Origin: a virus
Virus record (IMG/VR): IMGVR_UViG_3300027763_002674
Span: 1 to 47,405 of that record
Reading direction: 5' to 3' (one strand)
Length of the DNA stretch: 47,405 bases
Shown: one piece after another, positions 1-47,405 of the stretch
Position numbering within the stretch: the stretch's first letter is position 1
Layout of the letters: every line of letters begins with the position of its first letter
Position numbers and translations under genes: made by a program
The notes under the pieces: generated by a model
The model's database searches: none
Told to the model about the DNA's origin: nothing
Seen by the model: only the letters and a program-made list of their open reading frames with translations

Positions 1-1697
1 GTAGTACGGAAACTGATTTGAATCTCTAAGTTAGAAATCATATCAACTGCTTTGGCCAATGCTACAACGTTAGTCATAGTCTTTCTCCACTTCGTACCAC
101 TCATAGAACCAGAGGCATCTACTGAAATATGTAAGTTAGCTTTCTTATATGCATCAATCTCTTTTGTAAAGAACACATGCTCATTACCGAAACCTAAAGA
201 TGAAATCATTCTCTTATCCATTCTACCAACTAATTGGCGATTGAAGATTGTTTCTCTACTCTCACTACGAACCTGCAACTTCTTACCTAAGATAGTACCC
301 AAACGAATACCTTCCAAAACTTCACTAGCACATTGTACGTGATTTTGATGCTCACCTGCTTTGGAGTTATATCTCAAATCAGCCAATGGGAAATCTGAAC
401 TTTCTAATAAGGATTGATTCATCTTCTTAACAACGATACACTCAATACCTTTAGTTATCACTACACCATTTGCTAACTCCTGTCCTACTGTCTTTAATTC
501 GGTGCCTGATTGGTCAATAGTATCTAATGATTTGTTCTCACTGCTACTTACATTACCTTTCTTTACATCACCTCTTAAGAATTCTTTTTGTTTCTCAATT
601 TTCTTCTTAAGGATTTCCAATTGTCTTTGAGATAACTTACCTTCAGCGGGCTTACCATTCTTACCTTTACCACCTAACATAACTTTAATCTTACCCATCA
701 CACCCTTACCTTCCTCAGCTACATCACCATCACCACCAGCCTCATCAAAGTCCTCACCTGCATCATCCATACCATCACTACCACCATCTTCACTAACCTC
801 TACATCAATATCATCTTCACCGGCTTCTTGCTCACCCTCACCTGCTTGCGGAGAACCCTGTCCTTTACCTTTACCCTTACCATTACCTTTGTTTTCTTCC
901 GCTTGTTGAGCTTCATCAATACATCTTAATATAACATCAAAGATATCACAAGCTACTACTAAGGCATCATCCGTAGATTTTAAACGATTGATATCTGATA
1001 ACTTAGCTATCTTAGTAATCTCACTCAAACCTTTAAGTGCGTTTGCTCTACTGAACTTTGAATGTAAGTTAATCAAACGGAACATATAAGAGTCCATTGT
1101 TTCATTACTCATCTCAGTTGAAGTCATACCCTTATCAATAGCAGGGTCATTAAAGTACTTATCATACATTGAACGATAGTAATCTCTATAACCCGGTGCT
1201 CCATCAAATATGAATTGGTCAATACGTCTATCCTCTACCCAATTAAGAATATCCTTAATGGTATAGATAACATCACTTACACCTTTCTTATTAGCGGTAT
1301 CCATCCACTCTTTTAACTTAGCCGGCCCAACTACCTTTTCGATAGATTTATACATATCAGCCAACAATGTAAAATTGGATAACTTAATGTGTGAACCTTC
1401 GTGTAATGCTAACCCTACTGCCGGGTCAAACTCATTTGGTTCAGCTACTTTGGATGAAATTACTACCGTAGTACCATCGGTATATGAATTACCTTTAGTG
1501 TTAAACTTAACTGGAATGTTCTTACCAGTTACGATACTTACGAAATTGGCGATTGCTCTACGATGAGCTGCCATCTTATACAGGTTCTTAGATTTCTCCT
1601 GCTTTGGTGTGTATAAAGTAGTATAATCATTGGTATCCCAATCACTCATCCACCACGATGAGTTTCCATAACTACTATAACTTTTGTACTTTGACAT
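1..1697 (-). CDS. CobT-like protein: N-terminal HExxH-like motif, C-terminal VWA domain (partial)
   Basis: The open frame runs from an ATG at 1697-1695 to the window edge without a stop, so about 565 residues are visible and the C-terminus is missing. An HEGSH motif lies at residues 99-103, a form of the HExxH zinc-metallopeptidase signature. A Gly/Lys-rich then strongly acidic low-complexity stretch follows (roughly residues 270-340). A von Willebrand factor A domain begins near residue 520 with the metal-site motif DASGSMSG (527-534). An acidic linker before a C-terminal VWA domain resembles CobT-type proteins, which work with MoxR/CobS AAA+ ATPases as chaperone or chelatase machines. A partner ATPase would be expected just beyond position 1. 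A promoter lies directly upstream. The VWA call is firm; the peptidase activity and exact role are inferred. Confidence 0.75.
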   Translation of the reverse strand, partial: MSKYKSYSSYGNSSWWMSDWDTNDYTTLYTPKQEKSKNLYKMAAHRRAIANFVSIVTGKNIPVKFNTKGNSYTDGTTVVISSKVAEPNEFDPAVGLALHEGSHIKLSNFTLLADMYKSIEKVVGPAKLKEWMDTANKKGVSDVIYTIKDILNWVEDRRIDQFIFDGAPGYRDYYRSMYDKYFNDPAIDKGMTSTEMSNETMDSYMFRLINLHSKFSRANALKGLSEITKIAKLSDINRLKSTDDALVVACDIFDVILRCIDEAQQAEENKGNGKGKGKGQGSPQAGEGEQEAGEDDIDVEVSEDGGSDGMDDAGEDFDEAGGDGDVAEEGKGVMGKIKVMLGGKGKNGKPAEGKLSQRQLEILKKKIEKQKEFLRGDVKKGNVSSSENKSLDTIDQSGTELKTVGQELANGVVITKGIECIVVKKMNQSLLESSDFPLADLRYNSKAGEHQNHVQCASEVLEGIRLGTILGKKLQVRSESRETIFNRQLVGRMDKRMISSLGFGNEHVFFTKEIDAYKKANLHISVDASGSMSGTKWRKTMTNVVALAKAVDMISNLEIQISFRT

Positions 1698-1733
1698 ATA
1701 AAGGGGTTTTATTGTTTACTAACTGATTGAATA

Positions 1734-1765
1734 CAAATATACATATAATATTTGACATAAACAAG
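1734..1765 (-). promoter_or_regulatory. Bacteroidetes-type promoter for the VWA gene
   Basis: Read on the minus strand there is a -33-like CTTG, a spacer of exactly 20 bases and a -7 element TATATTTG. This matches the TTTG / TAnnTTTG consensus of Bacteroidetes primary sigma factors, apart from the first base of the -33 box. The -7 box lies 36 bases before the ATG at 1697. A small TTTCATC/GATGAAA hairpin occurs further upstream, but it has no U-tract. Confidence 0.6.
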
Positions 1766-1853
1766 CCTTTCATCAAAAAAGATGAAAAATTCTTTATTGT
1801 AAATCAATGACTTACATATATGTTTTTATGTAATATATCTAACTAATTGAAAA

Positions 1854-2606
1854 TCAATCAGTTATACGAGGGTCAGAATAACCCAATTCCTGTACTATAT
1901 TTGAATTTTTTAATATATCAGATAATTCGTTTGGTATATTAACCTCCTTATTCATATTTTGAAATGGTTGGTTTATTTGCCAAGTTCTCATTTGTATCCT
2001 ATCGTATTCATTTGGCATATCATCTATATCTTTTATAGATACCTTTGATTGAAAAACGTAATCTTTTGTTTTAGATTCTAAAATATCATCTCTATAATTC
2101 AAACCAATATCATCAAGTATATCTTTTATACGCTTACCATTGTTTGTAAAAAAATCTTCATAACGTATTGTATATATGTTAGGAAAATTACCATCCCTTG
2201 CTTCTAAAAAACATTTACATGCTATAAAATATTCCTCAACAGTAAATGCATATTTAGGAGATAAATGCCAAGTTTCGTGAGATAATGGGTCATCTCCAGC
2301 TTTTATAATAGATGTAAATAAATTCCAAGGATTTCTAGTTACAAATATAACATAGTAATCTTTATATACAGATACAGGATCTTTTAGTGTTAAATACTCA
2401 ACACCCCTAACTCTTATTTCCATTGGAATGATTGGGGTTTTGATTAGAATAGATTCACTATCTCCTGCTGAATTTATATGATATTCATTTATTTCAAATG
2501 CTTCATCTACTACTTCAAAAACATCTTTACATTCTCCAAACTTAGATTTTAAAATAGATGTACCAGTATGTGGGTATCCTGTAATTAGGATTTTCTTTTT
2601 ATTCAA
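1854..2606 (-). CDS. Sulfotransferase family protein
   Basis: This 250-residue protein carries the hallmarks of PAPS-dependent sulfotransferases: a 5'-phosphosulfate-binding loop GYPHTGTSIL at residues 10-19 directly after the first strand, a KTP at 56-58, the 3'-phosphate motif TRNPWNLFTS around residues 90-99 (Arg91, Ser99), and RYEDF at 148-152. No signal peptide or membrane segment is present, so it should act in the cytoplasm. It is the last gene of the glycan block before the VWA gene. The acceptor is unknown; a glycan is likely from context. An APS-kinase-like gene about 6 kb upstream could supply PAPS. A related nucleotide-dependent transferase cannot be excluded, but the motif order fits sulfotransferases well. 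Confidence 0.75.
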   Translation of the reverse strand: MNKKKILITGYPHTGTSILKSKFGECKDVFEVVDEAFEINEYHINSAGDSESILIKTPIIPMEIRVRGVEYLTLKDPVSVYKDYYVIFVTRNPWNLFTSIIKAGDDPLSHETWHLSPKYAFTVEEYFIACKCFLEARDGNFPNIYTIRYEDFFTNNGKRIKDILDDIGLNYRDDILESKTKDYVFQSKVSIKDIDDMPNEYDRIQMRTWQINQPFQNMNKEVNIPNELSDILKNSNIVQELGYSDPRITD

Positions 2607-2616
2607 AATTTATTTA

Positions 2617-2784
2617 TTAATCTACATCATTCTCATCCCACCCATCCAAAGGAAATGTTGATTCCATTTCTTGGAATATAAATGTTAATTCTTTTTGAGC
2701 TTCCTCAACTCTATTCCAATCTTCAAATGCGATAGCATCTTCTAACATGTCTATAATGTCTTTGATTTTGTTTTCTACGTTCAT
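2617..2784 (-). CDS. Small acidic hypothetical protein
   Basis: I do not recognise this protein. It is about 55 residues long if it starts at the ATG at 2784, which has an A-rich upstream context like its neighbours. An in-frame ATG at 2802 and a TTG at 2814 would add 6 or 10 residues. The product is predicted to be helical and acidic (two amphipathic helices), ending in DGWDENDVD. It lies between a glycosyltransferase-like gene and the sulfotransferase gene with short gaps, so it is probably co-transcribed with them. Confidence 0.55.
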   Translation of the reverse strand: MNVENKIKDIIDMLEDAIAFEDWNRVEEAQKELTFIFQEMESTFPLDGWDENDVD

Positions 2785-2821
2785 AATGCTTTTATTTTTC
2801 ATTAAATATAACAATTATGAA

Positions 2822-3637
2822 TTAAACAATAAAATCATCAATTATAGAATCTTTTCTAAATGTATATTCGGTGGTTGGTTTGAACTCTATGTGATTACTA
2901 ACTACTTTAGTTTCCGCTGGTGGGTTTACAAAATTATTATAAATTTCATGCGGAATTCCCTTTGATACTCTTGTTATTAACATATAGCTTGGAAAAAATC
3001 TAATATCAATTTGTACTTTTGAAAAATGTACTGCTAAAAAATGCTCAGGCGGAAAAAGATAATGACCATCTTTCAAATATTCCATCATTTGTAAATAAAT
3101 AAAACTATAATAATCCATTATTTTAGGTTTCCCAAATGCGATACAATCATTTATACCATCCGATTGAGGAAATGCTTGACAACTATTTGAACCCATTGGT
3201 ACGTTTAACATATCATTTATTTCCAATTGAAAATTTTCATCAAGCAAAGTATCTATTCTAGCTCTTATTACAATATCATACTCAACACCTAATTGTTTAG
3301 ATAACATATTAGCTCTCCACACTTTATAATACATAGATAATTGCCCAAATGCTTTTGATGTTTGTTGAAACAGCGGTGCTATATTGGTGGGTGATTCGAT
3401 ATACATAGATGCAAAATCCTGTGTTGTTTGTTTGAATATATCATAACTTTCAACTTCTAAACGTTTTGGAGAATATACCTTTTCAAATTCTTTTATAGTA
3501 TCACCTAATTCAGAATTTTCAATATCCCAAAAAGAAGCATATACATCTATATCATATTTTTTAATAAGCGATGTCCAAAAAGTTTTAGTTTCATTTAGGT
3601 CTCTCATATGACCTGCAAAACATAATGCTACTCTCAT
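2822..3637 (-). CDS. Glycosyltransferase-like protein (paralogue of 27626-28354)
   Basis: This 271-residue protein begins MRVALCFAGHMRDL, then has a DIDVYASFWD strand and YDIVIRARIDT around residues 115-128. The same layout (a CL.G-type start, DVFIHSWD, YDIIIKARFD) recurs in the protein at 27626-28354, so the two are paralogues about 25 kb apart. The pattern fits a GT-A-like transferase of the type found in viral and bacterial polysaccharide clusters, with the Arg-x-Asp near the usual metal-binding position. Its start overlaps the cupin stop. Donor and acceptor are unknown. Confidence 0.6.
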   Translation of the reverse strand: MRVALCFAGHMRDLNETKTFWTSLIKKYDIDVYASFWDIENSELGDTIKEFEKVYSPKRLEVESYDIFKQTTQDFASMYIESPTNIAPLFQQTSKAFGQLSMYYKVWRANMLSKQLGVEYDIVIRARIDTLLDENFQLEINDMLNVPMGSNSCQAFPQSDGINDCIAFGKPKIMDYYSFIYLQMMEYLKDGHYLFPPEHFLAVHFSKVQIDIRFFPSYMLITRVSKGIPHEIYNNFVNPPAETKVVSNHIEFKPTTEYTFRKDSIIDDFIV

Positions 3638-3954
3638 ATTATATATTTATCATCTTTTATACAAGGTAATTTAACTACCGTTGTTATTGTATCCTCCAAT
3701 ACCTCAAAATCAGTTGCTTCACCTGGTTCAATTGTAATAATATCACCAGTACCATAAATAGTACCATTCATACGAACCTTACCATCTGATATAATCGTTA
3801 TTTCGGTTGCTATCTTATGGTAATGCTTTTCTTCTTTATCGCCAGCTTTGTAATTCTTTACAGCCACCTCAACATCATCAGTTTTATAAAGTGATGGTTC
3901 GAAGTTTCCCACTACCCATCCCCTAAACATATCTTTAAGCTTGTGTAATTTCAT
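3634..3954 (-). CDS. Small cupin-fold protein
   Basis: This 106-residue protein looks like a single-domain cupin: KHYHKIATEITIISDGKVRMNG (His43-His45 and Glu49 form the usual first motif), followed by YGTGDIITIEPGE and a closing beta-rich stretch. Cupins bind metals or small ligands and are common in sugar-nucleotide gene clusters as epimerases, isomerases or sensors. It overlaps the upstream phosphodiesterase-like gene by 20 bases and the downstream glycosyltransferase-like gene by 4. The specific reaction cannot be read from the sequence. Confidence 0.65.
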   Translation of the reverse strand: MKLHKLKDMFRGWVVGNFEPSLYKTDDVEVAVKNYKAGDKEEKHYHKIATEITIISDGKVRMNGTIYGTGDIITIEPGEATDFEVLEDTITTVVKLPCIKDDKYII

Positions 3955-4378
3955 CTTTATATTTTTTAATTACATCAGAACAAATTCCTTTACACACTAA
4001 AACATCTTCATTACTCCTTTCCGGCATCACTGCAATACTTCCTTTGATTGGTTGTTTACCAGGGTATGCCCAAACATAATTTTTAGATGTTAAAGCCACA
4101 GTATCTTCTTCATGCCAAAAATAATGAATAGCATATTTTTTCATTTCAAATAATGAATCTAAATGTTTGGCATGACACCATAACTTCTCATTCATCAAAA
4201 ACTTATAATTAGTTTCATATAATGGTTCATCGTGCCCTAACATAAATTTACCATCAACAAACCACACATCAACCTCAACATCATAACCTAAGTTTAATGC
4301 TTCATTAATATAATTCGGATGATTTTCTAAGTGTGGCTTCTTACCATCTATGTTTCCTCTGTGAGATATTAGTATCAT
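3935..4378 (-). CDS. Glycerophosphodiester phosphodiesterase-like protein (PLC-like barrel)
   Basis: This 147-residue protein has the start of a GDPD/PLC-like fold: SHRGN at 5-9 (catalytic His6, Arg7), EN at 18-19, VEVDVW at 34-39 (metal-binding Glu35 and Asp37) and LGHDEP at 47-52 (second catalytic His49). Typical GDPDs have about 240-300 residues, so this is a compact form. Similar short proteins sit in capsule and LPS clusters, where they may remove or remodel phosphodiester-linked groups. The gene overlaps the WavE-like gene by 4 bases and the cupin gene by 20. Substrate unknown. Confidence 0.7.
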   Translation of the reverse strand: MILISHRGNIDGKKPHLENHPNYINEALNLGYDVEVDVWFVDGKFMLGHDEPLYETNYKFLMNEKLWCHAKHLDSLFEMKKYAIHYFWHEEDTVALTSKNYVWAYPGKQPIKGSIAVMPERSNEDVLVCKGICSDVIKKYKDEITQA

Positions 4379-5151
4379 TTGTTTGATAATTTATAAGGTT
4401 CATCGCTAAATATTTGGTCGATAGTTGATATACTAAAATTTCTTTCAGGTATAAAATCATCTTTCCATTCTTTTTTAAATAAATTAGCTTTTATTTTATA
4501 TGGTTTTAATCTATCTATATTTAGGATATCAAAATGCTCTTTCATTAAAAATCTCCCATCAACCTTTTCATATCTATCGGGCTCTTTTGCATCTAAATAT
4601 GATTTCGTCAATCGTTCTTCAGGTGCATGTGTTTTAACATATTTATGAAAGTTACCATCAACTTTCCACTTAGATACATTCAATCTATTATTATCAAAAT
4701 TGTATTTTGCTGATTTAAATAAAATGAATAAATTTTCCGTTGTACCTGCCATAATATGGTCACTCATATGATATTCGGAATATTGCCATGCTCTAAAAAA
4801 TACAGATGAACTCCATAATTTTTCAGGAGCTGATTTAATGGATTGGTATATGTTTTCTGGAAATGACCAATATTCATCTCCTCTCATTTTGATAACATAT
4901 TTAGTTCGTACCATTTCCAGAGCATTTAAGGTGGATACGATTTGATAGTTTAAATTTTGGTCTCCACTTTCTATTGGTAGTGGTGATATTATTACTTTGA
5001 AATTTTTTGGTAAATTTGAAAAATCAATACGGTTAGTAATCCAAGTTGAAATAATTACTTTACAATTATCATATTTCTTAATATAAAAATCATAACTTTC
5101 TTGTTCCAATTTTCCTTGAATTATTATCGTAACATCTTCCATAAATTCCAT
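4375..5151 (-). CDS. WavE-like LPS-biosynthesis glycosyltransferase
   Basis: The 258-residue protein begins VTIIIQGKL (IQGK at 11-14), has ISTW at 34-37, then a Gln-rich helix and YVIKMRGDEYW around 85-95. This arrangement is characteristic of the WavE family, named for a lipopolysaccharide core gene of Vibrio. RGDE probably contains the metal-binding acidic residues of a GT-A fold. It is the first gene of a run of overlapping genes (GDPD-like, cupin, GT-like) and is expected to transfer a sugar in the cytoplasm. A second ATG lies three codons downstream. Confidence 0.7.
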   Translation of the reverse strand: MEFMEDVTIIIQGKLEQESYDFYIKKYDNCKVIISTWITNRIDFSNLPKNFKVIISPLPIESGDQNLNYQIVSTLNALEMVRTKYVIKMRGDEYWSFPENIYQSIKSAPEKLWSSSVFFRAWQYSEYHMSDHIMAGTTENLFILFKSAKYNFDNNRLNVSKWKVDGNFHKYVKTHAPEERLTKSYLDAKEPDRYEKVDGRFLMKEHFDILNIDRLKPYKIKANLFKKEWKDDFIPERNFSISTIDQIFSDEPYKLSNK

Positions 5152-5157
5152 TTGGTA

Positions 5158-5568
5158 TTATTTGAACCAGCCAATTTTTTCACCAGCTTTCTTTCTACGC
5201 TCGTATTCTTCTTCCGAACCCGGATATCTCCAAGCCCATACTACCCAAAATAACATAAATGCCCCAATACCAATAAGTGCTGCTGGTTTATGTATTGTAA
5301 ATAATATAATTGAATAACTAATAGCCATAGTGATGACCATTATCCATTTAACTTTTGTAGGATAAATACTTTTTTCTTCCCAGCGAATTAGATAAGGTGA
5401 GAATTTAGGATGAGTGTGCAACCAATGATTTAACTTTGGTGAACTCTTAGCGAATGCCCATGCTGCTAATATAACAAATGTTGTCATAGGTACGCCCGGC
5501 ACAATAGCTCCTATGTATGCGCAACCTACGAACAATAGTCCGAGTAATCTCCATAACCAAATTTTCAT
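5158..5568 (-). CDS. DUF454 (YbaN-like) inner-membrane protein
   Basis: This 136-residue protein starts with a hydrophobic segment (residues 1-35) containing the family pattern GAIVPGVPMTTFVILAAWAFAKSSP, then NHWLHTHPKF. Two more hydrophobic segments (about 73-93 and 95-113) and a charged cytoplasmic tail follow. This agrees with DUF454/YbaN inner-membrane proteins in order and size. The function of the family is unknown. It lies between the small basic gene and the WavE-like gene; a role in altering the host membrane is possible but unproven. Confidence 0.75.
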   Translation of the reverse strand: MKIWLWRLLGLLFVGCAYIGAIVPGVPMTTFVILAAWAFAKSSPKLNHWLHTHPKFSPYLIRWEEKSIYPTKVKWIMVITMAISYSIILFTIHKPAALIGIGAFMLFWVVWAWRYPGSEEEYERRKKAGEKIGWFK

Positions 5569-5583
5569 AACTTTTCTTTTTAA

Positions 5584-5712
5584 TTACTTCCCCTGTCCTT
5601 TGTACCTCTTAGGTGCTTGTGATTTAGGGCCGTATGATTTTCTACCATTGATTTTTCCAGTCTTTCTTTTACCGAAAGATACTTTGTTAGCTGAACCTAC
5701 TGACTTTGCCAT
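5584..5712 (-). CDS. Very small, highly basic protein (42 aa)
   Basis: A short frame from the ATG at 5712 to the TAA at 5584 encodes 42 residues beginning MAKSVGSANKVSFGKRKTGK, with about a third Lys/Arg and only small or polar residues otherwise. No acidic residue is present. It fills the gap between the kinase-like and DUF454 genes, keeps the local orientation and has an ordinary ATG start. The composition suggests nucleic-acid binding or packaging with DNA, but I do not recognise a family. Confidence 0.6.
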   Translation of the reverse strand: MAKSVGSANKVSFGKRKTGKINGRKSYGPKSQAPKRYKGQGK

Positions 5713-5749
5713 TTGTTGTTACTGTTTAATGTAAACGTAACGTAACCGG

Positions 5750-6538
5750 TTATAAATGTTTCTTAAGTTCTCTTGCTCCTAATATCCATTTCTTACCGAT
5801 TGGATTTTGGATTGGTTTTCTTAGGAAAGCATCTACTTGCTTTTGTACTGATTTAGAAATTGGTTGGTATTCTGTATTATCAACAATGATAAAATTATTA
5901 CCAAACATTCCTTGAAAGTGTCCCATATTCTCTTGACATTTTTTCCAAATAGTGTCAACAAGTTCAGGAGATAATGTTCTACTTCTCTCAGCGTTTCTTT
6001 TTTGTGCAACTTCCAAAGATGTATTTACGAATACCATATAACAATCATATCCAAGCTCTTCAGCTTTTTTCATTTTGTTACGAATTTTAAGAACTTCATC
6101 GCCTGTTCCATCGATAATCATTCCCAATCTTCCGGCCTCATAAAACGCCTGTTGTTTTTGTGTAACTGCTTTAGCTTTATTACGAATTGAATCACCTTCC
6201 TCTCCAGCTATGTAAGCCCAAAAGTTAGGGTCATTATCTTTAATATTTGCTAAATCTTTTGGATTAATACCGTTCTTCTTAAGAGCTTGTTCAAATGCTG
6301 TATCTGAACTAAGTACTTTAAGTCCTCCAGCAGAAACAGAAGAAATATCACTCTTACCAACACCAAAGATTTCCTTTGCTGTGTAGGATTTACCACTACC
6401 AGGTCCACCTGCTAAAAAGATACACTTAAGAATACCAGGATCATCAACTCCTTCGGTGATTAATTCAACGAATAGTTTTGTTTGGACTTCTTTAAGGTCT
6501 TTTTGAATAGATTTAAGTTCCGATAGTAGTTGATTCAT
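5750..6538 (-). CDS. P-loop kinase (AAA_33 / zeta-toxin-like)
   Basis: The 262-residue protein has a Walker A motif GGPGSGKS at 44-51 after a hydrophobic strand, MIIDGTGDE as a probable Walker B or substrate region near residue 138, a Cys-Tyr-Met-Val-Phe-Val-Asn strand followed by an Arg-rich lid (QKRNAERSR), and IIVDNTE near the end. This is the order of small phosphotransferases related to polynucleotide kinase, AAA_33 and zeta toxins. Its first 29 residues form an amphipathic helix ending LITEG, a possible prohead-protease site. It overlaps the upstream membrane-protein gene by one base. Substrate unknown. Confidence 0.7.
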   Translation of the reverse strand: MNQLLSELKSIQKDLKEVQTKLFVELITEGVDDPGILKCIFLAGGPGSGKSYTAKEIFGVGKSDISSVSAGGLKVLSSDTAFEQALKKNGINPKDLANIKDNDPNFWAYIAGEEGDSIRNKAKAVTQKQQAFYEAGRLGMIIDGTGDEVLKIRNKMKKAEELGYDCYMVFVNTSLEVAQKRNAERSRTLSPELVDTIWKKCQENMGHFQGMFGNNFIIVDNTEYQPISKSVQKQVDAFLRKPIQNPIGKKWILGARELKKHL

Positions 6539-6789
6539 TACTTAGTTTTCTTAGCTGGTGCTTTCTTTGTAGCTTTCTTCTCAACTACAACTGTCTTTGC
6601 AACCTTAGTTACTTTCTCAGCAACTGCTTTTACTTTCTTAGCAACTTCTTTTACTTCCTCTACCTTTTCTTCGATAGCATCAGGAATGTTGTTGTTGTTT
6701 GCATCTTTAACCTTACCGGTTTTCATAGCGATAAACGTAGCGATACCTGCAACAGCCAATACCAATACTACAATAGCGAATGTACTCAT
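6538..6789 (-). CDS. Single-pass membrane protein with Lys/Ala-rich tail
   Basis: This 83-residue protein has an N-terminal transmembrane helix (about residues 3-22), then DANNNNIPDAIEEK at about 29-42, an acidic calcium-loop-like element. A long Lys/Glu/Ala/Val helix and a basic tail ending KKAPAKKTK follow. The tail resembles histone-H1-like or DNA-binding tails, so the protein could tether nucleic acid or protein to a membrane; this is inference. The kinase-like gene starts on its stop codon. Confidence 0.6.
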   Translation of the reverse strand: MSTFAIVVLVLAVAGIATFIAMKTGKVKDANNNNIPDAIEEKVEEVKEVAKKVKAVAEKVTKVAKTVVVEKKATKKAPAKKTK

Positions 6790-6811
6790 AATTTTTGTTT
6801 TTAGAATTTTA

Positions 6812-6819
6812 TATAAATA
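6812..6819 (-). promoter_or_regulatory. TATTTATA element upstream of the membrane-protein gene
   Basis: On the minus strand TATTTATA sits 22 bases before the ATG at 6789. The same octamer or TACTTATA recurs before at least six other genes in the window at 17-40 bases from the start. It could be a phage-specific promoter core or a variant -7 box; no TTTG lies 20 bases upstream here. Confidence 0.3.
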
Positions 6820-6842
6820 TATTGTTTTTTAGTAAACGAATA

Positions 6843-7100
6843 CTAATTTTCCCCATATAAGGAGTATTTGGTAACAGGCTTCTCAACCTGAACCTCTTGA
6901 GTGTGGATAACCTCTACTGTACCCTTTCTAGCAGACAGGAAGAATTCGGTTTGCCCTGTGTTTTGGAAGTGATATTCCAATGCATCTGTCAAACTATCCA
7001 AAGTAACTGATGGAGAACCAACAGGTGACCATCTATCACCCGGTGGAACTCTTTTCATTACTACCTCTTTAACTTCTTCGATTTTTGTTTCGATTCCCAT
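6843..7100 (-). CDS. Hypothetical protein
   Basis: I do not recognise this 85-residue protein. It has an N-terminal amphipathic helix (IETKIEEVKEVVMKRV), then RVPPGDRWSPVGSPSVTLDSL and a beta-rich C-terminal half. It starts on the last base of the DUF4494-like gene stop region (shared position 7100), so the two are probably translationally coupled and share the promoter at 7351-7382. Confidence 0.55.
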   Translation of the reverse strand: MGIETKIEEVKEVVMKRVPPGDRWSPVGSPSVTLDSLTDALEYHFQNTGQTEFFLSARKGTVEVIHTQEVQVEKPVTKYSLYGEN

Positions 7101-7321
7101 TATGCGATAACTTGTAAGATTTTAGATTCTCTTGCAGCTGATACTTCATACTCTAAGCTTACACCTGCAGATTCGAATTCTTTAACTACTCTAGCTTCAG
7201 CTTCCGTAACGGACATTGCATCTACTAAATAACTTTCTTTAACTTTCTTAATTTTTGTACCGCCCTTACCACCATCTACTTCGTGTTGAACTGATACTGT
7301 AACTTCAAAATACTTTGCCAT
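7100..7321 (-). CDS. DUF4494-like small protein
   Basis: This 73-residue protein carries the pattern KKVKESYLVDAMSVTEAEAR at about 25-44. It matches the signature of DUF4494, a family of small Bacteroidetes and Bacteroidetes-phage proteins (usually YLVDA-x-S-x-TEAEAR). The family has no known function. It is directly downstream of one of the clearest Bacteroidetes-type promoters in the window, and this supports the host assignment. Confidence 0.65.
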   Translation of the reverse strand: MAKYFEVTVSVQHEVDGGKGGTKIKKVKESYLVDAMSVTEAEARVVKEFESAGVSLEYEVSAARESKILQVIA

Positions 7322-7350
7322 AATTTATTGTTTTAAATTGTTTAATATAT

Positions 7351-7382
7351 CAAATATACGATAATTTTTCCAAACTACCAAA
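7351..7382 (-). promoter_or_regulatory. Bacteroidetes-type promoter for 7321-6843
   Basis: On the minus strand a perfect -33 TTTG is followed by exactly 20 bases and a perfect -7 TATATTTG. The -33 box is extended as TTTGGTAGTTT, identical over 11 bases to the clamp promoter at 47255-47286. The -7 box ends 29 bases before the ATG at 7321. The -33 box abuts the stop codon of the upstream gene. Confidence 0.8.
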
Positions 7383-7946
7383 TTAATACTCATATTCTTT
7401 TCGAGGACCGGTTAAATTTCCATTAATTAGGAACGAACAGTTAAAACATAACATACGCAAATTATCATATGTAAAGTTTTTTCTATTACTATCCAAAAAA
7501 TCTAAAATTAGTGGAACTCTGTGGTCTGTTACCCTTCTTTCTTCAAAACCACAACTGCAGCATTTCTCCTCCACATATCCACTTAATAACAATCGTTTCT
7601 TTAATTTCCAAACTGGATAATTCGGGAATTTACCAGCAAGAATATCATCTAATGCATGAAATCCATGTGTAGTGGTAGTTCCTTTGCGGATACCAATACC
7701 AGATGGGTTTTTTAAATCTTCAAAAATTTTATATTCTCTTGCGTACTTTTTGTATGTGTTATACGATACACCTAATAATCTTGCTGCTTCAGCCGCTGAA
7801 CGGGCTTTCTTTTGGATATCCTTTATTTCACTCTCTAATAAAGGTCTAGCTCCTAATCCTCTTTTTGTTCTCTTTTGAGGGGCTAGTGATAAATTTTGAG
7901 TTGGGTCAAAGTTTGGGAACTCTTTTATTTCATTTACATCTTCCAT
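7383..7946 (-). CDS. HNH-type endonuclease with N-terminal helix-turn-helix
   Basis: In this 187-residue protein, residues about 40-75 form a helix-turn-helix-like segment (EAARLLGVSYNTYKKYAREY). The C-terminal region has CCSCG, then RVTDHRVPLILDF, an Asn-Leu-Arg and LCFNC, which together make up an HNH/treble-clef nuclease fold with two zinc-binding CxxC pairs. Such stand-alone HNH proteins in phages are often homing or mobile endonucleases; others are packaging-associated nucleases. The gene has its own promoter-like sequence overlapping the DUF2061 gene, in keeping with an independently acquired unit. Confidence 0.65.
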   Translation of the reverse strand: MEDVNEIKEFPNFDPTQNLSLAPQKRTKRGLGARPLLESEIKDIQKKARSAAEAARLLGVSYNTYKKYAREYKIFEDLKNPSGIGIRKGTTTTHGFHALDDILAGKFPNYPVWKLKKRLLLSGYVEEKCCSCGFEERRVTDHRVPLILDFLDSNRKNFTYDNLRMLCFNCSFLINGNLTGPRKEYEY

Positions 7947-7980
7947 AACTAATTTGATAGACTATTTATATTTCTATATA

Positions 7981-8012
7981 TAAGTATATCAATTTTCTTT
8001 TTTCAATCCAAA
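7981..8012 (-). promoter_or_regulatory. Promoter-like sequence for the HNH gene
   Basis: On the minus strand TTTG, 20 bases, then TATACTTA, a -7 box differing from TAnnTTTG at two positions. It also contains the recurrent TACTTATA octamer (7979-7986). The -33 half lies inside the end of the DUF2061 coding region. Confidence 0.4.
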
Positions 8013-8204
8013 TTTTATCCATTTATACCAAACTCTTTCGTGGATATAATATTGAATAGGTTTGTAAATCAATTCTGCTACCCCAAATGCAGCACCTACT
8101 TTAATTGAACCACTTATCCACCACATTAAAATAAAACCTATAAGCGTACTTAAAATACGATATGAGATGGTTTTAGCTATATGTCTCTTACGTTCTACTA
8201 TCAC
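7989..8204 (-). CDS. DUF2061 small membrane protein
   Basis: This 71-residue protein matches the DUF2061 pattern: ERKRHIAKTISYRILSTLIG at the N-terminus, a hydrophobic segment with MWWISGS, and the ending YKPIQYYIHERVWYKW (Tyr-His-Glu-Arg-x-Trp). As far as I know, DUF2061 proteins in flavobacteria and some other bacteria are often encoded beside the sulfate-activation genes cysC, cysD and cysN. Here an APS-kinase-like gene lies just upstream (8856-9326), so a link to sulfate or PAPS metabolism is plausible. It starts on the stop of the nucleotidylyltransferase gene. Confidence 0.75.
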   Translation of the reverse strand: MIVERKRHIAKTISYRILSTLIGFILMWWISGSIKVGAAFGVAELIYKPIQYYIHERVWYKWIKFGLKKEN

Positions 8205-8581
8205 TATCCTTTCGTTTCATCGTAGGTTATAGTTCCATCGGGTGTCATATGACCTGTTCTGATTGCAGTACCACTAATTGCGGCTACATCCGTTGGTGGT
8301 TCGTGATAGATTACATCATACCCCACACCTCTACCATAGTTCACCGATTCAATATCAGGAATAATAGATAACAAAATCTTATCGAAATTGTTCATAAAGA
8401 ATGGTTCGGCTGACAATTCTTTTAGAATTTGCTGTGCAGTTTTGGGATTGTTCTCATCTTGTTGAACATCTCTAATAGCCACCCAAACATTTTTACCAGT
8501 TTGTAATTGTTGGTTGATTAACCATTCGTGTCCTTTGTGCCAATTCTGCCATCTTCCTATGTATAGTGCGTATTTTTTCAT
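8204..8581 (-). CDS. Small nucleotidylyltransferase (HxGH / ISGTxIR type)
   Basis: The 125-residue protein has the two signatures of the cytidylyltransferase/NMN adenylyltransferase superfamily: GRWQNWHKGH at 9-18 (HxGH) and ISGTAIR at 102-108. The size fits a single Rossmann-like domain, as in NadM/NadR-type or glycerol-3-phosphate cytidylyltransferase-type enzymes, and the ISGTxIR form leans toward NMN adenylyltransferases. Context with APS-kinase-like and DUF2061 genes could mean NAD supply, activation of a sugar or polyol phosphate, or an AMP transfer linked to sulfate activation. The substrate cannot be assigned from sequence. Confidence 0.7.
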   Translation of the reverse strand: MKKYALYIGRWQNWHKGHEWLINQQLQTGKNVWVAIRDVQQDENNPKTAQQILKELSAEPFFMNNFDKILLSIIPDIESVNYGRGVGYDVIYHEPPTDVAAISGTAIRTGHMTPDGTITYDETKG

Positions 8582-8583
8582 AA

Positions 8584-8859
8584 CTATCCTTTTAATTTAT
8601 TGTATTGAATTTTGTTCTTTTGGTTTTCCCACTTCATTTCAACAGCCACCCACTTACCTCTAGGACAAGCTCCTATCTTTGGAGTATATATCTTAGCTTT
8701 AAGTGCACACATACACTCACCACAATGAATAAGTGGTGTATCTTTTTTAGAATCACAAGTATCACATATCTCCATACGAGCTATTGCTAATTCAGATTGA
8801 ATATCATTTGGGTTTAGCATTATACCCCATGCTTTGAATATTTCTGTTATTTTATTCAT
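8584..8859 (-). CDS. Stand-alone zinc-ribbon protein
   Basis: This 91-residue protein has Cys32, Cys35, Cys46, Cys49, Cys51 and Cys65 in the pattern CxxC...CxxCxC...CPxxKW, likely to bind one or two zinc ions. The same module with the same flanks (WGI, NPND, CP..xW) forms the N-terminus of the glycosyltransferase-like protein at 12257-13441. The gene overlaps the APS-kinase-like gene by 4 bases. A role as an adaptor or docking domain is an inference from its reuse as a fusion partner. Confidence 0.65.
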   Translation of the reverse strand: MNKITEIFKAWGIMLNPNDIQSELAIARMEICDTCDSKKDTPLIHCGECMCALKAKIYTPKIGACPRGKWVAVEMKWENQKNKIQYNKLKG

Positions 8860-9326
8860 ATTTTTTCAATATCTTTTAAATAATGAATTAATCTAGTAAA
8901 AGATTGAACTGGGTTTTCTGATGTTGTATCCAAGTCAAAGAAATTTTCAATTGGTGGTTCGTATCCCTCAACTTTAAATTGTTCTCTATTTCGTTTTCTA
9001 TTTGTATGAACATATATTTCAACAATATGTTCTCCACAAACTTTTTTGAATTCTTCTCTTAATTCTTTGTAAGGTGCTACCAATGAAACAACCACATCAC
9101 ATCCATTAGCTTGTAAAAAATATGATAGCAATTGTGCATTTTTAATGTTTATAATTCTGCCTTGTTCTGTATAATCTTGGTTAAGAGTGAGTTCTCTTAA
9201 ATTATCACCATCAATGTGAAATACATCCTTTCTCCAATTACGTTTTTCGGTTTGAAGAAATTCTTTTAGTTTTGTTCCTTGAACTGTCTTTCCTGCGCCA
9301 GGTTGGCCAGTAAACCAATATATCAT
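8856..9326 (-). CDS. Adenylylsulfate (APS) kinase-like protein
   Basis: This 156-residue P-loop protein has Walker A GQPGAGKT at 7-14, HIDGDNLR at 37-44, an RIINIKNAQ helix, SLVAPYKELREEF at 81-93, an IVEIYVHT strand and a YEPP segment near 122. This is the order of CysC-type APS kinases, which phosphorylate APS to PAPS, the donor for sulfotransferases. The usual ARAGxIxxFTGID stretch that helps bind APS is shortened and replaced (residues about 110-121), so the substrate could differ. DUF2061 lies close downstream and a sulfotransferase is encoded at 1854-2606, which supports a sulfation role. Confidence 0.7.
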   Translation of the reverse strand: MIYWFTGQPGAGKTVQGTKLKEFLQTEKRNWRKDVFHIDGDNLRELTLNQDYTEQGRIINIKNAQLLSYFLQANGCDVVVSLVAPYKELREEFKKVCGEHIVEIYVHTNRKRNREQFKVEGYEPPIENFFDLDTTSENPVQSFTRLIHYLKDIEKI

Positions 9327-9349
9327 AACTTTTCTATTTTAAATAAGTA

Positions 9350-10150
9350 TTAGTTTATAAATTTTTTAGCGTATCTTTCGAAATATTCTAAATTAAATTT
9401 ATCAGTATTATCAGCCAACCAATTATAGTATTTTTCATATACTTCGTTTAATTGTATCTTTGATAATTTTTGTAAAGGTCTTAATGCGTAATCTCTTGAA
9501 GCTTCTTTATGATTTTCAAAATTATTAGGTGAACCAATAGCTCCACTTTGTTTATGACCGGCAATATCATGTGGGTCACTCCAATTAAAGCAATATGATG
9601 GTACAAAATTATTATTTAATTCGTACAATTGCTTTTCATCTCTTAGTTTAGTGTACCAACTCAATCCCTCATATCCAGTTATATCTGAACGGAATCCTAT
9701 TTCTCTAATTCTATTCATCTTAACAATAACACTAGCTTCTAATGTGTTTTGGCACATTTCTATTTTATTTGATGTTGCAAATAAACTTGCTCTTGGTTTC
9801 CAAGCATCAGTTCCCAATTCTTCGATACCTTCTACTGCTTGTTGAATATGCCAAGGTAAATAAATGTCATCATCATCTGCTAACATAAAATAATCACCAG
9901 TTGCATGAGTAACCGCATCTCTACATATCTGACCTCTATTTTCATAATCACATGCTGTTTGATAATTTATATTGTTGTTCACAATTACAATACTATCATC
10001 TCCAAATCCCAACTCATATGGATGTTCTTCATCGGTATTGAATATAATTAATTCTTTGTTTGGATATGTTTGTGCATGATATTGTGCTACTATCCTTTCA
10101 ACACAAGTAAATCTACCATAGGTAGTACATACGAAACTAACTTTTTTCAT
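9350..10150 (-). CDS. Family 2 glycosyltransferase
   Basis: This 266-residue protein has a GT2/GT-A layout: VSFVCTTYGR at the N-terminus, YPNKELIIFN near 30, then DYFMLADDDDIYLPWHI around 85-101 with the acidic DxD-type nucleotide-sugar and metal site. The C-terminal part has ETGYEGLSWY-like and NWSDPHD segments, which probably bind the acceptor. It overlaps the HldD-like epimerase gene by 14 bases. The acceptor is unknown. Confidence 0.8.
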   Translation of the reverse strand: MKKVSFVCTTYGRFTCVERIVAQYHAQTYPNKELIIFNTDEEHPYELGFGDDSIVIVNNNINYQTACDYENRGQICRDAVTHATGDYFMLADDDDIYLPWHIQQAVEGIEELGTDAWKPRASLFATSNKIEMCQNTLEASVIVKMNRIREIGFRSDITGYEGLSWYTKLRDEKQLYELNNNFVPSYCFNWSDPHDIAGHKQSGAIGSPNNFENHKEASRDYALRPLQKLSKIQLNEVYEKYYNWLADNTDKFNLEYFERYAKKFIN

Positions 10151-10919
10151 TTAAGTATTTTTTATATTCTTTTAATCCTTTTTTCAAATTGAATTTTGGC
10201 TTCCAATTTGGCATCCATTTATTTTCTAAACTTAGTGTTTGAAATTGGTATCCCTTTGGTATTTCTGATTGATTATGATATGTGTATTGTAATCCTAAAT
10301 TATCAAATATTGTTTCAAATGTATTACTCTCACCACTACCAACTTCATACCAATTTCCTTTTAACTTATCATAGTTTTCTAATGCGTATAAATTGGCATT
10401 TATAATATCATCCACATAAACAAAATCTCTTTTTGGTTTACCTGGAAATAATTTAATTTCAGTATTATTTAAATTCTGATAAATAATTGATGCCATATTT
10501 CCTTTATGTTCTTCACCAGGCCCATACACATTAAAGTATCTTAATGCAATACCACCGTTAGAAACAACATAATCTTCACCCATTAACTTAGACCAACCAT
10601 ATAAGTTAGAAGGCTTCTTACCATCAAACCCATACACAGCTGCCGATGATGCGTATATTATTTTTTTATTGTTAGTAATACACCAATCAGTAATCCATTT
10701 TGTAGATAGGTAATTTCTTTCCATAACAAATCCAATATCAGTAGCAAGAGTATCACTACATGCCCCAATATGAAACACTACATCTGGATTATGTATATCC
10801 AAAAAGTTATTAATATATTTCATATCATACTTCTCATCAATACCAATTACTGATGTGAATTGTGTGAATAAATTTTTACCAACAAATCCCTTATGTCCAG
10901 TTATTACTATCTTATCCAT
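10137..10919 (-). CDS. ADP-glyceromanno-heptose 6-epimerase-like (HldD-like) dehydratase/epimerase
   Basis: This extended short-chain dehydrogenase of 260 residues has ITGHKGFVGKN (NAD-binding GxxGxxG at 8-14), HIGACSDT at 50-57, SSAAVYG at 91-97 and the catalytic YxxxK as Tyr107/Lys111. EEHKGNMAS at 136-144 and KRDFVYVDD near 162 are very close to HldD (RfaD), which epimerises ADP-D-glycero- to ADP-L-glycero-D-manno-heptose. HldD has about 310 residues, so this is shorter. It lies between GT25 and GT2 genes and overlaps both. Another NDP-sugar as substrate is possible. Confidence 0.7.
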   Translation of the reverse strand: MDKIVITGHKGFVGKNLFTQFTSVIGIDEKYDMKYINNFLDIHNPDVVFHIGACSDTLATDIGFVMERNYLSTKWITDWCITNNKKIIYASSAAVYGFDGKKPSNLYGWSKLMGEDYVVSNGGIALRYFNVYGPGEEHKGNMASIIYQNLNNTEIKLFPGKPKRDFVYVDDIINANLYALENYDKLKGNWYEVGSGESNTFETIFDNLGLQYTYHNQSEIPKGYQFQTLSLENKWMPNWKPKFNLKKGLKEYKKYLNEKS

Positions 10920-11551
10920 TTTTTATACATTTCTCTATATTGTTTTTCTCTTTTTATTTTGCCTCCCCATAAATCACTTTCAAATCCATCATCTTGCCAA
11001 GCTAATAAATCCGTACACATATAATAATTGTTTGAATACATACTCATATATAATGTATCAATAACACCCAACGTATGTGGTATAGAAAGTACCTTATCAT
11101 AAAAAGATTCATTGATTACATAAGCATGTGTGGCGTACATACCAGCAGTACATTTGGCTAAATTATCACTTACAATATTACATTCTCCACCTGGCTCACC
11201 TCCCATATAAAACATATCCCATTCCTTATGTTTAAGTTCTTCTATACACGTTTTAACCTTATCAACAAACCCATCTACAAATACACAATCATCTTCAAAT
11301 ATTACACAATTTTTCCAAGCTCTACGTTTTGCTTCTTTAATCATTTCAAAGTGAGAGTATGTACATGATATTTTAATATGCCAATCCCTGCCGTTAAATG
11401 GATTTGGTACATCTTCTTCTTTAAGTTGAATAGCTGGGAATCTTTCTACTTCGAATCCCGCTTCTTTACTTCTCTTTTCAAATGCCTCTTTCCTTTCAGT
11501 TCGTTTATCTAAGTTAAGATAAAATCCACCATCAAAATAATCAAATATCAT
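10907..11551 (-). CDS. Family 25 glycosyltransferase
   Basis: This 214-residue protein has the GT25 (LPS-biosynthesis) signatures: FYLNLDKRTERKEAF near the start, the SHFEMIKEA helix at 66-74, VIFEDDCVFVDGF with Glu86-Asp87-Asp88, and a C-terminal DTLYMSMY / QDDGFESD region. GT25 enzymes transfer galactose or related sugars onto LPS or protein. It overlaps the HldD-like gene by 13 bases. The tight spacing with the FkbM methyltransferase gene points to one transcription unit. Confidence 0.8.
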   Translation of the reverse strand: MIFDYFDGGFYLNLDKRTERKEAFEKRSKEAGFEVERFPAIQLKEEDVPNPFNGRDWHIKISCTYSHFEMIKEAKRRAWKNCVIFEDDCVFVDGFVDKVKTCIEELKHKEWDMFYMGGEPGGECNIVSDNLAKCTAGMYATHAYVINESFYDKVLSIPHTLGVIDTLYMSMYSNNYYMCTDLLAWQDDGFESDLWGGKIKREKQYREMYKKWIR

Positions 11552-11552
11552 A

Positions 11553-12260
11553 TTACTTAGGTATTGCTATATAATCAACTAAATGTGCAGCATCAATTAC
11601 TTTTTTATATGTGTATCCCAATGTATCCAATCTATCGAATACATCTTTCTCAGTCCAACCATATATTTGTAATTGTGGTACTTCCACTTCTATAAAGATT
11701 ATAGGTTTGTGTTTTTTGATTGTTTCGATTGCCCCATCTAATACTTTTGGTTCGTACCCCTGTACATCTATTTTTAATACTGCAAGATTTTCAAACTCAT
11801 ATGAGTCCAAAGGTTTAACTTCTACATCATTATATCCAGACCCATAGTAAGCATCTAAATGAGCATTACCAATATTGATTGTATCATCTGAATGATATTG
11901 TAGATTTTCCATTTTAAGGTTTGTATGTTCATCGCTTAATGCTATATTGTGTGCTGTAATATTATCATACCCATTCAAAATTATGTTTCCGCATAATTGA
12001 TAGTAAACTAATTTTTGTGGTTCAAATGATACCACCTTCCCATCATCAACTAAATCAGCAAACTCCAATGTATGAAATCCAAAGTTAGCACCTACATCAA
12101 TTATTGTTTTTCCTTTGATATCTACATTATCTCTAATGTAATCAAAAATGTAATGTTCATAAATACCACCTTTACGAGTCATATCACTTACACCACAATC
12201 ATTTTTAAATATAATATACTCCTTGCGAGTCTTTACATATTCGGTTGGTAATCTTCTCAT
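11553..12260 (-). CDS. FkbM-family methyltransferase
   Basis: The 235-residue protein has the SAM-binding motif IIDVGANFGFHT at 53-64, VVSFEPQ at 76-82, the following NIILNGYDNITAHN stretch and LKIDVQGYEPKVLDGA near 163-178. These are diagnostic of the FkbM family, which O-methylates sugars or natural products. Here it probably methylates a glycan made by the surrounding glycosyltransferases. It overlaps the zinc-ribbon/GT fusion gene by 4 bases. Confidence 0.85.
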   Translation of the reverse strand: MRRLPTEYVKTRKEYIIFKNDCGVSDMTRKGGIYEHYIFDYIRDNVDIKGKTIIDVGANFGFHTLEFADLVDDGKVVSFEPQKLVYYQLCGNIILNGYDNITAHNIALSDEHTNLKMENLQYHSDDTINIGNAHLDAYYGSGYNDVEVKPLDSYEFENLAVLKIDVQGYEPKVLDGAIETIKKHKPIIFIEVEVPQLQIYGWTEKDVFDRLDTLGYTYKKVIDAAHLVDYIAIPK

Positions 12261-13441
12261 AGTAGTACTGATTTTTTAGCTGTCTTTTGTATTTCATTCC
12301 AATAGTACCAACTTGCTGTATTTGGTGTTATTTGTAAATTTTCATTGTATGGTAGTTTATCCATATAATGTGCTTTATAGAATTTACCACTATCACTACC
12401 TGTGATACCAGCATTATGAAATATATTCATTCGTTTATAATCTTCTTCATTTGATGTTGCCCAGCTAAATTCCATATTTGGGTGACACTCCGTATGTACT
12501 CTCATTTTCCAAGCATTCCATAATACAGCCCACATATCAGCACACCATATTTGTAATTCGTGATGTTTTGGGTCAGCTTGTTTTTTAATTTGGTTTAATT
12601 GATTTATATCTTTAAAAAGTAATTCAGATTCTCTTTCAACTCTATCCCAATAATAATGAGTCAATCCTTTCATTATGTATTGTGCTCCTATTGCATTTTT
12701 TTCATACCCCTTAACAACTCCTTTGTTTATACCAACTATCTCACACATTTTAGTAAGTACATCATCACCTTTTGATAAAATGTAATCATGTCCAATATAC
12801 CAACGAGTGTCCGAACCATACCACTTCTCATCATTAATCATGTCATCGGTAATCCATTCATTGATTGGCTTTGTAAATATAATATCGCAATCATGATAGA
12901 ATATAGTTTCATTTTTTAATTCAGGATATTTTTCCCAATGCTGTTTTAGGATATTAGGTCTTATAGATGATATATAATCTTTTGTTACTCTAGTATCATC
13001 ATAAAAAAAGAAACGGGCTGCATATCCATTTGCCAATTTGGACCAAGCTTCAGGTATTGTACCATCTTCTTTCCAACATACGATATCAACATTATTTAAG
13101 TTGATACCCATTTCCATAAAATTATTTAACATTACTTCTACCTGCCAAGTGTAATAAGGAATTGCAGGTTGTGCTGATACGAATCTTAGATTTTTCTTAC
13201 TTTTGTATTTTATCAATTTGTCCTCAACGTATGCCCATCTATTATCAGGACATTGTCCCATTTCTTGAGTAAATACTTTTGATTTCAACATACATCCACA
13301 TAGTGAACATACATTTTTTACACCATCAACTTCTTTTTTGTTGGGACAAGAATTACACACCTCAATTCGTTTGGATGCTAATTCATTTCTTTCATCGTTT
13401 GGGTTGTAATCAATACCCCAAGATTTAAAAATTTCTTCCAT
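12257..13441 (-). CDS. Zinc-ribbon domain fused to a glycosyltransferase-like domain
   Basis: In this 394-residue protein, residues 1-70 form the same six-cysteine module as the stand-alone protein at 8584-8859 (Cys29, 32, 45, 48, 50, 64; CPDNRW). Residues about 85-390 look like a GT-A glycosyltransferase: LRFVSAQPAIPYY, VDIVCWKEDG, SIRPNILKQHWEKYPEL and IFYHDCDIIFTKP with the DxD at Asp184-Asp186. I know of no described family with this fusion. The fused and the stand-alone forms within 5 kb suggest that the zinc module is a docking or regulatory unit. Confidence 0.65.
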   Translation of the reverse strand: MEEIFKSWGIDYNPNDERNELASKRIEVCNSCPNKKEVDGVKNVCSLCGCMLKSKVFTQEMGQCPDNRWAYVEDKLIKYKSKKNLRFVSAQPAIPYYTWQVEVMLNNFMEMGINLNNVDIVCWKEDGTIPEAWSKLANGYAARFFFYDDTRVTKDYISSIRPNILKQHWEKYPELKNETIFYHDCDIIFTKPINEWITDDMINDEKWYGSDTRWYIGHDYILSKGDDVLTKMCEIVGINKGVVKGYEKNAIGAQYIMKGLTHYYWDRVERESELLFKDINQLNQIKKQADPKHHELQIWCADMWAVLWNAWKMRVHTECHPNMEFSWATSNEEDYKRMNIFHNAGITGSDSGKFYKAHYMDKLPYNENLQITPNTASWYYWNEIQKTAKKSVLL

Positions 13442-13488
13442 TTTGTTTATAACCTTTATTTAATATAATTATCAATTTTTTATATTTT

Positions 13489-15408
13489 CTATGGACAAAT
13501 GCCATCCAATGCTTCAACCCCGATTGTTGTTGCCGCAGTTATTGTTGCATTTGTTATTGTAAATGTTCCACCACTTCCATTTAATGTTTGACAAGTAACA
13601 ACACTATTACTATCTGTAAATGAAATTCGTTGACCAGGTGTATGACTACCATACGAAATAACTACATTATAAGTTCCTATTTGAGTACTTGTAAAGCTTC
13701 CATTATCACCAGCATTAAGATAAAAATCAGGACCGTATCCAATCCAAGTTACGGCAACTCCATTAATAGTCATACCTCCAATTGGTATATCCAACGAACC
13801 CACATTCTGAATGAAAATATCAACGCTTGGTGCTGCGGTTGTTCCTAATGTAGTAGTTGATGTACTAGTCGATGTTGAAGTACTTGTTGTTGGTGGTTGC
13901 GTTGTAGTCGTTGTAGTTGAAGTAGTAGCCGGACATCCTGTTAAACCTGAATTGGTGATACCAATTTGAGTTCCACCAGGGTTGGCAAATAATATGCTTG
14001 CAACAACTAATGTAGAAGGTACTCCTAAAACATTTCCAAAAACTCTATCTGTTACTGCAGCATATCCAATATTATAATTCGTTGAATATACAGTTCCGCC
14101 TCCATTACAATTTGTTAATTGATACCAAACTTGTTGAAGTGTAGTAGTAGTTGTAGTTCCCGCTTGAGTAGTTGTACTTGTAGTTGTTGGTGCCGCAGTT
14201 GTTGATGTTGTTGTTGTACTTGTTTCGCCCGGAGGTAATGGAACAGTTGTTGTACTTGTTGTTGATGAAGTACTTGTTGTAGTTGGTGCTTCGGTGGTTG
14301 TTGTTGTACTACTAGTCGATGTAGTTGATGTAGTTGAAGTAGATGTACTTGTTGTTGAAGTAGATGTACTTGTTGTTGAAGTTGAAGTTGATGTTGTAGA
14401 TGTAGTTGTTGTTGTTGGACAAACTGCTTCATTTTGGAATATACCAGTTGTAGAAGCAGGACATGTACCAACTCCATTATTATTTGCAGTCATTCCTCTT
14501 AAATTTGATATATCACCCGCACAAACTGCAGTACTTGTAGTTCCATCGTAAACATATATTTGCTGAAATGCTCCACTACAATCAAAATAATCAACATAAT
14601 CATCAACGCCTGTATTATTTGTAAATGTGTATTCAAAACAATTTGGAGATATATACCAATATTTACTTCCATTAGAATACCAACCAGATGGTGCTTTTGT
14701 AGTTAGTGTAATATCAGTATATAAATTAAGTCCATTTTGCAATAACTCACCAGTATAAGAATAATAATTTGTTTGTGATGCAAAACATGCTTGCCAATCC
14801 GTAGTTGCACTATACCCTAAACTAAACGTTTCAGGTGGTAACGTAGTTGTTGTTGATGTTGTTGATGTTGTTGGTGCAGCAGTTGTTGTTGATGTGGATG
14901 TACTTGTTGTTGATGTTGATGTTGTGGTTGTAGTTGAACAAGAACCAGTTGATGTTATTTCACCATTTGTATTACATAAAAACCAATCAATACCATTTGA
15001 ATAGTAACCAGCAACTACATGGTTTGTTAAAGTATTATCAAAATATAATGTTATACCAATTTGTAATGTAGCCCCAACCCCAGCATAGTATGTTATTGGG
15101 TCTGTTGTATATTTTGTACAAGCAGTAAAGAAGTTTGCACCATCACGACCTAATACAAATGATGTAATTCCTAATGTTGTTGTAGATGTTGTTTGACCTG
15201 TAATATTTAATACTATTGAATTTGTACAAGTTCCAGTTGAAGTAACAGTAATTTGCGTTGCTGCAGCGTTTACATCTACAAATACTCCAGTAGTTAATTG
15301 TGATTTGGTTACGGTGCTAGGGGTAACACTACCAACATTAGCCGTAAGGTTAAAGTTAGGTCCTAAATCAGCTCCTAAACCAGAATTAAGTGTTACTAAT
15401 ATATTCAT
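13489..15408 (-). CDS. Mucin-like adhesin with Cys-framed modules and Thr/Ser linkers
   Basis: This 639-residue protein alternates globular beta-rich modules with Thr/Ser/Pro linkers at about 158-193, 331-425 and 493-527. Two modules of about 55-60 residues (95-157 and 205-257) share the pattern ACxxx...YY...G..LY.D..LT...GxYSNG..W...C and recur in the next protein upstream. A different module lies at 258-330, and a further beta-domain at 528-639 contains IGGMTINGVAVTW. No signal peptide is present. Position beside fibre genes suggests an exposed virion adhesin. The linkers could be rigid spacers or glycosylation sites. Confidence 0.65.
   Translation of the reverse strand: MNILVTLNSGLGADLGPNFNLTANVGSVTPSTVTKSQLTTGVFVDVNAAATQITVTSTGTCTNSIVLNITGQTTSTTTLGITSFVLGRDGANFFTACTKYTTDPITYYAGVGATLQIGITLYFDNTLTNHVVAGYYSNGIDWFLCNTNGEITSTGSCSTTTTTSTSTTSTSTSTTTAAPTTSTTSTTTTLPPETFSLGYSATTDWQACFASQTNYYSYTGELLQNGLNLYTDITLTTKAPSGWYSNGSKYWYISPNCFEYTFTNNTGVDDYVDYFDCSGAFQQIYVYDGTTSTAVCAGDISNLRGMTANNNGVGTCPASTTGIFQNEAVCPTTTTTSTTSTSTSTTSTSTSTTSTSTSTTSTTSTSSTTTTTEAPTTTSTSSTTSTTTVPLPPGETSTTTTSTTAAPTTTSTTTQAGTTTTTTLQQVWYQLTNCNGGGTVYSTNYNIGYAAVTDRVFGNVLGVPSTLVVASILFANPGGTQIGITNSGLTGCPATTSTTTTTTQPPTTSTSTSTSTSTTTLGTTAAPSVDIFIQNVGSLDIPIGGMTINGVAVTWIGYGPDFYLNAGDNGSFTSTQIGTYNVVISYGSHTPGQRISFTDSNSVVTCQTLNGSGGTFTITNATITAATTIGVEALDGICP
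14134..14418 (-). repeat. Thr/Ser-rich low-complexity coding repeat (95 residues)
   Basis: This stretch encodes residues 331-425 of the adhesin: short irregular units such as TSTSTTSTST, broken by EAP, AAP and VPLPP. The DNA is built from ACT/AGT/ACA/TCA-type codons and creates artefact frames on the other strand. Shorter versions occur at 158-193 and 493-527 of the same protein and in the protein at 15458-16696. Confidence 0.85.
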
Positions 15409-15457
15409 ATACTTTTAAATATCTTTCATTTTTGTTTTTAATATTCATAATAATCTA

Positions 15458-16696
15458 TTAGAACGAACTACAGTCAACAGAATTACTTATATATCCACCA
15501 GTATCAATTTGTATTACATAACTAGTAGAAGCATTGTATTCGTTGTACCATGAATTTGAACCATTAAACGGTGTTGTCATTCCACTATCAGTATAGAATC
15601 TTGTCACTGTAAGCCATGTTGTATTATTACCATAAATCGTTTGACTATTATCATAATAAGCACAAGCATCATATTCAGTTCCCCCTGCAGTACTTACACC
15701 ATAAGCCGTTCCTGCCGATGTAGTTGATGTTGATGTGCTAGTTGTTGAAGTTGATGTTGTTGAAGTAGTTGATGTTGAAGTACTTGTAGTTGTTGGTGCT
15801 GCAGTTGTTGATGTACTTGTAGTTGTTGTGCTTGTATATGTAATAACCGCAGAACCACCAGCGTAAGTACAAATAGGTGCCGCAGTTGTTGTTGATGTTG
15901 TTGAGGTTGTAGTTGTGGTATTAGTACAACTTACAGCCGCTGTTTTAAATGTATATACACCTGAACTATCTCTTAATACAACATAATAAATTGCATTATA
16001 TAATCCAGTAAATGAATATGAAGTTGCTCCACTTAAACTTATAGGAGTTGCTGCTATTGCATTGCCGGCCGATGAACCAATTGCAATACTTTGATAAACA
16101 CCAGTACCTCCAGTAAACGCATTAGCTAAAATAGTACCAGTACCATCGATACCAATACCAGCACAACCAGGAGTTAATGTAAAATTAACAGGAGGTATTG
16201 TTGTTGTAGTTGTTGTACTAACACCAATATAAACACAATTGCATGAAGGATATGGATTACAATTACCAACTATTGATATCGTTGCGAATGATGAAGCTGA
16301 AACTGAGTTTTGTACTGCTTGTACATCAATCTGTTTCATTCTACTATAAAGTAATTGTCTAGGACCAGGAGTACCCTCACATTCAGTCCAATCTACATAT
16401 GAAGTTTTATCTGCTGCTACTGATACTCTGTAAATATACACCGATGGTATATTACATTGAACAGGTGATTTTAAATTTATCTCACCAGTATTGAAGTTCA
16501 TTTCATACACAAATCCACCAAATTTAATGAATTCGTATCCAGTTACAGGTTGAGTAAGTGTATTATTAAAATATACTTTACAACTAATTCCCAAAGTTGC
16601 ACAATCCGAATATACTGTTTGGTCTTCCGCTGAATTTGTGGAACAAAATGTACTATCGAATGTATTAAAATATTTTACACTATGCGAATACGCCAT
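15458..16696 (-). CDS. Second mucin-like adhesin, related to 13489-15408
   Basis: This 412-residue protein has a Cys-framed module at the N-terminus (about 15-80, FNNTLTQPVTGYEF..., ending in Cys) and another at the C-terminus (about 345-409, with RFYTDSGMTTPFNGSNSWY, ending VDCSSF). Between them lie a domain with DKTSYVDWTECEG, another with TGGTGVYQSIAIGSS, and Thr/Ser linkers near 158-168, 260-275 and 285-330. Modules and linkers are shared with the downstream protein, so the two probably arose by duplication and shuffling. A virion surface role is inferred from the fibre-gene context. Confidence 0.65.
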   Translation of the reverse strand: MAYSHSVKYFNTFDSTFCSTNSAEDQTVYSDCATLGISCKVYFNNTLTQPVTGYEFIKFGGFVYEMNFNTGEINLKSPVQCNIPSVYIYRVSVAADKTSYVDWTECEGTPGPRQLLYSRMKQIDVQAVQNSVSASSFATISIVGNCNPYPSCNCVYIGVSTTTTTTIPPVNFTLTPGCAGIGIDGTGTILANAFTGGTGVYQSIAIGSSAGNAIAATPISLSGATSYSFTGLYNAIYYVVLRDSSGVYTFKTAAVSCTNTTTTTSTTSTTTAAPICTYAGGSAVITYTSTTTTSTSTTAAPTTTSTSTSTTSTTSTSTTSTSTSTTSAGTAYGVSTAGGTEYDACAYYDNSQTIYGNNTTWLTVTRFYTDSGMTTPFNGSNSWYNEYNASTSYVIQIDTGGYISNSVDCSSF

Positions 16697-16723
16697 TACT
16701 TATTGTATATTTTATCTATTACT

Positions 16724-16731
16724 AATAAGTA
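16724..16731 (-). promoter_or_regulatory. TACTTATT element upstream of the second adhesin
   Basis: On the minus strand a TATACTTATT stretch lies 27 bases before the ATG at 16696. It matches the recurrent TA(T/C)TTATA octamer at seven of eight positions. Confidence 0.25.
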
Positions 16732-16746
16732 TATATTGTTTGATTA

Positions 16747-17451
16747 TTAATATCCGAATCTCGCTTTGTAAGTTGCATGTAGGGATTGAATAGTTGATAT
16801 ATCCAATACACCATTATATACTTTAACAAACCCAATATTACCCGATTGAACTTCCGAACCAGATGAACGGCTAAACAATCTTAATTGATTGAATCCACCA
16901 CCACCAGCATTTGTTCCTGTGAAAGAATGAGTGGTTGGAGCGGTAGTTGTAGCTGTATATAATCTACCAGTATTTGTAGCAGTATCCCATGTTGCCCATC
17001 CAAAATGCCAAGCCGTATCAGCGCCACTTGATGGTAAGTTTACACTAAAGTTTGGATAGAAAGTATCTGGGTTACCATTATAAGCTCCCATCAACCAATC
17101 CTTACTTGCTTCACTTTGTGTGTTTAATAATCTACCAGCCGATGTTGCTGATAACTTATATGCCATAAATACAGTATAACTTTGCCCCGTAACATAGTTT
17201 GGTCCCCCAACGATATAATCAGTTCCAGTACTATTTGATTTGGCGAATGTTCCACCATTAGCACTATCCCAAGTAAGAGAAGAACCTGCATTGGATGTTA
17301 ATGTATAAGTTCCAGTTGCATCTGTTGATACACCATTGGTTGGGACAGCAGCAAAGTTTGCTGCATCTAAATCAAAAATTAAAGTAGGTATGAAAATACT
17401 TACTACTCTTTCTATCGCTTTCTTGTAAAGTGCTAATGGTCTGAAAAACAT
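16747..17451 (-). CDS. LamG/concanavalin-A-like lectin-domain protein
   Basis: This 234-residue protein has a short amphipathic N-terminus (MFFRPLALYKKAIERVVSIF), then IPTLIFDLDAANF, which typically opens LamG/ConA-like jelly-roll domains in Bacteroidetes phage fibres. SYTVFMAYKLS, AWHFGWATWDTATNTGRLY and GNIGFVKVYNGVLD follow as the expected strands. Such domains bind carbohydrate. The gene sits two bases downstream of the long fibre gene and is probably an adhesin or fibre-tip protein of the same appendage. Confidence 0.7.
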   Translation of the reverse strand: MFFRPLALYKKAIERVVSIFIPTLIFDLDAANFAAVPTNGVSTDATGTYTLTSNAGSSLTWDSANGGTFAKSNSTGTDYIVGGPNYVTGQSYTVFMAYKLSATSAGRLLNTQSEASKDWLMGAYNGNPDTFYPNFSVNLPSSGADTAWHFGWATWDTATNTGRLYTATTTAPTTHSFTGTNAGGGGFNQLRLFSRSSGSEVQSGNIGFVKVYNGVLDISTIQSLHATYKARFGY

Positions 17452-17452
17452 A

Positions 17453-20400
17453 TTATATCATTTGGTTTACTGCTACTAAATAAAGATTGGATGAATCAAA
17501 TGATACAAATGATAAGATATCTTTCTTTCCACTTCCCGATGTTGGTAAGTAGAATGAACCAGATGGTTGTCTTACATTTGTACTAAACGATGCCGTTGAA
17601 TTTGTACCAGTTGTTACTAATACGTTTACCGATTGTCCCTCTCTTAAATTACTAGCAGATATGTGAGTTGTTACACTACTACCCAATTGTACCATAAAGA
17701 AGTTTGCTGCCGTAAAATCTAAAGATGCCGTATTTGATGCTACTGATTGTGATGTTGTATTAGCATATACCGAACCACTTATAAACATTGAACCACTCAC
17801 ACTCAATGAACCAGTAATCGTTTGATTGCCAATAAAAATATTAGAACCAGTTGTTGCGTATGAACCGGTCTTTAAGTTAAGTGATGCCGTATATGCTTCA
17901 ATTCCATTTACCTCATTTCTTAATGAACCAGTAAATGTATTTAATGATGCCGTTGTTTGTAATATTCTTGCTACAACACTATCGTTAGAACCAGTGTATG
18001 TATTTAAAGATGCCGTTGTTTGTTGTAATGATGCTGGCATTATAGAATCAAGAGAACCATCTCCTTTTAGAAACTGATAACCCGTTCCACCTTGCGTAAT
18101 AAATTTATCAGCGTTTATGTATTGGAAATAATCAATTGCGTTAAGAGGACCACCAGTTCCCGATAAAGATACTAGGGTTGAATTTGGTTTATCATATACA
18201 ACATCGATAATTGAATAGAAGCCTGAAAGACTTACTCTAGCAACAGCCAATCCAGTATTATCAAGAATATTTAAATTAGATAATGTAACAACCGAACTTG
18301 CGCTTGTAGTAATTGCGTTTCCAGTAGGAGTAGATGAAAATAATAAAGTATTAGATAGTGCTAAATTACCAGCAGTTACCGTAGCAACATAAACTTGTGG
18401 AGAATTTCTTACTATTACAACAGCCGAAGCGTTATTTACAACAAGACCCCATAATGTAGTAGAATTAAATACTACCGCAGGTGCTGCTCCACTAATCGTT
18501 ACCCCACTAGTACATTGGAAAGAACAACCCGTAGTTTCTAAGTAACCGGTATTAGTAACCGTCATTTGAGTGTCTACTGTTGTGTTATTGATATATACAG
18601 CCGCCGTAGTGTTTACAACTAAATTAGTCATTTTTATACCAGAAACACGACACGCTGCGTTTATTGTTAGAGTTCCAGCAATTGCCGTATTAGCTCCCAA
18701 TAATCCTAAAGCGAATATATAAGTGTTTGTGGTGGATATGGTTGGATTTTCTGTATAAGTTCCAGGGTGTAAAATAATCGTTCTTCTATCAGTTACACCA
18801 AAATTTGCAGCAACTATTTGTAAAGCCTTTGTAATAGTTGCAACAGGAGTAAGTAAATCACCATTACCAGTTGTATCGTTTCCGTCTACTTGGCTAACGT
18901 GGATTTCATAATCATACCCAGTAAATATTTGAGTTGATGAAGATACTATTGTTGCTGCTTTCAAAGATGCGGTATAAGCTTCAATACCACCAATTTCAGC
19001 TCTCAATGATGATGTTACAATTGCTAACGTACCATCTTTACCTATTTGAGAACCAGTAAATGCGTTCAACTCTACAGTTCCCTGAGCTACTCCTTTTATG
19101 AATAGAGTATCGTTAATATGAACTGAACCAGTAAACTCATGCTTATCTGATGATTGGTCACCTATTATATTAGACCCAGTTACAAATAATACCGATGAAG
19201 TTATAAATTCAGTATAAATTCTAGATGCTGTCAATTCACCAATTATTCTTACGTTATTTCCATTTACAACAATTGCTGATTTTAATGATGCTGTATATGC
19301 TTCAATACCACCAATCTCCGCTCTCATAGAACCAGTCACTATTGATAATGTAGTGTTCATCGATTGTTGAGAACCAGTTTGTGTATTTAAAGATTGTGTT
19401 GTAAAGTTTACCGAAGCGGTGAATGTTGATATTGTATTAGTTTGTCCAATTACAGAACCAGTAAATGCGTTTAATGCCCCAGTTACAAAGTGAATAGAAC
19501 CAGTTACCAATGATATTTGTCTATTTACTAAATCTTGTGAAGATGATTGAGTATTCATAGAACCAGTTGTAGAACTGATTCGCAAAAACACAGAATCAAA
19601 TGAAGATGTAGTTGTATTGATAGAACCAGTAGTTGAACTGATTTGTCTATTAACCAAATCCTGCGAACTACTTTGATTATTAATTGAACCAGTTGTAGAA
19701 CTGATTCTCAAAAACACAGAATCAAATGAAGATGTAGTTGTATTGATAGAACCAGTAGTTGAACTAATTCTTAAAAATACAGAATCAAAAGATGAAGTTG
19801 TTGTGTTAATTGCTCCAGTTACAGAACTAATACCTCTAAATACTAAATCAAAAGAAGATGTAGTTGTATTTATTGAACCAGTTGTAGAACTGATTTGTCT
19901 ATTAACCAAATCCTGCGATGAACTTTGTGTATTCATAGCTCCTGTCACAGAACTAATACCTAAAAATACAGAATTAAACGAAGATGTAGTTGTATTGATA
20001 GAACCAGTAGTTGAACTAATTCTTAAAAATACAGAATCAAATGAAGATGTAGTTGTATTTATTGAACCAGTTACTGAACTTATTCCTCTATTAACCAAGT
20101 CTTGTGAACTACTTTGGGTATTAATAGAACCAGTAACAGAACTAATACCTCTATTAACTAAGTCTTGAGATGCAGTTTGTGCGTTCAATTGCCCAGCTCC
20201 AATAGCAGAACCATTTAATATTATTGAACCAGTAAAAGTATGAGTATCATCACCACTGTTACCAAATTGACTAGAACCACTTTCAAATAGAATAGATGCA
20301 GATGTTACCTCAGTATGAAATTCTTGTGCAGTAAGCTTACCAGCAACTACCAAATTACCACCAATTGAGGTATTTCCAGTAATTGTTTGACTTCCTATGA

Positions 20401-20560
20401 ATGTATTAGAACCGGTTGTTGCACTAAATTGAGATGTAAATAAACTCAATCTTTCAACGCTCATTTGAATTGTTGTACCATCGTGAACAATTGGTACAAC
20501 CACTGTAGAACCTGAAATAGTTTGTATTAGAGGTAATTGGGATATCTTCTTATCTGCCAT
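17453..20560 (-). CDS. Long tail-fibre/spike protein with 21-residue repeats and beta-helix
   Basis: In this 1035-residue protein the N-terminus (MADKKISQLP, then STVVVPIVHDGTT) looks like a virion attachment domain. Residues 125-355 are eleven tandem 21-residue repeats of two kinds, one with TTTSSFDSVFLR and one with QSSSQDLVNR, each followed by ISSTTGS. Related Ser/Thr/Gly heptad-like segments continue to about 540. Residues about 550-820 (VSQVDGNDTTGNG, TIILHPGTYTENP) form a right-handed beta-helix of the pectate-lyase type common in tail spikes. The C-terminus is a beta-rich domain after LREGQSVNVLVTTG. Enzymatic activity cannot be judged. Confidence 0.8.
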   Translation of the reverse strand: MADKKISQLPLIQTISGSTVVVPIVHDGTTIQMSVERLSLFTSQFSATTGSNTFIGSQTITGNTSIGGNLVVAGKLTAQEFHTEVTSASILFESGSSQFGNSGDDTHTFTGSIILNGSAIGAGQLNAQTASQDLVNRGISSVTGSINTQSSSQDLVNRGISSVTGSINTTTSSFDSVFLRISSTTGSINTTTSSFNSVFLGISSVTGAMNTQSSSQDLVNRQISSTTGSINTTTSSFDLVFRGISSVTGAINTTTSSFDSVFLRISSTTGSINTTTSSFDSVFLRISSTTGSINNQSSSQDLVNRQISSTTGSINTTTSSFDSVFLRISSTTGSMNTQSSSQDLVNRQISLVTGSIHFVTGALNAFTGSVIGQTNTISTFTASVNFTTQSLNTQTGSQQSMNTTLSIVTGSMRAEIGGIEAYTASLKSAIVVNGNNVRIIGELTASRIYTEFITSSVLFVTGSNIIGDQSSDKHEFTGSVHINDTLFIKGVAQGTVELNAFTGSQIGKDGTLAIVTSSLRAEIGGIEAYTASLKAATIVSSSTQIFTGYDYEIHVSQVDGNDTTGNGDLLTPVATITKALQIVAANFGVTDRRTIILHPGTYTENPTISTTNTYIFALGLLGANTAIAGTLTINAACRVSGIKMTNLVVNTTAAVYINNTTVDTQMTVTNTGYLETTGCSFQCTSGVTISGAAPAVVFNSTTLWGLVVNNASAVVIVRNSPQVYVATVTAGNLALSNTLLFSSTPTGNAITTSASSVVTLSNLNILDNTGLAVARVSLSGFYSIIDVVYDKPNSTLVSLSGTGGPLNAIDYFQYINADKFITQGGTGYQFLKGDGSLDSIMPASLQQTTASLNTYTGSNDSVVARILQTTASLNTFTGSLRNEVNGIEAYTASLNLKTGSYATTGSNIFIGNQTITGSLSVSGSMFISGSVYANTTSQSVASNTASLDFTAANFFMVQLGSSVTTHISASNLREGQSVNVLVTTGTNSTASFSTNVRQPSGSFYLPTSGSGKKDILSFVSFDSSNLYLVAVNQMI
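19496..20188 (-). repeat. Eleven tandem 63-bp repeats inside the fibre gene
   Basis: The span is exactly 693 bases, which is 11 x 63. Units encode either NTTTSSFDSVFLRISSTTGS-type or NTQSSSQDLVNRGISSVTGS-type sequences. The mix of near-identical neighbours and two alternating kinds suggests repeated unequal recombination. Most units keep clean reading frame and length, so the array can expand or contract without a frameshift. Confidence 0.9.
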
Positions 20561-20598
20561 TTTTCAATATTATTTTCGTAAATTTTCTATTTAACTCT

Positions 20599-20606
20599 TA
20601 TAAATA
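20599..20606 (-). promoter_or_regulatory. TATTTATA element upstream of the long fibre gene
   Basis: On the minus strand GAATATTTATAAGAG lies about 38 bases before the ATG at 20560, in a 74-base AT-rich gap. It shares the TATTTATA octamer with several other gene starts. Confidence 0.35.
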
Positions 20607-20634
20607 TTCAAAAAATGAAATAAACTATACCTAA

Positions 20635-21183
20635 CTACTTTGGTCTTCCGTATAATCTCTTTGTGATTCTTTTATCCACCTTAGATAGTGAACGAGTGTA
20701 GTATCCATCACCTACAAATTGTACCTTTTTATCAGGTCCAACGATGTTTTGTATCTTTTCTTCATCTGTCACCACAGGCGCCCCAGATGATTTCATAATA
20801 TCTTCCATTTTCAAACTAGCTTCTAAAAACCATCCGCTTGTTTTACACAATTGGATAACCTTCTTAACTACATCTGATTTTGCCGATTTCTTATTGTTAG
20901 TACCCAGTAGGGCTATTTTGTTACCAAATTTGGTTTGCTTATATACAATGAATGCATCTGGGATATGGTCGGAATCTACATCTTTAAGTGCAGTTGCTTT
21001 GTATTTACTCTGCATTTCTCTCCAGCTATTTGCCGATAAATCCATCCCAGCGTTCAAATAGGTAGTGATATACATCTGCCATATTCCTTTCATACCGTCA
21101 TCATCTATCTTATTCAAATCCAAATCAATCCACTTATCAGATGGGATTTCCAATTCGGTTAATATATTGGAAAGACTTATCAT
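20635..21183 (-). CDS. Hypothetical protein with LxE leader and calcium-loop-like motif
   Basis: I can give no firm family for this 182-residue protein. It starts MISLSNILTE, a 10-residue leader ending in an LxE motif as in the two genes upstream. Residues about 40-70 contain a WREMQSKYKATALK segment followed by DVDSDHIPDAFIVYK, with a D-x-D-x-D-x-IPD acidic loop. FGNKIALLGTN, a GWFLEASLKMEDIM helix and YYTRSLSKVDKRITKRLYG follow. The layout is reminiscent of proteins seen near head and structural genes of T4-like marine phages. It overlaps the preceding small gene by ATGA. Confidence 0.6.
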   Translation of the reverse strand: MISLSNILTELEIPSDKWIDLDLNKIDDDGMKGIWQMYITTYLNAGMDLSANSWREMQSKYKATALKDVDSDHIPDAFIVYKQTKFGNKIALLGTNNKKSAKSDVVKKVIQLCKTSGWFLEASLKMEDIMKSSGAPVVTDEEKIQNIVGPDKKVQFVGDGYYTRSLSKVDKRITKRLYGRPK

Positions 21184-21347
21184 CTTGGTTCGTAGGTTTT
21201 TATTTTCTTTTCTAATTGAGTAAGCAATTTCATAATTTCAGGCTCCTTTGAGTGATTTACCTTTAATTGCCAAATAGCTTTTAATGATTCTCTTTGAGTT
21301 TGTGCGTGCATTTGGGCTTCACTTAATATATCCTTTAAACGTATCAT
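21180..21347 (-). CDS. Small protein (55 aa) with LxE leader
   Basis: A 56-codon frame from the ATG at 21347 to the TGA at 21180 exactly fills the gap between its neighbours. It starts as TAATG on the stop of the HAD gene and ends as ATGA on the start of the next gene, strong evidence of a real coupled gene. The product begins MIRLKDILSEAQMHA and is helical and charged, ending EKKIKTYEPR. The first ten residues end in LSE, like the T4-type capsid-targeting peptide. Function unknown. Confidence 0.75.
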   Translation of the reverse strand: MIRLKDILSEAQMHAQTQRESLKAIWQLKVNHSKEPEIMKLLTQLEKKIKTYEPR

Positions 21348-21877
21348 TAGAAATGCTTTACTTGTTGAATCTTTTGTTTAACATTTGGATAATCTCTCAA
21401 TCTTTTTCTAACTGCCATTATATTCTTTTCTGAATCATCTACGAAAAAAACATCATCATACCCTTCTTTAACTCTATCCTCAATCCAATCTGCTTTCTTT
21501 TCAGGGTTATTGTCACCCAATGCTATTACTTTAACACCATTTATTCCCAAATCCTTAATGAATTGAGATACGGGTCTTTCAGCTGCTCTAGCGGTTAGGA
21601 TATAAACTTCTCTACTACCACCACTACTAACCATTCTTCTCAACAATTCAACATATCCTTTTATAAGTTCCGGTCTTGTCACTTGCTGAAAATCTTTGAA
21701 ATCAAATTCATCCCCATCTCTAGTATCATACTTTGCGTATTGACCGGGTGATAGTTTTGTTTTCATTCCGTTTTTATGGGTAACATATATGAATGAATTG
21801 GTTTTGACAAGTGTATCATCAAAATCAAAAATTCTTAATTTTTTATCTTCCGTAAACAATGTTCTTGCTAATGGCAT
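21347..21877 (-). CDS. HAD-superfamily phosphatase with short leader
   Basis: In this 176-residue protein, IFDFDDTLVK at about 17-26 holds the nucleophile Asp of HAD motif I. ILTARA near 98-103 is motif II and FFVDDSEKN near 149-157 is motif IV; a Lys lies between them in NNPEKKADW. The small helical cap suggests a nucleotidase or polynucleotide-3'-phosphatase-like enzyme. The N-terminus MPLARTLFTE precedes the catalytic domain and ends in a xTE motif, similar in length to the leaders of the next two genes. Substrate unknown. Confidence 0.75.
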   Translation of the reverse strand: MPLARTLFTEDKKLRIFDFDDTLVKTNSFIYVTHKNGMKTKLSPGQYAKYDTRDGDEFDFKDFQQVTRPELIKGYVELLRRMVSSGGSREVYILTARAAERPVSQFIKDLGINGVKVIALGDNNPEKKADWIEDRVKEGYDDVFFVDDSEKNIMAVRKRLRDYPNVKQKIQQVKHF

Positions 21878-21878
21878 C

Positions 21879-22193
21879 CTATCCGTTTATTTGCTTCTTA
21901 GTCTTTGGGAGTGCTTTCTCTAACTTATCATTCTCTTTGGTAAGGTATTCAACTTTAACACTCAATGCTGCCACTTCTTTGGTAAGGTTTAATACCATCA
22001 TACGAAGTTCATCCTTTTCTTTACCAGCTGCTTCCAACAATCCTTCTAATTTAGAGATACGGTCTTTACAATCGTGTCTGATAAATTCCTCATCCTTTTC
22101 TTTATTGATAGCTCTCTTTTCGTAATATCTCCAAGCCCCCGTTCCACCTAATACGGTGATAGCTGTGATTATTACTGAATACATATTTTCCAT
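21879..22193 (-). CDS. Single-pass membrane protein with coiled coil
   Basis: The start is placed at the ATG at 22193; a TTG three codons upstream would overlap the previous gene. About 104 residues: an N-terminal transmembrane helix (MYSVIITAITVLGGTGAW), then about 75 residues of Lys/Glu-rich heptad coiled coil (ISKLEGLLEAAGKEKDEL, VAALSVKVEYLTKENDKLEKAL). The N-in anchor with a long helix resembles inner-membrane spanins or small membrane scaffolds. No lysis genes lie nearby, so a spanin role is only one option. Confidence 0.6.
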   Translation of the reverse strand: MENMYSVIITAITVLGGTGAWRYYEKRAINKEKDEEFIRHDCKDRISKLEGLLEAAGKEKDELRMMVLNLTKEVAALSVKVEYLTKENDKLEKALPKTKKQING

Positions 22194-22195
22194 AC

Positions 22196-22723
22196 TTAAC
22201 AAATTTTACACTCCTTTATTGGTTCTTCTTCCGTTTGAGGTAACGCTGCAGCCACATGCTCTACACCTTTTTTGTCAACGTATTCTTTTTTAATACTATA
22301 ATCTTTCTTTATATTAGAAAGTGTTTGTAATGCATTTTTTAATCTATCTTGAAATAATTTCTTTTGTTCAGGTGATTTAGTTGCAGATAATTTATCTTTT
22401 AATCCTTTGATTCTATTATTGAGATTTTGTATTCTTTCTCCAGTTGGAACTGTTTCTTCATCTACTGATTCTAATTTCAACTTAAAATGGTCCATTACAT
22501 CCCAAATATCATTATAACCCATATCACCCAAGTCATCTAATATTTGATTTCTATTTGCATTTGTTTTACCAGACACAAATATAGATATTGCTTTTTTAGT
22601 GCTATATGTTCCCTTATCGTAGAATTTCATTATTTCCTTTACATGAATATCGTTTCTAGACATTTCATTGAGGAATTGTTCTCTAATTACGGAACGGATT
22701 ATTTCTTTAAGTTGCTTTTCCAT
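22196..22723 (-). CDS. Hypothetical coiled-coil protein with amphipathic leader
   Basis: I do not recognise this 175-residue protein. It starts with an amphipathic helix EKQLKEIIRSVIREQFLNEMS, whose LNE followed by Met could be a T4-like prohead-protease site, then a small helical domain with KAISIFVSGKTNANRNQIL. A coiled coil occupies about 95-145 (IQNLNNRIKGLKDKLS), and the C-terminus has a CKIC pair. It is the first of five closely spaced small genes and follows a TATTTATA element. A head-internal or scaffold-associated role is a guess. Confidence 0.55.
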   Translation of the reverse strand: MEKQLKEIIRSVIREQFLNEMSRNDIHVKEIMKFYDKGTYSTKKAISIFVSGKTNANRNQILDDLGDMGYNDIWDVMDHFKLKLESVDEETVPTGERIQNLNNRIKGLKDKLSATKSPEQKKLFQDRLKNALQTLSNIKKDYSIKKEYVDKKGVEHVAAALPQTEEEPIKECKIC

Positions 22724-22740
22724 TTTATTTCTTTAATATG

Positions 22741-22748
22741 TATAAATA
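22741..22748 (-). promoter_or_regulatory. TATTTATA element upstream of the small-gene cluster
   Basis: On the minus strand TTTATATTTATACATA lies 17 bases before the ATG at 22723. It shares the octamer with elements at 6812, 20599, 33780 and 38346. Confidence 0.35.
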
Positions 22749-22755
22749 TAAAGAT

Positions 22756-23652
22756 TTACGGATTCGATTTCTTTTCTATTAATTTTTGTGCAAAAGTTTT
22801 GATTTCGGATTGACCTAAATTAAATGCAGCATCATAAAATTCTTTCTTTTTATCAATTGGTTTGATTTTATCTGAAAATGATGGAGTTCTGTTTATGTAA
22901 TCTTCTGTTATATATACGCCATCTAATACAAATTGTTTAATATCATAACCAAGTTTAATCGCAACCTTACCTGCTTCCATTCCATATGTATCTTCTGGTC
23001 CATATCCACCAAATGATTCAGGTATCCCTACCAATTCCCAAAACGATTTAGAATATAGTGTATGCATTCCACATCCAAATTTAATTGTTGATATTTGTCT
23101 TGCGTTCACTTTACCTATTGGTTGTGTTAGTGCACCCATCATTACATCTTTGTCATCCATAGCTGTACCATATGGTTTATTAATGTAGTCATAATGACAT
23201 AACATATCCCAACTAACATCCCACCATTTTGGAAGCGATGGTGATAATAGATATATATCATTTAATTGATATGATGTATTTAATTGATACTTTAACATAT
23301 GTTCGTGAAATAAAATATCGGTATCACAAAATATAAATTGGTCATAATCTAATTTAATAGATTCTCTCTTTTGTTGAGTAGTTCCCCAACAAGATGTATC
23401 TAATACAATTTCATTTATATTTTTAATTCCATTAAATAGAATACCAAATCTGGCAACAAAATATCCTTGCTTAAGTTCACTTGCTTCCCAATCAGTTAAT
23501 TGTGGATTTAAGTTTAGAGTTGCCTTTATAGTAACATCATCGTTTGAATCTAAATGAGATAATGCTCTATGCATCTGAATCATTAATCTTTCAAACATTT
23601 CAATTTCTGATGGCATAACGTGTATGCAAATAAGTGTTCTTTTTTTAGCCAT
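22756..23652 (-). CDS. GT-A-type glycosyltransferase-like protein
   Basis: This 298-residue protein has a QFIFCDTDILF strand with a D-x-D type metal site near residues 105-112 and ESFGGYGPEDTYGMEAG near 218-234. The latter resembles the G-x-x-x-E-D acceptor loop of galactosyltransferase-type GT-A enzymes. No transmembrane segment. It shares one base with the end of the GT2 gene upstream and is the last gene of the central glycan block before the small-gene cluster. Confidence 0.7.
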   Translation of the reverse strand: MAKKRTLICIHVMPSEIEMFERLMIQMHRALSHLDSNDDVTIKATLNLNPQLTDWEASELKQGYFVARFGILFNGIKNINEIVLDTSCWGTTQQKRESIKLDYDQFIFCDTDILFHEHMLKYQLNTSYQLNDIYLLSPSLPKWWDVSWDMLCHYDYINKPYGTAMDDKDVMMGALTQPIGKVNARQISTIKFGCGMHTLYSKSFWELVGIPESFGGYGPEDTYGMEAGKVAIKLGYDIKQFVLDGVYITEDYINRTPSFSDKIKPIDKKKEFYDAAFNLGQSEIKTFAQKLIEKKSNP

Positions 23653-24884
23653 TAAAATACATTTTTAAAGAATGGAATAACCATATCTTTTGTTCTTAAG
23701 TTAAATATGTGTAATTGGAATATATCCCATTCAAAGCTGCCAACTGAATCATTTTGCTGAATTATGAATGGTATGTTCTTTATAAATGATGTAAAGTTTT
23801 CGTTTGTTAATTTACTACCATCGAACATTATTTGTACATCACCTTTCATTTCATCTCCAATCGAATGTATCTTATCTGATATATCGAACATAGTTTGTTT
23901 TTGTTCATCATCTATATACCATTGATAATTGCAATCAACATACAATCTGTCACACCAAGGTTCTAATACTGCTAATAATTGTGGTTGGCAATTATGAACC
24001 ACAAATGTAGTATCATATCTATTAGGTACAATTGGCATCATCAACTCATCATGCAATACATCAGTATGCCACTTCCTCCACCACTCTTTGAATTTGTTTT
24101 GTCTTAGTTCTAAATACTCTTTTGAATCTTTAGGTTTGTACCAAATAGTTCCATCCGGCATTGGTATCTCCTTTTCAATCTCAATACCATCTTTAAATCT
24201 ACTACCTCTACAAGTCATATGATATACAAAGGCATCTCTACTCTGAATTAATTGGTAATCACATAAATGGAATCTATTGAATATATCAGAATCTTCTAAC
24301 TCCATAGGTGCGAATAATTTATCATGCCCACCCATAGTTCTAAAATCTTCTTTATACACCATCCAAGGTGCGAATATACCATTGGTGACAATATTTTTGT
24401 TTTCAGCTTGCTTAACTTCTACAAACTTTTCAAATTCGTCATATTGTAATTGGAATTCTTCAGGCTCCATACCAAAATCCTTTACATACTTTTCAGGTCC
24501 AGGTGGATGTAATGGTGGTTCAATACGAGTAGCACTTACAACCGATAATGGTTTTAAGTTCTTTAACATATTAGATATATAGTCTTTTGTAACTACCATA
24601 TCCGAATGTAATATTGTAACGATTGGAGTTTCTGCTAAACTAATACCAATATCATAAAGTACAGTATGACCAACTCTATCAGGTCCTTCGTTTCTATATG
24701 TTTTAATGTTTGGTTGCTTTAGTGAATCTATCCACTCCCATGTCCCATCGTTTGAAGCATCATCTAATATTACAATTTGATGATACTGTCCATAGTAGTT
24801 TTTAATACTATTAACTGCCTGTTGTAGATACTTTAAATTATTTCTACAAGGTATAATAAACGTAACTGATTGATAATTTATCAT
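23652..24884 (-). CDS. Large family 2 glycosyltransferase
   Basis: This 410-residue protein begins VTFIIPCRNNLKYLQQAVNSI and then IVILDDASNDGTWEW, the classic GT2 nucleotide-binding start. VTILHSDMVV near 90-99 is the DxD-like region, and EDSDIFNRFHLCDYQLIQ near 192-210 the ED acceptor loop. The last 150 residues are not typical of a minimal GT2 and may form an extra domain (YDTTFVVHNCQPQLLAVLEPW). It follows the methyltransferase gene by two bases. Confidence 0.8.
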   Translation of the reverse strand: MINYQSVTFIIPCRNNLKYLQQAVNSIKNYYGQYHQIVILDDASNDGTWEWIDSLKQPNIKTYRNEGPDRVGHTVLYDIGISLAETPIVTILHSDMVVTKDYISNMLKNLKPLSVVSATRIEPPLHPPGPEKYVKDFGMEPEEFQLQYDEFEKFVEVKQAENKNIVTNGIFAPWMVYKEDFRTMGGHDKLFAPMELEDSDIFNRFHLCDYQLIQSRDAFVYHMTCRGSRFKDGIEIEKEIPMPDGTIWYKPKDSKEYLELRQNKFKEWWRKWHTDVLHDELMMPIVPNRYDTTFVVHNCQPQLLAVLEPWCDRLYVDCNYQWYIDDEQKQTMFDISDKIHSIGDEMKGDVQIMFDGSKLTNENFTSFIKNIPFIIQQNDSVGSFEWDIFQLHIFNLRTKDMVIPFFKNVF

Positions 24885-24886
24885 TA

Positions 24887-25576
24887 TTATTTTTTATAAC
24901 ATTTTACATAAATCCATTGTGGATGTCCATCATCCGAATAAGAATCTTTAACTTCGGTTGTAATATTTACAAAACCAATTTCAGTCAAATCTTTAATAAT
25001 ATCCTGTTCATTATTCACTCTGATATCACACATAGAATTTGTACCGGGTGCATCATAATAATTTTCAAAATAAGAAACTCTACGGCCTAATTGCGATTCT
25101 AAACCATAACCATATCCCATTTGAAAAGAAAACAAACCACCTGGCTTTAAAGTTCTTAGCAAATCCGTTATTAGTGATTTTCTAATATCGTAAACTGGTA
25201 TATGTTGTAATGCAATAGTTGACATTATAAAATCATATTCGTTATCTTTTAATTCAGATACATCAGTTCCGTTATTACAATACCAATTACTATTTTGTTG
25301 TATATACTCTTGTTCATTTTGAGTTATATTACCTTGCGATATATCTATACCATCTATTCTATTAAAATCGCATAAATTAAACATATTTGTTATATTTCTA
25401 CCCCTACCACAAGCAAAGTCTAAAGCAATTTTACCATCCCATTTTTCTTTATCTTTTAAATCACTTAATAGTATATCCCAATAATCAGAATTTCTATTAT
25501 GTTCTTCGTGATTTGAAGTTCCAGAAGCGTATTGCGCTTTCTGCATTTGTGTGTATTTGTTTTCTGTATTTATCAT
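24887..25576 (-). CDS. SAM-dependent methyltransferase
   Basis: This class I methyltransferase of 229 residues has motif I ALDFACGRGRNI at 51-62, RIDGIDIS as the acidic motif II, YDFIMSTIALQHIPVYDIR as motif IV/V, and LLRTLKPGGLFSFQMGYG as the post-VI segment. The Methyltransf_11/25 type acts on sugars, lipids or proteins; here a sugar is likely from the neighbours. The start overlaps the fusion gene by four bases. Confidence 0.8.
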   Translation of the reverse strand: MINTENKYTQMQKAQYASGTSNHEEHNRNSDYWDILLSDLKDKEKWDGKIALDFACGRGRNITNMFNLCDFNRIDGIDISQGNITQNEQEYIQQNSNWYCNNGTDVSELKDNEYDFIMSTIALQHIPVYDIRKSLITDLLRTLKPGGLFSFQMGYGYGLESQLGRRVSYFENYYDAPGTNSMCDIRVNNEQDIIKDLTEIGFVNITTEVKDSYSDDGHPQWIYVKCYKK

Positions 25577-26937
25577 TTTTTATAATTTTCTAAGTAATAT
25601 TTTAAATCTTCTGGAGTTCCCAATCCCCACATTTTATCAATGTTGAATGTTTTTATTTTCTTACAATCTGTAATTGCTTCGTTATAAACAGGACAAACAT
25701 AGAACTCATTATTAGTTCTGATATTCTTATCAATCATTTGTTCTGCATACTTTACATAATCAGAACCCTTTGCCCAATAGTAAACACCAACAGTTGCAAT
25801 ATCTGAAATTGGATTCTTCTCTTGTACTTCCGTTACATATCCATACTCATCCACTTTAGCGAATGACCATTTAGGATGTGTTGAATGGAATGATAGAATA
25901 CCACCATCAACTTTTTGTTCAATCATCTTATACATAAACTCATTACTATCCCACTCTAAGAATTGGTCAGAGTTTGCCATCAATAGTGGTGCATCTGAAT
26001 CAATAAATTCTTTTGCTAATAGAGTTGTACAAGCTGCTCCCTCTGTCAAACCATCTACTTCTACAATCTTACAATTAGGAGTGATTAGATTTAATAGAGT
26101 ATCTAAGTTGTACTTCTCTCTATGTTCTTTTTGTACTACATAAATAAATGTAGCATCTATATTTAGATTATCAACAACAACCTGAATCATTGGCTTTCCC
26201 TCCACATCAATTAGTGGTTTTGGAAACGTATAACCAGCTTGTGCAAATCTACTACCAGCTCCTGCCATTGGGATAAGAACGTTCATTTTACCACCTTGCC
26301 ATTTTGGTGTACTCATAACTTTATTTTCGTTTAATTTATTTACTATTTTTTCTAATGTCAAATCATGCGGATTATCTACTCTCAATACACTAGCTCTACT
26401 TCTACTTGCTGCCAATAACCCATGCGGAGAATCTTCTACAATCAAAGTTTCTTCAGGCAAACATCCCATCATACTCATAGCCTTCCAATACATTTCAGGA
26501 TGCGGTTTAGAGTTCTTTACATCCTCATTAGAGATGATTAAGTCCATATACTCAATTATACCTATCTTAGCCAACATAACCAACACAGACCTTCTAATTG
26601 AGTTTGAAGCACATGCTAACTTATATCCTTTGTTTCTTAATTCTTTAAATACTTCTATCAATCTGATATCAGGTTGTAACTCTGAAATAGCTTCAATGGT
26701 TAGATATTGTTTTCTATACCAAATATCATCATAGAATTCGGGATGTAATCCTTTATTCTTAGTAAGCATCTCAAGCTTTTGAGTTGTTTTCAATCCATCA
26801 TATGTAGATAGATGTTCTGCTTCTGATATTATATACTTCTCATCAATTTCTTTTAGAGCTTGATTTAATGTATCGTAGTGTATTTGTTTTGCTTCGACTA
26901 GTACACCATCTAAATCGAAAATAATTAATTTTGTCAT
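25573..26937 (-). CDS. Fusion of HAD phosphatase and sugar-phosphate nucleotidyltransferase
   Basis: In this 454-residue protein, residues 1-205 are a HAD hydrolase of the beta-phosphoglucomutase type: FDLDGVLVE at 7-15, SNSIRRS at 111-117, KPHPEMY at 144-150 and VEDSPHGLLAA at 167-177. Residues 218-454 are a nucleotidyltransferase: VLIPMAGAGSRF at 220-231 and FPKPLIDVEGKPMIQ at 238-252, with DGLTEGAACTTL and NSDQFLEWD. Linking a sugar-phosphate mutase or phosphatase to activation as NDP-sugar in one chain would channel an intermediate. Exact sugar unknown. It overlaps both neighbours by 4 bases. Confidence 0.85.
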   Translation of the reverse strand: MTKLIIFDLDGVLVEAKQIHYDTLNQALKEIDEKYIISEAEHLSTYDGLKTTQKLEMLTKNKGLHPEFYDDIWYRKQYLTIEAISELQPDIRLIEVFKELRNKGYKLACASNSIRRSVLVMLAKIGIIEYMDLIISNEDVKNSKPHPEMYWKAMSMMGCLPEETLIVEDSPHGLLAASRSRASVLRVDNPHDLTLEKIVNKLNENKVMSTPKWQGGKMNVLIPMAGAGSRFAQAGYTFPKPLIDVEGKPMIQVVVDNLNIDATFIYVVQKEHREKYNLDTLLNLITPNCKIVEVDGLTEGAACTTLLAKEFIDSDAPLLMANSDQFLEWDSNEFMYKMIEQKVDGGILSFHSTHPKWSFAKVDEYGYVTEVQEKNPISDIATVGVYYWAKGSDYVKYAEQMIDKNIRTNNEFYVCPVYNEAITDCKKIKTFNIDKMWGLGTPEDLKYYLENYKK

Positions 26938-27635
26938 GACATTCCTCTTTCAAATGGGTTAATATTGTATTCTTCAAATATTGGATTAAGTTCATCAGTA
27001 TATTCTACTAAATTCCATTTTCCTTTATTAATTGCCGTTGCTACATATGGATATACAAATGAATCATAGTGATATAATCCTCTACGTTTTTCATGTCCTC
27101 TACGAGCCATAAAATCCATACCACTACCTACAATAGCATTTTCAAAATCCCAAATGTTCAATGCCCCAACATTGGATGCTATTTGTAATAAGATATCTTT
27201 ACGAATGATAGTTGGTTGAATTGAGAATTTAGCAAAATCATTAAATACCAATGTATCATCACAATCAGCTTTAATACCACCACCATCACCGGCATATAAT
27301 AATTTAATACTATCTACCTTTCTATCCTTAACATATGAATAGTATTTTTGTAAGTACTCATAATCAGGCGTATCAAATAGAATCATATCTTCATGTGTAA
27401 ATAAGAATACTTCTTCGTTGATTTGTTCTAACGATTCTGATAATCTTTCTGTATATGTTTTTGATTCATCGTATATTACTCTATTGTAATCCGATAACAT
27501 TTCATCATCTTTATTCACACAAACATATACCTCATTATCAGGCATATATTTTTTAAGTTGTCCGAAAAATGGCACCCATACATCTTTCATATCAGTATGT
27601 GTGTAAACCACTATCGGTAATAATTTTACTCCCAT
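26934..27635 (-). CDS. Probable glycosyltransferase-like protein
   Basis: This 233-residue protein has an N-terminal LPIVVYTHTDMKDVWVPFFGQL strand-helix, then DNEVYVCVN, and EEVFLFTHEDMILFDTPDYE near 75-94, where acidic residues could form a metal site of a GT-A fold. MDFMARRGHEKRRGLYHYDS lies near the C-terminus. Similar proteins occur in polysaccharide and phage glycan clusters. I rate the glycosyltransferase call as likely but not proven. It overlaps neighbouring genes on both sides. Confidence 0.55.
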   Translation of the reverse strand: MGVKLLPIVVYTHTDMKDVWVPFFGQLKKYMPDNEVYVCVNKDDEMLSDYNRVIYDESKTYTERLSESLEQINEEVFLFTHEDMILFDTPDYEYLQKYYSYVKDRKVDSIKLLYAGDGGGIKADCDDTLVFNDFAKFSIQPTIIRKDILLQIASNVGALNIWDFENAIVGSGMDFMARRGHEKRRGLYHYDSFVYPYVATAINKGKWNLVEYTDELNPIFEEYNINPFERGMS

Positions 27636-28354
27636 ATTGTATCTAAATTTATTTTGTTATCCCATAAATCAGTTTTAATCATCCACCATTTATAGAATGC
27701 TATTGCGTTTGAAAGGTCACCACTATTACCTTCTATTTCAGTTGCGAATTTATGAAACTCCGAATCTATTTTCATCTGCTCATCTAAGAAACTAAATAAG
27801 CTTGTAAACTCCACCATTACATTAGGAGAACCATAAAACCACATATCAGCAGGTCCCATATTAAAATGATTCCAATTTGCATTATATATTTTATCCTGCT
27901 GTATATCAGTTTTAAAATTTATACATTGAACTGGGTATGGATTTCCTAAACCAGGCCCTGATGTATTGCGATTGATTCTACCTAAATCAAAACGAGCTTT
28001 AATAATGATATCGTATTTTACACCAGTTTGTTGATGTGGTAACTTCATTACCTCAGCCACACTATATAAATGAGATAGTACTGATTGTGGTGAACGAGGA
28101 CACCCTTCTAATTTATCTAAGCCTCTTTCTTTAATCAATTCACTAAAATCTTTTTGTGATTCGAATATGGATTTCTTTGGTTGATATATTGCTTCTATCA
28201 ATCCTTGCTTTTCCAAATCCCAACTATGAATGAATACATCAACATCACCCTTATCCATTATGTGTTTTTGGATATAATCTCTACCATCTAAACCATTTGA
28301 TGTAGTATCCATTGGTGAATCAAACATACCATGCAAACAAAGTGCTATCTTCAT
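27626..28354 (-). CDS. Glycosyltransferase-like protein (paralogue of 2822-3637)
   Basis: This 242-residue protein begins KIALCLHGMFD, then has DVDVFIHSWDLEKQ near 37-50, PRSPQSVLSHLYSVAEVMKL near 85-104, and VKYDIIIKARFDLGR near 112-126. The paralogue at 2822-3637 has the equivalent CFAGHM, DIDVYASFWD, QLSMYYKVWRANML and VEYDIVIRARIDT in the same order. The two proteins are diverged, so duplication is old or they were acquired separately. Start and end overlap neighbouring genes. Confidence 0.6.
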   Translation of the reverse strand: MKIALCLHGMFDSPMDTTSNGLDGRDYIQKHIMDKGDVDVFIHSWDLEKQGLIEAIYQPKKSIFESQKDFSELIKERGLDKLEGCPRSPQSVLSHLYSVAEVMKLPHQQTGVKYDIIIKARFDLGRINRNTSGPGLGNPYPVQCINFKTDIQQDKIYNANWNHFNMGPADMWFYGSPNVMVEFTSLFSFLDEQMKIDSEFHKFATEIEGNSGDLSNAIAFYKWWMIKTDLWDNKINLDTIWE

Positions 28355-28986
28355 TATTCTATTACTTTATTATTTTTGAAAACAGTGAATTCAGTTAAAT
28401 CTCTATAACCATTCAACTCACCTTGGTCTGAATTGTGTATTGATAAGTTTTGAAACATTGCCAATCCATGTGCAGCTTGTTGTGGAGTCATATACATATT
28501 CCATCCTAAGAATGTAATATCATCATCTTTGTAATACTTCTCACTTCTACCTTCGTAACGAGCTTTCTTAAACCAATCAGCTGCTTCAGCGTTATCGGTT
28601 AGAATCATACCACCTTTCCAAATTGGTAATATCTTTTTAATGTGAAATGATAACCCCATAAATGTTCCGGGCATATACATATCCTTTGTTAATCTCTTAG
28701 CCGCATCCCAAATTGGATATGGCTTTAATTGATAAGCCCCAACCCAATGATTTGTTTCAGGTCTTTTATCAAAGATAACTTCACCACCAGCGTGTATAAT
28801 TGATTGTGGCACTGATAGGTAAGTTTTCGATGGAATGGTTACCTCTTTAACTTCGTTGTACTTACAAATTAAGAATAGTGCATTAGTACAACTATCAATT
28901 GATATAGCGTAAGGTGCTCCCGTATAAGCTGCTATTTCTTCTTCGAACATTCTTACAATTTTGTACGGATTGTGTAACATTGGCAT
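28354..28986 (-). CDS. Short DegT/DnrJ/EryC1-type sugar aminotransferase-like protein
   Basis: The 210-residue protein matches the large PLP domain of DegT/StrS aminotransferases: FEEEIAAYTGAPYAISIDSCTNAL near 14-37, IPSKTYLSVPQSIIHAGG at 51-68, PIWDAAKR at 91-98 (Asp94), and SFHIKKILPIWKGGMI at 113-128 with the expected PLP Lys at 118. Family members have about 370 residues; the C-terminal small domain is missing or reduced to about 60 residues. It may be a minimal enzyme or a non-catalytic remnant. The frame is intact and coupled to its neighbours, so it is probably expressed. Confidence 0.7.
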   Translation of the reverse strand: MPMLHNPYKIVRMFEEEIAAYTGAPYAISIDSCTNALFLICKYNEVKEVTIPSKTYLSVPQSIIHAGGEVIFDKRPETNHWVGAYQLKPYPIWDAAKRLTKDMYMPGTFMGLSFHIKKILPIWKGGMILTDNAEAADWFKKARYEGRSEKYYKDDDITFLGWNMYMTPQQAAHGLAMFQNLSIHNSDQGELNGYRDLTEFTVFKNNKVIE

Positions 28987-28988
28987 AA

Positions 28989-29204
28989 TTAATTATTTTC
29001 TTCTTCTATGATTTCAATGCAAAGTATATTCTTATCATTAACCATTACCAATCTACCATCAGCTGTTTCGAACTTAGTAAATTGACCTTGCTTAATTGAA
29101 TGCGTATCTACATTGTTAAAGGTTCTTTTTTCACCACCTACAAAATGTAAGATTTGTGAAACGTATCTTCCTTTTTTTATAATTGAACTTTTTAAGTTTG
29201 TCAT
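28989..29204 (-). CDS. Small hypothetical protein
   Basis: I do not recognise this 71-residue protein. It has a basic N-terminus (NLKSSIIKKGRYVSQIL), a beta-rich middle (HSIKQGQFTKFETADGRLVMV) and an acidic C-terminus (IEIIEEENN). It fits between the GNAT and DegT-like genes with gaps of one or two bases and is surely part of the same transcript. Confidence 0.6.
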   Translation of the reverse strand: MTNLKSSIIKKGRYVSQILHFVGGEKRTFNNVDTHSIKQGQFTKFETADGRLVMVNDKNILCIEIIEEENN

Positions 29205-29205
29205 A

Positions 29206-29592
29206 TTATTTTTTGAATATTATATAAGCTTCCGTAAATCCACAAGACTTAAATAAATTCATACTTGCTTCATTACCTATCTTAACCTTTCCTTCTGCAG
29301 TTGGCCATATCTTCATAGCTTCTTCAATCATAAACTTACCAACACCTTTACCCTGATAATTGGGATGGGTACATACTCTAATATCATCTTCAATTACTCC
29401 GATGTATCCTGCCGGCTCACCATCAACTAAAGCAATACGATAGTACTTATCATGTGTTGTCATATAAGCTTCTTGCATATCCGATGTTATATTTGTTGTT
29501 TTAATAAAGCCATCTATAACTCTTTCATCCATTCGTAACTCTCTTACAAATTCCCAATACTTCTTTGTACAATTTACTAATTCCATATACAT
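29206..29592 (-). CDS. GNAT-family N-acetyltransferase
   Basis: The start is placed at the ATG at 29592 (another ATG lies two codons on); the longer frame back to 29682 would need a GTG start and would overlap the previous gene by over 100 bases. The 128-residue product has YRIALVDGEPAGYIGVIEDD, then VCTHPNYQGKGVGKFMIEEA, with the acetyl-CoA-binding Q-x-x-GxG motif, and SMNLFKSCGFTEAYI at the end. This is a complete small GNAT fold. Acetylation of an amino sugar would fit the neighbouring aminotransferase-like and epimerase genes. Confidence 0.8.
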   Translation of the reverse strand: MYMELVNCTKKYWEFVRELRMDERVIDGFIKTTNITSDMQEAYMTTHDKYYRIALVDGEPAGYIGVIEDDIRVCTHPNYQGKGVGKFMIEEAMKIWPTAEGKVKIGNEASMNLFKSCGFTEAYIIFKK

Positions 29593-30356
29593 ATTTTTTG
29601 AATGTCTTGTCCGCCGGTGTAATTCCAAAATGCTTTTAGATAACCTCTTTCGGTTGGCATGTTCATCATTGGAGTTAAACACGTTCCTATATCAACGTAA
29701 GAATTATTTGGAAATTCTTTGAATAGTTCGTATATTGCCAAATTAGAAAACGTTGAAGCTGAAAATAAGAATAGATGGTTTTCAATGTTGTTTTCTTTAA
29801 TCCATGTTTTAATTTCTTCAATTTTTCCATAATCATTTATCATTGCGTTATATCCTACTCTAAAATCTTTTTTAATAAATGGTAACTTTGATGTATCTGC
29901 ACTTTCATGTCCAACAAATACACAATCCTTACTATAAAAAATAGGAAGTGTATTCATTATAAATGCTGGGTAGTTACCATTAACCCATAAGTTTGCCCAA
30001 GTTAGTGATTCATCATCACCACCATGTAATTCAACTTGCCAATCAAATGCCTCCTTACCCACACAGCAACTACAACTTATACCTTTGTAATAATTTGCTT
30101 GTCTATGTTTATAAGCCTCTACTAACTTTTGTTGATAGAACCCATGTTCTTTTGGGTCATAGTGTTTGAAATCGGCTGGTTGGTAAATACCTCCTTGCTT
30201 TTTATCTCCTATTTGAATTAATCCATTATCCAAAACCAATTCTTTATTTTGAAGTATATACAATTCACCATCAGAATATCTAGCAAATGCGAAGTTTTCT
30301 CCACTTCGTATTTTTTCACTTAATTTAATAAAATCTTGTCTAAAATTTTTCTGCAT
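29577..30356 (-). CDS. GT-D-type glycosyltransferase-like protein
   Basis: This 259-residue protein has FAFARYSDGELYIL at 22-35, the FARY-x-DGE signature of the GT-D/DUF1792 group, where the Asp and Glu bind metal and nucleotide sugar. SCSCCVG lies near 92-98, VFVGHESADTSKLPFI in the middle, and LFLFSASTFSNLAIYELF near the C-terminus, as in that family. GT-D enzymes extend O-linked glycans on serine-rich adhesins in streptococci, of interest here because the phage carries Ser/Thr-rich adhesins. It overlaps the epimerase gene by 17 bases. Confidence 0.65.
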   Translation of the reverse strand: MQKNFRQDFIKLSEKIRSGENFAFARYSDGELYILQNKELVLDNGLIQIGDKKQGGIYQPADFKHYDPKEHGFYQQKLVEAYKHRQANYYKGISCSCCVGKEAFDWQVELHGGDDESLTWANLWVNGNYPAFIMNTLPIFYSKDCVFVGHESADTSKLPFIKKDFRVGYNAMINDYGKIEEIKTWIKENNIENHLFLFSASTFSNLAIYELFKEFPNNSYVDIGTCLTPMMNMPTERGYLKAFWNYTGGQDIQKICIWN

Positions 30357-31341
30357 CTAATATCTTTTTAATGTGTTCAGCCGAGTAGCCATCTCCATAC
30401 GGACAAGGTTTACAAATATACGAATCTTTTTCCAAAGTAACAAATAAATCTTTTAATTTATCAGTAGTTTTACAAAGATGTAAATGCCCAGTATAAATTG
30501 CTTCAGGCCTCTCCGTTACTTCTCTACAAACAATTACTTTCTTATTAAGGAAAGAAGCTTCTTCCTGTATTCCACCACTATCACTTATCACTAACTTACA
30601 TTCCAATAGAATAGCTATCAGTTCATCATGTGAAAGTGGTTCTACTACTTTAACGTTAGTTAGTAAATCTCTATGTTTTTGTACATTTGGATTTGGATGT
30701 ATTGGGAGTATAAATTCTAACTCTGGATATTGTATTGCCAAATCATTTACTTCCCTAAACCATTCATGCATTATAGGATGATTCTCTCTACGATGTAGGG
30801 TAACTAATACTTTATTTCCGTAAGTTGACGTAGGTAAATCCACTAAGTTATCTAACACAGTGTTACCAACTAACCAAACATCACCTAAACATTTTTCTTC
30901 AAATATATTAACCATTGCCGTTTGAGTAGGTGCAAAGTTTACATCAGCAATACGAGCTATCATTTGTCTATAACCTTCTTCTGGATATGGATGTTTTAAA
31001 CTCTTACTTCTAAGTCCAGCTTCTAAGTAATAGATTCTTAAACCTCTATGATATGCTCCAATAGCACAAGCGAAAGCAGATGCGGTATCACCTTGAACCA
31101 TAACACCGCTAAACTCACCTTCAGGTAAATCTAAACATCCTTTTACTACTTCATCTAATCTATTAGAACCATCTTTGATAGTTGCTTTATAATCAACATC
31201 AACTTCTTTAAGTAAATCTTCATGCTGACCTGTAAAGAATAATTTATATTCACTACGGTCCATTATTTTAATTAAAGGCTTTATCTTTAACCATTCCGGT
31301 CTAGTTCCGAAACATATTAATATGGGTAATTTATTTTTCAT
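30340..31341 (-). CDS. wecB: UDP-N-acetylglucosamine 2-epimerase (WecB/MnaA-like)
   Basis: The 333-residue protein has the family residues in order: GTRPEW at 12-17, VQGDTAS at 82-88 (Asp85), YLEAGLRS at 105-112 (Glu107), YPEEGYRQ at 119-126, TLHRRENH at 181-188 (His183), PIHPNP at 213-218, SDSGGIQEE at 253-261 and TERPE at 276-280. It should convert UDP-GlcNAc to UDP-ManNAc in the cytoplasm. Typical length is about 370 residues, so it is slightly compact, but all catalytic positions are present. It overlaps neighbours on both sides by 11-17 bases. Confidence 0.85.
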   Translation of the reverse strand: MKNKLPILICFGTRPEWLKIKPLIKIMDRSEYKLFFTGQHEDLLKEVDVDYKATIKDGSNRLDEVVKGCLDLPEGEFSGVMVQGDTASAFACAIGAYHRGLRIYYLEAGLRSKSLKHPYPEEGYRQMIARIADVNFAPTQTAMVNIFEEKCLGDVWLVGNTVLDNLVDLPTSTYGNKVLVTLHRRENHPIMHEWFREVNDLAIQYPELEFILPIHPNPNVQKHRDLLTNVKVVEPLSHDELIAILLECKLVISDSGGIQEEASFLNKKVIVCREVTERPEAIYTGHLHLCKTTDKLKDLFVTLEKDSYICKPCPYGDGYSAEHIKKILDAEKF

Positions 31342-32101
31342 TTACTAATTTCCAACCTTTTTGTCTTTGTTCGTTAAAATACTGATTCATTAATTCTTTA
31401 AATGGTACACCATCATTACTTCTTTGATTCGATTCCCAAAGTGAGTTAGCATCACCACCATAAGTTGCACCTTTAGTACTTCCCCACATTTCTATATCAG
31501 AACGAGGATGTGGTGGTACATATGTTTTAATACCAGCATACTTTTGTAACATATACGAGAAGTGCATGTCTTCCCCACATGTATTGTATTTGGGGTCTGG
31601 TAGTTCTCTAACCATAATAGGTAACCACTCTCTCTTAAAGAACCAACTATGCCCCACTAAATCAACTTCTACAGTCCTATCGTTGTTACCTTGGTCAGGC
31701 CATCCGAATCTTAAGTAGTGTTCGTAGTATGATGAACGTTCTGGTGGTAATGGGTTTAAATAAAGCAATCCTACCGTTCCCAATAAACCTTCGTTCTCAT
31801 TCATTGTGTTCATACAATTTTCTAACCATTTCTTACCAGGAATAGTATCATCATCAAATACACATACATACGGATTCTTAGCGTTCATAGCAAAGTAGAA
31901 TCTCGCCCAAACACCAAAGTTGTAATTACAATATGCAACAGGAACTTCTGTGCCAATATCGTAATTAATCAAATCATTATCGCCGGGGTTATTGTACCAT
32001 ACTAATATCTCATCCGGCGGTAATGTTTGATTTTTGAGAGCCTCTATTTGTTCATTTAGATTCTCTCCTCTTTTGTAACCATTTAATATAACTGTTATCA
32101 T
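31331..32101 (-). CDS. Family 2-like glycosyltransferase
   Basis: The 256-residue GT-A protein starts ITVILNGYKRGENLNEQIEAL, has PPDEILVWYNN, and YVCVFDDDTIPGKKWLENCM near 79-98, with a triple Asp as the metal site. NTCGEDMHFSYMLQKYAGI near 175-193 supplies the ED acceptor motif. It overlaps the gene upstream by 4 bases and the epimerase gene downstream by 11 bases. Confidence 0.8.
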   Translation of the reverse strand: MITVILNGYKRGENLNEQIEALKNQTLPPDEILVWYNNPGDNDLINYDIGTEVPVAYCNYNFGVWARFYFAMNAKNPYVCVFDDDTIPGKKWLENCMNTMNENEGLLGTVGLLYLNPLPPERSSYYEHYLRFGWPDQGNNDRTVEVDLVGHSWFFKREWLPIMVRELPDPKYNTCGEDMHFSYMLQKYAGIKTYVPPHPRSDIEMWGSTKGATYGGDANSLWESNQRSNDGVPFKELMNQYFNEQRQKGWKLVNEK

Positions 32102-33102
32102 TGTAAATAATTTTTAATTCTTTCTGTCCAAACTTCTTGCGAAAAAAGTTCTTTATAATTTTCTTTTGCTTGTTTGGAGCATTTATCATAAAATTCTTTA
32201 TCATCTTTTAACATAATTGCCATCTCTCTTGCACTTTCTAAATCATGCACCATTACTGATGTAGCTGGATGGCATATCATTTGTGTATCTACATCCATAT
32301 TTCCAATACAAGGTATTCCAAAGTATGCACAATTGAGAGCGAATGTACCAGCTGCCACCGTTGGCATCATATGAACACCATATTTGAATGTTGATAACTC
32401 AGCCATCCATTCACACCACATCATTCTTGGTAAGTGATTTAAGTTATCCATACTATCCTCACCAACTCTCATAGCGTGTGATGTTTGTGCCCAAATAGGA
32501 ACTTCAAAATTGTTAGCTATAATGTAACTTTCAAATCCACCATACCATCTTGCAAAGTTACCACCTATAATTGCTTTATCTTCTTTTGTAGGTACTATAT
32601 CTTTGATTAGAGTATCAATCATTAGCGTACCAATGGGTTGGATTGTTTTGTTAGGAAATAACCCCTTATAATACATTACATCACTATCATTGTGAGTAAA
32701 GATTGAATCGCATGATTGTAAAAAGTTAAAGAAGTAAATTTGGTCTGCTATTTCATAATCATTATACCACCAATGAGGTCCTTCTTGTACATAGTGAACA
32801 TTTGTATTACCCTTTTCTTTAATTCTACCAACAATATCTTGTCTAAGTAATTCTGAAATTGGATTAACTCCATTTACTAATGTACTACCTTCCGAACTTA
32901 AAAATGTTTTGCCTTTTGGAAATATAATAAAGACATGGTCATAACCTGTCAAATTTTTATCCGCGCCAAACAAATGAATATTATAATGGTCCGCATCTAA
33001 AGCATGCATCCAAGCAAACTCCGTTCTCATATTTGGGTGATTGGGTGGAACTTTACCAACAAATCCCATTTCAGTTAGGAAAGCTATCTTAGATTGTATC
33101 AT
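32098..33102 (-). CDS. GT-B-like glycosyltransferase
   Basis: The start is placed at the ATG at 33102 (334 residues); an upstream ATG at 33165 would overlap the preceding gene by 77 bases. The protein begins MIQSKIAFLTEMGFVGKVP and has a two-domain layout: CDSIFTHNDSDVMYYKGLF near the domain boundary, and MMPTVAAGTFALNCAYFGIPCIGN near 250-273, where the GT-B donor loop usually sits, followed by a helical tail. I see no clear EX7E motif, so the family is uncertain. Confidence 0.6.
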   Translation of the reverse strand: MIQSKIAFLTEMGFVGKVPPNHPNMRTEFAWMHALDADHYNIHLFGADKNLTGYDHVFIIFPKGKTFLSSEGSTLVNGVNPISELLRQDIVGRIKEKGNTNVHYVQEGPHWWYNDYEIADQIYFFNFLQSCDSIFTHNDSDVMYYKGLFPNKTIQPIGTLMIDTLIKDIVPTKEDKAIIGGNFARWYGGFESYIIANNFEVPIWAQTSHAMRVGEDSMDNLNHLPRMMWCEWMAELSTFKYGVHMMPTVAAGTFALNCAYFGIPCIGNMDVDTQMICHPATSVMVHDLESAREMAIMLKDDKEFYDKCSKQAKENYKELFSQEVWTERIKNYLQ

Positions 33103-33718
33103 AATAATCGTTTTGTTTTTCTTGTCTTTCGATTTGCTTATGATGATACAAACAAAATTGTTCATCTTGCGGTAATACTGAAAGTGTATTGTATCCTACG
33201 ATTCTTTCATGTACTTTGCCTTGCCATTCTATTTCAGAAGTTCTACGATATATTCTTGTTTGATAATCAGGAAAATTTACCCATCCCTTTTCATTAACTT
33301 GCCATCTCCATTTTTTTATATGAGAATCAGTCAATCCTTCGACTGTGTTAATTCTAGGTACAAAGAATAAATCAACATCTTTATTGAAATCTAATATTTC
33401 AGATAAATTATCAACTATATATTCGGATGGCATTTCATCTGCATCTATTTGAAATATAAAAATACCATTTGAATTATTTTTCAAATTATTTTTATAAGAT
33501 GCAAAATCTTTATTTAAAGGGAATCCAATTACTCTAACATTGGTGTGTAATTGAGTTAAGATTGTTAAATAATCTTTTACTTGAGATGTAGATGAATCAG
33601 TATCATACTGAACCAATATCTCGTCCTCACTTTTAAGTCTAGGATGTAAAAAATTAATTAAATTTGTGATTTCAGCCAATTCGTTGCAGACTGTAATTGC
33701 GTAAGTAACATTTATCAT
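33089..33718 (-). CDS. Family 2 glycosyltransferase, WaaE-like
   Basis: This 209-residue protein begins MINVTYAITVCNELAEI, has LKSEDEILVQYDTDS, then FIFQIDADEMPSEYIVDNL with the DxD site near 91-101. YQTRIYRRTSEIEWQGKVHERI near 152-171 is very typical of WaaE/KdtX-like LPS-core glucosyltransferases. It is short, without a C-terminal extension. A Bacteroidetes-type promoter ends only four bases before the ATG, so the mRNA may have almost no leader. Confidence 0.75.
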   Translation of the reverse strand: MINVTYAITVCNELAEITNLINFLHPRLKSEDEILVQYDTDSSTSQVKDYLTILTQLHTNVRVIGFPLNKDFASYKNNLKNNSNGIFIFQIDADEMPSEYIVDNLSEILDFNKDVDLFFVPRINTVEGLTDSHIKKWRWQVNEKGWVNFPDYQTRIYRRTSEIEWQGKVHERIVGYNTLSVLPQDEQFCLYHHKQIERQEKQNDYYDTI

Positions 33719-33722
33719 AATA

Positions 33723-33754
33723 CAAATATAACATTTTTTTTCTACATTACCAAA
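33723..33754 (-). promoter_or_regulatory. Bacteroidetes-type promoter for the central glycan block
   Basis: On the minus strand a perfect TTTG (extended TTTGGTA), exactly 20 bases, and a perfect TATATTTG. The -7 box ends four bases before the ATG at 33718, so a start site at the usual distance would fall at or next to the A of ATG. It is placed to drive the long run 33718-22756. Confidence 0.7.
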
Positions 33755-33764
33755 TTTATTTTAG

Positions 33765-33787
33765 TAATATATTTGTATATATAAATA
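33765..33787 (-). promoter_or_regulatory. AT-rich element shared with 41883-41905
   Basis: The plus-strand 20-mer at 33765-33784 (TAATATATTTGTATATATAA) is identical to 41883-41902. On the minus strand both are preceded by TA(T/C)TTATA (33780-33787 here). Both copies lie in intergenic gaps upstream of glycosyltransferase genes. This could be a phage promoter or a regulator site. Confidence 0.4.
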
Positions 33788-33814
33788 TAAAGTAAACGAG
33801 TAAAACGATAAAAA

Positions 33815-35413
33815 TTATACCATTTTTATATTAATTCCGCCTTTGAATGTAAGACCTCCACTTATTCTTGATGTTTGTGATTTACCAAACCTATTATACA
33901 ATATTGTAGGTGTACCTCCCCAAATACTTCTTCTACTTGACCAATCATTATTTCCTAATGTTGAGTATATATCGCCATTTGAATTTAAAATTAAAGAATT
34001 TTTAATATCCTTTGGTTTTGCTTTTGGGTTTATTTCCAATAAAAGTGCGGCCACTCCTGCAACTTGAGGGGATGCCATAGATGTACCACTAATATTCATT
34101 TGTTTATAAGATGCATTTTTAAAATATGTACCAGTAGTAAATTCATTTGTAGTTGAACACGCTGCCATAATAGCTGTACCGGGTGCGTAAATATCAACAC
34201 CAGGGCCAGTTTCACTATAAGTTGCTTTTTGGTCAGTAAATATATCATATGAACTGCTATCAATAGAACCAACTTTAATTGCATTTGTAGAATATGGAGA
34301 TGAACCTCTTTGGTAATAAAATGTTCCTGTTAAGTTACCACCAGATATTGTTGCTGTATTATTATAATCAGGTCCTACGGAAGTATCTATTTTAAAACCA
34401 TAGTTTCCCGCAGATATGCAAACATGAATTCCTTCTGCTATCATTTCATCTATATCAATATCAGTAGATGATACTCTATTATTTGCGTAATAGTATGTAC
34501 CATCATAATTTTGCGTAAACCCGTAGTTTGATTCTCTATTAGCAGCTACTGTTGCTGTTGTATTTGTATATGATGTACTTCTATAATTTATAGCTGATAA
34601 CGTAGTAAAATAATAGACATATCCCCAACTCATATTAACTACAGTTGGTCTTTTAGCTCCTGTTTTAGGGTCATTTGGTTTGTTTCTATGCCAAAGTTTA
34701 ATAGCATCAAATGCATCTGTAATAGATATACCAGTTCCACTATCGCTAGTGCCTTCCAACCCACTTAATTTTTGAGAATATATTCTTGATTTTTTAGCCC
34801 AACCAAAATATTTTCCAGCAATAATAGATGCAACATGTGTACCATGTCCATTATAATCTCTATAATGATTTGCGGATTGAGTTCCACTAATACCACTAGC
34901 AGTGTACCAATCTATTTGTTGGACTCTACTAACTCCAAACTCATCTTGAAATTCAGGATGGTCTATTTGTAATCCACTATCTTGTATAACAACATCAACA
35001 CCATCACCAGTCAAACAATATTCATATGATGATGTAGTTGTTGTACCAATACCATATGCATTTGAATCAAAATTAGTACGAATCAATCCCCAATTTATAT
35101 AAGCTCCACTATCCGTACTTGCTGGTATTTTTGTATAATCTCCCCTTTGCAATGCCTTAGAAATCATCTTAAGGTCATCTCTATGGTCTGGTGGTATTTC
35201 TACATCAAAAACCCTTTCATCTAATTTAAGTTGTTCCGCTTCCTCATCTGTTAGTAAATACCAGCATTGACGAAGAGATGCAGGTCTTTCGTTTGTAAAT
35301 TCTACTCTACGATTTGGGATATATAACTTACCACCATCGGTATCACTTTCTATATCATTCCAAAAGCCATCGTAATCTACATCTTCTTTTAAGATAACGT
35401 TATATTCTCTCAT
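33815..35413 (-). CDS. Subtilisin-like serine protease (S8 family)
   Basis: The 532-residue protein has a complete S8 catalytic set: VVIQDSGLQIDHPEF with Asp145, NGHGTHVASIIAG with His190, SAGNYG with oxyanion Asn337, and SGTSMASPQVAGVAALLLE with Ser445. Residues 1-130 form an N-terminal domain rich in charged residues (not an obvious I9 propeptide). The C-terminal 50 residues (RISGGLTFKGGINIKMV) are beta-like and could anchor it to a virion protein. There is no signal peptide. It directly follows the collagen-like fibre gene (7-base gap), so a virion or fibre-maturation role is likely. Confidence 0.85.
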   Translation of the reverse strand: MREYNVILKEDVDYDGFWNDIESDTDGGKLYIPNRRVEFTNERPASLRQCWYLLTDEEAEQLKLDERVFDVEIPPDHRDDLKMISKALQRGDYTKIPASTDSGAYINWGLIRTNFDSNAYGIGTTTTSSYEYCLTGDGVDVVIQDSGLQIDHPEFQDEFGVSRVQQIDWYTASGISGTQSANHYRDYNGHGTHVASIIAGKYFGWAKKSRIYSQKLSGLEGTSDSGTGISITDAFDAIKLWHRNKPNDPKTGAKRPTVVNMSWGYVYYFTTLSAINYRSTSYTNTTATVAANRESNYGFTQNYDGTYYYANNRVSSTDIDIDEMIAEGIHVCISAGNYGFKIDTSVGPDYNNTATISGGNLTGTFYYQRGSSPYSTNAIKVGSIDSSSYDIFTDQKATYSETGPGVDIYAPGTAIMAACSTTNEFTTGTYFKNASYKQMNISGTSMASPQVAGVAALLLEINPKAKPKDIKNSLILNSNGDIYSTLGNNDWSSRRSIWGGTPTILYNRFGKSQTSRISGGLTFKGGINIKMV

Positions 35414-35419
35414 ATTTTA

Positions 35420-38305
35420 TTAATTCAATTGAACCCAAGCAGTACCATTGTGGAAATATAAATTATATACTCCAGCCAATGATGCGGATACTGCCAACAT
35501 TCCACCTTGTCCAGTTGGTAAAGTAGCGGATGCTAATTTAATCACACTTTGTATATAAACAGAACTAGATACTTCCAATGCAGCTCCATCAAATTTTAAA
35601 TTAGTCTGAACATTTCCAACACCACCACTTGTGCCATAGGTAATTACACCATTTTGCGTTGTACCATTAAATGCCGATACTACCGATGTCCCAGATGTAC
35701 CAGATGTTCCAGCCGCTCCACCACCACCTCCAACAGATGAACCAGAAGTAAAATCAATCCAACTACCACTAATTCTACCCATAAATTTATTAGTAGTACT
35801 ATTGTAATACATGTCACCATTTGTAGGAGTTAAACTACCAGTTTGCCCATCGGAAAATTGTGTTAATCTTAATGATGATGAAGTTATCACCACAGCGTTA
35901 CCAGCATTTAAATTAATGTTAGTTGCTGAATAAATTTCAGGTGTACCAGGAGAAGTTACAGTTATAGCCGATGCTGTAATTGAACCACTAATTCTCAAAG
36001 AACCAGTTACAAATACATCACCATTTGCTGAATAGTATGAACCAGTTTGTGCAAAAGGTCCACCACCACCTCCACCACCAGAGAATGGTACTCCGTTTTG
36101 ATATATAGAACCAGTTAAATAAATTGAACCACTTACAACAATACCACCATTTACCCACATTGAACCAGTATGAACTAATCTACCTCTTTCAATATCAGTT
36201 CTTCTTCCTTGCGGTAATAATGTAATTGCTCCAGTTAAGTTTGCGTTATTTGAACTTATATAATAATATGTTGTTGGTACTGCTCCAGTAGTATCCCATA
36301 TCACAGTTCCAGCAGTTGCACCATTATTAGTAACTCCAGATGAAATAGTATTACCTGTTCCAACTGTTGGGGATGTTTTTAAATAAAATGGATGTGATGT
36401 TGCATCTACCACAAATCGTAAACTATCCCCAACATATGCCCATAATTCAACATCTTCACCTTCTTCTAATGTTGGGTCATTTTGTGCATTGAATACATAT
36501 CCATCATTTCCATTTGCAGTAACACCCCACTCTCTAACCATTGAAGATGATACTCTTAAATTTTTAAATGCAGCTGAAGATGTTTGTGCAAATCCTGCTT
36601 CTATTAATTGCTGCGAACCAGTTAACCACCCAATATACGATGCAGATGAGAATGAGTTAGCGTTACCACCAGTTAAGGTTACAATAACTCCATTTGAGCC
36701 TGATGTTGTCAATACAACACTACCACTAAATGTGATATCAGTCACACCTAATACTTGTGTAATACCACCATCCCTAACTCCCAAAACTATACCTTGACCC
36801 GATGAACCAGATGTACCACCACTACCAGGTTGACTTACACCACTACTACCACTACTTCCAGATGTACCAGTCACACCGTTTGAACCCGTTGTACCACTAG
36901 AACCAATTGCTGATGTACCAGATGTACCATCTGTACCCGATATACTACTACCGCTACTTCCAGATGTTCCAGATGTTCCTATACCCGATGTACCCGATGT
37001 ACCCGGCAACCCACTACTTCCAGAACTACCAGAAGTACCAGACCCACCAATACCAGCAGCAACGTCAATTCCTATAACTCCACCAGATGGATTTGTTATT
37101 GTAAAATCTTCATTAAAATTTAAAGTTGTTACGGATGTATATGTATTACCTCCTCTAATTACACTAACAGAACCACCACCTCCACCAAGTGAAGATGTTG
37201 CCACTTGAACAACGCTTAAATTATCAGCTCCACCAACCCAAGTATATCCCTGTCTCAATGATGCCGTCAAAGGACCTGTTGTACTAAGACCCGTACTACC
37301 AGAAACTCTACCTGCTACAATGAATGTACCATTTATTTGTAAAGAACCTGTTATTTCTAAATCATTTGTTGTATTAAGTTTTGAACCAGTTGCCTTAAAC
37401 ACACCATCACCAGTACCACCACCAGCACCAAATCCTAATGCAGTTATTTGAGCTGCTCCAGAAATTAAAGTTGTTGCTTTCAATGAAGCTGTATATGATT
37501 CCAATCCACTAATCTCACCTCTTATTGAACCAGTAAATGTATTCAACGATGCAGTTGTTTGTAATACTCTATTTACAACTGCTGATTCTGAACCAGTATA
37601 TGAGTTTAAAGATGCTGTTGCTTGTTGTAATCTTTGGATAACTGCTTCGTTTGAAGAAGTGTATGAAGATATTCCTAAAATATGAGTATCATTAGATGCA
37701 GTATAAGCATGTAATGATGAAGTTACTTGAAAAAATCTACCAACAGAACCAGTAAATGTATTTAAAGATGCAGTTGCTTGCTGTAATGATGAAGTTGCTT
37801 GTTGTAATCTAGGAACTAAATCAGCTCCAGCTAATGTACCATCTTGACCGGATGTACCACTTTGTCCAGAAGTACCAGCCGTACCATTTGTACCTGTTAT
37901 ACCAGATGTGCCCGCCGTACCACTTGTGCCGCTTGTACCGTTTATACCACTTGTACCATTAACTCCACTTGTACCAGCTGTTCCTGATACTCCCGATGTA
38001 CCATTTGTACCAACAATACCTGCGGTAAATCTCCATCCGATTGTGTCTGTTGATGGGTTATATGCTAAGAATTTATCGGTTGTTGTATCATAACTTAATG
38101 ATGCCGATGTAATTTTTAAACTACCAGAAATAAGTGCACTACCAGTGAATTGTCCACTAAGTGTTCCTTGTAATGTTGATAGATTGGATACTGATGATGA
38201 AACTGCTCCAAATGAACTGGATATATTTTCCAATTCGGTTAGATTCGCATCCATTTCTGCTGCTGAAAGGGGACTTCCCTTTGGAATTCTTTTAATTATT
38301 GCCAT
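35420..38305 (-). CDS. Collagen-like tail-fibre protein
   Basis: In this 961-residue protein the N-terminus RIPKGSPLSAAEMDANLTEL is a common opening of phage fibre proteins. Collagen-like Gly-x-x blocks rich in GTSG lie at residues 99-157 and 418-505, with a short one near 865-882. Between them are helical repeat segments (QTTASLNTFTGS type) like those in the fibre at 17453-20560. The C-terminal domain includes repeated TGSLRISGSI-type motifs and ends YNLYFHNGTAWVQLN, a typical distal fibre end. It should form a trimeric fibre. Confidence 0.8.
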   Translation of the reverse strand: MAIIKRIPKGSPLSAAEMDANLTELENISSSFGAVSSSVSNLSTLQGTLSGQFTGSALISGSLKITSASLSYDTTTDKFLAYNPSTDTIGWRFTAGIVGTNGTSGVSGTAGTSGVNGTSGINGTSGTSGTAGTSGITGTNGTAGTSGQSGTSGQDGTLAGADLVPRLQQATSSLQQATASLNTFTGSVGRFFQVTSSLHAYTASNDTHILGISSYTSSNEAVIQRLQQATASLNSYTGSESAVVNRVLQTTASLNTFTGSIRGEISGLESYTASLKATTLISGAAQITALGFGAGGGTGDGVFKATGSKLNTTNDLEITGSLQINGTFIVAGRVSGSTGLSTTGPLTASLRQGYTWVGGADNLSVVQVATSSLGGGGGSVSVIRGGNTYTSVTTLNFNEDFTITNPSGGVIGIDVAAGIGGSGTSGSSGSSGLPGTSGTSGIGTSGTSGSSGSSISGTDGTSGTSAIGSSGTTGSNGVTGTSGSSGSSGVSQPGSGGTSGSSGQGIVLGVRDGGITQVLGVTDITFSGSVVLTTSGSNGVIVTLTGGNANSFSSASYIGWLTGSQQLIEAGFAQTSSAAFKNLRVSSSMVREWGVTANGNDGYVFNAQNDPTLEEGEDVELWAYVGDSLRFVVDATSHPFYLKTSPTVGTGNTISSGVTNNGATAGTVIWDTTGAVPTTYYYISSNNANLTGAITLLPQGRRTDIERGRLVHTGSMWVNGGIVVSGSIYLTGSIYQNGVPFSGGGGGGGPFAQTGSYYSANGDVFVTGSLRISGSITASAITVTSPGTPEIYSATNINLNAGNAVVITSSSLRLTQFSDGQTGSLTPTNGDMYYNSTTNKFMGRISGSWIDFTSGSSVGGGGGAAGTSGTSGTSVVSAFNGTTQNGVITYGTSGGVGNVQTNLKFDGAALEVSSSVYIQSVIKLASATLPTGQGGMLAVSASLAGVYNLYFHNGTAWVQLN
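36791..37054 (-). repeat. Collagen-like GTSG/GSSG coding repeat, second block
   Basis: Codes for residues 418-505 of the fibre as mostly Gly-Thr-Ser and Gly-Ser-Ser triplets with a few interruptions (GLPGTSG, GTDGTSG, GSNGVTG). Proline is nearly absent, so any triple helix would depend on Thr/Ser rather than hydroxyproline. Confidence 0.85.
37835..38011 (-). repeat. Collagen-like GTSG coding repeat, first block
   Basis: Codes for residues 99-157, an uninterrupted run of 19-20 Gly-x-x triplets, chiefly GTS/GTA/GVN/GIN. It separates the N-terminal attachment domain from the helical repeat region. Confidence 0.85.
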
Positions 38306-38345
38306 TTTATATTAGCTTGTATGATTCGTTTGTTATACAAGTAAA

Positions 38346-38353
38346 TATAAATA
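38346..38353 (-). promoter_or_regulatory. TATTTATA element upstream of the collagen-like fibre gene
   Basis: On the minus strand GGATATTTATATTTAC lies about 40 bases before the ATG at 38305, in a 75-base AT-rich gap. It has the same octamer as the element before the other long fibre gene. Confidence 0.35.
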
Positions 38354-38380
38354 TCCAGAGAAATAAAGAATTGTGTTAAA

Positions 38381-38965
38381 TTATATAGATGGTTTGTATT
38401 TTTCTCCGGTCATTTCTTCGTATTGAGCAATTTCTTCTTCCGTAACCACACCATCTTGGTTTAAATCGGCATCATCAAAACATTTCTTTTTTAATAATTG
38501 TTCAATTATGAATTTATCATCCAAATATAAATAAGATATTGATTTTATACCTTTTAATTCGTATGTTCTAAATGCGGTAGGGTCTGATTTATATAATCTA
38601 TCCGTTTTAAGTTTTGAAAAAATAGCTGCTCCCTTTTTTGTATCTTCAACTAATAGTTTTTCAAAATCACCAGAACCAATTGCGGCTCTTATTTGCTGAC
38701 AAGTTACAGATGACTTAAATAAAGTTTTAAGCCATCTGAAAAACTTATCAGGAATTACTTCACTAAATTTTATACAAGATAATTTTCTATCAGGAGTTAT
38801 ACCTACTAAAAATACTAAACTAGCATCAGGACCTTTAAACGTTCCTTTATGACCATCTACATATTGATATGATTCAATTTTGTAAATATTTCTTGTCTTT
38901 AAATTGGTCTTTTGTGCTGGTGCTTGTTTCTTTATGTATTTTTTATATAGGTTTGCGTATGCCAT
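38381..38965 (-). CDS. Hypothetical protein with C-terminal EF-hand-like loop
   Basis: I do not recognise the fold of this 194-residue protein. The N-terminus is basic (NLYKKYIKKQ), and the middle has VFLVGITPDRKLSCIKFSEVIPDKFFRWLKTLF. The C-terminus contains DADLNQDGVVTEEE, which fits a canonical EF-hand or dockerin calcium loop (acidic or polar at positions 1, 3, 5, 7, Gly at 8, Glu at 12). It sits between the GT4 pair and the fibre gene, two bases after the GT. A structural or head-associated role is possible. Confidence 0.55.
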   Translation of the reverse strand: MAYANLYKKYIKKQAPAQKTNLKTRNIYKIESYQYVDGHKGTFKGPDASLVFLVGITPDRKLSCIKFSEVIPDKFFRWLKTLFKSSVTCQQIRAAIGSGDFEKLLVEDTKKGAAIFSKLKTDRLYKSDPTAFRTYELKGIKSISYLYLDDKFIIEQLLKKKCFDDADLNQDGVVTEEEIAQYEEMTGEKYKPSI

Positions 38966-38967
38966 TT

Positions 38968-40257
38968 TTACACTTTATTTAACTTTGGTATTTGCATTTT
39001 TGATGCATTTACTTTTGGTAAATTGAAAGGAACTAATTGGGGTTGTTTCTTTACATAAGTATTTAATATAGATTCAAATGTATCATTCATTTTCTCTAAA
39101 GTGTAATTTTTCAATGTATTTTCTCTAAGACCTTTTGATTTTTCTAAATAAGAATTATATTTGTTATATACATCATAAATCTTATTAGCTGCATTTGAAT
39201 AGTTTACAGTAAACCATTGAGCTTCTTTCATACAAAATTGGTCTGCCGCTGATTCATGTACTGCTGTCAAACTACCTTCCAATAAAACAGAATATTCTGC
39301 AGGTAAGAAATCCATCTGTCCACTCCAACCACTAGCTATAATTGGTTTACCTGTCAAAGTAAACTCAGCCATAGGTCTACCATATCCTTCACCTTTAGCA
39401 AATGATATCATTGCTTTTACTTTAGGATGATGATATAAATTACTCATATCACTTTCTTCCATATCACCATGTATCAAATATACAGATGGGCATTTATCTC
39501 CAAGTGGTTTCAATACCCCTTCTAATTTTTCTCTAGTAGCTTCTCTATCAATTACGCTAAATCCAGCGTGCGATGTTTTAACAATAAGACCCGGTCTTTT
39601 ATCTTTTGGTAGATATTGGAATACGGTAGCAAATGTTTTAATTGCCATACCAATATCTTTCCTATCTTGCCCTAACTCACCTTTTAACCAATGTCCTACA
39701 ATAAGGAAGTTAAAATCTTCTTTTACATTTTCTAATACATCTTTACCACTACCTTTAGAAAATATTTCAGTATCAACTCCTTCAAATAAAACTTCAATAG
39801 GAGTTTCAGTTTTAATCTCTCCAGTAATTTCTCCAGTTGCTTGGTCTTTTTGTTGATATACAGTTCCACCTAAATTTTGTTTTGTAAAGTTAGATGGTAC
39901 AATAATCAAATCCATTTTATTAGAGCCATCAATAAAATCTTTTGGTGCAATTGTAGTTTCCACACCAGCAGTTACACCAATGTTGTAGTGTCCTTTTGGT
40001 TCGAATTCATTAGCTACTGAAACCTGTACAAATACATCAGGCTTCTGCTCTATTGCCCCAATTACTCTTTCTAACATCCATTTTCCAAATTCGTCTTGGT
40101 CACTTACTTGATTTTGTGGAGTGTTACCCCATCTTAAAGGTATAATCTTAATATCATACTTATCCATCTTGCGTAGGGATTTCATTAAATCTCTACAATG
40201 GTCACCGTAACCACTACGAGTGAATATAGGTCCTTGAAATACTAATGTTGGTTTCAT
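38968..40257 (-). CDS. Family 4-like glycosyltransferase (GT-B)
   Basis: This 429-residue protein begins TLVFQGPIFTRSGYGDHCRDL, with the glycine-rich loop of GT4 enzymes. IIVPSNFTKQNL near 118-129 and PIEVLFEGVDTEIF near 153-166 mark the domain linker. The C-terminal Rossmann domain has FLIVGHWLKGELGQDRKD and FAKGEGYGRPMAEFTLTGKPII near 293-314, the EX7E-type donor site (Glu295 to Glu303 region). It follows the other GT4 gene by 9 bases. The two differ in sequence, so this is not a recent tandem duplication. Confidence 0.75.
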   Translation of the reverse strand: MKPTLVFQGPIFTRSGYGDHCRDLMKSLRKMDKYDIKIIPLRWGNTPQNQVSDQDEFGKWMLERVIGAIEQKPDVFVQVSVANEFEPKGHYNIGVTAGVETTIAPKDFIDGSNKMDLIIVPSNFTKQNLGGTVYQQKDQATGEITGEIKTETPIEVLFEGVDTEIFSKGSGKDVLENVKEDFNFLIVGHWLKGELGQDRKDIGMAIKTFATVFQYLPKDKRPGLIVKTSHAGFSVIDREATREKLEGVLKPLGDKCPSVYLIHGDMEESDMSNLYHHPKVKAMISFAKGEGYGRPMAEFTLTGKPIIASGWSGQMDFLPAEYSVLLEGSLTAVHESAADQFCMKEAQWFTVNYSNAANKIYDVYNKYNSYLEKSKGLRENTLKNYTLEKMNDTFESILNTYVKKQPQLVPFNLPKVNASKMQIPKLNKV

Positions 40258-40266
40258 TTATATAAC

Positions 40267-41652
40267 TTATTTAATTTTAAATACTTCGAATCTTTCTCTT
40301 GGTTTCCAATTTTCAAAAACCGATTCGATTCCGTTTTCTAATTGTTGACACATATTTGTATGTGTTAATCCCATCTCTCCAATAAATGCTTCTCTACCTA
40401 TCAATGCGTTTGCTTTACGGACGTCTTTTGGTGTGTTGTACATTTTCTCAATTGCTTCTGCAACATCCTCTATATCAACTCTATCATCCCAAATATAAGG
40501 TGTCGGAACTGAACCTGCTAATGCTAATGCTCTACTCCAAACAGGCAATGCCCAAGGACCAGGTTTAGCTTTACCTTCCCAATCTCTCCATTTATGAAGT
40601 GAACCAATTTTAATGTAATCTTCGTGTGTTAATAATTTACCATCAACCTCAAATCCACATTGGTCTTGTAATCCACCAGTTACGTTTACAATAATTGGAG
40701 TACCAGCCATTACTGATTCTGCAGTTGCTAATCCAAATCCTTCGTTGTTAGCTATGTTGATTGTTGCATCTGCTAAATTATAATTCCAATTCAATTCATG
40801 TTGTAATCTTCTTTTTTCTGAAAATATAATATTACAATTAGGTGCAACTGCTTCAATTACTGCGGGTAAATCAGTTCCATTCTCATCAACAGGTTGTGTA
40901 TGCATTACTAATACACATTTATCTGCTTTTTCTTTACCAATTTTATCACAAAATCTTTGGAAAGCTACAATAACATCTGCTGGTTGTTTTCTACGGATAT
41001 TTCTATTACTCCAATAAAGAACAAAATCATATTCCTTATCACCTAAAATTTCTTTACGGAATTCTTCAGGTACATTGGTTGGTTTGTATAACTCCGTATT
41101 AATACCATGTGGTACATAATCAACTTGCCAATCCTTTTTAGGTTTCCAAGTTGGTTTAGTATCTAATGCTGATAATCTTTTAATGATACCATATGTTTGT
41201 CGTGATATACAACCAATCCAATCACAACTTTCATAGAAGTTACGATTATATAATGGGTCTGGTAAGTCATCCCAAATTGCGTAGAATAAAATTGGAACAT
41301 TTTGTCTGATTTCATGTTCGATATCATACAACCATGTCCAATAACGTGGGTCAGTAAAGTGTAGGATAGCATCCGGTTGCTCTGCGTTAATTAGTTGTCT
41401 AATCAAATCAGCATTACCATAACCATTCCAAGGAAGTATTTTTAAACTAGCATCAGGTATCCCATAATTCTTTTGGATATCTTCACTTACATCTAAAACT
41501 TTACCAGCCTCAGGATGATTGATTGCGGCTCCTACCTGAAACCAATCATATTTGTGTATAGTACCCAATACCAATTCCTTAGACATTGTGGCTATACCAC
41601 TTGCCATTCTTAAATCATCGGATAGTAATAGGATTTTTTTCTTTTTTGCCAT
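40267..41652 (-). CDS. Family 4 glycosyltransferase (GT-B)
   Basis: In this 461-residue protein, the N-terminal domain starts KKILLLSDDLRMASGIATMS. DWIGCISRQTYGIIKRL near 144-160 and VDYVPHGINTELYKP near 177-191 mark the hinge. The donor domain has LYWSNRNIRRKQPADVI, CVLVMHTQP and NNEGFGLATAESVMAGTPIIVNVTGG near 301-326, a standard EX7E motif. It is predicted soluble. It follows a small RHH-like gene and begins a pair of GT4 genes away from the main glycan blocks. Confidence 0.8.
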   Translation of the reverse strand: MAKKKKILLLSDDLRMASGIATMSKELVLGTIHKYDWFQVGAAINHPEAGKVLDVSEDIQKNYGIPDASLKILPWNGYGNADLIRQLINAEQPDAILHFTDPRYWTWLYDIEHEIRQNVPILFYAIWDDLPDPLYNRNFYESCDWIGCISRQTYGIIKRLSALDTKPTWKPKKDWQVDYVPHGINTELYKPTNVPEEFRKEILGDKEYDFVLYWSNRNIRRKQPADVIVAFQRFCDKIGKEKADKCVLVMHTQPVDENGTDLPAVIEAVAPNCNIIFSEKRRLQHELNWNYNLADATINIANNEGFGLATAESVMAGTPIIVNVTGGLQDQCGFEVDGKLLTHEDYIKIGSLHKWRDWEGKAKPGPWALPVWSRALALAGSVPTPYIWDDRVDIEDVAEAIEKMYNTPKDVRKANALIGREAFIGEMGLTHTNMCQQLENGIESVFENWKPRERFEVFKIK

Positions 41653-41667
41653 AACTTATTTTGTTTC

Positions 41668-41868
41668 TTAAAATTGTGAACCTGAAATTTGTAGTTTTAA
41701 ATATTCATTCATTTCCTTTCTAAAGATATCATCCTTAACATATCTTTCCACTGTTCTGTTTACCAGCTTTTGAAGTGTTACATCGGAATCAAAAGAAACT
41801 TTTTTAAATGATGAATATACATCTTTCAAGATTTTCACAGTTGTTAGCTTTGTTTGTTCTTGATTCAT
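41668..41868 (-). CDS. Small ribbon-helix-helix-like protein
   Basis: This 66-residue protein has a strand-like start (TKLTTVKILKDVY) followed by helix-turn-helix segments SSFKKVSFDSDVTLQKLVNRTVERYV. It resembles Arc/CopG ribbon-helix-helix proteins, which bind DNA as dimers through the N-terminal strand. Its position next to an AT-rich element shared with 33765-33787 makes it a candidate regulator of those sites. The assignment rests on pattern and length only. Confidence 0.45.
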   Translation of the reverse strand: MNQEQTKLTTVKILKDVYSSFKKVSFDSDVTLQKLVNRTVERYVKDDIFRKEMNEYLKLQISGSQF

Positions 41869-41882
41869 TTTAATTATCTATT

Positions 41883-41905
41883 TAATATATTTGTATATAT
41901 AAGTA
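41883..41905 (-). promoter_or_regulatory. AT-rich element shared with 33765-33787
   Basis: Plus-strand 41883-41902 is identical over 20 bases to 33765-33784, and the minus-strand octamer TACTTATA lies at 41898-41905. The element ends about 14 bases upstream of the RHH-like gene start at 41868. No TTTG box at the usual 20-base spacing. Confidence 0.4.
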
Positions 41906-41940
41906 TATTGAAAAATAGAAAACCGATAATTTTTGAAAAT

Positions 41941-42813
41941 TTATTTTGTGGCTTTTTTATCACATATTCCCCTATTACCAAACTCACAAAACTTACAATT
42001 CTTTTTTGCTGCACCCGGTACTTTTGGAAATTCGATATCTTTAAACTCACCACCATCATCAAATACAGTATTGATAAATTCCATAAATTCATCATATACC
42101 TTCTTAACAGATGGAGAACCATGTGCTGGGATATGTTTAGATACGTGTGGTACTGGAAATGCCGAATCTTCAGGCAATTTTCTACGAAGTATCTGATATT
42201 CTACTTTAATCTTTTGTAATGGAATGTTAAATAACTCCGAATAGTATTTTTTATATAATAGAATTTGAGAATTTTTCATCTTATCAGCTTTTTGATACTG
42301 ATTCCATCCCATAGTGGATGTCTTTAAATCTATGATAATGATTTCGTTTGATGCTAAATCTCTAATCACAATATCAATAAATCCAATAAAGTGTACGCCC
42401 TCTTTAATAGTTGCGTTTAGTGGAATCTCAATACCTACTAATTCAAATCCACTCTTTGAGTAGAATTTGTGCATATGCTTATCCAACCAAGCTAATATAC
42501 GTCTACCATCACCATAAAATTCTTCTAATTGAATTTGAGTACAAGGAGTTCCTTCACTCATTTTATCAGCTTCACTTTTATAAGCCTTTCTCATAGTTTC
42601 CAATAATAGCTTATCTTTATTGATTTCATCTGCTTGCTTTTTGGAAACACCATACATAACCGAAAGGTAATGTTGGATTGTTTCATGCATAGCAGTACCA
42701 AATATTGTATGGATGTTAGATGAACTTTCACCTAACTTATCTATGTAATTTAACTTATATTGATGCGGGCAACTACTCCACATAGAGTATTGCGAAAATG
42801 ATACTTTTGCCAT
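41941..42813 (-). CDS. PD-(D/E)XK nuclease with Fe-S cysteines (RecB/Cas4-like)
   Basis: The 290-residue protein opens with SFSQYSMWSSCPHQYKL, the usual start of RecB-type nucleases. It has GTAMHE at 39-44 (His43), GFIDIVIRD with Asp147, IIIIDLKTS with Asp162 and Lys164, and SQILLYKKYY with Gln183. Cys15 together with Cys273, Cys276 and Cys284 forms the four-cysteine set seen in AddB/Cas4 nucleases with a 4Fe-4S cluster. It lies downstream of the clamp-loader genes with its own promoter, so a role in recombination-linked replication or host DNA breakdown fits. Confidence 0.85.
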   Translation of the reverse strand: MAKVSFSQYSMWSSCPHQYKLNYIDKLGESSSNIHTIFGTAMHETIQHYLSVMYGVSKKQADEINKDKLLLETMRKAYKSEADKMSEGTPCTQIQLEEFYGDGRRILAWLDKHMHKFYSKSGFELVGIEIPLNATIKEGVHFIGFIDIVIRDLASNEIIIIDLKTSTMGWNQYQKADKMKNSQILLYKKYYSELFNIPLQKIKVEYQILRRKLPEDSAFPVPHVSKHIPAHGSPSVKKVYDEFMEFINTVFDDGGEFKDIEFPKVPGAAKKNCKFCEFGNRGICDKKATK

Positions 42814-42827
42814 TATGTTTATTTATA

Positions 42828-42859
42828 TAAAGATACGAAAATTACCCGAGTTTACCAAA
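42828..42859 (-). promoter_or_regulatory. Bacteroidetes-type promoter for the nuclease gene
   Basis: On the minus strand a perfect TTTG (TTTGGTA), exactly 20 bases, and TATCTTTA (one mismatch to TAnnTTTG). The TTTTCG just before the -7 box is shared with the clamp promoter. The -7 box ends 14 bases before the ATG at 42813. Confidence 0.65.
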
Positions 42860-42860
42860 T

Positions 42861-43310
42861 CTAAACCTTTAATTTTAGCTTTGTAATTTGTTTAGGGTCA
42901 GTACCATATGATTCAGCTATTTCTTTAATATGTAACTTACCACTTGTAGTTTCATATAAGATTTTAATGTAATCTTCAGCTTCGTTTTCAGATACCTCAT
43001 AGAATTGAGCTATTAGTTTAATAATCCAATCTTCATACTTTTCAGATGAAACCGGTTTCATATATTTTAAGAATGCTCTTGTCTTTGGAATTAAACCAAT
43101 TAGGCAAAGATACATTGCTTTAGGAGGTGCCTCCTGAATATAAGGTTGTATATCTGCGATTAATTCTATCCACTCAGGTTTCATAGAAAGAAAACGGAGT
43201 ATCATATAGTTACTCCAAGTTTTCTTTTCACTTTCTTCTAAAGTGTCCCAATACTTTGGGTCTTTCTTATCACAAATTGCGTTTAGATGGTCGAATAATG
43301 TTTTAGCCAT
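42861..43310 (-). CDS. Clamp-loader small subunit (T4 gp62-like)
   Basis: This 149-residue all-helical protein is homologous by eye to T4 gp62. The stretch KYEDWIIKLIAQFYEVSENEAEDY (about 109-132) aligns with the gp62 segment IIKLLAKRYQVNTNDAINY, followed by ILYETTSGKL against ILTKNGKL. PKAMYLCLIGLIP near 68-80 matches the CMPAVYAMNLIG region. T4 gp62 has 187 residues, so this is shorter at the N-terminus. With the gp44-like ATPase it would load the clamp at primer ends. It starts after the zinc-ribbon gene by one base. Confidence 0.75.
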   Translation of the reverse strand: MAKTLFDHLNAICDKKDPKYWDTLEESEKKTWSNYMILRFLSMKPEWIELIADIQPYIQEAPPKAMYLCLIGLIPKTRAFLKYMKPVSSEKYEDWIIKLIAQFYEVSENEAEDYIKILYETTSGKLHIKEIAESYGTDPKQITKLKLKV

Positions 43311-43311
43311 A

Positions 43312-43578
43312 TTATGCTTCTTCTTCTACTTTTAGACCCGGAGGTAATAATTCATTTAATACTTCACCACAATCACCACATAAAAATAACTCTACGGGTA
43401 GAACTTCATCTTTTGGTTTACCAGTTAATAACTTTGAAATCTTACGAAATCCAAACCCTTGTACAAATATTTCACCACCGCATTTCTTACATCCGATTGC
43501 TTCGGTTTTTTCTAAAGGTATTTTTACTTCTTCTTGTCCTCCGATTGGTTGTCCACCTGCTCCTAAAATGTTAGCCAT
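43312..43578 (-). CDS. Zinc-ribbon protein in the clamp-loader operon
   Basis: This 88-residue protein has IGCKKCGGEIFVQGF near 28-42 and LFLCGDCGEVLNELLPPG near 64-81: two CxxC knuckles about 33 residues apart, a zinc ribbon. It starts on the stop codon of the clamp-loader large subunit (TAATG) and precedes the gp62-like gene, so all three are coupled. Possible roles are a transcription or replication adaptor; I know no T4 counterpart at this position. Confidence 0.65.
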   Translation of the reverse strand: MANILGAGGQPIGGQEEVKIPLEKTEAIGCKKCGGEIFVQGFGFRKISKLLTGKPKDEVLPVELFLCGDCGEVLNELLPPGLKVEEEA

Positions 43579-44519
43579 TATATAATATTTAAAATTTGAA
43601 TTAATGTAGCTGCTGCGATAATTTCTTTATCGATTGCTACTGCTGATTTACTTACACCATCTCCTAATAATAGGATTACATTAGAAGTATTTTCTCCGCC
43701 GTATTCTTCTACCTTATCATATAAGGCTGTATATAAATCCGTAAAATCGTTTGCTTTAGAATCAATGAGAGCTTGTCTTACTTTCATATACTTATTTCTC
43801 TTATCATCATTTGATGATAGGATATCAATGATTTTTGTTTTATAATCATTTTCCAATAAATTAGATACATCTACTTTCAACTTACCTTTAAAAGAATTAG
43901 ATTGGCATGTATTTATAACCTTACGAATATCAGGATACGATGCATCAATAATAGGAACTAAATCCTTTACATCAAATTCAACATTCTCCGCATTTAAAAT
44001 GTTGCTTACTTGAATTGCTACATCTTTTTTAGTTGGCGGAATGATTTGAAAAGATTGACATCTACTTTGAATAGGAGGGATAATTTTATCAACATAATTA
44101 CAAGTCAAAATAAATCTACAATGTGCTGAAAATGTTTCCATCACATTACGAAGAATTGCTTGGCCTTGATGTGTTAAGTAATCGGCCTCATCTAATATTA
44201 GAATTTTAAATGGTTTAAATCCCATTGAAGATGCGAAATTTTTAATCTTCTCTCTAATAGTATCAACACCATTCTCATCAGATGCATTGATAATCATATA
44301 ATCACAATCAATTGATTTTACAATTAATTTTGCTAATGTAGTTTTTCCAGTTCCAGCTTTACCATGTAAAAGTAAATGTGGAATATCACCTCTTTCAATG
44401 TATAATCTTACTTTCTCTTTTAAACTTTCATTACCAACGTAATTATCTAAAATATTGGGTCTGTATTTTTCTACCCATAAACTATTATTTACCTTCTCAG
44501 GTGCTTGTTCTATAAACAT
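43578..44519 (-). CDS. Clamp-loader large subunit (T4 gp44-like AAA+ ATPase)
   Basis: This 313-residue AAA+ protein has KYRPNILDNYVGN at 18-30, Walker A GKAGTGKT at 53-60, Walker B LILDEAD at 107-113, sensor-1 FILTCNY at 136-142, the arginine-finger SRC motif at 152-154 and sensor-2 region PDIRKVINTCQ near 200. The length is close to T4 gp44 (319). It would form the ATP-driven ring with the gp62-like protein to open and load the gp45-like clamp. It is 10 bases downstream of dUTPase. Confidence 0.9.
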   Translation of the reverse strand: MFIEQAPEKVNNSLWVEKYRPNILDNYVGNESLKEKVRLYIERGDIPHLLLHGKAGTGKTTLAKLIVKSIDCDYMIINASDENGVDTIREKIKNFASSMGFKPFKILILDEADYLTHQGQAILRNVMETFSAHCRFILTCNYVDKIIPPIQSRCQSFQIIPPTKKDVAIQVSNILNAENVEFDVKDLVPIIDASYPDIRKVINTCQSNSFKGKLKVDVSNLLENDYKTKIIDILSSNDDKRNKYMKVRQALIDSKANDFTDLYTALYDKVEEYGGENTSNVILLLGDGVSKSAVAIDKEIIAAATLIQILNII

Positions 44520-44529
44520 ATTTTATTTT

Positions 44530-44955
44530 TTATTTTCCAGTTGAACCAAATCCACCTTCACCTCTTTCAGTATCCGATAACTCAGCTACTTCATCAAACT
44601 CAATTGGGGGATGTGGAATAATCATAATTTGTGCAATTCTATCACCGACTTTATATGCAAGTGAATCTAATCCATTTTCTTTTTTGAATGTAGCTTGTAT
44701 TTCACCTCTATATCCACTATCAATTACACCAACCGAATTTGATAATACTAATTCATATTTTCTAATTGATGAACGAGGAAACACTAATCCTACAAATCCC
44801 TTAGGAATTTCCATTGCTAAATCAGTACCATAACTAACATCAAATGTTGTATTGGATATAATTCTAGTTGCTACCAAATCCATACCAGCATCTCCACTTT
44901 TTGCATAAGATGGAATTACTGCACTTTCACTAAGCTTCTTTATTTTCACTTTCAT
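44530..44955 (-). CDS. dut: Deoxyuridine 5'-triphosphate nucleotidohydrolase (dUTPase)
   Basis: The start is placed at the ATG at 44955 (141 residues), which gives the canonical MKVKIKKL beginning; an ATG at 44994 would add 13 atypical residues and more overlap. All five trimeric dUTPase motifs are present: AKSGDAGMDL at 18-27, PRSSIR at 60-65, GVIDSGYRGEI at 76-86 (Asp79, Tyr82), GDRIAQIMI at 104-112, and RGEGGFGSTGK at 131-141. It hydrolyses dUTP to dUMP, protecting phage DNA from uracil and feeding dTMP synthesis. It overlaps the upstream gene by 26 bases. Confidence 0.95.
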   Translation of the reverse strand: MKVKIKKLSESAVIPSYAKSGDAGMDLVATRIISNTTFDVSYGTDLAMEIPKGFVGLVFPRSSIRKYELVLSNSVGVIDSGYRGEIQATFKKENGLDSLAYKVGDRIAQIMIIPHPPIEFDEVAELSDTERGEGGFGSTGK

Positions 44956-45289
44956 TTTGTAAATTTGCTTTTTTATATAACTCTCTTTGCTCATCTCTCA
45001 TTGATTTACCTTCGTCTGTCAATTCTCTTGCAAACAATTTAAATAATTTACCGCTTTTATGCTGAAATGATATAAATGAATCTTCTATATTTGTAATTGT
45101 GAATATTACTTTTGGGTCTTCTTCTTTATTCATTTCAGAATCAGTCCAAGCAAATATTTGCGGTTCATCGGAATCAAATTGAAAACACCACTCACATTCT
45201 TCATATTTTTTTTGTGATAATGTAACATTACCAATTGATTGTTCTTCAATTGTTACTTCTTCTTTTTTTGTTTTTTTAGCCTTTGCCAT
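44930..45289 (-). CDS. Hypothetical protein with basic N-terminus
   Basis: I do not recognise this 119-residue protein. The N-terminus is Lys-rich (AKAKKTKKEEVTIEE), followed by KKYEECEWCFQFDSDEPQIFAW with a CxxC-like pair, a beta-rich middle (VIFTITNIEDSFISFQHKSGKLFKLF) and an acidic tail. Its position between the DUF4338-like gene and dUTPase, with overlap into dUTPase, suggests a replication-block accessory protein. Confidence 0.55.
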   Translation of the reverse strand: MAKAKKTKKEEVTIEEQSIGNVTLSQKKYEECEWCFQFDSDEPQIFAWTDSEMNKEEDPKVIFTITNIEDSFISFQHKSGKLFKLFARELTDEGKSMRDEQRELYKKANLQNESENKEA

Positions 45290-45306
45290 AATTTTTGTTT
45301 TTAATA

Positions 45307-46518
45307 TTATCTTCCTACTTCTGATAGGTATTTAGCTTTCATTTCTTCCCAACTGATTCCAATAGCATCTATGTAGAATAAGTGCTCAGGTTTAATTCTA
45401 CCCTCATCATGTAGTTTTGTGTATCTACTGATTGCATGTTTCTTCCACCATTTTTGAATGTATTCATTACCTTGCTTAAACTTATCCTTAAGGATTAATT
45501 TATCTTCGGTAATTTCATTTCTAAGAAATTCACATCCGTTCTCATACATCATAGCCATATAAACACCTCTCTTAAATCCGTGATGATATTCAGTTCCCTT
45601 AATACCACACTCTTTAAAAATCTTACCTAATATCTTTTGTTTGATACCACTAACAGGTCCGTTTCTATCATAACCCATATTAGCACCATTACGAGCTCTT
45701 TCTTCGGTGATATTTTCAGCATACCAATCTGCATGATTTTCTTTAATCCATTGATGCCACGGGTCATAAAATTTATCATCGGGCTTCAAACTAATTTTAC
45801 CAGCTGATTCTCCTAATGTTTTAAATAAAGGGATGCCATTATATTGAGAATGGATACCATACAAAGATGTTGTACCTACTGCAATCAAAACATTTTTATA
45901 CTTTGAATTCCAATATGCTCTAACTTCCGGCGTAGTTGTCATCATAGCGATTAACTTACCACCTAAAAAGTTATAACCTAATGGCTGAGTACATACAATA
46001 GTAGAAGCGATAGTAGTGTTATTCAACTTACCATCAACAAATTTATTATCTTTAGTCCAACCAATGAAGTTATCTCTAACTCCCATAGCGGTTACATCGG
46101 ATGCTAATGAAATTTGTCCTAATAGTTTTCCACTAACTTTATCCTTTACATTAATCTTTACATTACGGCCAGGGTTTGCTGTAAAATCCATTGTGTGAAT
46201 CATACGTCTTACCGCTGCCCACTTAGTAGATTCCTTCGGGTCTTCCACAATCTCAACGTAAGGGTCTAACGATTCAATTTCTTTTATCGTTAGCTCCTTA
46301 TTGTTGATATCAGTTGGTTTCCATTGTAAATCGTAATAAGATGCGATTTGGGATTTTGCTTGAATCATTGTAGGTTCTTGCAACTCTACCCACTTCTTAT
46401 ATAATGTTTGTTCTTGAACAGACATCGTCATAAGGTAATCCATATTTTCTATTAACTTAGTCTTTTCAGATTCAAAGTCAAAGACAGGTTTTTGTGGTTC
46501 AGTATCCCAAAAGCTCAT
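45307..46518 (-). CDS. DUF4338 / DruA-like protein
   Basis: In this 403-residue protein the central region GKLLGQISLASDV, RDNFIGWTKDN (148-158), TIASTIVCTQPLGYNFLGGKLIAMM (169-193) and TTSLYGIHSQY (216-226) agrees with my memory of the DUF4338 family. That family includes DruA of the Druantia anti-phage system and related phage proteins. The N-terminal 100 residues are helical, and the C-terminal part is basic (KWWKKHAISRY). The biochemical function of DUF4338 is not settled. Location between the sliding clamp and dUTPase suggests use in DNA metabolism rather than defence. Confidence 0.5.
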   Translation of the reverse strand: MSFWDTEPQKPVFDFESEKTKLIENMDYLMTMSVQEQTLYKKWVELQEPTMIQAKSQIASYYDLQWKPTDINNKELTIKEIESLDPYVEIVEDPKESTKWAAVRRMIHTMDFTANPGRNVKINVKDKVSGKLLGQISLASDVTAMGVRDNFIGWTKDNKFVDGKLNNTTIASTIVCTQPLGYNFLGGKLIAMMTTTPEVRAYWNSKYKNVLIAVGTTSLYGIHSQYNGIPLFKTLGESAGKISLKPDDKFYDPWHQWIKENHADWYAENITEERARNGANMGYDRNGPVSGIKQKILGKIFKECGIKGTEYHHGFKRGVYMAMMYENGCEFLRNEITEDKLILKDKFKQGNEYIQKWWKKHAISRYTKLHDEGRIKPEHLFYIDAIGISWEEMKAKYLSEVGR

Positions 46519-46523
46519 AATAA

Positions 46524-47219
46524 TTATTTAATTTCTACTAAGTAGTAGTTTGAAGTGTAATCCCCATCAACGAATGATACGTGTGATAATCCTTTAGATG
46601 AGATTTTCAATGAAGATGTTTTAGAACCTTTGTTAGCCATTAAGATAGCTTTCAAATATTTTGCTGAAAAAGCAATTGGTTCAATATCTTCTTTAGCGGT
46701 TGCATCAACACCAATAGAAATTCTATTTGAGTTAATTGATGAGTAACCTAAGATAATTTCAGCCTTACCACCTTTGATAGTAAATGTGAAAGTATCAGCG
46801 TCAGCTAATGCTCCTTTTGATTTGATGAATTTATTTACAAACTCATCATCCAAAGCAACTTCCGTATCGAATGGAGGTAATGCTTTTAAATCAGGTACTG
46901 CAGGAATCACCGATGGTGCTGCTAACATATATTGTACCTTTGTTTTCTTATCAGAGAATTTTAATGCACCAGTCACTTCTTCTACAGTGATAGCATCATC
47001 TAATACACTCAATAAGCTTTTTAATTGTGAAGTAGTGTAAATACCAAACTCACCGCTTGGGAATTCACCACCTACTACTGTAACATCACCTAATAAGGTT
47101 TTGTCATCTGAAATCATTCTTACCGATAAGTTCTTATCATCGGATTTTACCATAACGGATTCAATCTCACCACCTAAGTTGTAACGATTAACGAAACCAT
47201 CAAATTTGCCTTTGTTCAT
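46524..47219 (-). CDS. DNA polymerase sliding clamp (T4 gp45-like)
   Basis: Length (231 residues against 228 for T4 gp45), predicted two-domain beta fold, and features such as FPSGEFGIYTTSQLKSLLSVLDD, TEVALDDEFVNKFIKSKGALADADTFTF and EPIAFSAKYLKAILMANKG fit a gp45-type trimeric clamp. Clamp-loader genes gp44-like and gp62-like lie downstream in the order seen in T4. It would tether DNA polymerase, and in T4 the clamp also activates late transcription. The gene has the best Bacteroidetes-type promoter in the window. Confidence 0.85.
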   Translation of the reverse strand: MNKGKFDGFVNRYNLGGEIESVMVKSDDKNLSVRMISDDKTLLGDVTVVGGEFPSGEFGIYTTSQLKSLLSVLDDAITVEEVTGALKFSDKKTKVQYMLAAPSVIPAVPDLKALPPFDTEVALDDEFVNKFIKSKGALADADTFTFTIKGGKAEIILGYSSINSNRISIGVDATAKEDIEPIAFSAKYLKAILMANKGSKTSSLKISSKGLSHVSFVDGDYTSNYYLVEIK

Positions 47220-47254
47220 AATTGAAATTTTAATTTATGTTTTAATTTGTTATA

Positions 47255-47286
47255 CAAATATACGAAAAATACCTGAAACTACCAAA
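47255..47286 (-). promoter_or_regulatory. Bacteroidetes-type promoter for the clamp gene
   Basis: On the minus strand a perfect TTTG extended as TTTGGTAGTTT, exactly 20 bases in total spacing, then a perfect TATATTTG. The -7 box ends 35 bases before the ATG at 47219. The 11-base extended -33 region is the same as at 7351-7382. It also lies just after the stop codon of the partial gene at the window edge. Confidence 0.85.
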
Positions 47287-47290
47287 TATT

Positions 47291-47405
47291 TTAGAAAGAA
47301 AAGAATTGTTCTGCTGTCTTTTGAGAGGAAAGTACTGCACCCCATCCCAAAGCCCCATAGAAGTCCTCTAATTTCTTTAATAATTCCCTTTCGAAGATTT
47401 TATCA
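47291..47405 (-). CDS. C-terminal end of an unidentified protein with clamp-binding-like tail (partial)
   Basis: Only the last 37 codons are inside the window, ending at the TAA at 47291. The visible part is helical (IFERELLKKLEDFYGALGWG) and ends QKTAEQFFSF. The Q-x-x-A-x-x-F-F tail resembles a PIP-box, and short hydrophobic C-termini bind the gp45 clamp in T4 polymerase and late-transcription proteins. The clamp gene is the next gene downstream. The identity of the protein cannot be judged from this fragment. Confidence 0.6.
   Translation of the reverse strand, partial: DKIFERELLKKLEDFYGALGWGAVLSSQKTAEQFFSF

Follow-up and report, generated by a model that had tools for sequence, protein, structure and literature searches.

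In rhizobia, Nod factors are sulfated by NodPQ and NodH, NodPQ being of the CysDN/CysC type. PAPS synthetase consists of Sat and CysC, which are fused in animals and in Aquifex (2GKS). In phages, sulfotransferase, cysC and sat genes have been reported singly (PMC10580990, PMC9789665, PMC8290583) and an adenylylsulfate kinase has been annotated (PMC8504454), the role of phage sulfotransferases being called unclear (PMC10580990). The accessible portions of these four papers describe neither the compact cassette presented here nor its nucleotidyltransferase, and no description of this nucleotidyltransferase as an ATP sulfurylase was found in the open-access literature.

The DNA that we analysed (the window, 47,405 bases in all) is a virus record with clamp-loader and sliding-clamp genes. 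It therefore belongs to a phage with T4-like replication genes, and the record is probably a fragment. A DNA similarity search against phage records gave no match for the window. An earlier note had pointed to three of its open reading frames, a sulfotransferase, a DUF2061 gene and an APS-kinase-like gene, all of which are present on the minus strand at the positions listed in Table 1. It had overlooked a small HxGH nucleotidyltransferase gene, which overlaps the DUF2061 gene by 1 base.

Table 1. Features of the cassette and its surroundings in the window.
Feature	Coordinates	Strand	Basis
APS-kinase-like P-loop kinase, 156 aa, shortened lid	8856-9326	-	PF01583, PDB profile matches, AF2 model, fold search
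Four-cysteine (CxxC...CxxC) small protein, between kinase and nucleotidyltransferase	8584-8859	-	phrog_13558
Minimal HxGH nucleotidyltransferase, 125 aa, candidate alternative ATP sulfurylase	8204-8581	-	Fold, conserved residues, fusion, Sat complementarity
DUF2061 small membrane protein, third cassette gene	7989-8204	-	PF09834
Sulfotransferase, predicted PAPS user	1854-2606	-	PF00685, 5'-PSB and 3'-PB motifs
GT2, NAD epimerase, GT25, FkbM methyltransferase and 394-aa four-cysteine-domain protein, upstream of cassette	9350-13441	-	Pfam
2822-3637 (phrog_13607), cupin-like, phrog_34507 and WavE-like genes, between cassette and sulfotransferase	2822-5151	-	Pfam, PHROG

Like PAPS synthetase, the cassette combines an APS kinase with an HxGH-superfamily adenylyltransferase, in some cases within one protein, but this adenylyltransferase is only ~110-125 aa long, is related to NMNAT and matches neither Sat (PF01747) nor CysD or CysN. 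As with NodPQ and NodH, putative PAPS-synthesis genes and a sulfotransferase share a glycan region, to which related phages add a NodU-like carbamoyltransferase. Unlike in NodPQ, an unrelated small enzyme would perform the first step here, and the genes are carried by a phage.

Judging from sequence comparisons, we consider it likely that the cassette (9326-7989) acts as a compact synthase of PAPS for use by sulfotransferases, with the nucleotidyltransferase as a substitute for ATP sulfurylase. From the gene content, conservation, folds, fusion and Sat complementarity in cellular genomes described below, we infer the following reactions, order and acceptor. The nucleotidyltransferase would couple ATP and sulfate to form APS, in place of ATP sulfurylase, and the kinase would phosphorylate APS to PAPS, with DUF2061 as a putative membrane accessory of the cassette. 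PAPS would serve the sulfotransferase of the window, as well as the sulfotransferases of related phages, for sulfating a glycan or a protein made during infection. Because it carries the APS-kinase-like, nucleotidyltransferase and DUF2061 genes, the phage probably makes PAPS itself and decorates a glycan or protein by means of its sulfotransferase.

The kinase matched the Pfam family APS_kinase (PF01583) with an E-value of 5.9e-16 and 59.3 bits (cut-off 21.1). When its family profile was compared with the PDB, every strong match, and nearly every match overall, was an APS kinase. The AF2 model (pLDDT 90) gave the same picture, the top 50 PDB folds all being APS kinases or their domains. The earlier note had named a profile search as a possible refutation of its APS-kinase assignment; by both profile and fold, the protein fell inside the APS kinases. 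It has in common with canonical CysC the P-loop and the motifs DGDxxR, (Y/F)S..(G/D)R and S.(V/I).PY...R; the P-loop, DGDxxR and the APS-contact residues (the aromatic residue, R and PY...R) are each more than 70% conserved in the phage, separate bacterial and canonical/fused groups. The score against the NCBIfam apsK equivalog (TIGR00455) was below the cut-off (56.5 vs 138.7 bits), and the canonical lid (KGLY.KAR.G.I..FTG), present in the fused archaeal kinases, is shortened in the phage kinases, two points that weigh against the proposed reading. Since the Pfam cut-off was passed, we file the kinase in the wider APS-kinase family and not as a TIGR00455 equivalog. The idea that the phage boosts PAPS supply was thus strengthened, the kinase lying inside the APS kinases and the cassette adding a candidate enzyme for the preceding step.

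This candidate, the nucleotidyltransferase, directly follows the kinase in most relatives. Among solved proteins, archaeal-type NMN adenylyltransferases are the closest to it, and its fold matches NMNAT and PPAT. Phage, bacterial and archaeal members share the residues GRWQ..H.GH, R37, P46, G83 R84, G87 and S.T..R with 95-100% conservation. The sequence did not match Sat (PF01747), CysD or CysN, and Pfam returned only a weak CTP_transf_like hit, below the cut-off. The protein thus resembles NMN adenylyltransferase and not Sat, in both sequence and fold, which counts against the sulfurylase reading. It has the fold of archaeal NadM (TIGR01527) and its motifs GRxQ..HxGH and SxTxxR, but it reached only 21 bits against the NadM equivalog cut-off of 181.2, its substrate region is shorter and contains an extra invariant GR..G, and the cells that possess it keep a separate NadM. 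NMNAT and ATP sulfurylase have the HUP fold and the binding mode in common (PMC6957218), and a change of substrate is therefore plausible. The nucleotidyltransferase may be an ATP sulfurylase in function although it is not a member of the Sat family.

Scans of viral contigs yielded 355 relatives of the kinase and at least 263 of the nucleotidyltransferase. The kinase, nucleotidyltransferase and DUF2061 genes occurred together in 78 of 102 viral locus groups, in a nearly constant order and mostly overlapping, with flanking genes that vary. Kinase and nucleotidyltransferase were co-directional in all 83 groups with both (stop to start within 35 bases in 51), and so were nucleotidyltransferase and DUF2061 in all 87 groups with both (within 35 bases in 70). 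Constant order combined with differing flanks suggests that the cassette moves as a unit. In PHROG 10255, the first half matches the kinase and the second half the nucleotidyltransferase, indicating a fusion of both enzymes in one protein. As exceptions, nine locus groups had nucleotidyltransferase and DUF2061 without a nearby kinase, and nine had the kinase alone. The four-cysteine gene stands between the two enzyme genes in the window and in close relatives such as locus L003, but elsewhere occupies other positions, and is probably an insertion into the cassette. The kinase and nucleotidyltransferase have relatives in known phages, but these are all distant.

The third gene was confirmed as DUF2061 (PF09834, 56.8 bits, cut-off 23.1). 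The further remark of the earlier note, that DUF2061 often accompanies sulfate-activation genes, held in phages: in all 87 groups with both genes, DUF2061 lies no more than 2 kb downstream of the nucleotidyltransferase. In Bacteroidia, it held at only one of the four loci sampled.

A genome scan disclosed 423 cellular relatives of the nucleotidyltransferase, of which the best 80 were examined. Among these 80, the nucleotidyltransferase was mostly beside a kinase in Marinimicrobia, marine Bacteroidota, SAR86 and marine group III, and mostly fused to one in Poseidoniales and haloarchaea. The fused archaeal kinases are canonical CysC proteins with a complete lid (131-153 Pfam bits), and at two Marinimicrobia-type loci (L159 and L162) the nucleotidyltransferase adjoins a full canonical CysC. 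The neighbours in cells include sulfotransferases (PF13469, PF00685, PF19798) and, in Poseidoniales, also an inositol-phosphatase-family gene resembling CysQ.

An APS kinase was present in all 37 cellular genomes with the pair. Sat was absent from 36 of them, the exception being a gammaproteobacterial genome (G072, which holds locus L168) with both the pair and Sat; since many of the genomes come from MAGs or single cells and are possibly incomplete, single absences are weak. CysD and CysN did not pass the cut-off in any of the 37. Matches to CysN below the cut-off in archaea are presumably the elongation factor EF-1A. The genes cysD, cysN and cysC have been assigned to MGIIb (PMC6864105); contrary to this, no CysD match was obtained in the MGII genomes searched here, and CysN was likewise not found.

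A draw of 195 Halobacteria genomes contained six with a full-length fusion and four with a free CysC. Sat was found in all four of the latter, near CysC on the same contig, and in none of the six with the fusion (Fisher p 0.005). When fusion genomes found earlier were added, Sat was present in 0 of 14 (Fisher p 0.0003). It was also lacking from 30 Halobacteria with neither fusion nor free CysC, and CysD exceeded its cut-off in 0 of 40 Halobacteria. A separate NMN adenylyltransferase passed the cut-off in 10 of 10 haloarchaea tested, and a second NadM-like locus was found in 11 of 13 marine group II genomes. Complementarity with Sat, together with the separate NadM, is most simply explained if the nucleotidyltransferase replaces ATP sulfurylase. 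The balance of the evidence leans towards a previously unrecognised ATP sulfurylase class of the NMNAT family, much smaller than Sat, that serves haloarchaea, marine archaea and Marinimicrobia and that many environmental viruses have in a mobile cassette for PAPS synthesis. This putative alternative ATP sulfurylase is the strongest claim made here and is drawn from comparative genomics.

We considered the possibility that the pair makes another activated donor, i.e. a 3'-phosphorylated nucleotide bearing a different small anion. Activity of CysC-like kinases on other nucleotide donors is known; one such protein, Cj1415, has this role in the Campylobacter pathway for capsular phosphoramidate. 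This possibility would agree with the best NCBIfam score of the phage kinase, which was for the PRK05541 subfamily, marginally ahead of apsK, with the HAD-family gene that separates kinase and nucleotidyltransferase in many relatives, and with the glycan genes around the cassette. Yet the nucleotidyltransferase fuses to, and exchanges with, full canonical CysC, sulfotransferases and the CysQ-like gene adjoin, Sat is complementary in Halobacteria, and no partner from a phosphoramidate pathway was seen among the annotated neighbours. We therefore regard another donor as unlikely and PAPS as the predicted product.

The predicted user of PAPS, the sulfotransferase, narrowly exceeded the cut-off of Sulfotransfer_1 (PF00685; E 6.6e-6, 26.1 bits, cut-off 22). 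Its motifs, 5'-PSB GYPHTGTSIL and 3'-PB RNPWNLFTS, are conserved in the related loci L002 and L003/L004, the L003 protein being 49% identical to that of the window. Family score and both motifs place it in PF00685, in agreement with the earlier note, which had described a sulfotransferase with PAPS-binding motifs. Loss of the PAPS site, which the note had named as a refutation, was not seen at the level of sequence, where both motifs persist. No match to it was obtained among phage records, PHROG, NCBIfam families or solved structures. The gene belongs to the same long run of minus-strand genes as DUF2061 and lies 5.4 kb downstream of it; the distance is 4.7-5.7 kb in L002 and L003/L004.

We searched 50 viral records with a complete or partial cassette, and 9 of them contained a recognisable sulfotransferase. 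Seven of ten viral sulfotransferase matches were inside the cassette or within 1 kb of it, where 0.63 would be expected (P 2e-7, uniform placement), but six of these seven belong to one protein family (cluster 48) and are thus not independent. We rejected the idea that the sulfotransferase is a constant member of the cassette, the scan having found only one close relative of that in the window. Among the frequent neighbours of the cassette are divergent genes that have a sulfotransferase-like 5' motif; in four clusters of such proteins (3, 29, 32 and 129), 5, 4 and 2 of 60 members matched Sulfotransfer_1, _3 and _2, respectively, and only weakly, so that they were not confirmed as a sulfotransferase group.

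These counts also bear on whether kinase and nucleotidyltransferase supply PAPS or APS for assimilatory reduction, or top up the host pool, instead of serving a sulfation directed by the phage. According to PMC9789665, phages carry cysC, cysH and sat as auxiliary metabolic genes, and most viral records with the cassette have no recognisable sulfotransferase. Against such ordinary use, the sulfotransferases mostly adjoin the cassette where found, and the 5'-motif genes, with their few weak Pfam matches, are frequently near it. This explanation appears improbable, about as much as that of another donor. The proposal of the earlier note that the phage sulfates a glycan or protein stood in part: the window has a sulfotransferase, which is kept in L002 and L003/L004, and those of other phages are adjacent to the cassette, but only the nine records mentioned contain a recognisable one.

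A NAD salvage module, in which the kinase would convert the riboside to NMN and the nucleotidyltransferase NMN to NAD, is very improbable, and an NMNAT function of the nucleotidyltransferase itself is unlikely: its closest solved homologues are NMN adenylyltransferases and, in a Stenotrophomonas phage, a distantly related fused version adjoins a NADAR-domain gene, but the kinase belongs to the APS kinases, NadM is present separately in cells that have the pair, the pair is complementary with Sat, and the segment after PDIE, approximately the nicotinamide site of NMNAT, is short with an invariant GR (a correspondence extrapolated beyond the HMMER alignment).

If the cassette is indeed a PAPS synthase, it would fill a gap at the start of sulfate activation in those archaea and bacteria in which an APS kinase occurs without a known ATP sulfurylase, and a tiny enzyme would be available to assay for that step. 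Many environmental phages would then be able to make the sulfation donor themselves, and the unclear role of phage sulfotransferases would become testable.

The glycan genes upstream of the cassette are a possible source of a glycan for sulfation. Two Ser/Thr-rich proteins are encoded at 13489-16696, adjoining the glycosyltransferase genes, and might be acceptors of sulfate.

The kinase is separated from the nucleotidyltransferase in many viral groups by a HAD-family gene (cluster 14), whose product weakly matched the PNKP 3'-phosphatase domain. Because of this match, the HAD-family protein might recycle PAP. The surroundings of related viral loci (clusters 4, 10, 8, and 21) are a region rich in modification genes; among the neighbours are NodU-like carbamoyltransferases, tryptophan halogenases and, by appearance, putative 2OG-Fe(II) oxygenases.

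The divergent fusion of two Stenotrophomonas phages retains GR.VGY, and in one of them (L287) it adjoins a NADAR-domain gene. A subtilase-like gene adjoins the kinase in L008, and the window also encodes a subtilase-family protease. In 12 locus groups (cluster 40), DUF2061 is extended at its N terminus by roughly 75 residues.

The four-cysteine domain is present in the window both as a stand-alone protein and at the N terminus of a 394-residue protein. Glycosyltransferase genes adjoin both Thr/Ser-rich proteins, which resemble mucin-like glycosylation targets.

Features of the window and of related viral loci (L-numbers)
Feature	Coordinates	Remark
Kinase-nucleotidyltransferase fusion, divergent	L287:5599-6339; L288:5590-6321	Stenotrophomonas phages
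HAD-family gene	L072:10426-10770	and relatives
Extended DUF2061	L034:5183-5632	and relatives
DUF454 membrane protein	5158-5568	102.5 bits; cassette region
Four-cysteine protein	8584-8859	stand-alone
Four-cysteine N terminus	12257-13441	
Thr/Ser-rich proteins	13489-15408; 15458-16696	long tracts (TTSTSTSTTT...)
Subtilase-family protease	33815-35413	window

Follow-up and report, generated by a model that had tools for sequence, protein, structure and literature searches.

Five proteins of a freshwater, T4-related virus that infects bacteria begin with short leaders that, judging from their sequences, are most probably prohead-targeting propeptides of the T4 type, removed by the prohead protease from cargo that would be packed with the DNA and enter the next host. 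All five are encoded in the window, by which we mean the whole stretch of DNA that was analysed (47,405 nucleotides of IMGVR_UViG_3300027763_002674), and the host of this phage probably belongs to the Bacteroidetes. An earlier note on this DNA had read the leaders as T4-like capsid-targeting peptides, which is a reading supported here by (i) the observed motif and its enrichment over chance, (ii) key positions that match those of T4, (iii) the swapping of the motif among unrelated proteins, and (iv) a prohead protease and a matching capsid site in relatives of the phage.

Our open reading frame (ORF) check recovered all five proteins on the minus strand, with the same coordinates and N-termini as in the earlier note. 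Three adjacent proteins have the 10-residue starts ending in Glu that had been described: MPLARTLFTE, followed by DKKLRIFDFDDT, in a 176-aa HAD protein (21347-21877); MIRLKDILSE, followed by AQMH, in a 55-aa protein (21180-21347); and MISLSNILTE, followed by LEIP, in a 182-aa protein (20635-21183). The genes of these three are strictly consecutive, whereas the gene for the 175-aa protein (22196-22723), which had been counted with them as a neighbour, is separated from them by a gene (21879-22202, minus strand) whose product is a leaderless 107-aa membrane/coiled-coil protein. The order of transcription is 175-aa, 107-aa, HAD, 55-aa, and 182-aa, with neighboring genes that either abut or share a few bases, suggestive of an operon. 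Also confirmed were FLNE in the 175-aa protein (residues 17-20) and LITE, followed by G (residues 26-30), in a 262-aa kinase that is encoded at a distance from the cluster (5750-6538). The surroundings of the cluster in the window are accessory genes, with no head gene near, and elsewhere the window encodes a sliding clamp and a clamp loader of the T4 type. Adjoining the leader cluster is a 1035-aa fibre-like protein (17453-20560) with many SSFDSVFLRISSTTGSINTTT-type repeats.

In the T4 internal protein IPIII, the capsid-targeting leader (CTS) acts in targeting mainly through residues 4 and 7 and in processing through residues 8 and 10 (PMC9026906). The 182-aa, 55-aa, and HAD proteins each have a leader of this kind, with about 10 residues, hydrophobic residues at positions 4, 7, and 8, and Glu at position 10; the leaders of the 175-aa protein and the kinase are longer than the T4 type, at 20 and 29 residues, and still end in xxE. 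The leader of the 182-aa protein (21154-21183), with a predicted cut after Glu10, is conserved in relatives, where it reads MIRLTEILNE, MIKLGNIMNE, MIKLKDLLFE, or MIRLKDLLKE. Although this protein has no match in Pfam, its AlphaFold2 model (pLDDT 83, pTM 0.78), in which the first ten residues form a separate and less confident helix, finds its best Foldseek matches in the PDB among GNAT-type acetyltransferases (prob 1.00, best E 5.8e-5, TM ~0.5), and the predicted mature part (20635-21153) is, on this model, assigned a GNAT-like acetyltransferase fold. Cutting the 55-aa protein behind its leader (21318-21347) would release a small protein of 45 residues (21180-21317), which is defined by its ORF only and has no relative in the loci and ORF sets compared. 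Behind the HAD leader (21848-21877) lies a predicted mature HAD-superfamily phosphatase (21347-21847), with its DFDDT motif soon after the cut; it matches PF11019 (1e-7) and PHROG 415, polynucleotide kinase (8.7e-10); no match was found among cultured phages by tblastn or among PDB sequences.

The kinase leader (6452-6538) would be followed by a mature P-loop kinase (5750-6451) that is AAA_33 / zeta-toxin-like, with matches to PF13671 (AAA_33; 9.6e-10), PF06414 (3.9e-6), and PHROG 12810 (2.9e-41), and only weak P-loop matches among PDB sequences. The 175-aa protein, with a 20-residue amphipathic leader (22664-22723) and a predicted mature helical part (22196-22663), is a short member of a modular polyprotein family, and its own model is helical and of low confidence (pLDDT 70, pTM 0.44). 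In its longer relatives, of up to ~500 aa, modules follow one another with ESVNE, SVTE, TINE, or the like between them; moreover, one module (AKYDTYHKTYTSAI...) is found alone elsewhere, behind leaders such as MIKLKDLFNE and MIKLKRLLKE. From this arrangement we infer that the modules of these polyproteins may be cut apart. Close relatives of the 175-aa protein reach 349 aa (L001:8645-9679) and have an extra region with a likely membrane helix, which is lacking in the window copy, as if modules were gained and lost. The window also encodes an APS-kinase-like protein (8856-9326; PF01583, 5.9e-16), near a DUF2061 membrane protein (7989-8204).

We searched the 47-kb window for capsid and protease genes and found none, so the prohead protease, which the earlier note had proposed to look for in the rest of the genome, was located in relatives instead, where the major capsid protein gp23 (PF07068) and the S77 prohead protease (PF03420) are both present in 12 of 21 long relatives. 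Since the window is without these genes, the link from the leaders to protease and capsid runs through the relatives; a capsid search of the contigs closest to the window yielded one fragment only. Aligned with T4 gp21, the relatives' proteases keep the GEL[ND]HP and G[IV]SSRG motifs and have LLI near the N-terminus, which is LLIE in most of them. The capsid proteins of all 12 relatives carry LxE or VxE followed by A, in the same alignment column as FLTE followed by A in T4 gp23; the capsid consensus is therefore of the xxE type, as the capsid-targeting reading implied, and not unrelated to it. Among cultured phages, the capsid protein has its nearest relatives in Flavobacterium phage vB_FspM_immuto and in Microcystis phage Mel-JY01 (51-52%), with Rhodothermus phage RM378 at 39%. 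The group thereby falls among the far-T4 phages, whose proposed hosts are Bacteroidetes (PMC7198788). Phage immuto likewise has leader-type N-termini, such as MISIYNILKE, and encodes the protease. In the literature searched, there was no virion proteomics of immuto, Mel-JY01, or the window phage.

The leader, which the earlier note had proposed to look for on other phage genes, is present on many, including some within the head operon of relatives: in relative G017, four consecutive leader genes lie between the terminase and portal genes, and in G013 others are found between the protease and capsid genes. In G004, a domain homologous to the 175-aa protein is part of a core-like protein of the prohead region, adjoining the protease. 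This placement beside protease and scaffold genes, together with the cutting of T4 gp22, 67, and 68 to fragments, favors an alternative in which prohead targeting and cutting are real, with the proteins serving as parts of the scaffold or core, to be degraded or retained in the head, rather than as injected effectors. We regard this as unlikely, because (i) three of the window proteins have enzyme folds (HAD, P-loop kinase, and GNAT) that a scaffold does not need, (ii) the window genes have accessory genes, and no head gene, as their neighbors, and (iii) the cargo set differs greatly among relatives, as the T4 internal proteins do. Proteins of 971-1155 aa with an xxE leader are also encoded near the head operon of G021 (L205:7049-10270), and similarly in G002 and G004; the G021 protein combines a CTP_transf_like nucleotidyltransferase domain with DUF5661, and a similar immuto protein is annotated as NadR.

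The leader behaves as a transferable tag. In its strict form, MI[KR]Lx(D/N)(I/L)LxE, it begins 58 non-identical proteins, the remainders of which fall into 24 families with no similarity detectable at E 1e-3; the 55-aa protein bears a leader of this type. An explanation at the codon or RNA level was ruled out: the leaders differ in their Leu codons and in the use of GAA or GAG, and the 25 upstream bases are unconserved, which indicates selection on the peptide and not on the DNA. Among relatives of the HAD protein, the kinase, and the 175-aa protein, the upstream sequence is swapped and xxE is kept at the junction. Of the distinct upstream sequences of the kinase core, 7/7 end in [LI]xE, followed by GV, including the 11-residue MAILLKPLLNE in G017, and the 175-aa core has xxE exactly at the junction in 19/19 distinct upstreams, four of which are 130-223 residues long and mostly unrelated. 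For the HAD core, [LIVFM]xE occurs within 8 residues in 40/46 distinct upstreams, against 10.4 expected from shuffling, and some distant relatives, such as L066 and L070, are without the site. As a negative control, the 107-aa protein was examined in 40 relatives, none of which has a leader. In an all-against-all comparison, a leader-bearing protein that aligned inside another had a site at the boundary in 46% of cases, versus 22% at random positions, whereas the figures were 20% and 17% where neither protein had a leader; these percentages are descriptive, as related sequences are not independent.

These junctions also bear on a second alternative, in which the N-terminal amphipathic helix with Glu10 binds a membrane or a partner and is never cut. 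Amphipathic helices are common at N-termini, and such a helix alone could be used for other binding; however, the Glu is the fixed residue, xxE also marks internal module junctions where there is no free N-terminus, and the match both to the T4 positions and to the capsid site would have to be coincidence. We consider an uncut helix very unlikely.

Enrichment of the motif was measured over the ORFs of the window and of five long relatives (G002, G004, G013, G017, and G021), with the filter [LIFMVYA]xx[LIFMV][LIFMV]xE and Glu at residue 10. The filter matched 34 of 1728 ORFs, compared with 4.0 expected from internal rates (P ~3e-20), and shuffling of residues 2-20 gave a mean of 4.06 and a maximum of 11 in 1000 shuffles. 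In the window alone, 4 of 61 ORFs matched, against a shuffle mean of 0.16, and 0 of 1000 shuffles reached 4. When other residues were substituted at position 10 of the filter, the highest count was that of Leu, with 20 at position 10 versus 14.8 at neighboring positions, so that among the residues tried only Glu peaks sharply at 10. The consensus of the 34 matches is M-I-[KR]-L-x-[DN]-[IL]-L-x-E, in which the filter imposed the hydrophobic residues at 4, 7, and 8 and the Glu at 10, but not Ile2, Lys/Arg3, or the Asp/Asn bias at 6. Since the filter was chosen from the window leaders and the T4 leader, the agreement with the T4 positions serves as a consistency check; support independent of that choice comes from the excess over shuffles and from the peak at 10. 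As controls, the same filter picked out IPII, IPIII, gp24, and the hypothetical gp61.1 among 249 ORFs of T4, and matched 0 of 67 ORFs in half of the crAss-like phage phi14:2. T4 gp61.1 (L256:18966-19130; 54 aa) starts with MKTFKEFIKE, which is a good fit to the T4 CTS, and may possibly be an overlooked internal protein.

Several candidates were rejected. A plain [LIF]xE near the N-terminus was too weak to be useful as a search motif; the fourth window match, a subtilase (33815-35413), has K or A in place of E10 in most relatives and was set aside as a coincidence; and MTKLIIFDLDGVLVE (25573-26937), which fits the broad pattern, was dropped because the match resembles the first strand of an HAD domain. 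Although L-x-E is a weak motif, hydrophobic N-termini are common, xxE by itself occurs at ~1.5% per position, and the subtilase is a false positive, chance is scarcely credible as an explanation of the leaders, given the excess over shuffles, the sharp peak solely at position 10 and solely for Glu, and the conservation across relatives.

Under the preferred reading as prohead-targeting propeptides, the short amphipathic leader helix would bind the prohead core during head assembly, and the S77 protease would cut after the Glu of L/I/V/F-x-E. The freed mature proteins, namely the GNAT-like acetyltransferase, the 45-residue protein, the HAD phosphatase, the helical modular protein, and the P-loop kinase, would remain in the head and pass with the DNA into the next host, where they might help to take it over early or to counter its defences. 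Binding, cutting, packaging, and injection, as well as this role, are what we infer from the sequence patterns. By analogy, a counter-defence role appears a reasonable possibility, since T4 Ip1-3, which were identified as a family by their signal sequence, block type IV restriction enzymes once they are injected (PMC12373910).

Among known systems, the closest likeness is to T4 IPI-IPIII, which have a CTS and are processed by gp21: common to both are an N-terminal leader of ~10 residues with key positions 4/7/8/10 and Glu before the cut, the sharing of one leader type by unrelated proteins, an S77 protease, and an LxE-type capsid site. The phages studied here differ in their consensus, which is MI[KR]Lx(D/N)(I/L)LxE instead of MKTYQEFIAE, in the much larger number of tagged families across the clade, in cargo with enzyme folds, in leaders that in some proteins have 20-30 residues, and in polyproteins that seem to contain internal cut sites. 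T4 Alt, an injected ADP-ribosyltransferase, and the vertex protein gp24 (MAKINELLRE) are likewise an enzyme and a shell protein with a short propeptide ending in Glu. In phiKZ and SPN3US, a Glu-specific prohead protease strips N-terminal propeptides from many head proteins, including inner-head and ejection proteins, but these follow SxE or AxE and are mostly longer, in contrast to the LxE and short leaders found here. An N-terminal signal also directs P1 DarB to the capsid, where 30 residues suffice, and the Dar proteins, unlike the proteins with these leaders, are without a common consensus.

The T4 internal-protein type of leader is already known; what looks new is its scale, the enzyme-type cargo, and the modular polyproteins, which seem to have cut sites within them. 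Most of the injected phage proteins known so far come from T-even, P1, and phiKZ-like phages, and targets are known for few of them. The use of the tag on dozens more proteins in the relatives suggests a large, mostly unstudied cargo delivered at infection; a readable leader makes the discovery of packaged proteins a sequence search in an abundant group of aquatic phages, and it marks dozens of uncharacterised proteins as probable first-minute effectors. The leaders and the protease are offered for testing in a cultured relative. A wider proposal, which we hold tentatively and lean slightly against, is that far-T4-like Bacteroidetes phages carry a large, interchangeable arsenal of proteins packed in the head, among them "beads on a string" polyproteins, which the prohead protease would split there into several separate proteins, and enzymes (GNAT, HAD, zeta-like kinase, and Acb1-related 2H phosphoesterase), so that counter-defence would precede phage gene expression.

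The 2H phosphoesterase is encoded in G013 (L233:13078-13650) behind the leader MIKLKNLIKE, and has both HxT motifs intact (HCTLL/HMTVA); it matches 2_5_RNA_ligase2 (6e-6) and, weakly, the anti-CBASS protein Acb1 (8e-4), and could possibly be a head-packed anti-CBASS enzyme. The window itself encodes a homologue of Druantia DruA (45307-46518; PF14236, 65.8 bits) in the phage replication region, with 78% identity in G004. Two further window proteins (13489-15408 and 15458-16696) contain long Thr/Ser-rich, mucin-like stretches (TTTTSTTSTST) and are perhaps surface or fibre proteins.
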